A stretch of DNA of 64,000 nt from Gracilaria domingensis (lineage: Eukaryota > Rhodophyta > Florideophyceae > Gracilariales > Gracilariaceae), in contig VCMS01000025.1 of assembly GCA_022539475.1 (NCBI GenBank), positions 666,111 through 730,110 of the forward strand, in the 5' to 3' direction. The stretch's first letter is position 1. Each line of letters begins with the position of its first letter. This document shows, piece after piece, positions 1 to 64,000 of the stretch. A model generated the notes under the pieces. The model did not search any database, had not been told where the DNA came from, and saw only the letters and a program-made list of their open reading frames with translations. A program made the position numbers and the translations under genes.

Positions 1-390
1 CCATCCCACATTAGGAAGGCGAGCTACTGGCCTTTTTAGAGAGAGAGAGAGCGTTTCCTTTGCGAGAATTTATCTACACTTTGTCGGAATTATGCTACAA
101 ACACCCTTAAAACGAAAGAGAGGGAAAGAGAGAAACTTCTATAGCAAACGTTCTAATTCAGCTCAAGAATTAAGTGTCACTCGAATTGAAGCAGAAAGAG
201 AGGAACACATCACTTGCATCCATAGAATTGCACAGTTGTGGCTCATCTCGGAAGATGTATTCTTCACGGAGAGTGAAATTGATATATGCAATTGTCTGCT
301 CTCAGTGTTTACCGAGAGCGAAGAAATTAGGCCCTAAATCATGAAAGAGAGTTTCATTCGGCTGCAGTCACCCTAACTGACACAGCTAGG
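1..390. other. Upstream flank, no supported gene
   Basis: This stretch holds a short GA-dinucleotide run near 40-52. An open frame of 81 residues at 92-337 has no recognisable domain or composition, and I do not call it. The TATA box just downstream (396) suggests this is the distal promoter of the coiled-coil gene. Confidence 0.5.
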
Positions 391-395
391 ATGGG

Positions 396-403
396 TATAA
401 AAG
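396..403 (+). promoter_or_regulatory. TATA box of the coiled-coil protein gene
   Basis: TATAAAAG lies about 100 bases upstream of the ATG at 502. It is part of the 15-mer TATAAAAGCCGTCAT, which recurs with one base changed at 19905. Because a TATA box should precede the transcript start, it argues against the upstream in-frame ATG at 391 and for the ATG at 502. Confidence 0.6.
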
Positions 404-501
404 CCGTCATGGTCCTGCGGTTGTTGTCCAATTCTTCTCTGGTGCCCGCCTTCAACCATTTTTCAATTCTTCAACGTTACAACAATAGTGCTCTACACAA
501 T

Positions 502-930
502 ATGATTGGACTGCTGTTGAACCTTGCTCTGCTTGTCGTCGCGGGCACGACATGCAGGCGAGCGGGAAAGGAAGGTGTACGAGTGAAAAAACTCGAAAAA
601 GAGGTGGGAGAAATGGAGGGAGAGCTATCAGCTCTGGAGCTGGAATTCTGTACTTTACGCCAAACGGCGAAAGAAAGAAGTGAGGAAAAGGACCAGGAGT
701 GGAGAGCAAAGCTCGGGAGGTTGCAAGAAAAGAGAGCAATGATGGAGCATAATCTAGGCCTAGAGATAGAAGAGCTCCAAGAAGAGCTAAGCAATTTGAA
801 ACAGCTAGACCCCCAAGCTTTACAAAGGCAGGTCAGAGAGCTGGAGGATGAAAGAAAATCCTTGCGCAAAGAAATAGCGAAGCGTGAGGAGAAGATAGTT
901 GAACTCCGCATTCGTCTAGGAAAAAGATAA
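502..930 (+). CDS. Small membrane-anchored coiled-coil protein
   Basis: The product is 142 residues and I recognise no family. Residues 2-17 are hydrophobic (IGLLLNLALLVVAG), fitting a signal anchor or signal peptide. From about residue 30 to the end it is highly charged with heptad-like spacing (KKLEKEVGEMEGELSALE and later similar stretches), so a long parallel coiled coil is likely. The start at 502 is chosen because a TATA box sits at 396; an in-frame ATG at 391 would lie upstream of it. It may serve as a tether or scaffold on a membrane, but no function can be assigned. The gene is followed 63 bases later by the tail of the DUF455 gene on the other strand. Confidence 0.55.
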   Translation: MIGLLLNLALLVVAGTTCRRAGKEGVRVKKLEKEVGEMEGELSALELEFCTLRQTAKERSEEKDQEWRAKLGRLQEKRAMMEHNLGLEIEELQEELSNLKQLDPQALQRQVRELEDERKSLRKEIAKREEKIVELRIRLGKR

Positions 931-993
931 GTAAAAACAACAAAGTTAACAATGTTTGAATGTTCCGTGCCAAAAGACTCATTGCGTGAATTG

Positions 994-1875
994 CTAAGCC
1001 ACATACTTTCTCTTCACCGCTGCTCGTTCTCTTCGCTGCCTTTCAACTTCCTCAGCAACAGGCAAGTACCACTCTGGTGTCATGCCAGCCTCTAGTCGTC
1101 GTTCTTCGTTGAAAGGTCTCGCAAATGCCCCAGGATTTGCCAACCGAATCGCAATGGAATGGAAAGTCTTGATCGAGTCAAGTTGCAACCGGTCACATTC
1201 CTTCAGGAACCACTTCACTCCCAACTTCACATGCCTGATCTCCTCATCTGCGATCTGGCGTACAACGGCAGCGGACTTATTGTCACCGAAACCTACCAGC
1301 CGTTCAACTAGTTTTGGGCCCGCATCCAATCCCTTAGCTTCGGCGACTAACTGTCCGAGCGCGAGTCTTTCATGAAGGCATCCCCGAGATACATCAGCCG
1401 ACTTCCAGATGATGTCATGCGCTGGTAATGCCCCGTAGAACGAGCCCAAACTAATGAGACGGTCATGCAAGTAGCTGAAATGGCGGGCTTCATCCGATGC
1501 AATCGATAACCAATCTTCAAACCAGTCATCTCGGTCCTTTGTCGGAATGCCACTTTCAAATCGCAGCATTGTGTCGAAACAAAGATCAATGGCGTTCAGT
1601 TCTACGTGGGCAAGCGAATGCAGGTGGTACACATTAGCAGGTGCTTTTGATTGTTTTACACCGGGTATCTCTGAAGGCGGAATAATCAGAGGAAGTTTTG
1701 GTCTAGATGGACGGTTCGGAGGAGGGGAGCCGGGCCCAGAGGCTCTCATCTTTTCCCAACAGCTCACCGCTGCTTGCGTTAAACGAACTTTATCCATAGG
1801 AGCTTCGGCCGTTAGGACACGAGACGCATATGATGACACTGTTGTGGCTGCGTATGCTTGTGACATCGCTTGCAT
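994..1875 (-). CDS. DUF455 ferritin-like protein
   Basis: The product is 293 residues from the ATG at 1875 and matches the DUF455 family, a ferritin-like four-helix fold of unknown function that occurs in bacteria and some eukaryotes. The sequence shows the expected metal-ligand pattern: HSLAHVELNAIDL, then DEARHFSYLHDRL, then EAKGLDAGP, and finally ADEEIRHVKLGVKWF, i.e. paired E..H motifs consistent with a di-iron site. The frame stays open upstream of the ATG to about 1930 without another ATG, so a short upstream exon or a start a few residues later (1866) cannot be excluded. The gene converges on the coiled-coil gene. The family is confident; a biochemical role is not known. Confidence 0.85.
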   Translation of the reverse strand: MQAMSQAYAATTVSSYASRVLTAEAPMDKVRLTQAAVSCWEKMRASGPGSPPPNRPSRPKLPLIIPPSEIPGVKQSKAPANVYHLHSLAHVELNAIDLCFDTMLRFESGIPTKDRDDWFEDWLSIASDEARHFSYLHDRLISLGSFYGALPAHDIIWKSADVSRGCLHERLALGQLVAEAKGLDAGPKLVERLVGFGDNKSAAVVRQIADEEIRHVKLGVKWFLKECDRLQLDSIKTFHSIAIRLANPGAFARPFNEERRLEAGMTPEWYLPVAEEVERQRRERAAVKRKYVA

Positions 1876-2925
1876 TGAGAGGCGGACTGCGAACGCTGAG
1901 ATGAGTTTCCAAGACACTTTCTTCCGCTGCTAATGCGCATTTCTGCAGAGGTACGGTCGGTACCGTTGATCGGCTAAATCGCATTGTTGAGCCAAAACCC
2001 TGGAACGTGCAGACGAAGCTGACCATACCCTTGTACCTTTATGAAAGACGGTACGACAGTATCAATGTGAGTTATCAAGTTTTCGCACCAAAATCCAACA
2101 AATTATCGAAGGCGATGCTATCGACCAAATATACTCCGCTCTACTTCTTTGACACATTCAAGGCTTGAAGTGGCGTTGTTCTAAGAAGTTTTGTCGAGTG
2201 TCTGATCATCAGGGGTGTGTTGAAGTGCTCTGAGCATCATATATAGGACTCTGGCGGGTGCAGATATCGAAAGTAGCTTGGGAGATCAGTTTTTGTAAAA
2301 CGTAGGTCCCCACTGTGCGATGTCTGATCACGAACTTTGCGAAAGCAACAGGTTCTATCGGAGCTCGAACTCCACAGAGCGCATTCAGAGCGGCTGAAAA
2401 GAGGCATCCAGAGCCAGAGGAAGCTACTGGCGTGGTGAAGAACACACCACCGTTCTATGTTGCATTGGAAAGCCGGCGTTCTTGCAGCTGTTAGTGCGAA
2501 GGGCCAGGTCATTGCTGAGGCAGGAGAAGAACACCATATGGGAAGAAATAGACACGATGCAGCGCGCCATTGCGACACTGGAATGTCGACTTAAAAGGCC
2601 TCACTGAATCCGACTGAAATACTATAATAGCATGTATATCGCCAAAGTACGGATAGGCGATAGTTCTGAAGCGGGCCCGAGGTCGTTAGGTGTGGTATTG
2701 TGTCGCCCCGTAATTCCCCTCAACAACGCAAGACCTTAGTAAGGCCTAGTAGGCAGAACACACTTTGAAAACAAATTCCCACACCAATAAGCGAGAAAGC
2801 AAATCAATTGCAGTTATGACAAAAAGGCCGTCAAGCTTTTTAGTCGTCATTAGGACTGAGATCTATCAGTGACGAAAGAGTCCTCCTGGCGTCTCGGTAT
2901 GAAATAAGCCAGACCGTAACATGCC
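1876..2925. other. Intergenic, divergent promoters of DUF455 and XRCC2
   Basis: About 1 kb between two divergent genes. I see no repeat, RNA gene or convincing coding frame; small frames on the minus strand (for example 2237-2578) have no family features. It presumably carries both promoters, but no clear TATA box stands out. Confidence 0.4.
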
Positions 2926-3973
2926 ATGAAGTCTGCTTTGTCATCAATTGAGGTGCGTCTTGATCGAATCGTCGGCGCGGGAACGATGAACAACGATGGC
3001 GTGTCGAAGGCTATCGCCAGACGTCTCGGCAGTTATCCTGTCTCTGGCAAGACCGAGAAATCTTTGGCGCCAATAATTTCTACAGGAGTTGGAATCCTTG
3101 ATGAAGTGGAGCAAAACCCTGTTCGCCTTGGAAGTCTGGTGGATGTGAGCGGTGTTACCACGGGCGGGAAGACTCAACTGCTCCATGTGATTACCGCACA
3201 TATCCTACTGAACCATTCCAATGAGGAAGGGGCTATCGTATGCTGGTTTGATCTCAACCGAGGCTTAGACCCGAACCGCTTGAGACACTTGATGCGATTG
3301 AAACGTAGAAAGAGCTCTGCTCTTGACTCCGATGATGATCAGAATGATGATCTGAAAGGGCTTAAAATCTACTATCCGTCATCGACGATAGCAATGTGCT
3401 CCTCCCTTCACGCTCTGGAGGAATTTATCTCAACTGAAGACGGTAAAGGAGGTACGTAGGCAAGTTGAAATTTATCGTTTATGCTGGTCTAACATTAACT
3501 TTGCCGTAGTCAAAGCTGTTGTGATAGATTCTCTTGGAAGCTTCCATTATGTTGACAAGTACATTTTCGACAACAGCGTCACGGGTACGTCTGTGAGAAC
3601 ACAGTCCCATGAGTTAGTGCTCAGCAAGGTCCTCGCGAATTTGCTTTCACTTCAAAAAGTGGCTGTATTCGCGAGCAAATCATGCCTCTTTGATGAAACC
3701 AAGCTTGATGTGGCTTGGCCGTTCCCACAAGCAGGGGTACCAATGATTCCGAAAGAATTCATGCCCGACTCGTGGAAAAGTCTGATTACACATATGGTTC
3801 TGATGTACCATATTGAAACCCAAAGCGATGGACGGAACAGCTCCCGACGAGGGCTGATAGCAATGAGGCACCCCGAATCAAGATCCGCAGGCAGAAGAGC
3901 AGTTGTTTCCGCCGCAGCTGTCGCAAGTATCGACAATGACGGAGTAGTCATCGAATCCATGCACATCATATGA
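2926..3973 (+). CDS. XRCC2: XRCC2-like RAD51 paralogue (two exons)
   Basis: A RecA-fold RAD51 paralogue that in other eukaryotes acts in the BCDX2 complex in homologous recombination. Exon 1 is 2926-3451 and exon 2 is 3510-3973, giving 329 residues. The 58-base intron (3452-3509) has donor GTACGT, acceptor CCGTAG and a CTAAC branch-like motif at 3489; splicing restores the frame at a valine. Walker A is GVTTGGKTQ at about residues 74-82. After the splice comes KAVVIDSLGSFHYVDKY, matching the Walker B strand and the DSLSAFYWID segment of XRCC2. The segment PSSTIAMCSSLHALEEF also fits XRCC2 rather than RAD51C or RAD51D. Walker A is slightly degenerate, as in this subfamily. Start ATG confirmed at 2926. 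Confidence 0.85.
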
Positions 3974-4674
3974 CCTGAACAAGTATGAAATACCATTTGT
4001 GGGTCCCAATGTTCTGCAGGCTCGCAAAACCTTAACTCCAACACTCTGCCACGGTCATGACAAGGTTTGGCGGCAAGAGTACCTCCAAATGACTTGGTCG
4101 TGAAGGTGCTCTTCAAGTGCTCCGTGCTCCAAGTTGTAATCAGAATAAACGCTTTCTTGGAACTGTGGCACTCTAATACGCTGGGTACATCTGTTAGTTG
4201 ATCCTTCTAGATCTTCTTCGACACGCGATGAAGGGCATGAGTCGATGGAAACTTGGCGTGAAACACCATCGAATTTCAGCCTGGTGAGTGGATATCGTTG
4301 TGTTTATCTTAACGTATGAAAGTGACGGCCGGCGAAACAACGTTTTTGTATACCCTGTAGAATAAATCCCCCACTGCATTCTTTGCAATGCAAGCAGGAC
4401 AAAAGACTCGTCCCCATATACGTTCTGGATAGCCTTCATTTCATGTCATGTCAAAAGTGGCTTTCGGGATGTCCAACAAGCGACTGGCACTTTTAGTACT
4501 AAAGATGGTCTTGACTACAAGCGCGCGAAGAACAGGGGGCTTCTTACAAAACGATGTAGATGAGGAGTTATTGTTGAGCAGCTTCCTTTGCTTGGCACAA
4601 ACCATGGAGATGGGTTTCGCTAAAACCACACGTTTGTTCGATGTCTAATGATGTCAGTTGATGGTCTGCGCCTG
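3974..4674. other. Intergenic between convergent XRCC2 and p47 genes
   Basis: About 700 bases. Small frames exist on both strands (for example 4448-4648), but none shows domain features. No repeats or RNA genes seen. Confidence 0.4.
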
Positions 4675-5823
4675 TCACTTGAGGGTTTGCACAACCACAG
4701 CACCTTTTAGTTGTTCCTCCTTGATGGTTTTCGCGTCATCGCTGAGTACCTTTCGTGGGAAAGTTGTTGACAGCGTAAACAACGTCGCACTCGGCCGTGA
4801 TGCTGTTACAAATCTTCTTAAGTCCCCCACAGTATGATCTTCGTTTAGACGGGCTGTTACACGAGTACCATCACTTAAGCGGACTTGAATGACGGCCACT
4901 GGACGGCTCTCATCAACGGCGACGGCAGCAGCCGCACCAGCGGCATCGACGTTACCCACGGGTGTAGAAGCCGGTGCGGTTTGGGTGCCTCCGTTTAGTC
5001 TCATACCTCCACCGGAGAACGGAACAACCTTCTTCTTCTTTTCTACGTAGTTCTCGCCCTTTTTATCAACCAAGGTGATGGACACATCTCCCACACCAGA
5101 CTCTTCCATTTCCCGTGGCACCACTCCGCGGTTGACGTCGGCCAAAAACGCTTCATTTGCCGGATCGTCAAAAGATCGAAGCGGACCGTCATCGATCTGA
5201 AAGCCGTTCGCGTAAAAAGTAAGCACTCTAGTAACGTTTCGGCGGCCGACAACATCAGGGCGCACTGTGCCCGGTTGTTGAGTGTTGGTATCGCCAAGTC
5301 GATAGCCAGCACCAGTGAAGGACTGCTGACCTTCAAACTGAGCGCGCTCTTCATCGGTGCGAGGCCCCCTCGCTCGGGCGCGCTCAAAGATGGCATCGGC
5401 CAGATTGGCGGGCTGATCCGCGGTATCTTCCTTTCGCGGCTGAATCATCTGGCCAGACTTTTCGCCGCCCGCGTAGTACCCCTGCTCATTCTCATCGTTC
5501 TGAGCCGGGGCACGCACGGAGTCAAGCGTGGCAAAGCCAGAGGATGAGGCGCCGCGTCGCGCCGGTTGGGGGTTCGGACGACCGGAGGCGGAGGCGGAAG
5601 CGGAGGCGGAGGCGGAGGCGGAGGCGGCGGCGGAGGGGGTCGGGGCGGGACGCTCGGGACGCGGTCGACGGGCGTCTCGGGTTGGGGGAATCACGCCGCC
5701 GGACTCGAAGAAGGCGGAGACGGCGGCGTCGCAGTCGCCGTTGGCGGCCTGTAGAAAGAAGGTTGCGGTGGGCTCGTCGGCGCCGGTGACGTTGATGAAC
5801 TGCGAGACAGCGGGATCAGCCAT
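4675..5823 (-). CDS. NSFL1C: p47/Shp1-type UBA-SEP-UBX cofactor of Cdc48/p97
   Basis: A 382-residue adaptor that links ubiquitinated cargo to the AAA ATPase Cdc48/p97 in Golgi and ER membrane fusion and protein degradation. Residues 1-45 (FINVTGADEPTATFFLQAAN) form a UBA domain. A Pro/Ala/Ser linker follows, with an Ala-Ser run encoded by a GGAGGC repeat. The SEP domain begins near residue 194 (RVLTFYANGFQIDDGPLRSF), and the UBX domain occupies roughly 300-382, ending with the typical FPRKVL strand. The ATG at 5823 is chosen because MADPAVSQF aligns with the start of p47; the open frame extends 66 residues further upstream as low-complexity Ala/Pro sequence with no homology. Length matches human p47 (370). 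Confidence 0.93.
   Translation of the reverse strand: MADPAVSQFINVTGADEPTATFFLQAANGDCDAAVSAFFESGGVIPPTRDARRPRPERPAPTPSAAASASASASASASASGRPNPQPARRGASSSGFATLDSVRAPAQNDENEQGYYAGGEKSGQMIQPRKEDTADQPANLADAIFERARARGPRTDEERAQFEGQQSFTGAGYRLGDTNTQQPGTVRPDVVGRRNVTRVLTFYANGFQIDDGPLRSFDDPANEAFLADVNRGVVPREMEESGVGDVSITLVDKKGENYVEKKKKVVPFSGGGMRLNGGTQTAPASTPVGNVDAAGAAAAVAVDESRPVAVIQVRLSDGTRVTARLNEDHTVGDLRRFVTASRPSATLFTLSTTFPRKVLSDDAKTIKEEQLKGAVVVQTLK
5583..5638. repeat. GGAGGC hexanucleotide microsatellite inside the p47 gene
   Basis: Tandem GGAGGC/GGCGGA units encode the Ala-Ser low-complexity linker between the UBA and SEP domains of the p47 protein on the minus strand. A repeat of this kind is expected to vary in length without harming the domains. 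Confidence 0.8.
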
Positions 5824-6161
5824 TGCTGGGCTGTGTGCAGACGTTGCGGATGTTTGCTGCGCGGCGGGGACGTCGGTGGTGCGGGCGCTGCGCGGGCGAC
5901 GGGGCGGGCGCTGCGCGGGCGACGGGGCGGGCGCGCGCGGCGGAGCGGCCGCAGGCGGCGCGCTGTTGGAGCAGACGCGCAGCTGGAGGGGCGCGACGCG
6001 CGCGGCGCGTCCATGATGCAAGGGTACACTTTTCGCGCAGTAATTGCGCAGTCACACGGCAAGTGCGCAGCAGTAAGCGTAATTTACGGGTGAAAGGTAC
6101 AGTACACGTACACGTACACGGATCAATCCTGCTGGGAATGATTCCATCTACGTCGCAGATT

Positions 6162-7607
6162 CTACGAGGATGTGAACAAAAGTTGCAGCGCAGCCGCGGT
6201 GTTGAGCGTGAGGAAGATGGGCGTCGCCAAGAATTGCCAGAACACCGACTTGGCAACGTCCTGCCGTAGTTGCCGCCCTATTCGGGGCAACGACTCGGCG
6301 GCAATACTCACCATGATCACGGTGTTGTTTGCTGTTGGTACATTGAACTCAACCAGGCCGAAAACGCCCAGCAGAGGGTTGTGCACCACTTCGGACAGCT
6401 TGAGCATGTGGTACAATCCGCGCGCAATCATGGGCAACAAGACCATTCGTACGAGCAGAATTACAATGAAGGTCTGAGTGCCGAATTCTTCTTGCGTCGA
6501 TCGCTTCAACGTGTCGGTCTCCTCGCTCTGTCGTCGCACAAACAACTTGGTCAGTGATCTGCTCGACAGGAAAAAAAGAAAGAAAAAGACAAACAGAAGT
6601 TGCCGCGAGTGCAGATGCTTACCTTTGCGAGTGAGCGATAGAGCTCGGCGCCGACGATCATACAACTGATGGGCACGACGACGCCTCCCACGATGTTGAT
6701 GGAGAGCAGGAACGGATGCATGGCTCCGCTTTCACGCAAGAAGGCGTTGCCAACTGGCGCAATTAATGCGCAGCTCATGGCAGAGACGACGGCGATGAAC
6801 GGCGGCGAAAGCAACGCTCTGGTGATGGCCTCCTTGACGGGGTCGGGTTTCTCCAGGTCGACGTCTTCATGATCGAGCGGCCGGATGTGCTTGGGCGCGG
6901 GCGGGTGTGCAGGCGGCAGCAACGGTTGTTCCTCGTCGACCACTGCGACGCTACTATCTGGAGCATACATGAGATATTGAAACAGCGCGGTCCACTTGGA
7001 TGGGAAAGCACGACAAGCAAAGTGTGAGGGGGCGATGAACGGCAGTTTGCTGGCGGTACGGCACGCATGCGGGAGTGGAGTGACAACTTACAGAAATAAT
7101 ATTAACAACGGTGAGAAACAAAGAGGCATAGCCCATACTCTTGGCGTAGCAGGAGCCGCCCGCTTGCAGCGGGGGGAACGTTTCACAGAGAGATTGCATG
7201 ACAAGCAACGGCATTGTATTGGCGTTGCCCAGAATGAGACAGGCGAAGATGGCGCGTTTGACGGCCTCCTGTTTATTCTTGGCAATCAGGCGAGTGACGG
7301 GGAAGGCAATGACGGCAGTGATGCTCCAAATCAGAAAGGCGAGCGCGACGGGCACCCAAATCTCCTGCAATGCGGACGCGTCGCCACGGCTCTCGCGCAT
7401 GGACTGGAAGGCAGCGTGCGTGGTCTCCAGAATGGAGCCGAACACGAGCGACGGGATGAAGAGCAGATACACGGCGCGCGACAGCGCCGACGTGACGGGC
7501 TGCGTGAAGACGCCGATGTGCACCATGGCGGCGCCGGCGGCGCTGAGCGAGAGCAGCTCGACGCTGCCGCCAATGCTGGCGCCCAGAATCTGCGACGAGG
7601 TTGACAT
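6162..7607 (-). CDS. PILS/auxin efflux carrier family transporter (three exons)
   Basis: A membrane carrier of the Mem_trans (PIN/PILS/Ecm3) superfamily, 423 residues. Exons on the minus strand are 7092-7607, 6623-6994 and 6162-6545; introns are 97 and 77 bases. The first donor is GTAAGT and its acceptor ATCCAAG; the second donor is GTAAGC. The acceptor of the second intron (CCAAG at 6546) is inferred because it alone keeps phase; AG sites slightly upstream give the wrong frame. The N-terminal half has about five membrane helices including LILGNANTMPLLVMQSL, the C-terminal half another five including VEFNVPTANNTVIMVSIA, with an acidic, proline-rich loop between. In plants PILS proteins sit in the ER and move auxin; fungal and algal members have unknown substrates. 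The second splice site is the main uncertainty. Confidence 0.85.
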
Positions 7608-8603
7608 GGGAGTGCGTGCAAGGTTGCGGCAGCCGGCGGCAGTGGTCAGGCAGCTGCGCTTAGCTACGACTCGTACTGAGCGGCGCGCATGGCATGGAAA
7701 GGTTTTATGGCAGCTCGCAGTCATACTTGGACCGGCAGTCATAGACCGACGAATGCGGCGGACGTACGTGAGATGGCGGCGTGATTGCAGCCGGCGTGAT
7801 TTCGGCGCGCCGTCAGCGCAAGCCAGTTACAACTGCGTGCGCGCGCGCCTCATTGGGTGCGCACGCCACGCGCGCCGCCGTGCACGTGCAGCGTGACGCG
7901 GCCGCCGCCGCCGCCGCCGCCGCGCCGCCGCCGCGCACGGCGCGCAGCGGCGGCACACGGGGCGCGCCCGCGTCACTGCCGCGTCAGCGGCCGCCGCTCC
8001 CGGCGCGCGCGCGCGCGCCCAACGTGGCGCCGCCCTTCAGCTCGCGCGACGCGCGCGCGAAGGTATCGCATCATGCAGTTCGCACGCGCGTGTGCGCGCG
8101 CGCCGCCTCGACAGCTAAACTGGTCGCTCGCCTGCGGCTCGGGACCTGATGCAGCTGTCGCGCGCCCCGTGATCTGCACGCGCTTGTCGACATCACTCCG
8201 AAGTTACATAGATACCGCCGCGATGGCGCGCCGTTGCGCGCGAACGGGTGGTTGTCGCGGCGCGCAGCGCCGCGTCACGCCGCCGCCGCGTCACGCCGTG
8301 CACGTGCCGCGCGCTGCACCGCGCGCGCGCGCGCGTGGCCGGCGTGGCGCGCGTGGCGCGCGTGGCCGCGTGGCGCGCGCCGCGCGCGGGCGGCGCGGCG
8401 CTTATTAGCGGCGCGGTAGGCGGCGCTCAAAAATTCAAACGCGGCGGGCGGCTGTGGCGGCGGCGCGCTGCTTCGCCGGGCGGCTCGCCCGCAACGTTCA
8501 AATCGGCGCTGCGTTGCTGCCGCACCTTCGGCGCCCGCCCTCTTCTGCTTCCGCCGCCGCCGCCGCGCCGCCGCCCCTCCTCTTCGCCCGCGCCCCCGTC
8601 GCC
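7608..8603. promoter_or_regulatory. CpG-dense divergent promoter region (PILS / Aurora)
   Basis: About 1 kb between head-to-head genes, almost entirely G+C, with long CG alternations (for example near 8000-8100 and 8320-8400). Near the Aurora side the AT-richer spots include TTCAAA at 8434 and 8497, reverse complements of the TTTGAA cell-cycle homology region known in animal mitotic promoters; whether that is meaningful here is inference. Open frames here are compositional artefacts. Confidence 0.45.
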
Positions 8604-8667
8604 ATGAGCTTCGCAACCAGCTTCCGGCACGCCCATCTGCCGTCGTCCTCGCCGTCGCCGTCGCCCG

Positions 8668-8716
<49 letters not shown>

Positions 8717-9785
8717 CGCGCGCGCGCGCGCGCACGCCGCCGCCGCCGCCGCCGCCGCCGCCGCGTCGCCGCCGCCGCCCGACAGGCCGCGCTTCGCGCC
8801 GCGCGCGCCGCAGGCCGCGCGCTCGTTCACGGAGCGGCGCGCGGCGGCCGCGCTGCGGCGCTCGGTCAACGCGTCGCGCGCGGCGCCGCGCCCGCTGGCG
8901 CAGGCGAGCGCGCCAAACGTGCGCCCGCGCCCGCAGTCGGAGCGCGCGCCGTCCGAGCGCGACAGCCGGCAGCAGTGGACGCTGGCCGACTTTCGCATCA
9001 TCAAGGAGCTTGGGCGCGGCAAGTTTGGGCGCGTGTTCAAGGCGCGCGAGTTGAACACCGGCTACTTGGTGGCGCTCAAGGCCATGCAGAAGAAGGATAT
9101 CGTCAGGGAGCGCCAGGAGAAGCAGGTCAGGCGCGAGATTGAGATTCAGAGCCAGCTCATCCACCCCAACATTCTGCGCCTGTACGGCTTTTTCTACGAC
9201 AACACGCGAATCTACCTCATACTCGAGTACGCGGCGGGCGGCGAGCTGTACCGGCACCTGAAGAGCAGCGGCGGCACGTTTGGCGAACGCACTGCCGCGC
9301 GCTACGTCGCGTCGCTCGCGAGCGCCATTCGCTACTGCCACTCGAAGGGCGTGATTCACCGCGACCTCAAGCCGGAAAACATCCTGCTGGACGCGGACAA
9401 CAACGCCAAGATTGCCGACTTTGGATGGAGCGTGCACGCGGTGCGCGCCGCACGCCGCGGCACGCTGTGCGGCACGCTGGACTTTCTTGCGCCGGAGATG
9501 TGCGAGAACCGGCAGTACGATTCCAGCGTCGACCTGTGGTCGCTCGGCGTGCTTCTGTACGAAATGCTGTACGGCAAGCCGCCGTTTGAGGAGGCCGATG
9601 GCTGGCACACGCGGCAGCGCATTCAGAGCGTCGACCTGCACTTTGCCAGGGGGCCCGTCAGCGAGGAGGCCAAGCACCTGATCCGCTGTCTGCTGAGAAA
9701 GGTGCCGTCGGAGCGGCTGTCGCTGCCAAAGCTGCTGTGTCACCCGTGGATTCTGCTGCACACCAAGGACGTGGACAAGAGATAG
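8604..9785 (+). CDS. AURK: Aurora-type mitotic serine/threonine kinase
   Basis: A 393-residue kinase, in other eukaryotes the regulator of centrosomes, kinetochore attachment and cytokinesis. The N-terminal 125 residues are disordered with a Ser-Pro repeat and an Ala run. The kinase domain starts at about residue 129: glycine loop ELGRGKFGRVF, lysine K159 in VALKAM, catalytic HRDLKPEN with D254, and DFGWSVHA with D272, the latter a hallmark of Auroras. The activation loop reads RRGTLCGTLDFLAPEM; animal Aurora has RRTT, so the phosphorylated second threonine is kept and the first is glycine. The ATG at 8604 (GTCGCCATGA context) is chosen; the open frame extends further upstream without an ATG. 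This is the only kinase in the window. Confidence 0.95.
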
Positions 9786-10595
9786 GGGCGCGCTTTTGTG
9801 CTTTGACTCACTCATCTTCGCGCGCTTCATTTCACTGGCGCGCGCGCACGCGATCAAAAGCTTGTGTTCTCCATGTACATTTTCGCCCGTGACGAACAAA
9901 CGAGTGTGTATGTGTATGGCAAGACGGTGCTTTTGGTGAAACATGTTCAGCTTGTTTTTCTATTCCCTCGCGGTTTTTCCCCTCTTTCCTTTTTTGTGGT
10001 TGGAGACGTGCTGCGAGGAATGCGTCGGGGTCGGGGCTGCTTGATGGTGACGCTCGTCTATGGCTCTTGCTTGCTTGCCGCGCTCAGAACGCAATCTCAC
10101 ACATTTTCGCACTATATATGCTGCTTGTGCTGCCGCGAGCACGGCGCTCTTTGACCTGATGGCTTCAGATGGTGCGCGGGCATCAGGATCGGTTTTGAGG
10201 TCGCACTCCATGGATGCTGCTTGTGCTGCATCAGCAGACGCTCGGTGGACGATGATCAAAACTGCGAACGCTTGTAGTTAGTTTTGACTCCTTGTTTTTC
10301 TTGTTCTTGTTGTTGTTCTTTGTGCGTTCTCCTAACGCTAACGACTATATATACTGTAGATTGCTTTCTGTTCAGTGGCCGCCGTCGCGCACCGCAACCA
10401 TTATGATCATTGATGATGATGATGGAACAAGTGAATACAAACCTTCTGTACCGCTTGTGGTGGTGTTTTGCGACACACAGTCGCGGGCGGCGTGACACGG
10501 GCCAGCAACCCTGATCGCTGATCGCATTGCCGGCCGCGACTCACAACGGGCGCGGGGAAAACGGGAGGAGCACACGTCACACGATGATGCATGGA
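9786..10595. other. Intergenic between convergent genes
   Basis: About 800 bases of more balanced composition between two GC-rich genes, holding both 3' ends. It includes T-rich stretches near 9955-10000 and 10290-10330. No RNA gene, repeat or convincing coding frame seen. Confidence 0.4.
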
Positions 10596-12697
10596 TCAGC
10601 TGGCGGCGCCCGTCGGCGCGCACACGTGCTCCGCCTCTCGCCGCCACGCGCGGTACGCCAGCGCGGCCGTTGCGAGGCTCTGGCGCCACTCGTGCACGCC
10701 GTCGCCCTCCTCGCCGCGCTGCAGCGCCTCAAACGCGGCCACGGCGCGCACCAGCGCGTGCTCCGCGTCGGCGGCGGGCGGCTCGCAGCGGCGCACGGCG
10801 CGGCGCACGTCGTGGCGCCACGCGCGCGCGCGCGCCGCGCCCGGCACCGCCGCGGGCGCGCACGCCGGCGCCGGCGCCGGCGCCGGCGGCCGCGCGCGCA
10901 GCACGCGGCGCAGCAGCGCGGCGCGCACGAACGGCGCGACGTGCGCCGGCGCGCGCACGCTGACGGCGGTGGCGGCGGCGCGGCCGCCCGCGGCGGCGGC
11001 CAGCACGCTGAACGGCGCGCCCAGCAGCGTGCAAAAGTGCGCGGGCTCGCGCCCCACGCGCAGCGCGGCGCGCACCGCCGCGGGCGGCAGCGGCAGCAGC
11101 ACGCGCGCGTGCAGCACGGGCGCGGCGCGCGGCGCGCAGAACGGGCGCGCGAGGCGCGCGGCGCTGCGGTCGCGCGCGAGCTGCGGCGCGCGCGCGGAGA
11201 AGCTCAGCACGTCCAGCAGCTGCTCGTGCAGCGGCAGCTGCAGCGCGCGCGCGCCGCCCGCGTGCAGCAGCAGCGCCACGCGCGCGCGCAGCGGCGCGTG
11301 CGAGCGCAGGAACAGCGGGAACGAAATCTCGGCGGCGCCGCGCGGCGGCAGCGCGCGCAGCGGCGCCTCGAACGCGCGCTCGCGCGCGCGGCGGCGCGGC
11401 GGCACGGGCAGGCGCGACGCGCGCGCGCGCGGCGGCGGCGGCGGCGGCGCGACGCACACGCGCAGCGAGGCGGCGGCGAGCGGCGCGGCGGCGCGCGACG
11501 TGAGCGCGGCGACGAGGTACACGGCGGTGCTGCGCGGCGGCGGCGGCAGCTCGAAGCGCGGCACGACGCCGCGCGGGTGCGCCGCCACGGAGAGCGCCAC
11601 GGCCAGCGGCGGCGCGTCGGCGCTGACGGCGGGCAGCAGCTGCAGCGCCGACGCGAGCTGCGCCTGCACGGCGGCCTCGCGCGCGCGCTGCTGCGCGGCG
11701 GCCAGCGCCAGGCGGTCCACGCCGCGCAGCAGCGCGCGCAGCAGCGGCGCGCGCGGCGGCGGCGGCGGCGCCGCGACGCGGTGGCCGATGCGCGTGCGCG
11801 CACCGGCGCGCAGCAGCTGCACGCTGACGCACGGCAGCGCGGCGGCGGCGGCGGCGTGCGCGGCGGCGGGGCGCAGCAGCAGGCGGCCGCGCGGCGCGGC
11901 GGCGGGCACGAAGCAGAACGGCGCGAGCGCGAAGGGCTGCGGCGCGCGCGCGCGCGGCAGCAGCACGGCGTGGCACACGGCGCGGCCGTCGGCGTCAAAC
12001 GCGACGGAGAGCACGCGGCGAAAGCGGCCCACGACGGTGACGAAGCGGCCGCGCGGCGCGGCGGCGGCCAGCACGGGCGTCTGGCGCAGGTGCGCCAGCG
12101 GCGGCGCGGCGGCGGCGGCCTCGCGCAGCAGCGAGTCGACGGCGCGCACGGCGCCGTCGCGCGCCAGCGCCACGAAGCGCGCGCGCGCGCGCGGCGGCGC
12201 GCGCAGCGCGAGCAGCGGCGCGGCGGCGTCGCGCGGCGCGTGGCGCTGCAGCGCGGCCAGCGTGAGCGCCGGCGGCGCGGCGCGCAGCTGCAGCTGCACG
12301 AGCGCGCGCTGCGCGAGCAGCAGCGCGCGGCAGCACGCGGCGGCGGCGCCGTCGGCGCCGGCGGCGCCGTCGGCGCCGTCGGCGGCGCGCACGACGGCGC
12401 GCACGGTGGAGAAGGCGTGGCGCGCCTCGGCCAGCACGCGCGCGTCGCGCAGCGGCAGCGCGCGCACGGCGCCGCGCGGCGCGGGCGGCAGCGCCAGCAG
12501 CAGCACGCGGTGGTCGCCGCCGCCGTCGTGGTCGTGGTCGCATGACGCGGGCGCGTCGCACACGAGCAGCGCGCGCGCAAAGTGGCGCGCGCACGCGGGC
12601 GCGGCGGCGGTGAGGCGGCGCGGCGGCGCGGGCGCCAGCACGAAGAGCGCGCCGCCCAGGCGCGCGTGCAGCACGGCGGGCGAGACGACGCGCGCGG

Positions 12698-12738
<41 letters not shown>

Positions 12739-12739
12739 A

Positions 12740-12779
<40 letters not shown>

Positions 12780-12848
12780 CAACGGCTGCGGCGAGCCGCT
12801 GAAGGGCGCGGGCGCACGGCGCACGGCGCGCGGCGCGGCGGCGGCCAT
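10596..12848 (-). CDS. Large Ala/Arg/Pro-rich protein, function unknown
   Basis: A 750-residue reading frame with nearly every third codon position G or C. I prefer it over overlapping frames because it alone alternates hydrophobic strands and charged turns (RFVTVVGRFRRVLSVAFDA, AEISFPLFLRSHAPLRARV) and ends sensibly. An Ala run and an Asp-Ala repeat lie near residues 24-52, coded by GCG and GTCCGC-type repeats. A beta-rich first half, a helical stretch near the middle and a beta-sandwich-like second half faintly recall FAAP100/FANCB of the Fanconi core complex, but this is only a shape resemblance. The gene is head to head with a glycosyltransferase, the two ATGs being 108 bases apart. A second ATG at residue 36 is possible. 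Confidence 0.6.
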
Positions 12849-12956
12849 TGGCTGTTTCGCGCGCGGCGCTGGCGTACAGGGCGCGGCGCGGCGGCTGCCG
12901 CCGCTCGGCGCGGCGCGGCGCCGTCAGCGCGACGGCTGTGCGCGCACCTTCCCGCC

Positions 12957-14321
12957 ATGCACTTCGGCGCGCACGTGCGCCGCGCGCTGGTCGCCGCGCT
13001 GCTGCTGCACGCCGCGCTGCTGCTGCTGCTGCTGGCGAGCTGCGCGCGCCTGAGCGCGCGCCGCCTGGCGCTGGCGCTGTCGCCGCCGCCGCCGCCGCCG
13101 CCGCGCGGCGGCGCCGCGGCGCCGCGCGACCTCGTGCTGCTGCTGGACGGCTGGGAGCGCATGGTGAACCTGCAGTACATGCTGCGGCGGCTGGTGCACG
13201 TGGCGCTGGACGCCGACTTTGCGCTCGTGGAGCCGTTCATGTTCGAGTCCAAGGTGTGGCTGTGGCGCTCGCTGCCGGCCATGTTCGCGCGCCACGGCCA
13301 GGCCGCGCGCCGCGCGCGCGACTACTTTGCCACCGCCGAGCTGCAGCGCACGCGCCGCTACGTGCCGTTCGAGGCGTTCGCGGCGCGCTCGCGCGCGACC
13401 GCCGCCGGCGGCGAGCTGTTCGTGCACGCCGCGCTGTTCCTCACGTGGCGCGACGAGGCGCTGCGCGCGCCGCCGCCGCCGGCGGCGCCGGCGCCGGCGC
13501 CGGCGGCGCCGTTCTGGTGCGACGCCGAGCTGGCGCGGCTGCCGGGCTGGCCGAACCGCACGGCCGGCGGCCACCAGCTCACGCCGGCCGTGCGCGTCGG
13601 GCGCGCGCTGTGCGTGCCGCCGGCCGCGCTCACGGACGCGCGCTTCTTCCGCCGCCTGTTCGCGCTGCTGCGCGCGGCGGTGGCCGCGCCGCCGCTGCGC
13701 TGCGCGCGCTGCGCGTCCGTGGCGCTGCCCAACTTCCGCAAGCACGCGCTGCAGCGCTACCGCACGCGCTTCGGCGACCGCGCGGCCGCGCGCCGCGTGC
13801 CGCCGCTGCGCCCGAGCGCGCGCGCCGCCGCGCTGGGCGCGCGCTTCGCCGCGCGCGCGCTGCGCGGCGCGCCGCTCGTGGCGCTGCACCTGCGCACGGG
13901 CAAGGCGTACACGCTGCTGACGGCGCGCGCCAACGGCAGCAGCGCGCCGTTCGAGGCGTGGCTGCGCCGCTGCGTGCCGCGGCTGCTGGCGGCGGCCGCC
14001 GCCGCGCGCCCGCGCGGCGGCCGCCTGTTCGTGGCGTCGGACCTGTTCAACGACGGCTGGCGCGGCGGCGAGGCGGCGCGCAGCGCGTCCGCGCGCGCCG
14101 CGCTGGCGGCAGCGCGCGCCGCGCTGCGCCGCGCCGGCGCCGCGCGCCTGCGCGCGCCCGCCGCCGAGCGCGTGTCGCTGGCCGCCGCCGTCGACGCCGC
14201 CGTCGCCGCGCGCGCCGCCGCGTTCGTGTACGCCGCGCCGTCGTCGTTCGGGCGCTGGGTGTCCGAGCTGCGCGCCGAGCGCGGCGCGCGCAGCGCCGCC
14301 GTGCCGTGCGCGCACCACTGA
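12957..14321 (+). CDS. Type II membrane protein, O-fucosyltransferase-like glycosyltransferase
   Basis: A 454-residue protein starting MHFGAHVRRALVAALLLH, with a single membrane anchor at residues 7-27 and the rest lumenal, as in Golgi glycosyltransferases. A Pro-rich stem follows. The early segment GWERMVNLQYMLRRLVHVA resembles the G-x-x-N-Q region of GDP-fucose O-fucosyltransferases, LVALHLRTG resembles their sugar-nucleotide-binding HLR motif, and FVASDLFNDGW plus SSFGRWVSELR fit the later donor-site strands. The assignment to a GT65/GT68-like fold is inference from these motifs. One N-glycosylation sequon (NGSS) is visible. Composition is extremely GC-rich. The next gene is another type II glycosyltransferase-like gene on the same strand. 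Confidence 0.65.
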   Translation: MHFGAHVRRALVAALLLHAALLLLLLASCARLSARRLALALSPPPPPPPRGGAAAPRDLVLLLDGWERMVNLQYMLRRLVHVALDADFALVEPFMFESKVWLWRSLPAMFARHGQAARRARDYFATAELQRTRRYVPFEAFAARSRATAAGGELFVHAALFLTWRDEALRAPPPPAAPAPAPAAPFWCDAELARLPGWPNRTAGGHQLTPAVRVGRALCVPPAALTDARFFRRLFALLRAAVAAPPLRCARCASVALPNFRKHALQRYRTRFGDRAAARRVPPLRPSARAAALGARFAARALRGAPLVALHLRTGKAYTLLTARANGSSAPFEAWLRRCVPRLLAAAAAARPRGGRLFVASDLFNDGWRGGEAARSASARAALAAARAALRRAGAARLRAPAAERVSLAAAVDAAVAARAAAFVYAAPSSFGRWVSELRAERGARSAAVPCAHH

Positions 14322-14650
14322 CGCGGCGCGCCGCCGCCGCCGCCGCCGCCGCCGGGCGCGCGCGCGCGCGCGCGCGCCGGCGCCAGCGCGACAGCAGCGC
14401 CGCTTACAGCGCCGCGCCATTTCGAATGTTCGTATAGCGCCACGCCGCCCTCCGCTCCCTCGGCCCTCCGCCCCGCCCCGCCCTCCCGCGCACCACCCGC
14501 CGCCCGCCCCCCCCCACATCACCACCGCCCCCTCGCGCGCGCAGCCGCCACCTTCCCATCCCCCCTCCCCTTTCCCTCTTTCCCCCCCCCCTTCCCCTTC
14601 CCCCCTACCCCTACCCCTCCCCCCCCCCCCCCCCCCCCGCCCCGCCCGCC
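14322..14650. other. Pyrimidine-rich intergenic promoter tract
   Basis: A 329-base C-rich tract between two same-strand genes. It has CG alternations at 14340-14380 and then long runs of C and CT up to the ATG at 14651, including a near-unbroken C run around 14618-14638. Such tracts appear ahead of several genes in this island, so it is probably the core promoter and 5' leader. Confidence 0.5.
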
Positions 14651-15790
14651 ATGGTGCGCGCCCCGCGCATCTTCCAACTCCCCTCCTTCCGCCGCGCCTA
14701 CCCCAAGCCGCCGCTCTACGCAAAGTCGCGCCTGCCGCCCTTCCTCAAGCTCTTCTTCGCCGTGCTGCACTTTTGCCGCCGCCGCCGCGCCACCCTCACC
14801 ATCGTGTTCCTGCTCGTGTGGATCTTCGTCGACATGGACGCCTACCCGCTGTGGTGGCTCTCGTGGATGCTGCACGGCCCGCCCTCCGCCGACGCCGCGC
14901 TCTCGCACAATTGCTCCAAGGCCGACCGCGCCGCGCTGCTGCCGCTCGTGGTGGTGGTGCCGCTCATCGCGCCGCAGCTGGTGCGCGTGGACGACTCGCT
15001 GCAGCGCTGGGCGGCGCCGTCGTTGTCGCCGTGCCACGCGCGCACCCCAATTGCGCACCTGTCCTTCTTCTTCGACCGCCCGCCGTCCGACGCCGCCACC
15101 GCGCGCGCCGTCGAGAAGCTGCGCTCCGTGCTGGCCGCGCCGCGGCTGGCGCCCGTGCTGCGCCGCTGCTTTGCGCACGTGTCGATCCACTTTGCCAACC
15201 TCACCGCCGCGCAGTCCACCAACAGCCACGCCATGGACCTCGTGCACAACCTGGTCATCACCGCCGGCAGCAACAACCAGTTCGAGGCCGCCATCGCCTT
15301 TTACGAGCGCCGCTACAGCCACATGTTCCTCATGGAGCCGGACGTGTACGCCATCCGCGCGCGCTGGCTCGACCGCGCGCTGCACGAGGCCAGCTACGGC
15401 AGCTTTTGGCAGCGCGGCGCCATCATGCGCTACTCGCCGCGCTTCAACATGGGCTTTGCGCCCTTCCGCAACCGCTACCAGCGCCACATCAACGGCAACG
15501 GGCTGTACCGCCTGTCGGACCGCTGCTTTGATCACTACCGACGGCTGGTGAAGAAACGGTATGGAAGCGCTGCGTACGACGTTGCAATGTGCCAGTTCCG
15601 CCTTTCCGTAGAAAACTTAGCCATCTACCAAGCAACGGCGCACCGCTTTCAGGTCAGTCCCATGATTGTGTCCATCGGCGTCACCCAAGTAAAAGAAGAG
15701 GATTTGCGCAGCCAGTTTGAGGAGGCGCTTCTGGTGCACGGCAAGGCGCAATACGTGCCGTTCCCCGCTCTCAACGTGATGCAATACTGA
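14651..15790 (+). CDS. Type II membrane glycosyltransferase-like protein (GT-A type)
   Basis: A 379-residue protein with a short basic cytosolic tail, an anchor at about residues 46-62 (TLTIVFLLVWIFVDM) and a lumenal domain. FLMEPDVYAIRARWLDRAL looks like the acidic metal/nucleotide-sugar motif of a GT-A fold, and RHINGNGLYRLSDRCF is a strong, specific motif that I associate with algal glycosyltransferase-like proteins of unassigned CAZy family. Two sequons (NCSK, NLTA) fit a lumenal protein. GC content at the third position falls abruptly in the last 250 bases, as if the 3' end lies at the edge of the GC island. It follows the other type II enzyme in tandem, so both may modify wall polysaccharides or glycoproteins; that is inference. 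Confidence 0.65.
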   Translation: MVRAPRIFQLPSFRRAYPKPPLYAKSRLPPFLKLFFAVLHFCRRRRATLTIVFLLVWIFVDMDAYPLWWLSWMLHGPPSADAALSHNCSKADRAALLPLVVVVPLIAPQLVRVDDSLQRWAAPSLSPCHARTPIAHLSFFFDRPPSDAATARAVEKLRSVLAAPRLAPVLRRCFAHVSIHFANLTAAQSTNSHAMDLVHNLVITAGSNNQFEAAIAFYERRYSHMFLMEPDVYAIRARWLDRALHEASYGSFWQRGAIMRYSPRFNMGFAPFRNRYQRHINGNGLYRLSDRCFDHYRRLVKKRYGSAAYDVAMCQFRLSVENLAIYQATAHRFQVSPMIVSIGVTQVKEEDLRSQFEEALLVHGKAQYVPFPALNVMQY

Positions 15791-15851
15791 CGTTTTGGGC
15801 GGTGGGGCGGCTGGGGGGCTGGGGGGGGGAGCGTTCTGGTCGCTCGCAACC

Positions 15852-16030
15852 GCACACACTCACGCACACACACACACACACACACGCACACACACAACAC
15901 ACGCACACTCAGACACACTCAGACACACTCAGACACACACACATTCACACACTCACACACACAGACACACACACTCACACACTCACACTCACTCACACAC
16001 ACATACATACGGACACACAGACACACACAA
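15852..16030. repeat. CA/GT dinucleotide microsatellite
   Basis: About 180 bases of CACACA interrupted by CACT, CAGA and CATA units, starting about 60 bases after the glycosyltransferase stop codon. Open frames through it are artefacts. Confidence 0.95.
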
Positions 16031-16491
16031 CAATTTTTCCGAGGGGGAGTGCAGTTTTCGTTTTCGGGGTTGGAGCGCAGCTTTTTCGGCCAGGGAGAGG
16101 AAGAGGGGGGAAAAGGGGGGGTTGGGGTTGGGGAGGGAAGGAGTGTGGCGGGTGGTGGGCGACGGTGGGACAGTGGGACGGTGGGGCTGGTGGGGGGGAA
16201 GGGGTGGGGAGGGGACGAGCGAGTCTTGTACGAGTAGGTAGGAGAGAGGGCGGAGAGAGGGCGGAGAGAGGGCGGCGGCGCAGCGGCTCGCATTTTTCCG
16301 GAGGGTGTCGAGCGCGCGGCTGCGCAGCGCGCGCGCGGGCGCGGGCGCGGGCGCGCGGGCGCGCGGCGCGCGGGCGCGCGGCCGTTTTCGAGGCCGCGCG
16401 GCGGCGCCGCGCTGTAACTAAACTCTCGCCGCCTCCACGCAGAGCGGCGCGCGACGAATCATCACAGCCGCGCCGCGCGCCGCGCGCTTTT
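16031..16491. promoter_or_regulatory. G-rich promoter region of the WD40-like gene
   Basis: G-rich strand (16085-16270) with a three-fold GGGCGGAGAGAG unit at about 16248-16275, then CG-alternating DNA to 16400 and a more mixed leader before the ATG at 16492. The G runs could form quadruplexes. No coding frame is convincing. Confidence 0.4.
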
Positions 16492-17469
16492 ATGGCCGCC
16501 GACAGCGTCCGCCCGCTCGCCGGGCTGCACAACTGCCTGGCCGCGCACCCGCGCGCCGCCGCGCTCAGCGCGCTCGGCGCCGCGCGCGCGCTGCGGCTGC
16601 GCGCGCCGCCGCGCGCCGCGCCGCCGCCGCCGCTGCGCGACGCCGAGCCGCTGCCGCGCGCCGCCGCGCACGCCGTGGCGCGCGACGGCGCCGTCGTGCT
16701 GGTGGCGCGCCGCCGCGTGGTGGTGGCCGCGCCGGCCGCCACCTACGTCGCCGCGCACGCGCTGCACTTCGAGCCGCGCGCGCTGGCGGCGTGCGCCGCC
16801 GCCGACGGCGCCGCGCTGCACGTGGTGCTGGCCGGCTACGACGGCGTGTTCTTCACGGCGCTGCACGTGCCGCGCGCCGCCTTCGCCCCGCTGCGCCGCG
16901 TGGCCGGCACCGCCGCGCACAAGATGGTGTGCGTGGCGGCGGACGAGCGCTCGCTGCTGGCGGCCAACCTGGACGGCCGCGTCGCGCTGTGGCGCGCGTA
17001 CCGCAGCGCGCGCGACGCCGCCGCCGTCGTGCCGCCGCCGCCGCGCGCGCCGCCGGGCGACCGCGTCACCGACGTGCGGCTGGCGCGCGACGGCGGCTTC
17101 GCCGTCGCGTGGTGGAGCGGCGCGCTCGTGCTGTACGACCGCCGCGCGCGCGTGCAGTGCGCGCTGCACTCGCGCGCCGCCATGGCCGACTTTGGCGCGC
17201 GCTCGGGCACCTTCCTGGCCGCCGCGCCGCCGTACCTCGTCGCGTGCCACGGCAGCGGCCAGCTGCGCTGGCTGCGCGCCGACCAGCGCCGCGTGCTCAC
17301 CGAGACCGTCGCCGCCGACGTCAAGGGCTTCTGCTGCGCCGACGGCCAGCTGCTGCTGTGGGACTGCGACACCGGGCTGCGCCGCGTGCGCCCGCCGTCC
17401 GCGCCCGAGTTTGCGCGCCGCAGCCAGCCGATTGGCGCCGCGCAGCTGCGCGAGCACCCGTCAGCGTAG
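16492..17469 (+). CDS. WD40/beta-propeller-like protein
   Basis: A 325-residue protein with repeating strand patterns typical of WD40 propellers: VRLARDGGFAVAWWSGALVLYD, LLAANLDGRVALWRAY and GQLLLWDCDTGLRRV each end in a W-D-like position. I cannot assign a family. The first 35 residues are Ala/Arg-rich and unstructured. The ATG at 16492 is the first in frame after the CpG region. Its stop codon lies inside the end of the LCMT gene on the opposite strand, so the two 3' ends overlap by 9 bases. Composition is strongly GC-biased like its neighbours. Confidence 0.6.
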   Translation: MAADSVRPLAGLHNCLAAHPRAAALSALGAARALRLRAPPRAAPPPPLRDAEPLPRAAAHAVARDGAVVLVARRRVVVAAPAATYVAAHALHFEPRALAACAAADGAALHVVLAGYDGVFFTALHVPRAAFAPLRRVAGTAAHKMVCVAADERSLLAANLDGRVALWRAYRSARDAAAVVPPPPRAPPGDRVTDVRLARDGGFAVAWWSGALVLYDRRARVQCALHSRAAMADFGARSGTFLAAAPPYLVACHGSGQLRWLRADQRRVLTETVAADVKGFCCADGQLLLWDCDTGLRRVRPPSAPEFARRSQPIGAAQLREHPSA

Positions 17470-18642
17470 CGCTTTACTTCTAATGCTATCGCGCGCGCCG
17501 CGCCCGCGTTGGTACGCGCGGAACGGCACGTCGTGGTACGCGCCCACGTCGAGGCCGTCTAGCAGTTGCTCCGCGCCGTGCCCCTCAGTGGCGCAGATCA
17601 CGCAGTAGTGCGACATGATCAGCGCCCATTCCTCAACCTCATCCAGAAACTCCACCCTATTCAGCGCCAGCCGGTTCACCACGCGCTTTTCAAACGCGCG
17701 GAGAAGGCTTTCCACTCTCACAAAGCGCCACCCCAACTTTTTGAACCGCGCCTCTTGAGACTGCATCGTTGGGTAGCGCCGCAGCCCAAGCAGCGGGCTC
17801 CCTCGAGCCGCAATGTTGACCACCATTTGCCGCCCGAATTCGCTGTCCTGCGACGTGTGCTCAATCACCACGAACGCGCGCGGCCCCGTAAACCGCTCCG
17901 AAAACAACGAGATCAGCGCGTCCGAGTGCGCCGCCTCCATGTACACCAGCACGATTTCGGCCACGATCAGCGTGGCGCATTCGCACGATGTCGCCAGCTC
18001 ATCGAGCATCGCTTCGAGCTCGTTCACATCGCGAAGATCCACCCCTCCCAGCGAGTACATAGATACGCTGCCGTCTTGCAGCTGTACAGCTTTTGCCTTC
18101 AGACTGTCTGTGCACTCGCTCAAGCACACGGCTGCATCGCGCTTGACCACGGAAACCAGCCCCGTTCCATCCTGGCCCACGGGCAGCGATTTTGAGCAAT
18201 GCGCTTGTCCGGACAACGCCTCGCTCACAAACGCTGTTTTCTCGCGGACAACCTGCGGAAAGTCAAGCTCCACGTAATGAAACGCGGGAATTTGCGTTGC
18301 GTTCTTCACCAGCGCAAGCGGCTGAGTGTCGAATCCAGCCCCGATTGATATGATCTGCGCCACTTTTCCATTTCGAGCCGAATTCCACAGAAACGCCTCC
18401 ACAACAGTTTCCTTGAGCAGCACCCGCGCGTACGTTCCGCGGTTGATGACGGGCGGGCGTCGGAATGTCCCGTGCTCCAGCTGCAGCGCTGCGTACTTGT
18501 CAGCCATGGCGGCCAAAGCGCCATCCTCAAAATACCCCGCGCGCATGGCCGCCACTTTGGACTGAAATGCGTCATCGTTGGTGGCGATCAGCGGGGCGTC
18601 GTCTGTTGCAACACTTTTGTTGCGTCGAGAGTTTAGCGCCAT
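17461..18642 (-). CDS. LCMT1: Leucine carboxyl methyltransferase (PP2A methyltransferase)
   Basis: A 393-residue SAM-dependent enzyme of the LCMT/PPM1 family, which methylates the C-terminal leucine of the PP2A catalytic subunit and so controls holoenzyme assembly. The SAM site is IISIGAGFDTQPLALV at about residues 93-108, and YVELDFPQVVREK follows as the next strand and acidic ribose contact. Later family blocks SECATLIVAEIVLVYM and FVVIEHTSQDSEFGRQMV are present, as is the C-terminal RVEFLDEVEEW segment. Length is slightly above the human enzyme (334), from a longer tail. The ATG at 18642 is well placed. The terminal 9 bases overlap the convergent WD40-like gene. Confidence 0.92.
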   Translation of the reverse strand: MALNSRRNKSVATDDAPLIATNDDAFQSKVAAMRAGYFEDGALAAMADKYAALQLEHGTFRRPPVINRGTYARVLLKETVVEAFLWNSARNGKVAQIISIGAGFDTQPLALVKNATQIPAFHYVELDFPQVVREKTAFVSEALSGQAHCSKSLPVGQDGTGLVSVVKRDAAVCLSECTDSLKAKAVQLQDGSVSMYSLGGVDLRDVNELEAMLDELATSCECATLIVAEIVLVYMEAAHSDALISLFSERFTGPRAFVVIEHTSQDSEFGRQMVVNIAARGSPLLGLRRYPTMQSQEARFKKLGWRFVRVESLLRAFEKRVVNRLALNRVEFLDEVEEWALIMSHYCVICATEGHGAEQLLDGLDVGAYHDVPFRAYQRGRGARDSIRSKALR

Positions 18643-19904
18643 CTCTTCTGTGCGGCATTGGAGGCTGGTTTTTCGGCTTTCGAAAACAGCCCCACCTCAG
18701 CGGCTTGCGTACGCGTCCCGACGAATCACGCGTTCGTCACGCGGCCCGGATTTTCTGTGCACCTCAAAGTGTTTCGCAAACCCAACGTAGAACCGACGGA
18801 AGCAGTTGCGAGACATGAGCAGAGACACACCCCATGTACGTTGATCAAGAACTGGTTGTGCCCGGAGGGTCCCACGCTGGCTCTCGCCGCCACGCCAACG
18901 AATCTCAACGGGTGCGGGAGAGAAGAAATTGTAAAGTGCGTGCGATGGGGAGGAGGTGCCCCGATCGCATGCTGCTGACGCGTTTATCCTAGATACTGTA
19001 AGCTCCAGCACTGCTGTGAACCAGCACTGCTGGTCCAGCAATGAACGCTCGTGTGACAAGTAGGGGTTATGAATGAGGTAGGCCGGCATGGAGCTCGGAT
19101 CTCGCAAGCCGCTAGAACAAAAGAGAGCCCGTAGATCACTCATCCTCATCCACCGGTTTCATATTGCCGTGTTGCTACCAATCTTCAGAGCTTCACGAGT
19201 CCAATGCAGGTTCCGTACATTGCTCATCGTCTTAAATTCCAAGGACAGTCTTGACAAGCAAGTGTTGTCATGTCGGATTTTGCACTTCTGAAACAGTTTT
19301 GAGCTTTCTTGTCAAGCACTTCGAATGCTTCTAGGTAATGCTCCCCGATTAAGAGTGCATGGGCGCGTTAACATGGACAGGTAATTCGCTGACACATTGT
19401 ATTCTTCTTGTGGCTGAAAGAGCCCTACGCGCTGCAATAAGAATTGACTCAGTTTGCACTATGTTGCTACACCAACGCAATGCATACTGAGTCCCATACT
19501 CAGCATTCTTACATGTACAGTTTGTAGCTCATCGCGTCTATGGACTGCGATCCTTGCAGGAATGCAGGCTGCCACGTGCATCTATAATCATCTCCGGCGC
19601 GTAGGGTGGGAAGTTCGCCACGTTCGCACGCCGGGAACTCGTGCGCTGGGAGAAAGAAAGGCTAAAACGAGCGATTGCAAGTTCGCCACGTTCGCAAGCA
19701 GTGAATTGGGGAGTTGAGCGAATGAAAGCCATCGCACGCCGTGAGCATCTCCACCCCCCAATTCTAATCAATGCGGCCATAACGTCGCTCTCGCTGTCCT
19801 CTGGGATGATTTCCCTAGCCTCTCCTCTATCTCCCGTAATCTCTCCTGCCCAAGATACGAATTGAAGACAACTGTCGGTTCTCTCGATTGGTTTCCAAAC
19901 TCTA
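18643..19904. other. Gene-poor intergenic region
   Basis: About 1.26 kb with no convincing coding frame. A direct repeat AAGTTCGCCACGTTCGCA occurs near 19611 and 19679, and short CAGCACTGCTG-type repeats occur near 19005-19035. It marks the drop from the GC-rich island to AT-richer DNA. Confidence 0.4.
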
Positions 19905-20046
19905 TAAAAGCCGCCATTCGAGCGCATCCCAACCGCTGTCGACCATCTCACATCACGGGAGGGGGGAGGCATCTCATTCAACCTCGCCGCGTCTCCCTCC
20001 TCCCCCATCTTCAGAAATCCTGCCGACAATGAGCCAAACATGGTAA
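19905..20046 (+). promoter_or_regulatory. TATA promoter with a candidate first exon
   Basis: TATAAAAG at 19905-19912 is part of TATAAAAGCCGCCAT, differing in one base from the promoter at 396. A CCAAT-type ATTGG lies about 15 bases upstream. After a leader of about 90 bases comes ATG at 20029 (MSQT), followed immediately by the donor-like GGTAAGG at 20042. The downstream exon cannot be identified; the nearest coding-like DNA is the repeat block below. It may be a live but unusual gene or a promoter left by a decayed one. Confidence 0.4.
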
Positions 20047-20199
20047 GGCAGGGCGGCAGGAAAGCATGAATTCAAGGATTGAGGCTTGCTTGTGTGACTC
20101 GGCAGCCTTCAAGAATGAGACAGGACTATCATTATTCAGAAGTTCCCGTATTGGTTTAGGATGGATCAAGCTTCGCTGTTTGAAGGGCTGGACATTCTT

Positions 20200-21330
20200 G
20201 ACTGATTCATTTGAGATTTGGAACTCCGACTGAATATGTGGCCTTCGCTCGCGCACAGAACTGGGGCTGGAAAAGCATCAGCTTTCACAAGCAGTGTCAT
20301 GTAAGGAGGCATTGGCCTTCTGCTGTTAACGGTGCCTGGTTGTTGGCTGAGGTTCTGTTGCGTGGGTTTTCTTCGTTTCTCGGACGCTGTCGCTCGATCG
20401 CGCTCTTCATTCTTCTGATTAGTGCATTTCTGCCGGCTTATTGCAAAAGACAAGGGGGGATTTTATGTAAGGGTGATTGAACGTGATAGTTTTCATGGCA
20501 GAGGAATGTTCTTGATTGTTGCATCCGTACCGGTTTCTTGGTTTACAGACGTGCTTTTGATGTCACAAAAAGTTCATACAGAGCACAACCATCATGCAGC
20601 CGTGAAGAAGTCTAGGAGGAAGGCCTTCCTGTGGGGGGAAGTCACCCGACTTTTGGTTTCTTCTCTATGCATGATATGGCTGCTGCCCAAAATGGACAGG
20701 GCCACTAAGCGACCCGAAACTACTGTGTGGACATGGAAAATGCCAAACGCCGGAGCTTTCTGTGGGGGAAAGTTTCTGGAGTGTGGTTGACCCAGTTTGC
20801 CCGACACAGTTTGTCGACGGTTTCTTTTAAGCAAGCAGAACTTCTGTTTTGCACAAGCTGGTCCGAGATATCAGCACTGTCTTTGCCTGGACGTGGACGA
20901 CACCGGAGTCAAGAATTTTCTTGTGGGGAGAAAGTTGTTTGGTTCCCGGTTCTGTCCGCGAGCACAGGCTTACATGAGTACCAAGTATGGAGAGGAATCT
21001 ACAAGTGGGGAAAGGAAATCGTAGCAGCATTGTTCTCATTGTGTGCCATTTTACGAACCTGGTCTGCGATGTATAGGCGGGCAAAACAGTAACGCAGCTA
21101 CTCCTGTGGGGGGAGTGAGTTGCTTACCTCTCGACTGTTGTCGTGATCAAGGGTCTTGAAATGAACACAAAATGACGTTCAAGCGTTGCACAAGGTTTAC
21201 TTATACCAGCTATACTATTCATTGCGTGTATGCAACCATCAGGGCTATTTCTCTAGCTTTTGAAAGAAGGATTTAAGCGTAAAAGTTGTCAGGGGAACCC
21301 CCTTTTTTGTCGTTCTCTCTCTCTCATTTA
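20200..21330 (+). repeat. G-box repeat block, copy A
   Basis: One of two diverged copies of the same roughly 1.1-1.4 kb unit (the other is 22007-23430). Both begin with GATTCATTTGAGATTTGGA and end near AGGGGAACCCC. Each carries four boxes of the form TTYYTGTGGGGGGAAG; here they fall at about 20630, 20761, 20922 and 21105. Boxes 2 and 3 are each preceded by a GGACRTGGA element. Short peptides such as FLWGE/K recur in frame at the boxes, but no frame is open across the unit. It could be a decayed multi-exon gene, a structured RNA locus or a non-coding repeat. Confidence 0.7.
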
Positions 21331-21572
21331 TGGGCGCCCTAGCTTAATTTTGTCGTTCTTCTTCCCATAAGGTATTTTGCTAACGGCCAGTGTATCTACG
21401 CGAGAAAATCTTGCGTTTTGTGACTGCAATTTACTAAACATACAAATCAAAACTAAGCTCTTTAGGTTGTCGATACAAAACAAGTTGTTTCGGGTTTCGA
21501 TCGTTTTCTGCGCTACCAATGTTTATGGTCAAAGCAATGAACATCATGTTGCAAATGAGTCCTTTTTTTTAA

Positions 21573-21654
21573 CGATTTTGCCATTAACAAGTCTGAAGAT
21601 ATCAGTGCGTGCGGTTTGCCATCGAGTGTAGCCTTGCACAATGCGGACACAAAG
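21573..21654 (-). pseudogene. Fragment of the SnoaL-like gene
   Basis: About 80 bases closely match 25894-25979, the 3' part of the intact SnoaL-like gene, including the stretch coding TDIFRLVNGKIV where the intact gene has CDIFRLANNKIV. The flanks are unrelated, so this is a short dispersed copy, too small to be functional. It sits between the two G-box repeat copies. Confidence 0.75.
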
Positions 21655-22006
21655 AAGGCTACCTTGTACAACGTACATCCCGTGCATTGCTCGTGTCCGG
21701 CATGAACACCTCCAGCTCGCCGAATCGTGGTGCCATGATTGTTTCTCCGGCTTTACCTTGCTCCCGTCGGACCATTGTCGCCGATATCTCCAGCCTCCCA
21801 GCAGTTTTGGGCCACCTGCCTCTCTAGCTCCCAAGTCTTTTTCTTTATCATTGCAGCGTGGTGGCAAGTTGGCATATTGGTATGCTCAAATTTCTTTAAG
21901 GGACCAAACAATACGCTAGAGACATGCTTGAACAGACCGACCTATACGAGACATCATAGTTCTTGGAAACATCTCTTCTTACGTAGGCACGTGAGCTTGC
22001 ATTGCT

Positions 22007-23430
22007 CAACTGATTCATTTGAGATTTGGAAATCCGACTGAATATAGATCTTAGCTCGCGCACAGAACTGTGTTGCAGGTTCAAGCCACTTGTCTGAGAG
22101 TCACAAACGGTCATGGCAAGTTACGCGAAACAGTCAACTCCTCCAAGGGCCGTTCTTAATAGCCGTTGGAACCAGATCAGTAGAAACGTTAGACCTAGCG
22201 GTTGACTTCACACAGTACAAAAGCAGACTGGCGAAGCAAGAACACCTAGACTGACCGGAGCAGTCGGTAATACTTATTCCAAGACGTCATCCTCACCTAT
22301 GTGCACCATAACCATAACTAACCACAACTGAGACCAAAAAAGCATAGGCTTTCAGAAGCAGTATCATGTAAGGGAATATTGGCTTCCTGCTGTTATAAGG
22401 ATAACCCTGCTCTCGTTCTTGGCTGAGGTTCTGTTGCGCGGGTGTTCTTTGTTTTTGAAGGTCATCGCTAGATCGCCATCTCGATTCTTGCAATTAGTGC
22501 TTTCCTGTCGTTTTATTGGAAAATACAAAAGGGGACTTCATACAAGGAAGAGTGGATTTGGAGAATTCGTGTTGGAGGAATGTGCACAGTTTTGCAGTAG
22601 CCTCCGTTCATGGTTCGCTGCTGGTGCTATGATGGTACACTATGGTTTTACTGAACAGAACCATTTTGCATTCGCGAAAGATTCCAGACGTAAGCCTTTT
22701 TTGTGGGGGGAAGCGGCCTGACTTTTGGTGTCTTACCTATGCACACAATGGCTTTTTTCATAGTAGACAGGACCTAAGCGGCACCGGAATAATGTGTGGA
22801 CATGGACAAAGCCACAGGTCAACGCTTTCCGTGGGGGGAAGTTTGTGGAGCTGTGCTCCAGTCTGTTTGCCCAACGTTTTTTCATGATCTTCAAGCACGC
22901 TAAGGTTCTGTTTTGCTTGAGCTGGTTCGAGACATCAGCACAGTGTGTGCATGGGCGTGGAAGACAAAGGAATCAATAATATTCTTGTGGGGAGGAATTT
23001 GTTTGGTTTCTGGTTCTGTCCGCAAGCACAGGCTCATATGTGTGGCTCATATGTGTACCAAGTATGGAGAAGGAGTTGTAATTGAGGAAAGAAAGGAACG
23101 CGTACCAGAAATGTCTTCATAGTGTGTCGCTGACGAGCTTGGTCTGCGATGCATTGGCAGACAAAGCAGTAACGCAACTACTCCTGTGGGGGGAGGAGTA
23201 TATTGCTTACCTCTCGGCTGTCATCTTGATCAAGGATCTGGAAGTGGACACAACATGACGTCCAAGCTCTTTACAAGAGTTACGGTCATGCCAGCGATAC
23301 TGAAGTGTGTGTGTATGCAAGTATCCGTGCTATTCCTCTAGCTCTTGAACGAAGGATACAAGACTGTATCGTCAACAGTAAAAGTTGCGAGGGGAACCCC
23401 TGTTTTGTCATTCTTGTTCCGGCAGGCAGC
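22007..23430 (+). repeat. G-box repeat block, copy B
   Basis: Second diverged copy of the unit at 20200-21330. The four G-rich boxes fall at about 22702, 22830, 22986 and 23185, so the spacing (128, 156, 199) closely tracks copy A (131, 161, 183). Shared landmarks include TTGGCTGAGGTTCTGTTGCG and GGTTCTGTCCGCRAGCACAGG. The copies differ by many substitutions and small indels, so the duplication is old. Confidence 0.7.
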
Positions 23431-24408
23431 GAAATGACGTATGATTCAATTGCTCGCTCATCACTCTTCAACTCAGCAGAAGCAAGAGGCTGCAGCGTCT
23501 GCCAAAAGTATGAGGAAAAAGAAGAAGACCAAAGGCATGAGTCTCAACACTCCTCGCTGCTCGAACTCCTTTTCTTCTTTCCGTAGGGCCAAGTTTATCA
23601 CGAGCTTGGTGTATGATTGAACAGCAGCATCGAGGTTGTCAGAGAGATCATTGATTGGGTCATCTTCATCCAGTCGGCCGCTGAACTTGAAGAGCCGACA
23701 CAGCTGAATACATAACTTCGACAACCACTCGGCTTCCTGTCATAGCGCAAATCCAGCAACCTTCTCAAGCCAAAAAGTTCGCAAGATGAAGACTTCAGGA
23801 CGCACACAGAGCAGCACAAAACTGCTCTTTCATGCGAAAGAATAGCAACTTTCCTCAAACGTGCAATGGTTGGTACCGACGGTAGCCGCCTTCAGCCAAA
23901 TTCACCGTGCTTGCTCTTTTTCAAGGTTTGCAGCAAGTAGCGATGCGCGTTTTTCGCCCCCAAGAACTGCTGCGTGCCAGGACTGGTTAACATGTCCACA
24001 TATTTCTTCGGGTAGATGTCTGTGATCGGAGTGTGGATTGGGTTGCGAAGGTTGCAGCGACTCTTGCGCACACGCTGGGCACTACGGTAGCGGTCGTGCG
24101 CACTTCATACTTCTCAAGGAAAGAGGGAGACTCCTTGAACGCTTGTTTAGACACCGCCAGAGGCCACCGTTGTCTCTGGTCTACAAGCCGTAGCAGACAG
24201 TGTCTCTTGGTAAAGTCTGTCTGTCCACACATGCTGTTCAAGCTATGTTGATATCGATATCACAACAATGTCCTGCTAGGACAGGCTTGAATACCCTCTG
24301 CAATCGCGCCTCTGCTTCTCTCGCAAAAGCTATCTAGTTGTTTTCATTTCGAATGAGAAAGTCCATGGATACAGGTTCATTGTCTCCAACGCGCGAGGCG
24401 GTATGCTC
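23431..24408. other. Possible decayed coding remnants, minus strand
   Basis: Minus-strand frames here carry protein-like stretches, for example near 23600-23680 (GRLDEDDPINDLSDNLDAA) and near 23900-24020 (TDIYPKKYVDMLTSP), but each is short, lacks an ATG and is in a different frame. I recognise no family. A 14-bp palindrome TGATATCGATATCA lies at 24250. Confidence 0.25.
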
Positions 24409-24849
24409 TCATCTGTAGGCAGGGTCACCTAGCGGCTTCTGCTTGACACTACCTTCTCGCTCTAAGGCGCTATCAGCGAGGGGCCTAAGGCACTCAGCTA
24501 CTATTGGCAGCTTGATCCGAGGAATAGTTGATAGATGAGCGTCATCGATCACGCTGAGAGCGAGTCTGTGAGTGCAAAGATCGCCACTTCGAACGTCTTC
24601 GTTTCTCCAAGCGGCAAGGAGCAGATTCCAAGCATCGTACTCGAGTCTAGGTTGGGATTTATGGCGCTGAAGAGCCAAACGAGAAGCGACACAAAGCGAA
24701 GTTGTTTTCCCCAAGTCATCTGAAATGTGCAACTGCTCCTGGGGACCATTGAGGGTTTGCAGTACAAACTGCGTAGCCGATTCAACCTGGGAAACAATTG
24801 CTGAGCTTTTATGAATCCCGGAAACAGAGTCAATTGCTTGACCCCGCAT
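24409..24849 (-). CDS. Hypothetical helical protein, possibly an exon or remnant
   Basis: A 146-residue frame from the ATG at 24849. Its composition is protein-like and mostly helical (QVESATQFVLQTLNGPQEQL; EYDAWNLLLAAWRNEDVRSG), unlike the random frames nearby, but I recognise no family. It may be one exon of a larger gene or a decayed one, since neighbouring minus-strand frames at 23.5-24.2 kb and 25.15-25.43 kb also look partly coding. Confidence 0.3.
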   Translation of the reverse strand: MRGQAIDSVSGIHKSSAIVSQVESATQFVLQTLNGPQEQLHISDDLGKTTSLCVASRLALQRHKSQPRLEYDAWNLLLAAWRNEDVRSGDLCTHRLALSVIDDAHLSTIPRIKLPIVAECLRPLADSALEREGSVKQKPLGDPAYR

Positions 24850-25825
24850 GAAAGTTGTAAGATTGCCTCTCACGTATCTCTCCGCTTCCTCGGCTTCCGA
24901 AAAGTCCCTTGCTGTGTTGATAGCATCATTTTCAGTGTGTTCGGAGTGCTACACACAGATTCCAAAGAGTGATCCGAACCGTCGGCGTGGTGCAGCGGTT
25001 TCTGGTGACGGAAGAGGCCTAGCAAGCAGATTTTGTCAACCCCTCGGGGCCACTGTGAATACCTCGTCTCATAGATTGCTGTTGCGAGTGCGGTCTTCTT
25101 CTTCTTCAATGCAGACAGTAGTCCTCAATTACAGGACTAAAGTAAAACTATCTTACAGATAGTTTTCTCTCGCTAGGAAGGCTAGGAACTGATGGGAATG
25201 TTCCCTAATCAACGTTTGCAAATCTAATTCGCGTTGCGTGGCTAAAGCGGGGATCGTGTGTCTTCGAGACGCGTTCGTCAGAGCGAGTGCGGTCATTTCC
25301 TGCAAAGAAAGAGGGGCGAAGAAAGTTGAAATGCAACCGACGCCAATTTGGCCGAGGGTTAAAGAAGGATCGAACCCGAAGAGAAAGAAACAGGGGACAA
25401 TCTTCAGGCCACGTGCCAAGGTGTACACTTCACTTCCAAACTACCGGAAGTTCAATGTTCGATGTCCTTAGTTCTTCTTCGCGGACGTGAAGACTTTGTC
25501 TTTTCAAAATCCCACGAGGAACAGGTCGCCATCAATCGCTTCGCATGTATTCCGTAGATAGATTGGCAGATGATCTTTAGAGCTTAGGAATCGAAGATAC
25601 CAGGTATTGTTTTACTGCCAGTGCCCGCACCAAAGGCTGCTGTTTGGTAGACGAGCGGAAGTATATGGCAGTGGTTTTTGTAGGTTCTAAAAAGTACGGG
25701 ATCAGCTTGTTCGGTAAAGGCTTATTGCGCAACAATTCAGTAAACTTAAGCTGATTGTAAGGCTTATAGCAGCCAAGTGAACCCTCCTGTTTGCTCAAAT
25801 GTGGACTTCACATATTACAACACCT
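24850..25825. other. Intergenic with one weak F-box-like frame
   Basis: A minus-strand frame at 25153-25428 contains ISTFFAPLSLQEMTALALTN, faintly like an F-box helix pair, but it is short and isolated, so I do not call it. No other structure seen. Confidence 0.25.
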
Positions 25826-26608
25826 CTAAAACTTGCCGGAGTTGACCCATTCAGATTCGGGGCCGATAGGCTCCCCGTTATCCCAATGTTCAACAATTTT
25901 GTTATTAGCAAGCCTGAAGATATCACACTGTGCGTGCGGTTTTCCATCGAGTGTAGCCTTGCACAATGTGGACACAAAGTTACCCTGTCCAACACAGAGC
26001 ACAATTTCTTGATAGGATAATTTCCTGTCCCGGCTGGTGACACGCTCACGAAAATAGGAGAGCCCGTCGGATGTATCGGAGCTTGGTTCGGCAATGAATT
26101 CATCAGCACGACTTGGATCACCACCGGCCATGAACACTTGAGTGATAATTTCGCGAACGACCTGTTTGTTCGATTCGGTCTTGTCAAGATCAACAATCTC
26201 CGTGGCTCCATCGAGAACAGTGTGTCCAGACGGTGGGGAGGACGTGTATGCTTCGATGATGTCCCAGTGCTCTATGATTTTGTCATTGTCGTCGGTGTCG
26301 AAGAAATCGGCTGTGACCCACTTTGACTCGCCTTTGTTAATGTCCTGGTAAGCATGGACGAAGACGTGGTTTCCATCTTCCCATCCACGAATTATCTGGA
26401 TATCGCGATATGGATTGCGCTTGAGGAAGGAGTCAAAGAACTCCACAAAGCCCTCCACTCCATCCCGCACGCCGGTTGAATGCTGCGTGTATCGATCGCC
26501 GGTGTATTTTTCAACTGCATATCTTGCCTTACCATCACGGATACCCTCGAGATACAACGATTTTACATTGCTCAGTTTAGCGCCTGGCTTGTACGTCGGA
26601 TTGCTCAT
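25826..26608 (-). CDS. SnoaL-like (NTF2-fold) protein with two domains
   Basis: A 260-residue protein built of two NTF2-like/SnoaL domains. The first (about residues 15-125) has the family pattern YTQHSTGVRDGVEGFVEFFD then HVFVHAYQDINKG then WVTADFFDTDDNDKIIEHWD. The second (about 145-255) repeats it: DIFRLANNKIVEHWDNGEPI. The first domain strongly resembles bacterial predicted SnoaL-like aldol-condensation proteins, so acquisition from bacteria followed by internal duplication or fusion is plausible. SnoaL itself cyclises polyketides, but most relatives have unknown substrates. It is a single exon, and ATG at 26608 is confirmed. A fragment of its 3' part lies at 21573-21654. Confidence 0.85.
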   Translation of the reverse strand: MSNPTYKPGAKLSNVKSLYLEGIRDGKARYAVEKYTGDRYTQHSTGVRDGVEGFVEFFDSFLKRNPYRDIQIIRGWEDGNHVFVHAYQDINKGESKWVTADFFDTDDNDKIIEHWDIIEAYTSSPPSGHTVLDGATEIVDLDKTESNKQVVREIITQVFMAGGDPSRADEFIAEPSSDTSDGLSYFRERVTSRDRKLSYQEIVLCVGQGNFVSTLCKATLDGKPHAQCDIFRLANNKIVEHWDNGEPIGPESEWVNSGKF

Positions 26609-27224
26609 AGCTCAATCCGAAAGAAGATCTGTGATGAGTTGCTCCGACAATGCAATAGTCGTGAGACTAAAACCACAATGTGCTGAATGGACGCTGATAC
26701 TTCGTTTGAGGTATCCTTATAACAACGGTAGAAGGATAATGCCGGCAAATCTTGTTGATAATCTCTCATGCGAGAAGGCTCACCCGAGCTTGCAATTGCC
26801 TTGTATCATACAGGGTATGAGATTTTTATAGCATCTTTACAGTACTCTGTAGAGAGAGGTATTATCCTAACGACGTGTCAACGTTGAGCTCCTCCAATTG
26901 GGAGACTTGTTCGCCAGCTCTATCTTTTTCTCCCTCTGTCTCTTTTTCTAGCTCTCGAACCTACTTTCCACTTGAGAGCAGAACGCTTCTTTTGATATCA
27001 AGTCTTAACTCTGGGTTACTAGATCCACGAATCTTTCTTAAACCTCAGTTCACCCTCAAACTTTGAGGACATCGATAACATTGCACCGGAAGGTTAAGCC
27101 TCCAGAGCATTAGTGAGATCTACATTGCTTTCATCATTCTTCTCCACTGTGCGAACTTAACTGCGGAACAAAGGAGCTGGTTCTCGCATCAGTACACCAG
27201 ACACTGTTCGTCTTCGGCGTGAAA
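26609..27224. other. Intergenic, divergent promoters
   Basis: About 600 bases between the SnoaL-like gene and the basic hypothetical gene. On the minus strand, GTTATAAGG near 26716 could be the SnoaL-like TATA element. A frame at 26875-27066 is Ser/Leu-rich and unsupported. Confidence 0.35.
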
Positions 27225-28052
27225 ATGGAAGAAAAAGAGAGAGTCACAAATATGAGCAGTGCGGTCCCCCCGAAGCGCTTACCATTCAGTGGTCGGCAAC
27301 TCGGACAAACTCGAAAGACTGGCCATGAAGAATCTCATCAACGTTTTCCATCGACAAGCAGCCTGTTGCCATCACTGAGAATCTTATTCAGGCCAACCCC
27401 TGGAATCGGACTCGATGCTCATATGCCGTTTACCAAGCAGGTGAGGCTCTTCATGTCACTCGAATCGTATTTTGGCAGCAATTCTACCATCAAATTTGGG
27501 ATTGAACCTGTCCAGTTCCCGTTTTTTCGGTTACAATGTGCACCTGATCTACGTTTTAGCGTTCGATTGCCACTAGTACGTGTTTCTGAGTTCAATCGAC
27601 TCTACATGGGGTCTGAGCTGACCCTGCTTCAGAATGGACAAAGGCCGAAGATAAACACAGCTGATATTGGAGCATTTTGGAAAGGCATAAAGAATTTTGT
27701 TAGACCTATCAGTGAGGTACAGAGGAGTGCATCTCTGAGCGGTATGCTTTTAAGCAGCAAGCAGAGAAAAGCCTTGAAGGAGGCCCTGAAACAAGCCAAG
27801 GCTAGACGAGATGTGAAGATAAACGATCGTCGCAGAAGACGGGAGCAGTCTGCAAAGGATTCCGATAAGAGGAATCAACTTGACTCCAGCAACGAAGGAG
27901 ATGTTCTACAGGATTTAAGGGAAACCCTTAAGCACCGTTATCATGAGCGAATGCAACTAGACAGAGAAATGGATCCCCCCTTTCTTACTGATGACGAATT
28001 TGGCGTGGGTGTGGAGCAAAACGGTGGAAATACCAACAGAGTCGGCGAATAA
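27225..28052 (+). CDS. Hypothetical protein with beta-rich middle and basic helical tail
   Basis: A 275-residue protein from the ATG at 27225. Residues about 45-140 alternate short strands (FGIEPVQFPFFRLQ, LRFSVRLPLVRVSEF), as in a beta-barrel or sandwich. Residues about 170-215 are a strongly basic helix (KALKEALKQAKARRDVKIND). The tail is acidic (MDPPFLTDDEFGVGVEQ). I recognise no family. It lies tail to tail with SF3B2, 335 bases apart. An upstream exon is possible because the first 20 residues are uninformative. Confidence 0.5.
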   Translation: MEEKERVTNMSSAVPPKRLPFSGRQLGQTRKTGHEESHQRFPSTSSLLPSLRILFRPTPGIGLDAHMPFTKQVRLFMSLESYFGSNSTIKFGIEPVQFPFFRLQCAPDLRFSVRLPLVRVSEFNRLYMGSELTLLQNGQRPKINTADIGAFWKGIKNFVRPISEVQRSASLSGMLLSSKQRKALKEALKQAKARRDVKINDRRRRREQSAKDSDKRNQLDSSNEGDVLQDLRETLKHRYHERMQLDREMDPPFLTDDEFGVGVEQNGGNTNRVGE

Positions 28053-28387
28053 GAATTCGGCTCGCTTTTCATTACGGTCTTCTTTTTCTTTCAATAATAG
28101 GCAGGAGGCTTCACGTATATAGCCAGAGGTTTTGCGAGAGAGCCATGTATCGAATCTCAAATGCGACACAGAAAGCCCATTGTTCAGTCGTTCACAAATG
28201 AGACTCTCCTGTCAGTACGTTTGTCTGCGATTCGAATTAAGACAATGCCTTCAGGATAAGTGCTGTTCTTGGAAATGATCTACCGTGATCCCGAAACCAT
28301 GTAGAACTGCACCCAAAGTCCCGCAAACGTGTGAGCGCCGCCCCCTACCCTTACATCCATGAAGCATTGAGGCTGTAACACCAGCAG
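28053..28387. other. Intergenic between convergent genes
   Basis: 335 bases holding the two 3' ends (hypothetical gene and SF3B2). No structure seen. Confidence 0.4.
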
Positions 28388-30076
28388 TCAGAACTTGAAT
28401 TTACTCCTCTTAATAGGGCCGTCACGTCTCTCCTCACCTCTATCTCGTGGTCTCTTATCGGTGACCTTCTCGTTTGATGAGCCCGGCGGTACTCTTTCGT
28501 CACCGTTTTTGTCGATATCGTAAACATGTGAAGACCCCATTATACTATTCTGGCCAACAGATACCCTCCTGTCCTCCAATACGGTGTACAATCTTCCCGG
28601 CTCTATTCCTTTTCGAACGTTTTCACCATGCTTGGCATGTTCTTCCTCTTGCAAAGAGGTACTCTTCTGCGCATCTTTCGCTGGGGCTTGGGCTGCCTCC
28701 TTCGATGGTTCCGCCTCTGGGCCGTGTTCACCCCCCTCCTCACTGCTGTCAGATTCCTCACCAACCCCAACTGCCACAGTGACTTTGCTGCCGGGCTTTC
28801 TCAACTCGCCCCACAACTTCTTCTTCTCATGGCCATCGAAATCAAAGCGGGGGTCGTATCTTCCAAAGTCCAGTCCTTCGCCAAATACATCTCCATATAT
28901 CGGCCTGCCATATTCGTCCACAGCAGGCTTCCCCCACCCTCCCATGTGATATCCGTAGCTTGCTCCCTTCGGAATCGGTGCATTCACGCCCGGTATTTTG
29001 AGCCCTGGGTAGCCGGGCGGGGGTCCATATCTCTGCATATTTACAAGCCAAAGCGGCGGGTCACCCTCCGCAACACCAAGCGCGGCGCGTAACTCCTCAC
29101 TCAAAAAGCCAGGGCGAAAGCGCGAACCATCGACTTCGAGCTCGCGCAACTCGTAGTATATGTCGCCATGCGAGCTGAGTCTCGGTTTGGTCTGATACTT
29201 AAAGAAGGCGTCGCGCAACCTCGAGTGATCAATCTCAACGCCTCGTCCAGTCTTTGCCCTCATCTTCTCGCGTTGTCTCTGCTTCAAACTTTTTTTCTGG
29301 TCAGCTTCTATCTGGGCTGATCGCATTTCGCCGACGCCTGTATCGGCAATGTACGCCGGAAGTTGAAATGCCTTCTTCTCCATTCCTCGTTTGTTTTGCA
29401 GGTACTTACGTTTCTGACGCCAGTTGCGGGGTACTTGTACGGAATTGGGCCATGTCTTGAGGTGGACTAGAAGGAACGGGTCGGGGGCTGTGACGTCCCA
29501 GGAATCCACGACCTCCGGGCGGTGTGTTACCGACTTGAGCACGGATATCTGATACCGTCGAAGCTCTTTTTGCTTTTTCCTGGACAATGCTTGGGGTTGC
29601 GTGGCGTCTTCGTCACGTTGAGCGCGCTTTTCATCGGTTTGTTGCGCTTGAGCAGTTTCAGCTGTATCTGCTTTGCCGTTGGCTTCAACCGCTTGTTGTT
29701 TGGAGTTGGAAGCATTTGCGTGGTCATCGTTTGACGGTATGGGCTGTGCAGGCTCTTCAGCTACGCCGCGCTGCACAAAGCGGCGCATAGAGCCTATAAC
29801 GTCGTCAATGTTATCGGCGCTCCCGCTTTGGTCCGCGATCTGCTCCGGAACGTATTCGACCGCATCATCGGAATCGTCTTGATGCTCTTCCAAGGGCTGC
29901 ACTTGCGCGTGCAGTGCGTTCAGCTTCGGCCGTCTTCTTCGACGCGTTTTCTTCTGGACATTGTTTGCGCTCGGCTCTGTATCAGCTGTCTGTAAGACAT
30001 GAGCGCCCGCGCCGGATAGTAGGTCGCGCAGCGCTGCAGCCTTCGCAGCTTCCAGGTCATCGACGAGCGGAGCCAT
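28388..30076 (-). CDS. SF3B2: Splicing factor 3B subunit 2 (SAP145/Cus1)
   Basis: A 562-residue component of the U2 snRNP SF3b complex, which anchors U2 at the branch site. The DUF382 domain starts near residue 165 (SRKKQKELRRYQISVLKSVT) and contains WDVTAPDPFLLVHLKTWPN and QVPRNWRQKRKYLQNKRGME. The PSP domain follows with FLSEELRAALGVAEGDPPLW, RYGPPPGYPGLKIPGVNAPI and GWGKPAVDEYGRPIYGDVFG. The N-terminal 150 residues are acidic and low-complexity. It is shorter than human SF3B2 (895) and longer than yeast Cus1 (436); the core is intact. The ATG at 30076 is used; the frame extends 4 codons upstream only to a TTG. It is divergent from TEX261 across a 478-base promoter. Confidence 0.95.
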   Translation of the reverse strand: MAPLVDDLEAAKAAALRDLLSGAGAHVLQTADTEPSANNVQKKTRRRRRPKLNALHAQVQPLEEHQDDSDDAVEYVPEQIADQSGSADNIDDVIGSMRRFVQRGVAEEPAQPIPSNDDHANASNSKQQAVEANGKADTAETAQAQQTDEKRAQRDEDATQPQALSRKKQKELRRYQISVLKSVTHRPEVVDSWDVTAPDPFLLVHLKTWPNSVQVPRNWRQKRKYLQNKRGMEKKAFQLPAYIADTGVGEMRSAQIEADQKKSLKQRQREKMRAKTGRGVEIDHSRLRDAFFKYQTKPRLSSHGDIYYELRELEVDGSRFRPGFLSEELRAALGVAEGDPPLWLVNMQRYGPPPGYPGLKIPGVNAPIPKGASYGYHMGGWGKPAVDEYGRPIYGDVFGEGLDFGRYDPRFDFDGHEKKKLWGELRKPGSKVTVAVGVGEESDSSEEGGEHGPEAEPSKEAAQAPAKDAQKSTSLQEEEHAKHGENVRKGIEPGRLYTVLEDRRVSVGQNSIMGSSHVYDIDKNGDERVPPGSSNEKVTDKRPRDRGEERRDGPIKRSKFKF

Positions 30077-30554
30077 GGTCGCGAGCAAGTTGTCGGCCCG
30101 GCGCCGCTTGAATGCACATCAAGGTGCGGGGGGTTGTTGGAATGGGCGGATGTGTAATCAACGGAGGTTCGACAGGCAGGGCGTTCTCTACCCTTGGTAC
30201 CTTGGACGGTACCGGCGCTCGCGCGTCGGACAAGACGGGGCGGGGCTCTCCCTTGCCGTTTGTCGCCGAAGATGCGCGCAAAAAGCGGACGCGAAATAAA
30301 GCTGTGGGCGACGCACGTATGAGGGGTAGCAAAACGCGGCGTCGCTTGAGCTGCCCCGTCGCTGCGGTTTTGTCAGCAGCCGCGCACTTGAAGTGTGACC
30401 ACGTGCACGCGCCGGGAAAGCACCACAAAGCTTTAGCCAAGTTGCCGTCCCCGCCACCCGTCAAGCCGCCGCGAGCGCGCCGTCGTTCCCTTCCCCCACC
30501 CCACCCCCCTCCTTCCCCCCTCGCCTGCCGTCGCCGTCGTCGCCCGCTTCCGTC
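30077..30554. promoter_or_regulatory. Divergent promoter of SF3B2 and TEX261
   Basis: 478 bases between two head-to-head genes. C-rich pyrimidine tracts at 30480-30540 precede the TEX261 ATG, like those before other genes in the window. No clear TATA box. Confidence 0.45.
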
Positions 30555-31169
30555 ATGCATCTGCCGTCGCTCTTCGTGCTGCTGGTGTACCTCTCGGGCT
30601 ATCTGTTCATCATATTTGCCGCCGTATGTCTCGCGTGCGGTTTGTACTACTTGGTTGAGCTTGCAGAGGAGTACACCTCCTTGACCAAGAAGCTCATTCG
30701 CTTCACCATTCTCGCGCAGCTTGCAGTTCACGCTTTGTTGTGGCTGTATGAACGATTTCCATTTTGGCAGTGTGTCACAGGATTTGCAGCCCATGTCAGC
30801 TACCTCATTCTGCTGCGTTCGTTTCCATTTTTGGAACCTTCCTCTCCCACGTTCCTAGCATCGTGCGCCATGTTCATTCTTGACAACATACTATGGTTCA
30901 GATTCTTCAAGGATGACGTCGAGCTGTTTTATCACTACAGGGTAGCACCCGTGCCAGCAATGGCATCCTTCTTCCTCTTCGTCGTCTGGCTCGTTCCGTG
31001 CGCCTTCTTCTGCTCCCTGACCATCAACGAATCTGTGCTCCCTGCCACGGGACCGGGGGCCAACATGTACTCGGATCAATCCATGCCGGGTGGAAAGAAG
31101 CGGAGAAAGAACGCCGTGCTCTGGCGTTCGAGCGCGCTGTCACATCGTTCAAACGCACATTTGGCATAG
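30555..31169 (+). CDS. TEX261: TEX261/SVP26 family membrane protein
   Basis: A 204-residue protein of the TEX261/Svp26 family, an adaptor that helps load Golgi mannosyltransferases and other type II proteins into COPII vesicles at the ER. Four hydrophobic helices are visible (FVLLVYLSGYLFIIFAAVCL; FTILAQLAVHALLWLY; the stretch near residue 75-90; ASFFLFVVWLVPCAFFCSL). The family signature GLYYLVELAEEYTSLTKKLI is well preserved, as is ILDNILWFRFF. The tail is basic. Start ATG at 30555. Given that Svp26 escorts type II glycosyltransferases, the two such genes in the GC island could be clients; that is inference. Confidence 0.92.
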   Translation: MHLPSLFVLLVYLSGYLFIIFAAVCLACGLYYLVELAEEYTSLTKKLIRFTILAQLAVHALLWLYERFPFWQCVTGFAAHVSYLILLRSFPFLEPSSPTFLASCAMFILDNILWFRFFKDDVELFYHYRVAPVPAMASFFLFVVWLVPCAFFCSLTINESVLPATGPGANMYSDQSMPGGKKRRKNAVLWRSSALSHRSNAHLA

Positions 31170-31281
31170 AAACTGCAAGGGACTCGCTTTCTTCGTTGCG
31201 CTAACCTAAACTTAATAATAACCAGCTGTGAATATAGCCGCAGGTAGACATGTGTATGTAAACTAATGCACGCCCTAACTA

Positions 31282-32421
31282 TCAACTTTCCAACAACTCG
31301 GATACGATCACCTGCATTTGCTGTGGAAGTCTTTGCAGCTGCTCGATGCATATCCACTCGTCTTGCGTGTGTGCTTGCTCTATACTACCGGCTCCGAACA
31401 AAACCGCGTTCTTGTAGCCGCCCTTATAATACGGCACGTCGGTGTTGTACGCCACCTGCGCGGTGCCAAAGCGCAAGGCAGCCTTGGCTGGCACGTGGAA
31501 CGTCACAGGCTCGTTTCTGGTGATGATCTCATAACTAACGTGCTCGTGTTGCGAAAGTATCTGTTCCAGTTGCGATACCACTTGAGATACGCTTGTCGAT
31601 ACTCGCCACAGCAACCTGGCTGTGGCCTCCGCAGCCAGCACGTTGGGAGCTGTGCCGCCCTGAATGACGCCGACGTTCACGTTGGTCTCACCAGTGTCCG
31701 GCCATGTGCGAACGATAGCACTGACGACTTGTACCAAGTCGTGGACGGCCGATCGCCCCAGGTGCGGGTAACCGCTGTGCGCCGAAACGCCGTCGGCTTT
31801 GAGCAGCACCTTGAGCATGCCCTTCTGCCTCTCTACCAGCTTCGCTTGCGTCGGTTCGGCGTTGACGAGCGTGACATTGGCGGGTACGCCAAACGCATGC
31901 GCCGCGGCCATTCCAGCGTGATCTGTCTCCTCACGAGGAACAAGCAACACGGCGACACGCGCATCACGCAGAGCGGCGGCGGCAAGCATAAGAGAGGCGG
32001 CCTGTCCCTTGGCATCCACCGCGCCTCTTCCATACAGGCGGCCGTCCGCTACGCGAGAGCGCGCGGCACCAGGCACGACGTCAAGATGGGTGGACAGCAG
32101 CACGCGCACGGACGCGGGCGAGTGCAGCGTGGCTAGAAGCGCAAACGATGGGGGTACAGGATGTTTGAAGACCTTCCATCCTCGCGCGACAAACCAGGCG
32201 TCGACGTGGTGCAACGCGCGCTGCTCACAGCCGCTGGGACTTGGAATGTTCACCAACTGGCGCGTGAGGGTGAGCACGTCGGAAGCGGGGGTGAAACGGC
32301 GCGACGGCAGCGACAGCAGCAGCACGGGAAGAAGAGCAACCACGAAAAAGACGGCGCGCCGCCTATTGGATGACGCGCTTTGAGCGGGCGGCAGCGGCTG
32401 CTGCGCCGCGGCAGACACCAT
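31282..32421 (-). CDS. M20 family metallopeptidase with membrane anchor
   Basis: A 379-residue zinc peptidase of the M20 (ArgE/DapE/acylase/CPG2) family. Motifs: LSTHLDVVPG with the first metal histidine and the family aspartate (about residue 111-120), GRGAVDAKGQ with the bridging aspartate (about 128), and PREETDHAGM with the catalytic Glu-Glu (about 162). The lid domain is inserted after about residue 180. Residues 23-38 (VFFVVALLPVLLLSLP) form a signal anchor, so it probably acts in the secretory pathway or vacuole. Substrate cannot be read from sequence. The ATG at 32421 is used; the frame extends upstream only to a TTG codon. Convergent with TEX261, 112 bases apart. Confidence 0.88.
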   Translation of the reverse strand: MVSAAAQQPLPPAQSASSNRRRAVFFVVALLPVLLLSLPSRRFTPASDVLTLTRQLVNIPSPSGCEQRALHHVDAWFVARGWKVFKHPVPPSFALLATLHSPASVRVLLSTHLDVVPGAARSRVADGRLYGRGAVDAKGQAASLMLAAAALRDARVAVLLVPREETDHAGMAAAHAFGVPANVTLVNAEPTQAKLVERQKGMLKVLLKADGVSAHSGYPHLGRSAVHDLVQVVSAIVRTWPDTGETNVNVGVIQGGTAPNVLAAEATARLLWRVSTSVSQVVSQLEQILSQHEHVSYEIITRNEPVTFHVPAKAALRFGTAQVAYNTDVPYYKGGYKNAVLFGAGSIEQAHTQDEWICIEQLQRLPQQMQVIVSELLES

Positions 32422-33141
32422 GTTCCTGCCGCCGGAGGAGACGTCTCTCACGAGAGAGTCTCGAAGCGAGCGCAAGCAGCAGGGCGACGACCTTGACGCG
32501 CGTTTGTTGTCAACGAGCGGCGCGACGGTAGCCTTCTACAGCGAGCAGCACCGACGACAGCTCGACGCGCGCCGTGTATATCGGCCAGCCAACAAACTCC
32601 AGCCAAGCGCCCCACGCTCTCGCGTGCCAGCACGCGCGCGCGCGCCGCAGCGACAGCGACAGTCACAGCGACAGCGGCAGTCACAGCGACAGCGCCCGCG
32701 ACGTCGGCGGCAGCGGCGGGCGCAGCTTCCACCGCGGCAGCACGAGCGCGCGCGCTCGCGCACATGGACCTCGCGGGCGCGCTCGCGCGGTGTCGGCGCG
32801 CGGCGCGGCGCGGCGCGATAAAACGGCGCGTTTCATAAAAGGCGCGTGCGCGCGCGCGCGGCTGTGCGGCGCACGGCGCGGCCAATTCGGTTGCTGCGCG
32901 GCGCGCGGCGCGCGGCGGTTGGCTGCGTGCCGCGCGGAACGGGCGACGCAAACCGCCGCCCGGCGGCACACGCGCCATCGGCGGGCGCCTTCGTGTGGCG
33001 CCTTGCGCAATGCGGCGTTGCTCGCGGCGCGCCCGCCGCCTTCTTCCACCGCCCGCCGCCGCTTGAAAAGGCGCGCCCCCGCGCTGCTCCGGGCGCGGCG
33101 CGCAGTCGCCCCAAGCCCGTCGCGCAGCGCGCCCGACCAGC
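32422..33141. promoter_or_regulatory. Divergent promoter of M20 peptidase and asparaginase genes
   Basis: About 720 bases, GC-rich, with a CAGCGACAG tandem repeat around 32645-32700 and AT-rich TATA-like spots at 32816 (GATAAAACG) and 32835 (CATAAAAGG) that face the asparaginase gene. Open frames here are compositional. Confidence 0.45.
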
Positions 33142-34092
33142 ATGACCAACCTTCCTGCGCACCCGCGGTCGCACCACGGCCGCGCGCCGGTGATCATTGT
33201 GCACGGCGGCGCGTGGGCTATTCCGGACGCTACGGCGGAGGCGACAGAGGCTTCTGTGCGGCGCGCGGCGGCGGTGGCGCATGCGTTGCTGACGCAGTCG
33301 CGGAGCGCGCTGGACGCGGTGGAGGCGGCCGTGCGCCACCTCGAGCGCGATCCGCTGTTCGATGCGGGCATCGGCTCGTGTCTCACCGAGTCCGGCACCG
33401 TGGAGATGGACGCCGCCGTCATGTACGACGCCGCGAGCGGGCTGCGCTCCGGCGCGGTGGCGTGTGTGTCGAACACCGTGCACCCCGTGAGTGTGGCGCG
33501 CGCGGTCATGGAGCAGACGCACCACTGCCTGCTTGTTGGACGCGGCGCCGACGCCTTCTCGAATCAGCTGGGGCTTGGCGGCGCCTCGTGCGAGCAGCTG
33601 GTGTCCGCTGAGGCCATGAAGGAGTGGAAGAATTTACGTCGCTTCGGCAACGCCGTGCAGACCCTGTTCAACGGTCACGACACGGTTGGCGCCGTCGCCA
33701 TGGACGTGCACGGCAATCTGGCCAGCGCCACCAGCACGGGCGGCATCACCGGCAAGAAGCTGGGGCGCGTGGGCGACTCGCCGCTGTTTGGCAGCGGCCT
33801 GTTCTGCGACCGAAGTGTGGGTGCGTGCAGCACCACCGGCCACGGCGAGAGCATCATGCAGGTGTGCCTGGCGAGAAACGCGCTGGCGTTGGTGGAGTGG
33901 CGGGGTCTCAGCGCGGAGCAAGCTTGCAAGAGCGCGCTGCAGAAGATGGAGCAGAAGACTGGCGGCTGCGGCGGCATCATCATGGTGGATGCCAGGGGCA
34001 ATGTGTCGCACGCCTGTACCACCAAACGCATGGCGTGGGCCTCCATCGACAAGAGCGGCGCTCTGCAGAGCGGCATCGATGCTTCTACTTGA
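33142..34092 (+). CDS. ASRGL1: Isoaspartyl peptidase / L-asparaginase (Ntn hydrolase)
   Basis: A 316-residue plant-type asparaginase of the Ntn-hydrolase superfamily, which cleaves isoaspartyl dipeptides and/or asparagine after autoproteolysis into two subunits. VIIVHGGAWAIP opens the alpha chain; ESGTVEMDAAVM is conserved. The nucleophile is T181 in HDTVGAVAMD, which becomes the N-terminus of the beta chain; GNLASATSTGGITGK and VGDSPLFGSGLF form the substrate site, and STTGHGE is the oxyanion/product-binding block. All catalytic residues I can name are present. No signal peptide, so cytosolic. Start ATG at 33142. Gene symbol given by family resemblance. Confidence 0.93.
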   Translation: MTNLPAHPRSHHGRAPVIIVHGGAWAIPDATAEATEASVRRAAAVAHALLTQSRSALDAVEAAVRHLERDPLFDAGIGSCLTESGTVEMDAAVMYDAASGLRSGAVACVSNTVHPVSVARAVMEQTHHCLLVGRGADAFSNQLGLGGASCEQLVSAEAMKEWKNLRRFGNAVQTLFNGHDTVGAVAMDVHGNLASATSTGGITGKKLGRVGDSPLFGSGLFCDRSVGACSTTGHGESIMQVCLARNALALVEWRGLSAEQACKSALQKMEQKTGGCGGIIMVDARGNVSHACTTKRMAWASIDKSGALQSGIDAST

Positions 34093-34544
34093 GGTGCTAC
34101 TTGTGCTTGCCGGCTCGCGCTGTATCTTACAGTACCAGGGGTACTGGGGGGTGAATGCGTGCTGCGCTGATGACATGTTAAGTTACGTCCATGAATTAAC
34201 CGACCACGGCTCATCGGCCAAAGGTTACTTGTACGCTTATTTCTGTATAACCACGTTTATAAAGTGACGCCTTTCAATTGAAGTCAACGAGGCTTTGTGA
34301 TGTGCACCACTCTCGAATTAGGGGCGTGCTTATCAGCGGAAAGCATGTTCGTTAGGTACCGGAAATAATGGCAGCCCCTGTACTCTAAACGTACTTGCGC
34401 CATGCATATACGCCGTTCAACAATCTTCCACAATCTTGTTCCTGTGCACTGCGAAGAAGAAGAAGGTTGCCGAGCGAGCAGGCAGTAGCGATTTGTCACC
34501 GAGTGTGCAACAAACAGCGTTCGAATTGACTGTTGGTTTGCAAA
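34093..34544. other. Intergenic between same-strand genes
   Basis: About 450 bases of AT-richer DNA between the asparaginase stop and the transporter start. It contains the asparaginase 3' end and the transporter promoter. No repeats or RNA genes seen. Confidence 0.4.
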
Positions 34545-35732
34545 ATGTGTTATGACAAGATGAAAGACAGGGTGAAGCAACGAGCAAAGAGTTGCAACAT
34601 TGAAGCCCCTCATACGCAGCGCAAACGAAACGCGTGCGAAGAACAGGAGAAGAGCTCGCCAGCAAAACGAAAGAGCCGATCGTTGTGGGAGCAACTGTAT
34701 GTGTGCTGGGTTTTGATATTCTTCGCCGGCTCTTCGTTAGGAGCAATCTTTATCAACAAGACATGTTTAACAGGTTACCACTTCCGATACCCTCTAACTC
34801 TAGTTCTTTGCCAGATGGTATTCGCCATCATCATTCTGTCCGTACTGCACGTGGTCGGTTTTCGCAAGCTGCGACAAGCACGAAATGATGAGTTTGGCAT
34901 CCTGGTTTTGCCGACGGCGCTGTTCACTTGCAACGTCGTGGTGGGGCTGTCCGCACTGAGCCTGGTAAACATTCCCATGTTCTCGGCGTTCCGCCGGCTC
35001 ACGTTGCTGTTCGTCATGGTGGCCGAGTACGTGATGCTGAAGAAGACGCACAGTCGCGGCATCATCAACTGCGTGGTGATCATGACCATCGGCGCGTTCG
35101 TCTCGGCCGTGGACGACGTGAGCTTCTCCAGCGTGGGCTATTGTCTGGTGTTGCTGAACAACGTGCTGACGGCCGGCTACCTCGCATGCATAAAGCGCGC
35201 CATGCGGGACACCGCGTTCGACGCGCTGGCGCTGCTGTACTACATCGCGGTGCTCGGCCTGCCCTTCGTGGCGACGCTGGTGCTGACGACGGGCGAACTG
35301 GCGCACGTGATGGCGGCGTTCCGCACGCAGCCCGAGCTGTCAAGCTGGGGGTTCGGCGTGAGCATCGTTCTGACCGCGAGCGGCGCGTTTCTGGTCAACT
35401 TGTCGACGAGCGTGTGCACGCATGTGACGAGCCCGCTGACGACGTCGGTGGCCGGGCAGGTGAAGAACGTGGTGCAGACGATTCTGGGCTTCTTCAGCTG
35501 GGGCTTCGTGCCGACCACGATGAACACGGTGGGGCTGCTCGTCGCGCTCGGCGCGCAGATCTGCTTCGGGTACCTCAAGTTCGTCGAGAACAGGGACGCG
35601 GACCGCGCAGACGCGGCGTGCGGCGGCGGCGGCGGCGACGACGACGACGAGAAGCGCGCGCTGCTGCGCGGGGACGACAGCGGCGGCAGCGACGGCAGCG
35701 ACCGGAGCGACGACGTGGGCGCGGCAAAGTAA
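34545..35732 (+). CDS. Nucleotide-sugar transporter (SLC35/DMT family)
   Basis: A 395-residue Golgi-type antiporter of the drug/metabolite superfamily, closest in pattern to SLC35D / GDP-mannose transporter-like proteins. About ten hydrophobic helices start at residue 49 (YVCWVLIFFAGSSLGAIFIN). FNVVVGL-like CNVVVGLSALSLVNIPMFSAFRRLT is the conserved substrate-pathway block, and SPLTTSVAGQVKNVVQTILG matches the family's C-terminal motif. The N-terminus is basic and cytosolic; the C-terminus is acidic with a Gly/Asp/Ser-rich tail coded by GC repeats. It would supply sugar nucleotides to Golgi glycosyltransferases such as the two in the GC island. Substrate cannot be decided. The ATG at 34545 is used; the frame opens further upstream only at a TTG. 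Confidence 0.85.
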   Translation: MCYDKMKDRVKQRAKSCNIEAPHTQRKRNACEEQEKSSPAKRKSRSLWEQLYVCWVLIFFAGSSLGAIFINKTCLTGYHFRYPLTLVLCQMVFAIIILSVLHVVGFRKLRQARNDEFGILVLPTALFTCNVVVGLSALSLVNIPMFSAFRRLTLLFVMVAEYVMLKKTHSRGIINCVVIMTIGAFVSAVDDVSFSSVGYCLVLLNNVLTAGYLACIKRAMRDTAFDALALLYYIAVLGLPFVATLVLTTGELAHVMAAFRTQPELSSWGFGVSIVLTASGAFLVNLSTSVCTHVTSPLTTSVAGQVKNVVQTILGFFSWGFVPTTMNTVGLLVALGAQICFGYLKFVENRDADRADAACGGGGGDDDDEKRALLRGDDSGGSDGSDRSDDVGAAK

Positions 35733-35823
35733 AACGCAAACGTTGTGATTCACAACTTGTGAACGTTTTGGTGAAAAGTGAACTTTTGAGTTTTGGCTTT
35801 GTCCGGCGGTGAGGCGATGGCGC

Positions 35824-35871
35824 CACGTGGCAGCCCCCGGGCGGGAGTGTTGACGGCGCCACGTGACGTCA
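35824..35871. promoter_or_regulatory. G-boxes and CRE-like bZIP sites
   Basis: CACGTG occurs at 35824-35829 and again at 35860-35865, where it is fused to TGACGTCA (35864-35871). G-box and CRE/C-box elements are classical bZIP targets. They lie about 350-400 bases upstream of the PKD/IPT gene and about 100 bases after the transporter stop. Confidence 0.55.
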
Positions 35872-35980
35872 CGACGACTCGTTCCGTCACGAGAGGCGCA
35901 ATTCCCGCGCCCCGGCAAGCGGCCAGCATCAGCAACGGCGCGCGTCCTGTGTGGCGCCGCTGTAGTTGGACGCGCTTGTC

Positions 35981-36010
35981 CGCTGTTGTGCGCTGTTGTG
36001 CGCTGTTGTG
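35981..36010. repeat. Three 10-bp direct repeats in promoter
   Basis: CGCTGTTGTG is repeated three times in perfect tandem, about 210 bases upstream of the PKD/IPT gene start. Confidence 0.85.
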
Positions 36011-36216
36011 CGCCGCGCTGGTGGCGCTACATCCACGGCCGCCGTCTTCGTCAACTGTATCTCATACCCCCATCCCCCTCCCCGCCTCCTTCCGCCCTCG
36101 TGCCCTTCGCGCCCGCCCTCAGCGTCGGCGACCTGTCGACGGGTATATCCCGCTCCGCACTGCCCACCCCCGCCCCCGCCCCCCGACCCCGCCCTCAGCT
36201 CGTCTCTGCGTCCGTC

Positions 36217-38874
36217 ATGAAGCGCTCGGCGAAGATTTGTTGGATTGGCTTTGTCATTTCCACGATTGTCATTGCCGCCGTTGCGGGACTTGTCTTGTAC
36301 TTCACCGCGTTCAAGGATGAGTTGGCTGGTCCGCTCGCCGAACTGAAGCCGGACGTCACCTCTGATACTGGTGGCACTTCACTTGTCGACCATCTTGCGC
36401 ACGCCGTGCCCGGTTTCGAGTACCGCGAGGTTGACTTCAACGGCGACGGCGTCGAGTCCGTGCACCTTGACGGCTCGCGCTCGCACACCCACTACTTCGA
36501 CGCTGGACCCCCTATTATTGAGGGCAAGCTGGTGGAGATGATTTGGTTCAACAAGAACACCGGCGATCGACTGGGAACCGGTCCCAGACCCATTGCTGAG
36601 TTCCCTGTTGGCAAGACCACCGTCGGTCTCACTGTCACCGATAATCATGATGATTCTCACACCGATTATGCCACCGTGATTATTGAGAAGCCCATTGATC
36701 CGGGCGCTTATTGTTACTATTACGAAAAGTCTTCGTCGTCCGCAATCTCCGTGTCAGATAAGCTTGCCGATGGTGTACGTCCCGTCTTCGCCACCAAGGT
36801 GTCCGACATCGACTTTGCTTCCGTCGCTGACTTTCACGCCTCGCAAAGGTCTACCCAGTTTCAAATGCGTTGCAATTTCCTCGTAAAGGGAGGAAAGACC
36901 ACTAAATTTTCCGTCACTCACATTGGACCGGTGCGTCTCCTCGTCGGCGACGAGCTTGTTCTAGAATCTGACACAACCGAAGAAACCTCCACTTCGTCCT
37001 CGTACCAAATCCCATCCGGCACGCATACCGTTCAACTTCTCTACTCACGTTCATCAACTTCTGACGCTAAACTACAACTTACTGCTGAGGGACAGAAGCT
37101 CCAATGCGATTTGTCCGACATTCTTCCCGTCTTAACTAAGGTTGATCCTCGCTCATCACAGCTTTCTGCTGGAGGTACTGCAACTATATACGGCGTGGGT
37201 CTGTTCAATGGCGTCGAAATGCGCTTTGGCGACAAAGAAATTGAAATCCTCGTCGACCAATCCACCGATACTGAGGTTGTTGTCACCGTGCCAGAGTCCT
37301 CGGAATCGGGCGTTGTATATATTACTGCCGCAAATAGGGTCGGTGTCTCCAACCGCTTGGCATTCCAATATTCCAGCGCCGCCTTGCCCCCTATTCGATT
37401 TAGCGAATCTCGCGTGCGTGAAGGCGAGAAGCCTATGGTGATCAGCTTGATTACTGGAATCAAGTACGGTCCGGACCACAGGTACTACCTCAGCGCCATC
37501 AACAGTGTTGTTCACTCATTTTCCGCGGGTTACGATATGAAGGCCAAAGATCCTTGCACCTCACCCTCTCTCGGAAAGCATCGTGCAATACTTGGCTTGG
37601 CATTCAATCCAGCAGATACCGACTTCAAGTTGTATGTGTCTGCTTCTGTTTTGGAATGGAAGTCGAATAACAGGTTGGACGGCCCCCGTGGTTGGGCTAA
37701 CGGCCAGATTCTACTTCTCCAGAAAAACGTTGACGGCAAATGTTTGAATAAGGTAGGTGACCCAGTGATTACCGGTCTCCCTGTTTCTAACCATGACCAC
37801 GGCGTCAATGGTTTGGTTTTTGACGACGACGGAAAGCTGCATATACAAATTGGTGGGTTTACTAATGCTGGGTTGAACGACGCAAGCTCTAGACTGGGCG
37901 GGTTTGACGAGAACCCGCTTAGTGGCGCTAGTCTAATAGCAGACGTACGCAAGCCTGGTTTCAACGGCGATGTCAAGTATGATAACGATGACCCAGCGAA
38001 AGCGAATCAAATCGGCGGAGAAGTCAGTGTTTTCTCTCCTGGATGGCGTAACTCATTCGGGATCAATTCTCATTCGAACGGATATCTGTATGCTACCGAT
38101 AATGGTGCTTCGGCCGGGTTTGGAGACATGTCTGTCTCTTGCACCGCTTCTACTAAATACGTGGGAAAGAATCTTGACGACAAGCTCGGAAAAGTGGAGA
38201 AGGGTAAGTATGGTGGTCATCCAAACCGTAACAGGGGTAGGAAGGACCCTCGGGAATGCAAGTTTATGGACTCAAAAGAGCCGTCAAATGGGTTCTATCA
38301 GAAGCCAATTGCTACCTTTGAGTCGTCCACTGATGGTGTGATGGAGTACACAGCAAATAGTTTCAGGGGACAGCTCAAAGGAGATATTCTGTGCTCAAAG
38401 TACACAACAGAGAGCTCGCCCGGAAAAGTGTTCCGTGTGCAATTGGATGCAAGCGGCAATCTCAAGAAGGGCCCCGATGAGCTGTGGCTGTCCAGTGGAC
38501 TTTCCATGGAGATGTCCCCATACGGTCAAGTGCTAATGCCACGAGTTTACAAAAAGGAAATTGTTGTACTGTCACCCATCTCAGAGAAGGGTATTCTTCC
38601 GGTTTTCACGGGCGTTTTACCATTCCGAGGCCCGTCCAAAGGAGGGAACGAGGTTATTGTGACCGGTGAAAATTTGGCCGCCGGTGCTGTCGCAGTTTTC
38701 GGGGATAAGAAGTGCACAAGTGTATCGGCAGTGTCATCAGACAAGAGAAGCTTCATGTGCAAGGTACCGCCTGGAAGTCGAGGACAACGAGTCTCAGTGT
38801 CACTGCAATTTTCCGATGGCACCCTTAACGTGGGGGCTGGTAGTGGGGTAGACTATGTATACATGAACGTATGA
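36217..38874 (+). CDS. Membrane-anchored PKD/IPT/glucose-sorbosone dehydrogenase-like protein
   Basis: An 885-residue type II or signal-anchored protein; residues 7-31 are the anchor (CWIGFVISTIVIAAVAGLVL). In order: a PKD-like domain (VHLDGSRSHTHYFDAG ... TVGLTVTDNHDDSHTDYATV, about 70-155), a PA14-like beta domain (about 190-300), an IPT/TIG domain (LTKVDPRSSQLSAGGTATIY, about 305-385), a six-bladed propeller of the glucose/sorbosone dehydrogenase type (about 395-790, with GLAFNPADTDFKLYVSAS and VFSPGWRNSFGINSHSNGYL), and a final IPT/TIG domain (about 790-880). It is probably cell-surface or secreted and could bind or oxidise polysaccharide; this is inference. The ATG at 36217 follows a pyrimidine-rich leader; the long upstream frame is non-coding composition. 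Confidence 0.85.
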   Translation: MKRSAKICWIGFVISTIVIAAVAGLVLYFTAFKDELAGPLAELKPDVTSDTGGTSLVDHLAHAVPGFEYREVDFNGDGVESVHLDGSRSHTHYFDAGPPIIEGKLVEMIWFNKNTGDRLGTGPRPIAEFPVGKTTVGLTVTDNHDDSHTDYATVIIEKPIDPGAYCYYYEKSSSSAISVSDKLADGVRPVFATKVSDIDFASVADFHASQRSTQFQMRCNFLVKGGKTTKFSVTHIGPVRLLVGDELVLESDTTEETSTSSSYQIPSGTHTVQLLYSRSSTSDAKLQLTAEGQKLQCDLSDILPVLTKVDPRSSQLSAGGTATIYGVGLFNGVEMRFGDKEIEILVDQSTDTEVVVTVPESSESGVVYITAANRVGVSNRLAFQYSSAALPPIRFSESRVREGEKPMVISLITGIKYGPDHRYYLSAINSVVHSFSAGYDMKAKDPCTSPSLGKHRAILGLAFNPADTDFKLYVSASVLEWKSNNRLDGPRGWANGQILLLQKNVDGKCLNKVGDPVITGLPVSNHDHGVNGLVFDDDGKLHIQIGGFTNAGLNDASSRLGGFDENPLSGASLIADVRKPGFNGDVKYDNDDPAKANQIGGEVSVFSPGWRNSFGINSHSNGYLYATDNGASAGFGDMSVSCTASTKYVGKNLDDKLGKVEKGKYGGHPNRNRGRKDPRECKFMDSKEPSNGFYQKPIATFESSTDGVMEYTANSFRGQLKGDILCSKYTTESSPGKVFRVQLDASGNLKKGPDELWLSSGLSMEMSPYGQVLMPRVYKKEIVVLSPISEKGILPVFTGVLPFRGPSKGGNEVIVTGENLAAGAVAVFGDKKCTSVSAVSSDKRSFMCKVPPGSRGQRVSVSLQFSDGTLNVGAGSGVDYVYMNV

Positions 38875-40279
38875 TTAGCGAGACACTTACTACAAGATAA
38901 CACTATAGGCGGCGTACTGCACAGGCTATCTGAAGCCGTGACGGGGATATTTACTTCGATGAGAAACACGAGCGCATCATCCGCTGCGTTTTATCTCCCG
39001 AGGCCTATGAATCCCTCTTCTTTTTGTATGCGTACAATACAGTTCGTTTCAAGCAGTCGTTGCCCATTGTAATGTACTGAGGTCGCGAGACCGTTATCTC
39101 TTGATTGCTGGATTAGGCTTCGTCGAAAGAGAGGCTAAATGACCTGAACGCCGACAACGAATCAAGGTGAACCCCGACCCGCGCTTTCTATCACACGGAA
39201 CCGGAGACCCTTCCTTCAAAAACACTTGACAACGAAGAGTCCAAACTTATGCTTGTCTAGTGCCAGCTCCTCAATCGATAGCTCCGCGCTACAGGCTAAA
39301 CATGTTCAGTGTTGAATTTGGGGACATTGTCCCATCCTTTTCCTTTCTATGACACATATCAATCAGAAATGCACAAAGATCTCAGATGATACACCTTACC
39401 TTCTCTCCGTTATACATGTATTTCATGCTTTTCTCTCACGATGAAAGGCTGAAAGGAGAATTTTTTTCTGTACACATAACCAGACAAGTAGTTTAGTGAC
39501 ATTGAGCTGTACATCTTCAAGACCCCAATCAGACAAATTCGAACTCCAGCTCACAGTTTTTGGCCTGTCTTAGAAGAGAGAAATACACCTAGACGAGTAG
39601 CTCTCCTGTTCCTTCGGAATAAGCAGCATCAGACCAAAGTAAAGAAGAAAAAGAAGAACGCCAGCTCAACGACTCCCCTCCCCCTCCCCCTCCTTCTCCT
39701 TCTCCTGCTCTGCTTCCCTGCTCTTTCTTCTTTTCCTGTTCCTGCCCCCCCTCCTCCTTCTACTCCTGCTCCTCCCCCCCCCCCCCCCCCCCCCCCCTTC
39801 CCCCAACTTACTGGCGCAATGCTTTTTGTAATCATGTAGATATCATCAATACGCAACTGAAACTGGAACCTTAAATCTTGTTCGGAGGATTTGAATGGAT
39901 GCTATTAAGTTAAATGAATGGGGGGGTGAATCGAAGATTCCACGCAACCCAATCCATTTAGAAAGAGATCAGCAACCCACTGTTGTCGAGTGAAAAGTTT
40001 GAACCACGCCCTTAAATAGAAGTAGTGTCTACCGAAATAGTCAAGTTACATCAGTGGTATTTTGATCTACCCAATTCACGCACACCTGCAAAAGTGATCT
40101 TCTTCTTAGCTACTATAATAACTGCCACGCTAAAGTCCTACGGTGCAGTTGTTTGAGTGCTAGAAATTTCAGGAACAATGTATTGCAGACAACACTAACG
40201 ATATGTGAAGAGAATAAAAAGTACAGTCAACAGCAAAAGACTCAGAGGACAACTTCCCCCTCTGAGCTTTAAGGAGCAT
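38875..40279. other. Intergenic, low-complexity tracts
   Basis: About 1.4 kb with no convincing gene. A long pyrimidine/C tract runs 39655-39800, with a C run at about 39775-39797. No RNA genes seen. Confidence 0.45.
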
Positions 40280-40680
40280 ATAGGCTTCAGTTGCCCTCCA
40301 CCTATATGACCTCTTCTAGGCCTTAGCCTAGGTCCATGTTTCCATTTACTTCAGTTTTAGCTACTCAAGGTTTCCTCAGTTTCCCTCCACCTTTTTTGCT
40401 CTTCCAGTCCTTGGCCTAGGTCCATGTCTTTTAATTACTTCAGTTTTAGCTACTCGAGGTTTCCTCAGTTTCCCTCCACCTCTTTTGCTCTTCCAGGCCT
40501 TGGCCTAGGTCCATGTCTTTTAATTACTTCAGTTTTAGCTACTCGAGGTTTCCTCAGTTTCCCTCCACCTCTTTCGCTCTTCTAGGTTGACCCGGCTACT
40601 CAAGGCTTCCTCAGTTGCCCTCCACCTCTTTCACTCTTCCAGACCAAGTCCTAGGTCCAATTCCATTAATTCCATACGAC
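40280..40680. repeat. 89-bp tandem minisatellite
   Basis: The word CCCTCCACC recurs at 40294, 40383, 40472 and 40561, an exact 89-base period, with a fifth, shortened unit at 40618. Units share GGCCTAGGTCC and TTTCCTCAG. Units 2 to 4 are most alike and the outer ones are diverged, as expected of an array that grew from its middle. Confidence 0.92.
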
Positions 40681-41825
40681 GTTGTCAGTTTCCAGATTCG
40701 AACTCAGAGCTTTCCGTTTCCACTTCGATGATTCTTCCGTTGGGCCGGGACACCACCCCCGACCCGGCATCAAACCGCCAGGAAATACTAATTTAAACCT
40801 AGAAAACACTTAAAGGAAGCCCTCTTGCACGTTCAATTGACATGCATAAGAACATGTAGTTGAAAGTCGTTCAGATTCTGTAATTGAATCTCTCCTTCAC
40901 TTTTTCTGACTCGAAAAAATGGGCTTGTGTAAACTTCTCCATGCAGAGAGATACTTTAATTGAAACTGCGTGGCAGCGTATCCAGCATTCGGACTCCACA
41001 CTGCTTCTACGCATGATATTAAACATGGAATGTAACGTTACTGCGATTAATTTTCTGTGGACTTCTACATTAGTTACTTGGAAAACCTTCAAAAGGTTTT
41101 GGAAGGGATCTCCTCTTCACAGGGTGTGGTATCTGAAATGTCAGTAACTTGAGGTTCGGAAGGTAAGAAAGCATATGCGGCTCAATCGTGGAATCGGGGA
41201 ATATATGGATTTTAAACATCCAATCAAAAGTCGTTTTTGCTGCGTTTTCAGATGTTGCCAATTCAATGAATCCAGATTGTTCTCTTCAAATCGTATGATT
41301 CAACGTTGCTTTGCATGCTTGAAACGCGACAAGACTACATGTGGCTTCAACGGTTGATGCAAATAGCACCTTTCAAATGTGTGGCGTGGCATAACCCTCA
41401 TCCTGGCAATGTTAACGCATGGTACGAAAGATGTTCTACCAAATGTGCCACGAGTCGTTAACTCTGGGAGCAATCCATTCGAAAACACAATCAAATGTTA
41501 TCTGTCTATCTGTTAGGCAGGCTGGCGCTGCAGGATTAACATAGGGTGCCTGTCAGTCCAGATCACCTGCTCTGAAACGAGAAATGTTGAGCAGAAGTCT
41601 GAACTGCGTACCCCAGCCATGCATTCTGAGACGTTTGCTGTATGTTTTGGTGGACGGAGTCAGAGTTGCCATGGCTTTGAACACGGTATGGAGCTTGCTC
41701 AGCAGATTCTATGCTATTCGTTGTTGAGCAATACAATTGGACCTTGCGTTACGAATATATCTCTGAAGGGCGAGATTCTAATATGTATTGCAATGCATGT
41801 ACAGTATTATCCCTCTAGGCTTACC
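40681..41825. other. Intergenic, 3' flank of AP-3 mu gene
   Basis: About 1.1 kb. A small hairpin (AAAACCTTCAAAAGGTTTT) lies near 41081. Several short open frames exist, none with domain features. Confidence 0.4.
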
Positions 41826-43103
41826 CTATGTCCGAAATTCGTAACAACCAGCCTTTGTTACGCATTTCAGTCCCTTATAGTACTTGTACTTTTCACCAAT
41901 TATATCTAGACTATCAACCCCAACTCCACTTGCTGAGAAACCTGGTATTCTGAACGAGACAACAACTTGCGGATTCTGAATCTCAGCATTTAAGCTCACG
42001 TTACCAACAAGCGAAGGCATTTTTCCCCGCGCAACCGCGCCAATAGTCCAGGTGCATGTACCGCTAGAAGAGTCAAACTGAACTGTGCCATAGTTGGCGC
42101 TAAGAGATGCACCAGTCACACCGTTTCCAAATGGAATTCTCACCGCTACATCCGTCATGATGTTCTCCACCTCAGAGGTTGATTTTGCGCCAGCCGCAGA
42201 CATTACTTGGGCAAGCATCATACTCGGCTGTCGTGGGTCGCGGCTGGGCATAGGGAAGCGAGGGATGAGGCTTACGGATACGTTGCCAGTTCCAGCTCTG
42301 ACGTCCAAGTCGAAACGTGAACCAACTTCAACTGGCAATGTAACTCCACGAGAGTCTCGCACCGTGTAGCCCATGAGTTTGAAAACGCCATCAGGAGGAA
42401 CAAACGAAAGCACTTTTGATTGCAAATATCGCTCGCGGCGTACCGAATGATGGAAACAAACGTCGTCAAAGGGTGCATGTGATCGTATACTCATGCTCAC
42501 ATCGGGAGTTCCTGATAAACGGGAGTTGACCTGAACTACACCCGATACCAGCAAATGGGATAGACGGCGATGCGCTGCTTCAAACGTGGCGTCAATCGTT
42601 TCGATTACGTCCACAAATATCTCATTCTGGGCGTACGATACGTTTCCGCGACGCCAAGAGAAACGCGATGGGGCATTCGTAGGGACTGCAGCTTCCGCTC
42701 CAAGTTGTTCAAACACGCGATTGAGCATAGACGGTGGCGATATCAACTCCTTGAGCATATTTGACTCTAACGTTGCGGGAAAGCCATTGTCAAGCATTTC
42801 ATCAAGAAGTTCATACACTGTGACAAAGTTGTCCTTGATGGCGTGCTCATTTATCTCACCAAAGTAGTCCACAAAGGTCTCGGCAAGAGATGTGAGAAAT
42901 TGTGACATGAACATGGGGTTGGTATCAGTTAATGTTGTTGCAACTAGAGTTAAGCCATTCATATGCAGGTTGATCTGTGCACCTTTTGCTGTCGATACGA
43001 GCGGAAGGGGTGTTGATAAGTTGGTTCGCGGCAACTTGCCTCGGTAATGCTTTTCGATCAAAACCTCGGAGGCCGGGTTCAAGATGAGAATGCTGTGTAT
43101 CAT
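41826..43103 (-). CDS. AP3M: AP-3 complex mu subunit
   Basis: A 425-residue medium chain of the AP-3 clathrin-associated adaptor, which sorts cargo from endosomes/Golgi to lysosome-like organelles or vacuole. The N-terminal longin domain begins MIHSILILNPASEVLIEKHY and runs to about residue 140 with NFVTVYELLDEMLDNGFP. The mu-homology domain starts near 160: WRRGNVSYAQNEIFVDVIET, then SGVVQVNSRLSGTPDVSMSI, and VLSFVPPDGVFKLMGYTVRD. The C-terminus KYYKGLKCVTKAGCYEFRT is typical of AP-3 mu (versus AP-1/AP-2). Length matches human AP3M1 (418). ATG at 43103; the frame extends upstream only to a GTG. Confidence 0.95.
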   Translation of the reverse strand: MIHSILILNPASEVLIEKHYRGKLPRTNLSTPLPLVSTAKGAQINLHMNGLTLVATTLTDTNPMFMSQFLTSLAETFVDYFGEINEHAIKDNFVTVYELLDEMLDNGFPATLESNMLKELISPPSMLNRVFEQLGAEAAVPTNAPSRFSWRRGNVSYAQNEIFVDVIETIDATFEAAHRRLSHLLVSGVVQVNSRLSGTPDVSMSIRSHAPFDDVCFHHSVRRERYLQSKVLSFVPPDGVFKLMGYTVRDSRGVTLPVEVGSRFDLDVRAGTGNVSVSLIPRFPMPSRDPRQPSMMLAQVMSAAGAKSTSEVENIMTDVAVRIPFGNGVTGASLSANYGTVQFDSSSGTCTWTIGAVARGKMPSLVGNVSLNAEIQNPQVVVSFRIPGFSASGVGVDSLDIIGEKYKYYKGLKCVTKAGCYEFRT

Positions 43104-43665
43104 TGCGGATGCGGATGGGGCGGTGTGCCTGCGCCCAAGAAGGCCCACAAGCCTTTGGTGGTGAGTGAGGCGAAGAGCGGTTAGAACACAGGCGTTCTGG
43201 AACGAATAGGCTCTCGATGCGAAGCTTTCTCACCCAAGAGGAAAGGCAGGATCGTCTTTTCTTCGCCGGTTTGAGCACGAAGATGGCGTACAGCGAACGA
43301 TGGCGAAGCAGCTTTGGGACTGCATCCATCACGTTGAAGCAATTATCATAAACAGTCCGTGCGAAGATTTTAAAATCTTGCTGTACAATTTTTGTCGATT
43401 TATGATAAAAGCGCCCGCTCTCCTCGATAGCACTTCAAGGCAAAATGGCCCTGCTCGGTGTTGGCAGGGTCTGAACGGAACGAGAAGGCGACTATCCTCA
43501 ACGCAATTCTGTGCTTTACTTAAGATACATAGATTTAGAGCCGAACAATCCAGCACCAGCACACCAAATTCTGGAAGCGTTCACCGCCTGAGACAATCAT
43601 TTCTTTCAGCGCCGGCCAGTGTTCAAAAAGCAGCTCCCTGCCCACGCTGCACCACACTCGAGATC
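43104..43665. other. Divergent intergenic region (AP-3 mu / DAP3)
   Basis: About 560 bases. The DAP3 frame is open back to an ATG at 43300, but that extension of 122 residues has no homology and the ATG at 43666 begins a mitochondrial-like leader, so I treat this as promoter and 5' leader. Confidence 0.5.
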
Positions 43666-44811
43666 ATGGCATTGGCGGCGTTGCGGCGATCAAATCATCT
43701 ATGTCAGACCACGAAGCGCTGGTTGGCGATAGGAACCACAACGTCCGACCGCACCATATCTCTAGAACCAATCGAATCACCATCAAAAGCATCGGCCGGA
43801 AAGACACTGATTCGTCCCACCACTCATTTAATGCGCGAGGTTCTGGCTTCACCGGAAAGGCCGTCTCTCACGCTACTGGATGGTCCCAAGGGAGTGGGCA
43901 AATCAATGCTTCTATCACAGACCGTGACATTCGCTCGCAAGCACGATCATCTCGTACTACACATCCCGTCAGCCCATGACTGGACAAACGGTGACGGTTT
44001 CTTCACGGCAAAATCAGTGGATGGCATGGATTCCTATATAGACGGGTTGGCAGCGGTTCGATTCTACGACAGACCATCCCAAACTCGACGCCTGTTTGAG
44101 AACTTGCTAGATGCTCAGGCTGAAATACTGGACGAGCTACCATGCCATGAAAATCTTTCCACCCCGCTTACCCAAAACTGCAAGTCATTGCGAGAACTCG
44201 TCCAATTCGGTTTGGATTTGCTGATCGATGTTGACTCCGATTGGATAAATCACCCTACAGAGGCTGGAGACGTGCTACATCAGCTGTTGGGAGAACTCGC
44301 CGTCAGTGATCACACCGTGGCGATAATCATAGATGATTATCACGCTCTCGTGGGCTTAACTTGCATGATTAATGAACACAAGCACCGTCTGCATGCCAAT
44401 AGTATTCGCGTAGTCGCACAACATCTGGGTCGCGATCACATTGAGAACACCGCGAAATCCCTGCAAAACGGGTACGTCATATTGGCAACCGACACCAATG
44501 CTGCCATAGAAGACTGGCGGAAATCAAGAGTGCGTTCCGTGGTCGACTTCCCTCTCAGCGAAGACATCAGCAATGATCCCAGTGGGAAATTATGGTGGCG
44601 CTCCTTCAGAGATCGTGTGCAACATGCTCCCGAAAAAGAGGCATTGTATATTGAAGTACCAGAACTCAGCAACGGCGAACTGAAAGCACTATGCGCAACA
44701 TTCGAGCAAGGAGGTTTGAAACGAGAGCAAAGCAGAGCGCACACGGATAGATTAACAGCTCTCGCGGGCGGTCGTGCTGATCAAATGCGCAAAGTGTTCT
44801 ATGGACGCTGA
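43666..44811 (+). CDS. DAP3: Mitochondrial ribosomal protein mS29 (DAP3)
   Basis: A 381-residue GTP-binding protein of the mitochondrial small ribosomal subunit, also linked to apoptosis in animals. It starts MALAALRRSNHLCQTTKRWL, a basic amphipathic leader fitting mitochondrial import. The P-loop is LLDGPKGVGKSMLLSQ at about residues 71-86; IPSAHDWTNGDGFF follows, a signature of DAP3, and VAIIIDDYHALVG is the Walker B region. Human DAP3 has 398 residues, so the shorter start is preferred over an ATG 122 codons upstream. It converges on the DHHC gene, 52 bases apart. Confidence 0.92.
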   Translation: MALAALRRSNHLCQTTKRWLAIGTTTSDRTISLEPIESPSKASAGKTLIRPTTHLMREVLASPERPSLTLLDGPKGVGKSMLLSQTVTFARKHDHLVLHIPSAHDWTNGDGFFTAKSVDGMDSYIDGLAAVRFYDRPSQTRRLFENLLDAQAEILDELPCHENLSTPLTQNCKSLRELVQFGLDLLIDVDSDWINHPTEAGDVLHQLLGELAVSDHTVAIIIDDYHALVGLTCMINEHKHRLHANSIRVVAQHLGRDHIENTAKSLQNGYVILATDTNAAIEDWRKSRVRSVVDFPLSEDISNDPSGKLWWRSFRDRVQHAPEKEALYIEVPELSNGELKALCATFEQGGLKREQSRAHTDRLTALAGGRADQMRKVFYGR

Positions 44812-44863
44812 CTGGACGCCAGTATGAATCGCAGTGAGTGGCGCACGCTGTTCTCTTTTTCTT

Positions 44864-45940
44864 TTACACCTCGTTCTCAACGTCTGATCGCCTTTCGAAG
44901 GATAAGCCGTCACCCTCAACATATGCTCTTGTTGGGAAAAGCCACCATATGGGCCGCGATCCGCATACGCTCTTGAAATTCTTGGCGACACCTAAGTCAT
45001 ACTGCATTACGTATGGGGCTCGAAGAGGGTCTGTGACTTCATACATTTCAATGGTGGTCCTTCCCTTGGCGGTGAGATAAAAGTGCATGGACACAAACAC
45101 CCCAAGTGCAAAACTGAAGGCGCTAGTGGTAATGTAGCCTATCATGGCAGTGGTTTTGAGAGGCTCTTGAAGTTGATCCGCGACCGAAAAGTGCCCTGTA
45201 GAAAAGCGTAATGATACAAGTCTTTCCGTGATGATGGCAAGATGGTCCGAGCGAAAGTTTGACGCTGTGGAAGGAGTTAGGGAAATCAAGTCGATAAAGG
45301 TAGGGAAGGCAACGATGGCCACATTGAGACAGCCGAGAAAGGCATAAGTGACAAATGCTATAAAGAACTTGTGATTGTAAAACGAGACGCAGTTGTTGAC
45401 AAAAACACAGTGATGATCCATGCGTAGTATACAACGCCGACAAACGGAGCAGTGGTGTGAACGGTCTGGTTTGTATGCGCTACAAAAGCGACAATATCGA
45501 AGATGCCCCTCATAGGTGCGCTCCTTCATGAGGTGTGCGTACGGAAAAGTGGCCTCGGAGTCATAGTGAAGCAAATTCTGTCGCTCGGTGTCCTCGCTCT
45601 TTCTGGAACGATATCGTTGGAAGGTTGGGGGCGGGGAGGCGCTCCAATGGTCTGGAGGCGAACCCGGGTCGACGAACACCAGCAGCAAGTAGTTGATGAC
45701 AACATTAATGAAGATGAAATGAAAGACGATCAACAAAATGGTGGATGGAATGGGGAAACGGGAATACAAGGGAACAAGTGCGCCTGGAACAGCCGTAATG
45801 TAAGCCATCGTTTCCAAGCCCAATACAAAAATGACGGGGATAAAACCAGCCGCGCGCATCTTCGTACAGGGTGCGAGGCGAAGCTTGGGATACAGGCGGC
45901 GCATAATGGAGACGGAATCGTGGTGTGTTTGAGGCAGCAT
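44864..45940 (-). CDS. DHHC palmitoyltransferase
   Basis: A 358-residue protein S-acyltransferase. Two membrane helices precede the cytosolic zinc-binding domain CRFCSAYKPDRSHHCSVCRR ... RMDHHCVFVNNC; the catalytic DHHC is at about residues 173-176. Two more helices follow (FFIAFVTYAFLGCLNVAIVA; AFSFALGVFVSMHFYL), and the TTxE motif is TTIEMYE, slightly displaced as usual. Substrates cannot be inferred. The first ATG at 45940 is used; one at 45904 is also possible, and the frame continues upstream to a GTG. Membership in the family is certain. Confidence 0.92.
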   Translation of the reverse strand: MLPQTHHDSVSIMRRLYPKLRLAPCTKMRAAGFIPVIFVLGLETMAYITAVPGALVPLYSRFPIPSTILLIVFHFIFINVVINYLLLVFVDPGSPPDHWSASPPPTFQRYRSRKSEDTERQNLLHYDSEATFPYAHLMKERTYEGHLRYCRFCSAYKPDRSHHCSVCRRCILRMDHHCVFVNNCVSFYNHKFFIAFVTYAFLGCLNVAIVAFPTFIDLISLTPSTASNFRSDHLAIITERLVSLRFSTGHFSVADQLQEPLKTTAMIGYITTSAFSFALGVFVSMHFYLTAKGRTTIEMYEVTDPLRAPYVMQYDLGVAKNFKSVCGSRPIWWLFPTRAYVEGDGLSFERRSDVENEV

Positions 45941-46544
45941 GGCTGCGAAGGTGCGCAATGCAATGCAGCGCGTGACGAGACGACGTTCTAGTAATGACAG
46001 AAGTAGCCCGGGCGGGAGGACAAGCACGGAGGCAAGGTTCTCGTCATCTGCAGCGTGCAGGATTCGGGCGCGGCGAGCGAAGTGGAACGAATGAATGAAT
46101 GACGAAGAGCCAAGCTGGGCTGCAAGGCCAACTCAGACGCTTGTCCGCGCTCATGTCTCCTTCGCTCGTTGTGCCACAACACCTCACCGGGTTCATGCAG
46201 CGCGGATGCCTGGAGGCCAGCAGTGTTACATTCTGGCCAAATAACAATTGCATCAGCTCACCACGAATTGCAGGCCCTCAGGTGACATCATGTCACCTGA
46301 GGGCCTGCATTAAATCCAGTTGAAGCCTTCGTTTTTGCTCTTCTGTTGCCTCCCCCATCGCCCTCATCTGGCAGTTTTCACCATCTCCCATCGCAGGCTG
46401 CCTTCTCCTCAAGGTTTCTACTGATACTTTCCCTGCGTCCGGTATTCCACCCAACTCATCCGTTGGCTTGTCCCATTTCCACAGCCTCTTTCAAGTTGCA
46501 CAACCTGATACGGTCCAGAGTATTTTCCGGCACATGCAACTAGA
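45941..46544. other. DHHC promoter and left flank of the transposon-like element
   Basis: About 600 bases. It contains the 41-bp palindrome at 46269 and then CT-rich DNA up to the ATG at 46545. No inverted terminal repeat matching the right flank (52701-53000) could be seen by eye, so the element edges are not fixed. Confidence 0.4.
46269..46309. repeat. 41-bp perfect palindrome
   Basis: Two 20-base arms, TGCAGGCCCTCAGGTGACAT and its exact reverse complement, flank a single C at 46289. It lies about 235 bases before the first ATG of the transposon-like element. It could be an element terminus, a transcription signal or a hairpin in the 5' leader. Confidence 0.95.
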
Positions 46545-48899
46545 ATGAAGGAAGTAACGTCCGACCCTATAATCAGACCTAATTTGTTATTAACCCCAAA
46601 AAATGATCCGTGTTATGCATGTGGACAGAACTCAAAAAAACGTCCTACAGTACTGGTCCACCTAACCACTGCTCAACTGAAGACACGAGCGAATGTGGAT
46701 ACATCACCTCTTCTGAACCCATTTGCATCCGGGTGTCCTGAACAGGTGAAGCTCTGCACTGATTGCAGGTGTTCTACAAAAAGATGGTGAGTGATTTGCA
46801 ATCCTCGTAAATACGGGGCCAAATCCCAGGCAGCATTGGTATCCTGGAAAACAAGATATACACCTGCAAGCGTTCGGAAGTCAAGCGCGAGTTAAACTTG
46901 CGCAAGGCTCGCAAAATGTGCGAGAGAAGATTTTATACCTTCGTATATTCCCGGGAAAAGCCTTCGATCTAATCTTTCTCTTCTTGAACTTTTGTTATAT
47001 GATGAACATGCACGCGCCCATTTTTGTTCAGAACTGAGCCAAAGGTCTAAATTATCTGAGCAAAATGCCCGTAATCTCCTCAAAGAATTGGCAGAATCTC
47101 GATTTTGCTCATTACACCATAACCACACTCGACATTCAAAAGATTCGGCGGCCCGCATTGAGCCAAGTCGCAGGGGAGTCAAGCGTGGGTACTGCGTCTT
47201 TAGAGGTCATGGATGCCCCGATACAAGCCTGATTTTTAGACCTATCTTGCGACCGTCATTGGATTTCTTGCAAGAATTGGAAGAGTTTGGTGAGCTTGAG
47301 GAGGCGATTGAGAGCCATTCGGGCTTTGGCCTCATAGCTGCAGAAACCATGGGAAAGCAAGCTTGTGGGTTTTGTATGTATATTATTTCCAAAGAAAGAA
47401 CCGGGACGGTTCCCACTGTGGACACTGCATCGCTACGCTGTGCTACCAACCGATGTCTCGTTGACTGCATCCTCTATGCTCTGGATAACAATGTGGACAA
47501 AAGCCCTCAGTCGACTTACATGCGCGGAAATGAAGCTGTTTTTGATAAGGCAAGGTCTCTAAGAGATGCAGTTGTTACGCCATTTTCAGGAGCACCCAAT
47601 GCTCGTTTCTTGCCTGTAAGAAAAGTTCGAATGCTGAGAAGATTCTTGCAGGCTATGTCCATCAGTGGGACGAAGCATATATGCGACAGAACTGTAGAGT
47701 CAAGAATAGGGCCAGTATCGGCTGCAGCAAGACGTGTTCATTTATATGCCCTATCGAGAAAGTGTCGCTGTTACGCCCTGCAAGACTCTCTTTCGGATAC
47801 ATTGAACAACTTCATGAGCATTTGCGGAGACATTGAGTATTACCTCTCACCTAGAGACAGAAGGAAGATGCTGACGGATGTGTGCCAAAGATTCTTTAAG
47901 CAGGCCGAAAATTACAGGCATGGAAGATGGAGGCTTTGGGATGAAATTACCGCAATTTCCGCCAAGCTGTGGGCAACACTGATGATGGATATGGCATCTA
48001 ACAGCCAACTCGCTTCCTGGAAGGTTGCTTCGGCGGCAGGCAGAGTTCCACTGTCTGATTTGTTTCCCATCTGCAACAAAAACCCTTCATTTCGGCCGGA
48101 GAACAGTGGCGAATCGGCATCAGCTCCATTTCCTGTGGAAACTGGTAATGGTCGCATGCCGCGTGTTGAGTACTTGCTTTGTATTCGTGTTCTCAAAGTT
48201 ATTGAACAAATCGCGCTTTCACGTTCCAAATGTTGCGTGGGCCCGTTAACGGCATCGCTTTCTATAGCCGGGATAATGGAGTGCAGCGCATCGTGGCGAA
48301 GCGTTCTTCACTCTTTGGGCCTGATGACCTCACTAGACAGCAGTATGCTGTTTCGAAAACGTTTAATAATGAAGAGAGAAAGCGCTCAATCTGGAGCATT
48401 CGATAATATCAATGTTAGCGACCGAGTTGTCACGGTACAACTGGACAACTTCGATATTCTTCCGTTACATACTGTCAAGGCTGCCGGAAAAGCCTTGCCC
48501 ATGATCAGCGGTACCGTAACTCAGAGCATTGTGCGAGCAAGAAAACGTGCGAGAATTGAAGAAGGCGACGAGAGGACTTTGGGATCTAATCGTAGTGAAC
48601 AGGAGAACCATGAATGGTTGAACCCCCGCGAGGTCTTCAAAAGTCGTGAGCTTTTTGCGGCTTCATTCAACTCAAATGAAGATGCAAACATACTGGAAGA
48701 CTTTTCTGATATCGCTTTCGGTATTGTATACGAGAATAGAGACAAGCTTTTGGGCATACCTAATGACAGAAAGATGTTTAACAGAGGCAAGACGGTGCTT
48801 CAGTACAAGCATCAGGGAGTCAACTTCAGGTCTCTTTTGTTGTCCTGTTTTCGACAACACGGTGGGGAAAGGTCAGACGATGCGGCCGTGATTGATTAG
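46545..48899 (+). CDS. First protein of the transposon-like element (spliced, zinc-ribbon start)
   Basis: Exon 1 is 46545-46786 and exon 2 is 46907-48899, 744 residues. The 120-base intron has donor ATG/GTGAGT and acceptor TGCGCAAG, and is the only joint I found that keeps phase and skips the in-frame stop in between. Exon 1 encodes CYACGQ and CTDCRC, two Cys pairs of a zinc ribbon. The middle is helical and basic and holds Cys/His-rich stretches (FCSLHHNHTRH; CGFCMYI). Near residue 590, TVQLDNFDILPLHTVKAAGK resembles the DN(F/L)D block of metazoan transposon proteins. The end of the protein is unremarkable. The second gene begins 27 bases later in the same phase. Confidence 0.6.
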
Positions 48900-48926
48900 G
48901 ACGTTTTATTTGTTGACGTTAGTAGA

Positions 48927-51900
48927 ATGAGCGCCGCGGACATCCTCACCATCCATGAAAAACTGGGTCTTTTGAAGCAGCTCCTTACACCTGGAGAACC
49001 TGGATGTCCACGCCATATCGTTGTTGCGGGTGACCAACCAACATATAGGATGCTGGTTAAGATATGGAGGACTTCTTATCTGGAGACAAAGAGGGACATG
49101 CTTGGCTCTGGGAATATGGTCGGGTTAAGAACATATGAATGGTTAATACCATTTCCTGGTTTCTTTCACATAGAGAAACAAAGTCTCTATCCGCTTTGTA
49201 AGGAAATCTTTCATGGTTTGGGACTTCAAGAACTGGCTAAATGCTGCGGCTTATCAAATTCACAAGTACAGAACATCTTGCATCATGGTCATGCCCGGAA
49301 TAATCGCGCGTTAGTCTTCAGCATTTGTGCTGCTCTACTAATTCACACAACCGATATCGTTCTGGCTGAGAACCCTGACGTGAAGGATGACATTGAGAAC
49401 ATCATGAGAGAAGGAAAAGAGCATGATTCTGTTGAGACCTCGAAGATGACGTCAGAGCTTAGGACTTGTACAACGGAGAGCGTCACATCCGTTACTATTT
49501 CAATTGGGAGAATTCTACGCAAGAAAGTGTCCTCCTTCTTTTCCAGCTCGGGTCCTAACGGTAGACATATCGTCACGACAGGACTCTTCACGTGCCTCTT
49601 ACCTGTTGTAGGTTTCCATGTATTGTCCAGAACTGGGCACTCCAATGTGTTGGACAGTTTCTGGCTGCGCCTGAACAATATCTTGCATGCTTCCGGTCAT
49701 ATACACTACCAGCAACTTTACATGTTTTATGGTCTCTTAAAGGGAATGATGCCCAGGATTGTCTTTCGAGATCTGTACACCGATAAACCCGGCAGGATGC
49801 TGGCGCGAGTACCTTCATACACTGCGGGTAATGGGAGTATCTATGATTCTAGAGGATGGACTTATGTTCATCTTGACGAGGCTCTTGAGATGATGTTTGT
49901 AAGGATGTTGAAGTCCTTTAACGTCACATTGCTACCGTACCTCGAAAGTGCGGGGGCCTGGCTTCTGCCTGTCTCAATGGCTCGAATGCAGATTCGAACA
50001 ATCTGTGCCGCATCAAGGGTGTATAAGCGAGTGAGAGAGAACGGAGACGCTGATGAGCATATCACACCACTTGACAATTACGACAGAGCTGCTGCTCAGA
50101 CATCAACAGTTCGAGAAATAGTGAACCTGATGCGACGCAAAAGCTTTTTATCAAGTGAGCACCGCAGCTGCGACAGACTCAAGAATGTGCTAGGAGTTCC
50201 CGAACGCGAGTTGACGGACGACGAAGCCCAGAAATTGGTCCTGAACATCGACCAATACGGTCGAAAAAGTGTCGAGTTGCACGCCTCATCGATGTTCCCA
50301 GACGTTTTCGGCCCTTTATCGGGCGAAGATGTCCGTATTCATCTCAACAAGAAGCGACCGAAGGGTGAGTGGACGACAACACGGCGCATTCCTACGATTG
50401 GCAACACAATATTAGCCCAAAAGCAGGATGGTCCAAGCCCGAAGACCAAGAAGGCAAAGGATTCTAGGGTGGCATTATCGGAACGGCGTCACGCCTTTAC
50501 AAAGTTAATGACCTCGCTGACTTTGGCAGAGCATAAGTCTATAGAATCTGGTGACCCAAATGGGGCGGGACATGCCAGACATAGGTGGAACATTTTGCAC
50601 AGCGCCAGATATATGTTATCACCACTCGCAGATGCATATCTTTCGTTGGGAAATACCGTGAGGCACGCCAACAAAAGTCAGCTAATATCCGCTTTGAATC
50701 TTGAATTCCTCAGACAAGATGGAAATTCGGTTCTGAGTTCCATAAGACGTCCGACATCCAGTAGAAAGAACGTTTACTACTACTACGACTACCAAATGTC
50801 TCAGTATATCTCGATCATGATTGATGTCATGAATCATATTTGGAGCAGAGGTACTGACGGGTCACGAGGAAACAGTATGCACGCTGTTACAGTTCTGAAG
50901 ATGAAACAGTTGTTGCGACCATGGTTCAGTGGGAAACGGGCCGAATGTCTTAAACAACTCCATCTCCATATCGATGACCCATCCAACGTCATCAAACAGG
51001 AGTCTGGAGAGCAAGGTCGTCGCGACTATGCGCGAGATTTGTGCCAGGACTCGAAGTTAAAGGGAGAAGAGGAACTCTACAAATTGGGATCTTTGCTCCC
51101 CATTACTGTTCCATGGGGAACACTATTGAGCTCCAGAATTAGCAGAGATGCTATCAGTTCATTACATTTGTTTTGTGGGGCTGTTGCTGGACTGGAGCTT
51201 GCAGACGAATATAATCGCAACATTGACATATATCTGCACGGTGGTTGTTTCAGTATACGCCCAGCTTGCATTGGAATGATTGCAAGTGAATTGATTCCAG
51301 AGCTTGCAGCAAAAGATGAGACAGTTGAACATCCACGAGGAGGTGAGGTGTTGCTGATGCCGAAGGCTCTAGTGCAGAATGTTGAGGCCAAGCTTGATCA
51401 CCACAAAGATAACGGTACTTCGATCGACCCCCATGCCAACGACCATGCCTATGAGACTACTCTACACTTGAAATCAAAAGAGCAAATGACGAACGTAACC
51501 CATCTAGGACAAGAGGCAGAATTTGAAGATGTACTGCTTCAAGTACCGCGAAATAGGCCACTAGTGTTTTCCTCTGCTCATGGACTGCACATAAATGACA
51601 GTTATCTGACGCATGGAGAGTCTGAGACCAGGTTTGTGGCTGCATTCAACACATTCGTATTGCCTACCATTTATGAATCTGACCTCAAGGAATCGCCGGG
51701 AAAAAGCGGATGTGTTCTGGTCTCGAGAGATACGGATGTGACAATAATTTTAGCGCTCGCTCAATGTATGCGAGACATGAATGTCATACATGTCTTGGGT
51801 GACACAGTCGTTGACTTAGACAATCTAAATGAAACTCTCCGAAGAGAAGGAGTTAGTGCGACAATGTTCGCAAGCTGCTACGTTACGGCAGGATGTGACT

Positions 51901-52700
51901 TCTCTGCTGGAACGTACGGTGTAACACATGTGCACTACTTCAGGGCATGTTTAAGAAATGTGTCATTCTTAAATGGCATCGGAGACGCAGATGATTCCTC
52001 TTCCTTACAATTACTCATTCTCTTCGCTTATCTCGAGAAACATGGCTTCAGGTATCTTACGAACAGCCGAGAAAAGGAAAGGCTTCGAGAAAAGTGGGTA
52101 TCAGAAGGATGCAGCGAGGAAGACGCAATGCGACGTGCAAAGGAAATTTTTGTTAGTGAATGGGATGTGGGTACCCAAGATTGGTGTTTAGATGTCAGAA
52201 GATATGTGGCAGATCTATCAAGGTCTTTGAATGAGCTGATACCACCTTCAGAGCATGTTGATAATCAAACTAAGAGAGTACGACACATAGTGTTCAAGTA
52301 CTGGTACCAAGCTGAGAAGAATGAATTGAGTCCCGACTTGGTTGGAGGTTGTAACGCTGATTCAGGCTTCACAAGTAACGGAGATTTATTACTAGAGCGA
52401 CAAGAAGACGTGAAAGCGATTGAGACGAAAATAAGGGAACTATTGGCTAAGTGCAAATGCAAAGGAACCTGCATTACAAGGCACTGTTCATGTGTCAAAC
52501 GAAACTTGAAGTGCATAGGGTGCGAGTGCCCGCGTTCGAAGTGCCAGAATAAGGTAACTGAAGATCCATTCATCGAGATGGTGGTCGACCGGGGCGGAGA
52601 CAGCTGTGACGAAAATGGTGGTATGGATAATGTGGAGGTTTCTTCGTCTGTGTTTCCGGAACGCTATGTCAAGAGGCTAGAATGCTATTTTGTGGATTGA
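48927..52700 (+). CDS. Second protein of the transposon-like element (GDQ, PIN-like core, CXC tail)
   Basis: A single 1257-residue frame from ATG 48927. Residues 31-41 are IVVAGDQPTYR and 73-85 are LIPFPGFFHIEKQ, followed by the conserved GLGLQELAKCCGLS helix; together these match the GDQ...PGDFH region of DUF6589-like transposon proteins. At about 931-945, LVSRDTDVTIILALAQ and at about 985-1000 AGCDFSAGTYGVTH look like the acidic strands of a PIN/FEN-like nuclease core. The C-terminal 1174-1205 (CKCKGTCITRHCSCVKRNLK ...) is a tesmin/TSO1-type CXC zinc motif, usually DNA-binding. No stop interrupts its length, so selection was recent. If D36 is the second acid of an RNase-H-like site, the first lies in the preceding protein. 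Confidence 0.65.
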   Translation: MSAADILTIHEKLGLLKQLLTPGEPGCPRHIVVAGDQPTYRMLVKIWRTSYLETKRDMLGSGNMVGLRTYEWLIPFPGFFHIEKQSLYPLCKEIFHGLGLQELAKCCGLSNSQVQNILHHGHARNNRALVFSICAALLIHTTDIVLAENPDVKDDIENIMREGKEHDSVETSKMTSELRTCTTESVTSVTISIGRILRKKVSSFFSSSGPNGRHIVTTGLFTCLLPVVGFHVLSRTGHSNVLDSFWLRLNNILHASGHIHYQQLYMFYGLLKGMMPRIVFRDLYTDKPGRMLARVPSYTAGNGSIYDSRGWTYVHLDEALEMMFVRMLKSFNVTLLPYLESAGAWLLPVSMARMQIRTICAASRVYKRVRENGDADEHITPLDNYDRAAAQTSTVREIVNLMRRKSFLSSEHRSCDRLKNVLGVPERELTDDEAQKLVLNIDQYGRKSVELHASSMFPDVFGPLSGEDVRIHLNKKRPKGEWTTTRRIPTIGNTILAQKQDGPSPKTKKAKDSRVALSERRHAFTKLMTSLTLAEHKSIESGDPNGAGHARHRWNILHSARYMLSPLADAYLSLGNTVRHANKSQLISALNLEFLRQDGNSVLSSIRRPTSSRKNVYYYYDYQMSQYISIMIDVMNHIWSRGTDGSRGNSMHAVTVLKMKQLLRPWFSGKRAECLKQLHLHIDDPSNVIKQESGEQGRRDYARDLCQDSKLKGEEELYKLGSLLPITVPWGTLLSSRISRDAISSLHLFCGAVAGLELADEYNRNIDIYLHGGCFSIRPACIGMIASELIPELAAKDETVEHPRGGEVLLMPKALVQNVEAKLDHHKDNGTSIDPHANDHAYETTLHLKSKEQMTNVTHLGQEAEFEDVLLQVPRNRPLVFSSAHGLHINDSYLTHGESETRFVAAFNTFVLPTIYESDLKESPGKSGCVLVSRDTDVTIILALAQCMRDMNVIHVLGDTVVDLDNLNETLRREGVSATMFASCYVTAGCDFSAGTYGVTHVHYFRACLRNVSFLNGIGDADDSSSLQLLILFAYLEKHGFRYLTNSREKERLREKWVSEGCSEEDAMRRAKEIFVSEWDVGTQDWCLDVRRYVADLSRSLNELIPPSEHVDNQTKRVRHIVFKYWYQAEKNELSPDLVGGCNADSGFTSNGDLLLERQEDVKAIETKIRELLAKCKCKGTCITRHCSCVKRNLKCIGCECPRSKCQNKVTEDPFIEMVVDRGGDSCDENGGMDNVEVSSSVFPERYVKRLECYFVD

Positions 52701-53071
52701 ATCGTTAAAAAATGTGCAAAGAATTGAATGTACGGCTATGTGCAAGCCAAAAAAAAAATTTTTTGGATACCATACTTTCATTTATTCAAGCAATACTACA
52801 GAACTTGTAGAATGAGTGAAAGCGGACATAATTGCTAATTCACCTCCATGACATGAAAGTTTTTGTACCTAGTATACTCAGACGGATTAGGTGGTAGCTC
52901 GATCTGGAAGCTACCAACGGCACTTGCATACTTGTCGATTGCAAATAAACACAAATAATGAATGTAAACTAACTCTGGCTAGTACAACATTCATGAAATG
53001 GTAGTTGCGCACATCCAATCCCCCAACGCTTTTCTACCTCCATCAACCCGGCAACTACTGTATCACCTCAA
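52701..53071. other. Right flank of the transposon-like element
   Basis: AT-rich, with an A run followed by a T run at 52750-52765. Possibly the element's 3' end and polyadenylation region. No terminal repeat identified. Confidence 0.4.
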
Positions 53072-53884
53072 TCAAAGTAAAGCACCTTCATCTCCTTCCT
53101 CTACCTCCACATCCGCGAATGATAGCGTACGAAATTCTTTCCCATCATCATTCTCAACCGTTTCCTCCTCATCCTCCACAACATCCTCCCAGCTCCACTT
53201 CTCCTCGTATCCAACAACACTGCTCCCTTTCCACACCGGCTTCGGAACAGTCCTGAACCCAACCCGTGTCCTCTTCTTACTATCCCCTTTTCCTTTCTTG
53301 TTCTCCACCTTCGGCTGAATTTCATCCTCTTCTACCCCCACACTTTTCGGTTGGATCGGCCTCTTCTCGCCAACCTTCCTCTTCAGACCTCTCTTCCTCA
53401 CCAATCCTCCCTCCATCACCTCATCCGCCCCAAAACTATCCGTCGCCGGTACAAAGTCTCTCGCATCCTCGTCCTCGCTTCCGATGCACACTCCTACCCC
53501 AACGCCGTTCACGATCTTCGTCTTCGGCGCCGGAGTTACCGGCGTTCCCTCCACACCCCCTACCCCGCCCTTCTTCCTCCCATTCACCTCCTTCGAGCTC
53601 CCCTCCAGATTCTCAATGCGTTTCATCATCTTCTTCTGCTCCTCTTTCATCCCCCTCAGTTCCCTTACCACGAACCCTGTCACCTTCTTCGTCAGTCGAC
53701 CCACGTTCTCTCCCATGCGCGTCCCCATCGCTCCGGCACACCCCAGCACTGCAGTGGCCCACCAGTCCAGCTCGTCCTTTTCTTCCTCCTCCTCGAACAC
53801 ACTCTTTAACTTCTTGTGCGACCGTACCCCTTCGTCCGACTCCCACGGCCACCTAATGTTCGAACGCGAATCGTCATCGCTCAT
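53072..53884 (-). CDS. Acidic coiled-coil protein, unknown
   Basis: A 270-residue intact frame beginning MSDDDSRSNIRWPWESDEG. A hydrophobic stretch (ELDWWATAVLGCAGAMG, about 38-54) is followed by a charged helix (RELRGMKEEQKKMMKRIENL), a basic nuclear-signal-like region (KRGLKRKVGEKR) and an acidic tail. I recognise no family. It is divergent from the membrane-protein genes at 54.5 kb and probably belongs to the same unclassified cluster. Confidence 0.5.
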   Translation of the reverse strand: MSDDDSRSNIRWPWESDEGVRSHKKLKSVFEEEEEKDELDWWATAVLGCAGAMGTRMGENVGRLTKKVTGFVVRELRGMKEEQKKMMKRIENLEGSSKEVNGRKKGGVGGVEGTPVTPAPKTKIVNGVGVGVCIGSEDEDARDFVPATDSFGADEVMEGGLVRKRGLKRKVGEKRPIQPKSVGVEEDEIQPKVENKKGKGDSKKRTRVGFRTVPKPVWKGSSVVGYEEKWSWEDVVEDEEETVENDDGKEFRTLSFADVEVEEGDEGALL

Positions 53885-54524
53885 GGTCGCGTTGGTAGAA
53901 GATCTGGTAGAAGAGCAAAAGGGATATCGAAAGAAGAGAAATCAGGGAAGCCGAAAAGAACAGAACTCGCTGATCGTTCCTTCGCAAACCGATCACGGTG
54001 TACCAAGGGTAGACGCTTTCGTCCCATGACACTGTAGTACCGCCGCACCCGCTCATATCCGTCCAACCTCTGCATCGCAATTATTTTCATATTTACTAGC
54101 ACAATTCTTCACTTTTGAACACTCTCTATGCTTCTCATTCTCCATGTTCTCCCAACCGTTGCGAGAAGGGCGTCCCGTTTCATACATGGTTCATGCCAGT
54201 AGTATATGAAATGAAATCCTACCACTACCATCATATCATGATTCTTCCGTCCTCTTCATCGCCCTACATTTTACTCTTCATGTACTCCTTCTCTTCATAG
54301 CTTTTCCATCACAGAAGCTAAGTTCGCCACTCGTTTATGAACACCTTCTTCACTTCAAATTTACAAGCCTTAAAGGAAACAAAACATAGATATAGCTCCT
54401 TCGATACACCTCTTTATAGGTAATACCTGCTCGTTTCGTTCTCAATAAATATATCTTCTCCTCGCCCCTTCTTTCTTCATTTCTTCTCCTCTTTCCTACC
54501 TACTCACAGGCAGCAGAGCTCACA
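53885..54524. other. Divergent intergenic region of the unclassified cluster
   Basis: About 640 bases, CT- and AT-rich. A TATA-like CTTTATAGG near 54412 lies about 110 bases before the ATG at 54525. Frames at 53.9-54.3 kb are not supported. Confidence 0.35.
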
Positions 54525-55223
54525 ATGGCCTTCCAAAACACCCACAAGGTATCGCATGTACAGCTTCGCAACCAAACTGCTCTCATACCTATCCATCTCA
54601 ACGCATTTCCCCATAGGACATACATCACCTTTGACGACTGCCTTCAACTGAAGTACAACGTTGACACCGGGGAAGCCACGGTTCGAGGAGTCCAGACCCT
54701 TTTATCCCCCGAACTGCTGGATGAACTCAGTGATGTTTATGACATACTTCACGAAGTTTCAATTCATGACCGAATCCTTGAACATCCTCCTTTCTTCCAC
54801 ACAATTGGGAATCTTTCAGAGCTACCCAACTACATGTCAGAGGCTCGGTCTTATTCACATAATCCCCTGAACATGCTCTCGCTATCCTCTCTCTTGGCAT
54901 TCTCCCTCTTCGTTTCAGTAGCCATAGGAGCTCTCTATGGGATTATAAAGCCTCTCACAACACACGCTCTTCTCTACGATCGTTCCTCCCGCCAAACACA
55001 ACTGGGATTCACCATCCTGTACAGCATGCTCGAAACTATGTTTCACATTATTCTGTTTGAATTGGCATTCTCTCTTCACGCCACAAGGTATGGTAGACTC
55101 GCATATGGTCCAATGACTCCGTCGCACACATCCAGCACCGTTTCGGCACTGAGGAATAAATACCTCGGCATGGGCATCGGTGGGCTTATCGTCCTCAACC
55201 TCTCTATCTTCGTCACCTATTAG
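54525..55223 (+). CDS. Membrane protein of the unclassified cluster
   Basis: A 232-residue protein. The first 110 residues are soluble (MAFQNTHKVSHVQLRNQ; TFDDCLQLKYNVDTGEATVR). Three membrane helices follow: SLSSLLAFSLFVSVAIGALY, the stretch FTILYSMLETMFHIILFELAF, and LGMGIGGLIVLNLSIFV near the end. I recognise no family. The next frame, also membrane-like, starts 24 bases downstream on the same strand. Confidence 0.5.
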   Translation: MAFQNTHKVSHVQLRNQTALIPIHLNAFPHRTYITFDDCLQLKYNVDTGEATVRGVQTLLSPELLDELSDVYDILHEVSIHDRILEHPPFFHTIGNLSELPNYMSEARSYSHNPLNMLSLSSLLAFSLFVSVAIGALYGIIKPLTTHALLYDRSSRQTQLGFTILYSMLETMFHIILFELAFSLHATRYGRLAYGPMTPSHTSSTVSALRNKYLGMGIGGLIVLNLSIFVTY

Positions 55224-55247
55224 CTCCGTCCTCCTCCAATCGATGTC

Positions 55248-55727
55248 ATGGATTCTCTCAAAACTGCATGTATTTCCTTCTTCCCCGGCGGTTTCTTCTT
55301 TGGCTTCTTCACCATTCTCATCAACACATTTGGGATCTATTTCTCTACAAAACATACGTTTAACAACATAGTTCCGCTCTCCAATCGGGTGGTATACCGG
55401 AGAAGAGGGCTAAATCCGTACTGCCGTTGTATTCTAAACTCGTTCCGGAAAGCTTTGTTCCTTCAGGATTTCCTGCTTTCTATCAGAGTTTTTCTGAACA
55501 GAGTGGTCCCAGTTTTCTTCGCACACACACTCTCCGAGTCTTTGGACCCCGAATCCTTTGGTTCGTACAGAGGTATCCCGCCCCTCCTCACAAACACCTT
55601 GTTCATTGTACTACTTGTATGCTCCGGAGTCGTCAAACACGCACCAAGAATCAACGCAAAGCGATACTTGTGCGCCATTGGTGAGCACCCTAGACCCCGG
55701 ACACAACATCTACTGCCTTCTGGCTGA
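55248..55727 (+). CDS. Second small membrane protein of the unclassified cluster
   Basis: A 159-residue frame with a hydrophobic start (CISFFPGGFFFGFFTILINT) and a second helix near residue 115 (PPLLTNTLFIVLLVCSGVV), basic between. No family recognised. It lies directly behind the 232-residue membrane protein, and its ATG context is weak, so it could be a remnant or a continuation of that gene. Confidence 0.35.
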   Translation: MDSLKTACISFFPGGFFFGFFTILINTFGIYFSTKHTFNNIVPLSNRVVYRRRGLNPYCRCILNSFRKALFLQDFLLSIRVFLNRVVPVFFAHTLSESLDPESFGSYRGIPPLLTNTLFIVLLVCSGVVKHAPRINAKRYLCAIGEHPRPRTQHLLPSG

Positions 55728-56004
55728 CGTATTCACCAAGTGTGAGACAAGTAGTATACGAACATAAGTACATAACTGATACATGTTTCAACTAAACAGA
55801 TTCTCTTCTCTACAAACATAGTTCCCACTTGTTCATGACGCTCTCCAGCATTGAAGTGTTTGGTATGGTATCCTATCCTACCCTTCAATCTTGGGTAGAG
55901 TCGTCTCTTCCACAATTCTTAAACTTTCTCTCGATTCACAAGATCATTTACTTCGAACTTATATTCGACACATAGATTACTACAAAGTTTCATCACATAT
56001 TCAC

Positions 56005-59000
56005 TCAGTCCTCTTCGCCATCCTCAAGATCGTTTTCAATCTCCTCCATTTCATAATTCTCATCTTCGTCATCTTCTTCATACTGTTCTTCCCCTTCCTC
56101 TACTATCACCTCATCATTCTTCTCCTCCAAATTCGACGGTTCTGGATTCTTCCTCTTCTCCTTCATACTAACCAGGTCTTCATTCTCCTTGAACTGAGGT
56201 CGAAAGTGTGGGTTAAGGTGTACCGCATCCGGGAGGTTGTATTTCTCAGGTACCATGTACATGTGGTAACGAAACAAGGGAATCTCGGGGAATCTTCCAT
56301 CCTCATTTGAAGCGCCTGCATGGAACACATCACCTCTTCCAATAAATATAGACTTAGGCGGAACAAAAACTTCCTCACAAACATCCCCCGTGCCAAACCT
56401 TCAAATGCCTTGGGAGTAACTGCGTAGTGTGTATGAGACCCTTCACATACCCAAATTGGAAACGACTCACTTCCGGACACCATCATAAAGTACCCCGGGT
56501 TCTTCTTTTCTTCCAGCTTATCCTCATTCGCCAAGGTCGGGAAATCCGTATGTAAGTGCTGCCGCTTGCATCCAACTGCAGTGCATAACACCCTCCCCCC
56601 GTCTTCGGCGCATACATCCTCTCGTTTTCCACCCTAATATCTTGTAAACCCATTAAAGCACATATCTGTCCCAGTCGGGCATCCAGTAAAGCTCTCTTCT
56701 TCACAAGCACATGTCTTTCTACGGCTGCCTCCATGTCATCCACTATGCCTCTTCTCGTAGTCATGTACCTCCCACCATCTGCGTTGATGATCGGTATCCA
56801 TGTGATTCGGTTCTCTGGTATCCTAAGGTCTGGAGCCCTCTCGAAGTCCCTTTGGAAGAAGTCCAGTAATTCTACACCAACATCCCCGTCAATGAGCTTG
56901 CTCAAACTCTCTGTCAGCTTCACCAACTCTCCATCCGATGCAAAGCCGTCCAGAATACAGAAACCTCTGTCTCGAAGCTCGACGTTCTTCTTCACAAAAT
57001 AGACATACGCAAGAGAGTCGTTCTTCAGTGCATCCCCCATAACGTCTTCTCGTCGACCTCCATGCCTCCCATTGCCGCGTTCAGGAGTTTATGGCCATGA
57101 TACGCTGCATGCCAAAAGACTGCATGGTGCACACTTTCAAAGTCCTTGGGCTCCAACAAGTGGCCTCGGTGTTGCTTCTGGAGATGTATCGCATCCATCC
57201 ACGGGTACACAGATTTAATGACATTCTCCACTCCAGTCGGCCACTTGCTTGGTAAGGTCTTCACCAACTTTAGCCACGAATCGTCACCTTCATATGCTAC
57301 TTCTTCAGCCTTCTTCAGACCTGGCGCCAACACCTGCGGTACTGTGTCATCGAACGGGTCAGTGTCCTCTGCCTGTGAGACCACAATTGGTACTCCATCT
57401 GAGTCTGTGTCGCTGCCAATGGATATCTGATGACTTTTCAACAAGTTTCTCACCCCCTTCGCACCAAGACTCCGCAGATGACTGATAACTTCATTGTGAA
57501 CAGATTGAATACCCTCCGTCCTTGACTTCTTCCGTTGATTAGGGTTCACGTCTCTCATTGCATTCCTTCGTCGACGGCTTCGTCTTGAACTCCTCATGCT
57601 TCTTGTCTTCGATGGCATATTCTCTTCACTTTCTACATCAGAGTCCTTAGAGCCCTTGCGCACTGCCGCTTTGGCCTTCCTACTTGCCGAACGTGTGGCC
57701 ATTCTCTGCGTTGTAGACTCGTCTACCGCTTTGGTCTCAGACTGTGTTTCAGTCGGCGTAGTACGAGTGGCAGGTTTCAACATATCCACCCCTAAACTCT
57801 TTGCCAGCTTATCACGAGCAATCCAGATTCTTCTCGAAATCCTTCCTTCCCAGAGCTTCTTATTCGAAGGTACATCAATTCGTGCTGCCTGTGTTGCAAG
57901 GTACTCACGAACGGTGCGCATTTCAAACTTTGTCACTTCCACCTTCATGGCATACGCTTCTTCCAATGTAACTTTCTTCTTCTTCGAAAGCTCCTCTGGC
58001 AAAGATTGAAGCCTCCTGCACAGATAAAGAAGTATTTGCGTACGTCTTCAAAACGACCCGTCAGTTTCGACACTCGCCTCCTGGAAAAGTATGCAACCAG
58101 AGCGTCGAGCGTGAAGTGGGTTGTATGCTCATCCATGGTAAAGAATTCATCACTTGATATACAAGAAATTCCAATCTCATGGTAGTCCCCACAAATCCGC
58201 TCCAAATTTTCCAGCAATCCAGGACTTCTCGCCACCTTCAACCCCATCTCTGCAAATCTTGCCAAATGCTTGATATTGTACTGGCCAATGATACCGCAAA
58301 CACTTAGTGCACCTGCGACAGAGGTCCTCGTCATCTTGCTCAAGTCCTTCTTCTCTTCCTCAACCAGGACCCTTATAAATGACACAATAGAATGCACTTT
58401 GTCAGCAAAACCCATAAGACGAGCTTGCTTCAATCCATCGTTTAGCACATTGCCAAGGCTCAAGATTTCCCTCGTGGTCATCTTCTGTCCATCTTTTCTC
58501 TTCCACAGCGAAACAGAAAGACCTCGACATAGATTCCTAATGTTGGGCATAGATTCACAGAGCTCTTTGAGTGCTACATAACGATGAGCTCCATCAATCA
58601 GCACACATTTCACTTTCAAGCGATTGTTCTGCACTATGTCCTTCTCGGACACATCCTGAGACAGAACAGCAACGCTCATGGTCCCAAGTGCCTGTAAGAA
58701 GCTTTTGCGTCCAATCTCTTCTTTCAGAGCCTCGACAGGATTCCGGAACAACCCTCTCACAGTCATTTCCGGAACTTGAATGAGCTCAATATCGACTTGA
58801 ACAGACACATACTCGTAATGATCTAAGTCAAATACCAAACTCGCTAAACTCGTATCGACATCATCAGGAGGTATCACATCACCTTCATCAAAGAGTTCAT
58901 TGACGTTGCTTCCAAGGCTTTCCTTCACTAGAACCACGTCTTCGTCTTCGTCTTCATCCACGTCAATCACTTCCATTGTCACTCCACTGCGATTTCCAGC

Positions 59001-59777
59001 CTGAGTAATAGCTTCCGCAGTGCTGTTCCTCGATGCTCCAGACTGCACAATCGTAGCAGTTTGTTTACGAAATGCCGATACAGCACTCTCTGGGGTCGTG
59101 GTCATCTTGAATTCTTGCATCTGCTTTCCACCACCGTGAACGTTCGATGGTGTTTTCAGCTTTGGTACTGGCGCTTGTTTCCCGCCTTGGGGTTTTTTTA
59201 GCATTCGACGGGGTTTTCACATGAGCCACTTTCATCTCCATTCGCTTTCGGGCACTGGATGGAGTTTTAGGTTCTACAACTCGCACCGTTTCCCAGCAGG
59301 GATGGCTTCTCAGGGGCGACGAATTTGGAACTCGGAGCACCCTTGTCTCCTTCATCAGCGCTTACGACGTCACCCACCTTAGACATTAAGTTCAGGTCCC
59401 AGGCGTAGAAACCGGGCCTGTTCATGTCCTTCAATGTCTTCGGAACAGAATCTTCATCGGTACACTTAAAGAGATAGGGATAGGGAGTGGTCAAGCTCAT
59501 GAGATATCTTCGCTCGCCATATACCAACTACATCTTCCCCTGGTTTTCCCTGCAGAGCATGTCCATGCATTTCCCTTCTGAACGTTGTCTTCCCTCCACC
59601 AGCGTCCACTTCAACGAGAACAGCTTTCCCAATCGCTGCTTTGTTCCCTCCTGCCCCTCCCAACAACAAGGTCACTTCTTCGCCTGGTGCGGGCTTCGAC
59701 TTCATAGCTGTGGATGCGTTCCCCGTCGCTGCGTTCGGTTCAGCAGTTCTGGTCCCGCTCCGAAGTTGTGGTGCCAT
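56005..59777 (-). pseudogene. Broken large gene: ParB-like domain plus 2-oxoglutarate dioxygenase fold
   Basis: A long minus-strand coding region, now split over several overlapping frames (about six breaks), starting near the ATG at 59777. In order: a basic/Ala-rich start, a short unknown segment, then a ParB/sulfiredoxin-like domain at about 58500-58800 (VKCVLIDGAHRYVALKEL), a Ser/Arg-rich basic linker at about 57500-57800, an unknown segment with KWPTGVENVIKSVYPWMDAI, and last a double-stranded beta-helix with the HxD pair (HTDF) and distal histidine (DVFHAG) of 2-oxoglutarate/Fe(II) dioxygenases, then an acidic tail. I treat it as a fossil since it may belong to a virus-like or mobile element. 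Whether the breaks are decay or assembly error cannot be told here. Confidence 0.6.
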
Positions 59778-60090
59778 GGTTCGTCGAGGCTTTCTCACCT
59801 TTCGAGAGCGTCTCATTTGACCTTTCCTCTTCTATCCTATGTATATGGTGCCAGTGTGTGTGATATACACGAGTCCTGGTGTTCTTCAAATCGTACGTTT
59901 GCTCCCGTGAAGTTGCAACCGCTCGTGTTCGAATCTCCGCCCTTTCTCGCGTGAGCACAATGGACGCAACCACTCACGTTCAAAACGGCTGCAATGCCCA
60001 CGTGAGCAGTGTGGGTACAGTTCCTGATGGTTATAAATGGTTGGATCAATGTCTGATTTCGTCCTGGTTGACCACTGTCCCGCCTTTCAT

Positions 60091-60662
60091 CATCTTTGAA
60101 CATCGCCCGAGCGCCGTGTGGGAACCGCGGTTCCGGCACGGCGCATCTGACGAAACGCCACGTGTATACCGCCGAAAGGACCCCCCCTGATGACCCCCCT
60201 GGAGGACCCCTTGCTGTCGTTTATGTGGGCAGTGACGTCGAATAAACGGGAGAGCGATGGAGACGCGGATGACACTTCGGACACATTGTGTAGCAAGCGT
60301 GGAAGACGGAGGGGAAGGGCTTGAGGAGGAGAGACGATGCGGTGGGAGCGGAGCAGCGCACGGAGGGCGGCGCCCATCGACGGGGCGTCACTTATTCACT
60401 GCCCATATAAACGCCAGCAACACCACCAGGTAGTGGTGGTGTGGGTGAGAACAGGTGTTTTGGTGCGCATTGTGTAGTAGAAGTGGTCTCCAGGGGGTCC
60501 TCAGGGGGGGTCGTTTCGGCGGTATACACGTGGCGTTTCGTCAGATGCGCCGTGCCGGAACCGCGGTTCGCCGAGTTCATAGACGAGATCATAGCTATGA
60601 TCTCGGCTATGAACTCGGCGAACCGCGGTTCCCACACCGCGCTCGGGCGATGTTCAAAGATG
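60091..60662. repeat. Inverted repeat pair (MITE-like)
   Basis: Left arm about 60091-60205 and right arm about 60488-60662 are reverse complements: CATCTTTGAACATCGCCCGA starts the left and its complement ends the right, and GACGAAACGCCACGTGTATA occurs in both. The right arm is longer because it contains the 76-bp palindrome at 60557. The interior (about 280 bases) has no gene. This looks like a non-autonomous element or an element terminus. Confidence 0.85.
60557..60632. repeat. 76-bp near-perfect palindrome inside the right arm
   Basis: The sequence runs from GGAACCGCGGTTCGCCGAG through the centre ATAGCTAT to its complement, with one mismatch (60583/60606). The left arm of the surrounding inverted repeat has only the GGAACCGCGGTTCC core at the same place, so the palindrome was inserted into, or expanded from, that 14-bp palindromic core. 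Confidence 0.92.
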
Positions 60663-60942
60663 TACGAACCCAGTGTTTTCTACGTTGGTTTTACATACTA
60701 GACATATAATGCACTGCACATACTGACGTGCCCCACCGGTTTGATGTGTTTAGATCCCTCTCTCGTCTCTCTATTTCATTACCCGCTCAGTTCTCGGTAA
60801 TCCGTCGCAACCGCGCTCTCCACCATTGTTTCCGACGCTTCCCGACGTTTCCGTCGCTTCCCACCCATTTAAACATCTCCGAAACTTCTACCGTTTCACA
60901 ATACTCGTTTACTTCGCGTCCTTTCTGATTCTCAGTTCTTAC

Positions 60943-62405
60943 ATGGCGTCCACCGGAAATGACGCTCCTCGGACTGTTAAGCAGAGTGTGCTGGCCGATG
61001 AGAACCACGGCACGGTATTCTCTAGCGCATCTTCTAGCGCGTCGTTCGATTCAGCCAGCATGGAAACGCGTTTCTTGAAATGTTGGGGGTTGTTCATTGA
61101 GTTGCGAGATGCGTATGCCGCTTCAAGAAGTGGTACTGGTAATCCGCGTGAAGTTGGGTACACGGAAATTGTGGAATACGCTGTATCAAACCGTGAACAC
61201 CTGGCATGTGCACGAGAGTTCATCACCACTGCGGTCAAGGGTCCTTTCCAAAACTACTCCGCAAAAGAAGTCACGAAGATCTGTCTGGACGTGCGTTTTC
61301 TGAGCAGGGTCTACAAATATACGCGTATCACTGATCTAGACGACGAGAATTCTGATCGGCGCGTGAGAGATTTGTTTACCTGGAGTCTTGAAAAGGATGT
61401 CGACAACGGTAGCTCGTTCATAGAACGGGCTTTCTGGAATGACCTTTTCAAACGACATGGTCCAGGCAGTAAGCAGACGAAGAGAACTACGTTCAGGATT
61501 GGGCCTCCCACTCGTTTTCAGCAGTTACTCTATCTCTCTTTCGTGAAGCATATAACTTCGGAGAGAAATCTCCCAGCGGCGAAGAGAGGAAAGACCGGGA
61601 AGGGAACCCATAGAGCTGTGCAGTTCGTCGACGGCTACATAGCTTCGAATGAGACGCACGGGAGACGGATGGCACATGCAGTGCAAACGATTTGTAAGGG
61701 ATGGGATTTCTTTGCCTCAACCTTAGGCTTTGGTGATGGTGAGCAGATGTTGCTGCCATACCTGCTTGTAGAAAGAAGTCGCTTGGGTTCCATGTCATTG
61801 AATCCCGCTCTGTTGGGTACAGTCCGGAGTCAGCTTTTCATACGTTGGGGGAAGAACTGAAACCCACGTTGGATGTGACCGACACCGTTTCTTGGGTTCA
61901 TACTCTTCCGGATACTATCGACGCCAACTTACGGGAGTTGGCAAAAAAATTCTTGGCAGATGTCAGCAAGATTGTGTTGAATGGCTTCCTATACAAAATG
62001 TCCCCAACGTCAAGATGGAATTTGTTGGAAAGCTTCAGACCTGGCCGCCCCGCACGAGTACCACCCCGTTTCAATGTATTCTCCAAGGAGTACGTGTCTT
62101 CTATTCGTCAAGCGATGTCTGTACATAACCTCCAACCATCTCGACTTATCCCTAGGGCCGCTCCTTCAGAGCAGGATGGAGGAAGTAATACCGTCACGGT
62201 TAAGGTTGAGGACTCGATACAGATTCGCGAGCTCCTCCAGAGAAGCCGCAGGGAAAAAGCTCAGTTTAACTCCGATGTCATCGTTCATTCTCGGATAGCG
62301 GACAATGAAGAAGGTTGTACACTGGTGCCTTCTGTTGGGCGAAAGATAACGTTCCAGATAGCGGGTCTCCCCCCTCATGACTTTGATGACACAGCCGCAC
62401 GTTAA
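60943..62405 (+). pseudogene. Unknown protein of the unclassified cluster, frame broken
   Basis: A coding region from the ATG at 60943 (MASTGNDAPRTVKQSVLADE), with about one break, ending at 62405. The first part is helical and charged (SMETRFLKCWGLFIELRDAY; DLFTWSLEKDVDNGSS); the second contains SPTSRWNLLESFRPGRPARV and an acidic/polar tail. No family recognised. It diverges from the ParB/dioxygenase gene across the inverted repeats, which suggests they were one unit. Treated as a fossil because the cluster may be a virus-like or mobile element. Confidence 0.45.
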
Positions 62406-62521
62406 ATGCATCTAGATATTGCCAAGGACAGCATGGAGAAGCAATTCTCAATGCATTGTGTCGGATATGACGAAACTGGTGGAGGCGCTCATGGGTACTA
62501 TCTTCCCTCGGATACATCTTT

Positions 62522-63283
62522 NNNNNNNNNNNNNNNNNNNNNNNNNNNNNNNNNNNNNNNNNNNNNNNNNNNNNNNNNNNNNNNNNNNNNNNNNNNNNNN
62601 NNNNNNNNNNNNNNNNNNNNNNNNNNNNNNNNNNNNNNNNNNNNNNNNNNNNNNNNNNNNNNNNNNNNNNNNNNNNNNNNNNNNNNNNNNNNNNNNNNNN
62701 NNNNNNNNNNNNNNNNNNNNNNNNNNNNNNNNNNNNNNNNNNNNNNNNNNNNNNNNNNNNNNNNNNNNNNNNNNNNNNNNNNNNNNNNNNNNNNNNNNNN
62801 NNNNNNNNNNNNNNNNNNNNNNNNNNNNNNNNNNNNNNNNNNNNNNNNNNNNNNNNNNNNNNNNNNNNNNNNNNNNNNNNNNNNNNNNNNNNNNNNNNNN
62901 NNNNNNNNNNNNNNNNNNNNNNNNNNNNNNNNNNNNNNNNNNNNNNNNNNNNNNNNNNNNNNNNNNNNNNNNNNNNNNNNNNNNNNNNNNNNNNNNNNNN
63001 NNNNNNNNNNNNNNNNNNNNNNNNNNNNNNNNNNNNNNNNNNNNNNNNNNNNNNNNNNNNNNNNNNNNNNNNNNNNNNNNNNNNNNNNNNNNNNNNNNNN
63101 NNNNNNNNNNNNNNNNNNNNNNNNNNNNNNNNNNNNNNNNNNNNNNNNNNNNNNNNNNNNNNNNNNNNNNNNNNNNNNNNNNNNNNNNNNNNNNNNNNNN
63201 NNNNNNNNNNNNNNNNNNNNNNNNNNNNNNNNNNNNNNNNNNNNNNNNNNNNNNNNNNNNNNNNNNNNNNNNNNNNNNNNNNN
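62522..63283. other. Assembly gap
   Basis: 762 undetermined bases (N). Open frames spanning it have no meaning. Confidence 1.
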
Positions 63284-63363
63284 TCATTCTTAGTGGATTC
63301 GACGCCTATGAACTTCATTTCGTGTCTCGTGCGCCTCCCAACCCCTTGAAGACCTGCGCGTAA
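63284..63363 (+). CDS. Possible 3' end of a gene entering from the gap
   Basis: Directly after the gap a plus-strand frame reads ILSGFDAYELHFVSRAPPNP and ends at a stop at 63361-63363. It is short but protein-like and could be the tail of a gene lying in the gap. No family. Confidence 0.25.
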
Positions 63364-64000
63364 TACTACTCGCCTGTTTGGGCGACCGGAAGTACGCCGT
63401 GCATCGGCGTTGAGGAAATGGAAACCCGTAACGCGAACAGAAGTTAATGGTGAACATCCATAACTTCAACTACGTTTCAGCTCGCTTATCCTGGGCACTA
63501 TTCTACATCATTACCAGTTCCAAATCTTACGCCTGGGTGAGAGTACTCCGATAGAGAGTCGAAGAGTTGGTTAGAAGAATCGAACCGCGAACGCCGTCCA
63601 GAACAAAAGTCGAGGCAAACTATCTGATTGGAGCTGAGAGCGAGGTTTCTCGAATCCCGGGATGTTGTGAGTTGACTCACTCCGGGACGTTCTCGTGCGC
63701 GCTGGCATGTATGGATACTGCAGGGCCTCGCGTTTCATTGGGAGTGACAAGTAGTGAGCAGTTGGTTTCTCATGCCAAGCACAATGACTATTGTGCATTA
63801 CGCAAAAAGGTGTGATGGCGGCAATGAATTGAAGATGAAAGACCGTTACGAATGATGTAGTTTTCAGGGCGTTTATGTGTGTGGATGCCAAATTTCCTGA
63901 ACGAAACAAAGACTTCGACTAGATGGAAGCACCAAGGTTCCCATCGTACCAATCTTCCCAATTCCCATATCATGTCACCTATCCACCTATTGGAATGAAC
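63364..64000. other. Unannotated end of window
   Basis: About 640 bases. Small frames on both strands have no domain features. No repeat or RNA gene recognised. Confidence 0.4.

What the first reader, a model, noticed from the sequence alone, without database searches (positions are those of the whole stretch)
46545..52700. Transposon-like element whose putative catalytic motifs are split between two same-phase genes
Seen: a spliced first gene with two Cys pairs and TVQLDNFDI, then after 27 bases a 1257-residue second gene with VVAGDQPTYR, IPFPGFFHIEK, RDTDVTIIL, AGCDFSAGTYG and a CXC tail. Known from memory: metazoan and fungal transposon-like proteins (DUF6589-like) carry the DNxD and GDQ...PGDFH blocks, and metazoan ones the DTDV and CXC blocks, usually in one chain. 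Inference: an RNase-H-like transposase plus a PIN/FEN-like nuclease divided over two polypeptides, or one expressed by read-through. I know of no described red-algal family with this layout.
Basis: partly seen in the sequence, partly recalled or inferred. Interest (0 to 1): 0.85.

Follow-up and report, generated by a model that had tools for sequence, protein, structure and literature searches.

The report
Broken red-algal jumping gene, misread as split
The window holds a mutated, interrupted copy of a large red-algal DNA transposon; its two apparent genes are one gene broken by mutations, while relatives also carry an unexpected second gene for an enzyme that resembles adenine methyltransferases.

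Summary
Window 46313-52644 is a dead copy of an ~8.1 kb DNA transposon. The TAG between the 'two genes' (48897) is CAG in both sister copies that cover it, and the frame runs on in 7 of 7 more distant loci spanning it. The 'intron' is the same frame with two more private stops. The parent protein is one ~2,075-aa chain: DNF[DN] and GDQPTY blocks, an XPG/FEN-like nuclease segment (0 of 300 shuffles as good) and a CXC-like tail. Two full-length copies have inverted ends (CAGTCSGTGAG, decayed at one end) and 4-bp target duplications (AACT, AATG). AcademX fits best; homology to Academ transposases could not be tested. The last 56 bases of 'gene 2' belong to a 20.4-kb Plavaka transposon inserted at 52645. 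That insert hid the main find: a second, tail-to-tail gene for a PCIF1-like N6-adenine methyltransferase (Pfam E 7e-7 and 6e-7, just under cut-off), in the same order in 13 of 13 loci where both genes match. Probably a new variant of a known kind; the methyltransferase's function is inferred.

The parts
46313..52644 (+). Remnant of the ~8.1 kb DNA transposon: lacks the first 52 bases of the left end and, inside the window, the last ~1.75 kb
   Evidence: blastn against C153, C42, C166; 98.56% identical to C153 over 6328 aligned bases
46545..52644 (+). Transposase/nuclease pseudogene: one continuous frame, only in-frame 3-base differences and no frameshift against its sisters, three private stops; in longer copies it runs 40 residues further (parent protein ~2,075 aa, my arithmetic from C153)
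46788..46790 (+).
46893..46895 (+). Private stop TAA inside the supposed intron; absent from C153 and C42
48897..48899 (+). Private stop TAG that separates the two supposed genes (CAG, Gln, in C153 and C42)
48429..48458 (+). VTVQLDNFDI block, candidate first catalytic Asp of a DDE-type transposase
   Evidence: the first Asp is kept in 6 of 6 loci shown; catalytic role inferred
49020..49046 (+). VVAGDQPTY block, candidate second catalytic Asp
   Evidence: Asp kept in 6 of 7 loci shown, His in C69; lies in the weak DUF6589 match
49152..49178 (+). FPGFFHIEK block
   Evidence: role inferred
49863..49892 (+). YVHLDEALEM block, candidate third catalytic acid
   Evidence: role inferred
51612..51914 (+). 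XPG/FEN-like nuclease segment: HGESETRF, RDTDVTII, TAGCDFSAGT
   Evidence: profile-profile match of the DTDV-to-GCDF part to FEN1/EXO1/XPG-like genes of this genome and two archaeal FEN: score 48.0, best of 300 column shuffles 26.4; HGESET as the FEN ExE is by eye
52452..52529 (+). CXC-like cysteine cluster near the C-terminus
   Evidence: cysteines kept in full in some relatives (C162, C149, C419, C202) and in part in others; Pfam TCR only 9.2 bits against a cut-off of 23.5
52643..52644 (+). TT, left copy of the 2-bp duplication made by the nested insertion
   Evidence: the second TT precedes the resumed element at C25:739209
52645..52700 (+). Tail of the supposed second gene; really the first 56 bases of the nested transposon
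52645..64000 (.). Left part of a ~20.45-kb nested Plavaka transposon (to C25:739206, beyond the window), ends CGTCTGTGTTTCCGG / CCGGAAACACAGACG
   Evidence: Plavaka transposase E 7e-23 in L051
46270..46308 (.). 39-bp palindrome at the place of the missing left end; no other match within 3 mismatches in this genome

Best explanation
The finding is a dead copy of a cut-and-paste DNA transposon of a red alga, most likely an Academ (AcademX-type) element (that assignment alone about 0.6). SHOWN: inverted ends, 4-bp target duplications, several copies, a frame that is one ~2,075-aa chain in relatives, an XPG/FEN-I-like segment, private stops in this copy, a 20.4-kb Plavaka transposon inserted at 52645, and a second gene tail-to-tail with the first that resembles PCIF1 N6-adenine methyltransferases. 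INFERRED: the chain binds the element's ends with its cysteine-rich domains, a DDE-type RNase-H core (DNF[DN], GDQ, DEALE) cuts and joins with a 4-bp stagger, the FEN-like domain trims strands or flaps during excision or joining, and the methyltransferase modifies element DNA (timing, protection or silencing of the element) or the element's mRNA cap.
For: Copies: C25, C42, C153 nearly the full query; C166 part; diverged relatives. Ends and duplications: C153 8132 bp, CAGTCCG...CAGACTG, AACT both sides; C149 7917 bp, CAGTCGGTGAG...CTCACGGACTG, AATG both sides. Single chain. Nuclease. AcademX has 3- or 4-bp duplications and a nuclease: passage in PMC10045372. Methyltransferase: 41% identity over 375 aa between two element families, PCIF1_WW E 7.1e-7 and 5.7e-7, NPPF kept in 7 of 9 loci covering it, arrangement conserved. 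Nested insert.
Against: DUF6589 never reaches its cut-off, and 3 of the 6 proteins did not match it at all. Both structure models were poor (mean pLDDT 39.9 and 42.7) and fold searches found nothing at E <= 0.001. Pfam XPG_I does not ring on the element (3 matches, elsewhere), and my by-eye match of the XPG N-region failed its control. No Academ sequence was at hand, so family membership is inferred. No intact transposase gene was seen among the copies read; dN/dS among the young copies is 0.31-0.91 for the transposase and 0.65-1.39 for the methyltransferase, as expected of decaying copies. PDB sequence searches were not significant, although PCIF1 was the only match (E 0.95) and one of two (E 1.1). 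PCIF1_WW matches are mostly just under the cut-off.
Confidence: 0.82

Rival explanations
1. One reading: a transposon whose RNase-H-like and PIN/FEN-like parts are made as two proteins, or as one by read-through of the TAG, with a spliced first gene.
For: The two ORFs lie in one phase, 27 bases apart, and the second begins with an ATG.
Against: CAG in both sisters, no stop in 7 of 7 further loci, two more private stops in and beside the supposed intron; the stop lies between candidate catalytic blocks of one domain (inference).
Confidence: 0.03
2. The element belongs to a separate, undescribed superfamily (a DUF6589-like, XPG-bearing, CXC-tailed clade) rather than to Academ.
For: Pfam gives nothing above cut-off for the transposase; no Academ sequence could be compared.
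Against: 4-bp duplications and a nuclease are what AcademX shows (passage; the XPG nature of its nuclease is recalled).
Confidence: 0.25
3. The methyltransferase gene is a host PCIF1 gene or a passenger next to the element by chance or by one recent capture.
For: PCIF1 is a cellular enzyme of other eukaryotes; C43 keeps the transposase C-terminus but shows no methyltransferase match, and C624 shows a methyltransferase match without a transposase match.
Against: It lies between the transposase gene and the right end in C153 and C149; the same tail-to-tail order occurs in 13 of 13 loci where both match; the 8 PCIF1_WW matches listed for the genome all lie at these loci.
Confidence: 0.06

Closest known systems
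Academ superfamily, AcademX lineage (Kojima 2020 as cited in PMC10045372; only that passage seen; the 2020 paper was not held)
   Same: 3- or 4-bp target duplications (here 4 bp twice); a nuclease encoded by the element; a DDE-type DNA transposon
   Different: Extra PCIF1-like methyltransferase gene on the opposite strand. Homology of the DDE core to Academ not tested. That the AcademX nuclease is XPG-like is recalled
Pfam PF20231 DUF6589
   Same: Roughly the same 70-90 profile positions around the GDQ block match weakly in the window protein and three relatives; 1 of 24 members of A3 also
   Different: 13.1-17.8 bits against a cut-off of 27; not a member by that test
XPG/FEN1/EXO1 nucleases (this genome's L061, L062, L063; only L061 was checked, as FEN1; the other two names are my reading)
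   Same: DxD and GCD blocks and the region after them align with P about 2e-5 to 3e-5
   Different: Long insertions; N-region not demonstrable; Pfam XPG_I does not ring
PCIF1 cap-adenosine N6-methyltransferase (Pfam PF12237)
   Same: FG..G and NPPF core; E 7.1e-7 and 5.7e-7
   Different: Carried by a transposon; most matches sit just under the cut-off; substrate unknown
Sola1-1_Ec32 of Ectocarpus and giant EnSpm elements of red algae (passages in PMC12477816)
   Same: DNA transposons of algae with accessory genes; the Sola1 one has a methyltransferase gene on the strand opposite the transposase
   Different: There a ParB-like plus bacterial-type N4C/N6A methyltransferase in Sola1; here a PCIF1-like one in an Academ-like element. 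The nested 20-kb Plavaka insert looks like the giant EnSpm kind

Membership tests
Academ (AcademX) | 3- or 4-bp target-site duplication | tested here: met
   AACT at C153; AATG at C149
Academ (AcademX) | Terminal inverted repeats (recalled as a trait of the family) | tested here: met
   CAGTCGGTGAG/CTCACGGACTG at C149; CTCACGGACTG at the window copy's own right end; CAGTCCG/CAGACTG at C153
Academ (AcademX) | Nuclease (XPG-like, recalled) encoded by the element | tested here: met
   hhalign score 48.0, P 2.3e-5, 0 of 300 shuffles reach it; the XPG_I HMM itself did not ring
Academ (AcademX) | Transposase homologous to Academ DDE transposases | not testable with these tools
   I had no Academ sequence or profile; key papers not held
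DUF6589 (PF20231) | Score above Pfam's gathering cut-off of 27 bits | tested here: not met
   Best 17.8 bits, E 0.0014
DDE/RNase-H transposase | RNase-H fold with three acidic residues | tested here: inconclusive
   Candidate acids mostly conserved; model too poor, fold search empty
CXC/TCR (PF03638) | Score above cut-off 23.5 | tested here: not met
   9.2 bits; cysteine spacing kept in part of the relatives
PCIF1 methyltransferase (PF12237), second gene | Score above cut-off 31.1 | tested here: inconclusive
   2 of 8 genome matches reach it (C200 33.6; C166 31.1 with its neighbours), 6 do not; 29.4 and 29.7 as proteins, E 7.1e-7 and 5.7e-7
PCIF1 methyltransferase (PF12237), second gene | NPPF catalytic motif (recalled) | tested here: met
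   7 of 9 loci covering it; NRPF in C202, TPPF in C109
Plavaka (PF18759), nested insert | Plavaka transposase above cut-off 26.3 | tested here: met
   81.8 bits, E 7e-23

The most novel reading that the evidence does not exclude
An old lineage of eukaryotic DNA transposons has made a PCIF1-type N6-adenine methyltransferase a permanent second gene, paired tail-to-tail with a transposase that carries its own FEN-like nuclease. The element would mark its own DNA, or its own transcripts' caps, to tell them from the host's: a self-modification system fused to a mobile element, built from an enzyme known to me only for RNA caps.
Probability: 0.3. Interest if true: 0.75.

Novelty: new variant of a known kind. 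Interest (0 to 1): 0.5.

Why it matters
It corrects a tempting misreading (a split transposase): the decisive evidence lay in sister copies and ~20 kb downstream. The real novelty is the accessory gene. Algal transposons with bacterial-type methyltransferases on the opposite strand are reported (passage in PMC12477816). I saw no report of a PCIF1-like enzyme in a DNA transposon among the papers listed by the two searches that asked for it (20 of 185 listed, 20 of 42; listings only, open-access library). If it methylates DNA, it links mobile elements to 6mA in algae; if it methylates caps, a transposon would be editing its own mRNA's identity. An open frame exists (C166, 379 codons), so the question is directly testable.

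Tried and rejected
Rejected: two-gene, splicing and read-through models; C166 as an allele of the window, because the nested insert but not the left flank is shared in the stretch compared.

Led nowhere: structure prediction of a relative's N-half (L056 ORF, 778 aa, 15 rows, mean pLDDT 39.9) and of the C-half (P0002, 941 aa, 24 rows, 42.7) and Foldseek against PDB; viral-contig scans with A4, A5 and A7 and a genome-contig scan with A4 (no relative); PDB sequence searches of both halves and of the second gene; PF20231 scan of the genome (nothing rang, not even in controls); NCBIfam (0 families for 3 proteins; only 2 sub-cut-off matches for one insert ORF of 5 given); profile test of the XPG N-region (P 0.23, score 12.9 while shuffles reach 22.9). 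The other end of the C166 copy of the 20-kb insert was sought at C166:114800-117000 and not found. One alignment held a useless 20-base fragment by mistake and was not used further. The first hhalign script read a gapped row in place of the protein and was discarded; one search replaces it.
Full report
1. The observation. The ORFs and motifs are present at the stated places and in one phase. A genome search places the window at C25:666111-730110 of a 77.9-Mb assembly and finds near-identical copies on C42, C153 and in part C166, later also C169. One contig (C680) carries 10 of the 12 phycobilisome-protein matches in this genome, which fits a red alga.

2. The split is damage. Aligned with C153 and C42, the window frame from ATG 46545 to 52644 has no frameshift but three stops that the sisters lack: TGA 46788 (TCA in both), TAA 46893 and TAG 48897 (CAG in both). 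The sisters have other, private lesions: C153 stops at 47745 and 52248 and a one-base deletion at 48639; C42 stops at 47085 and 49521. In seven more distant loci that span 48897 (C162, C149, C7, C488, C109, C43, C69; C162 and C149 are near-identical) no stop stands there, and in three that cover the start of the supposed intron (C149, C488, C43) none stands there either. So neither an intron nor two polypeptides is needed; the parent is one chain of about 2,075 residues (my arithmetic).

3. The ends. C153 is full length: 8132 bp, CAGTCCG...CAGACTG, flanked by AACT on both sides. C149, 45-51% identical in protein in the matching stretches, is also full length: 7917 bp, CAGTCGGTGAG...CTCACGGACTG, flanked by AATG. 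The left end of C42 and the right end of C169 are both flanked by ATAT; they may be the two ends of one insertion, which I did not prove. The window copy has lost its first 52 bases, replaced by a 39-bp palindrome with no other match within 3 mismatches in the genome; its own right end, CTCACGGACTG, lies at about C25:740957.

4. A transposon inside the transposon. The match breaks at 52644. At C25:739209 the element resumes (L046). Between lie ~20,452 bases with 15-bp inverted ends CGTCTGTGTTTCCGG and a TT duplication, holding a Plavaka transposase (PF18759, E 7e-23). A copy of its left part, 97.7-98.8% identical as far as compared (to window 61267), sits at another point (49969, opposite orientation) of the C166 element.

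5. What the long protein is. DUF6589 matches weakly at the GDQ block: 13.1 bits (window), 14.7 (P0001), 13.9 (L010 ORF), 17.8 (P0003), cut-off 27; P0002, P0004 and the short L013 ORF did not match it, and 1 of 24 members of A3 did (E 0.0029). The nuclease idea holds better. A first profile comparison with three XPG-like genes of this genome aligned the GCDF region (P 2.4e-4, probability 44%). With two archaeal FEN added and cleaner rows, DTDV and GCDF align with the nuclease DxD and GCD blocks (P 2.9e-5, probability 74%); on FEN1 columns the score is 48.0 while 300 column shuffles reach at most 26.4 and the reversed profile 19.1. The N-region failed the same test, and Pfam XPG_I rang only at three other genes. 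The CXC tail is below cut-off but its cysteines are kept in full in several relatives and in part in others. Candidate transposase acids DNF[DN], GDQ and DEALE are mostly kept; their role is inferred. AcademX makes 3- or 4-bp duplications and carries a nuclease, AcademH 9 or 10 bp and a helicase (passage in PMC10045372). On that ground Academ is the best home, at about 0.6; no Academ sequence could be compared.

6. The second gene. Past the transposase stop, the 3' 1.6 kb of C166 and the matching part of C149 align best on the opposite strand: 41% identity over 375 residues, E 9e-96, 290 bits. Other frames of the same stretch match more weakly, as shadows do: the best is a plus-strand frame, 137 bits. 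The frames are open for 379 (C166) and 358 (C149) codons, and for 422 codons in the window's own copy beyond the insert (C25:739396-740532). Pfam names the product PCIF1_WW at E 7.1e-7 and 5.7e-7, 29.4 and 29.7 bits, just under the cut-off of 31.1; in a genome scan C200 (33.6) and C166 (31.1 with neighbours) pass, 6 others do not, and all 8 listed matches lie at these elements' methyltransferase loci. NPPF stands in 7 of 9 loci covering it, NRPF in C202 and TPPF in C109. Of 10 loci whose transposase match reaches residue 880 or more of the C-half query (C166, C153, C25, C169, C419, C162, C149, C43, C200, C202), 9 have the methyltransferase downstream on the other strand; C43 does not. Adding C109 and three very diverged loci with weak matches (C89, C25 near 300 kb, C536), the order is the same in 13 of 13 loci where both match; C624 has a methyltransferase match only. 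These lists are lower bounds, as the tool says.

7. How it may work. Shown: a mobile element with ends, duplications and two conserved genes. Inferred: cut-and-paste by the DDE core, help from the FEN-like domain, end binding by the cysteine-rich parts, and self-marking by the methyltransferase. dN/dS between young copies is 0.31-0.91 (transposase, 5 pairs) and 0.65-1.39 (methyltransferase, 6 pairs): these copies are decaying.

8. Novelty. [quoted passage not shown] giant EnSpm elements with accessory genes are reported in red algae (passages in PMC12477816). Retrotransposons with cytosine or adenine methyltransferases are known (passages in PMC5890265). A PCIF1-like enzyme in a DNA transposon was not seen in the listings of searches (20 of 185 and 20 of 42 papers listed). 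I judge the element a new variant of a known kind, and the finding as worded an artefact of decay.

Noticed in passing
window 52645-64000, on to C25:739206 (L051, L046): A ~20.45-kb Plavaka (EnSpm/CACTA-like) transposon with 15-bp inverted ends, a TT duplication and several other long ORFs, nested in the window element; the ORF at 57945-59216 (-) looked ParB-like by eye but Pfam and NCBIfam gave nothing.
   Followed up: partly
L011:6906-9901 and L012 (C166): A copy of that insert, about 98% identical as far as compared, sits at a different point of another copy of the same host element; two insertions into one low-copy family may mean nesting preference. Its far end was not found.
   Followed up: partly
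window 46270-46308: 39-bp palindrome, single in this genome within 3 mismatches, exactly where the element's left end is missing; it could be a scar of hairpin repair or of a failed excision.
   Followed up: partly
C42:151558-182845 and L024 (C169): The C42 copy looks cut at 50599-50603 by another insert of about 25 kb; C169 shows the same junction.
   Followed up: no
C25:298090-302918, C536, C537, C89: Very diverged relatives (23-35% identity), three of the four loci with weak methyltransferase matches too: an old, diverse lineage in this genome.
   Followed up: no
window 62522-63283: A run of N inside the nested insert; left alone.
   Followed up: no
window 43300-46027: Left flank holds ordinary host genes: a DAP3-like mitochondrial ribosomal protein and a DHHC palmitoyltransferase.
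   Followed up: yes
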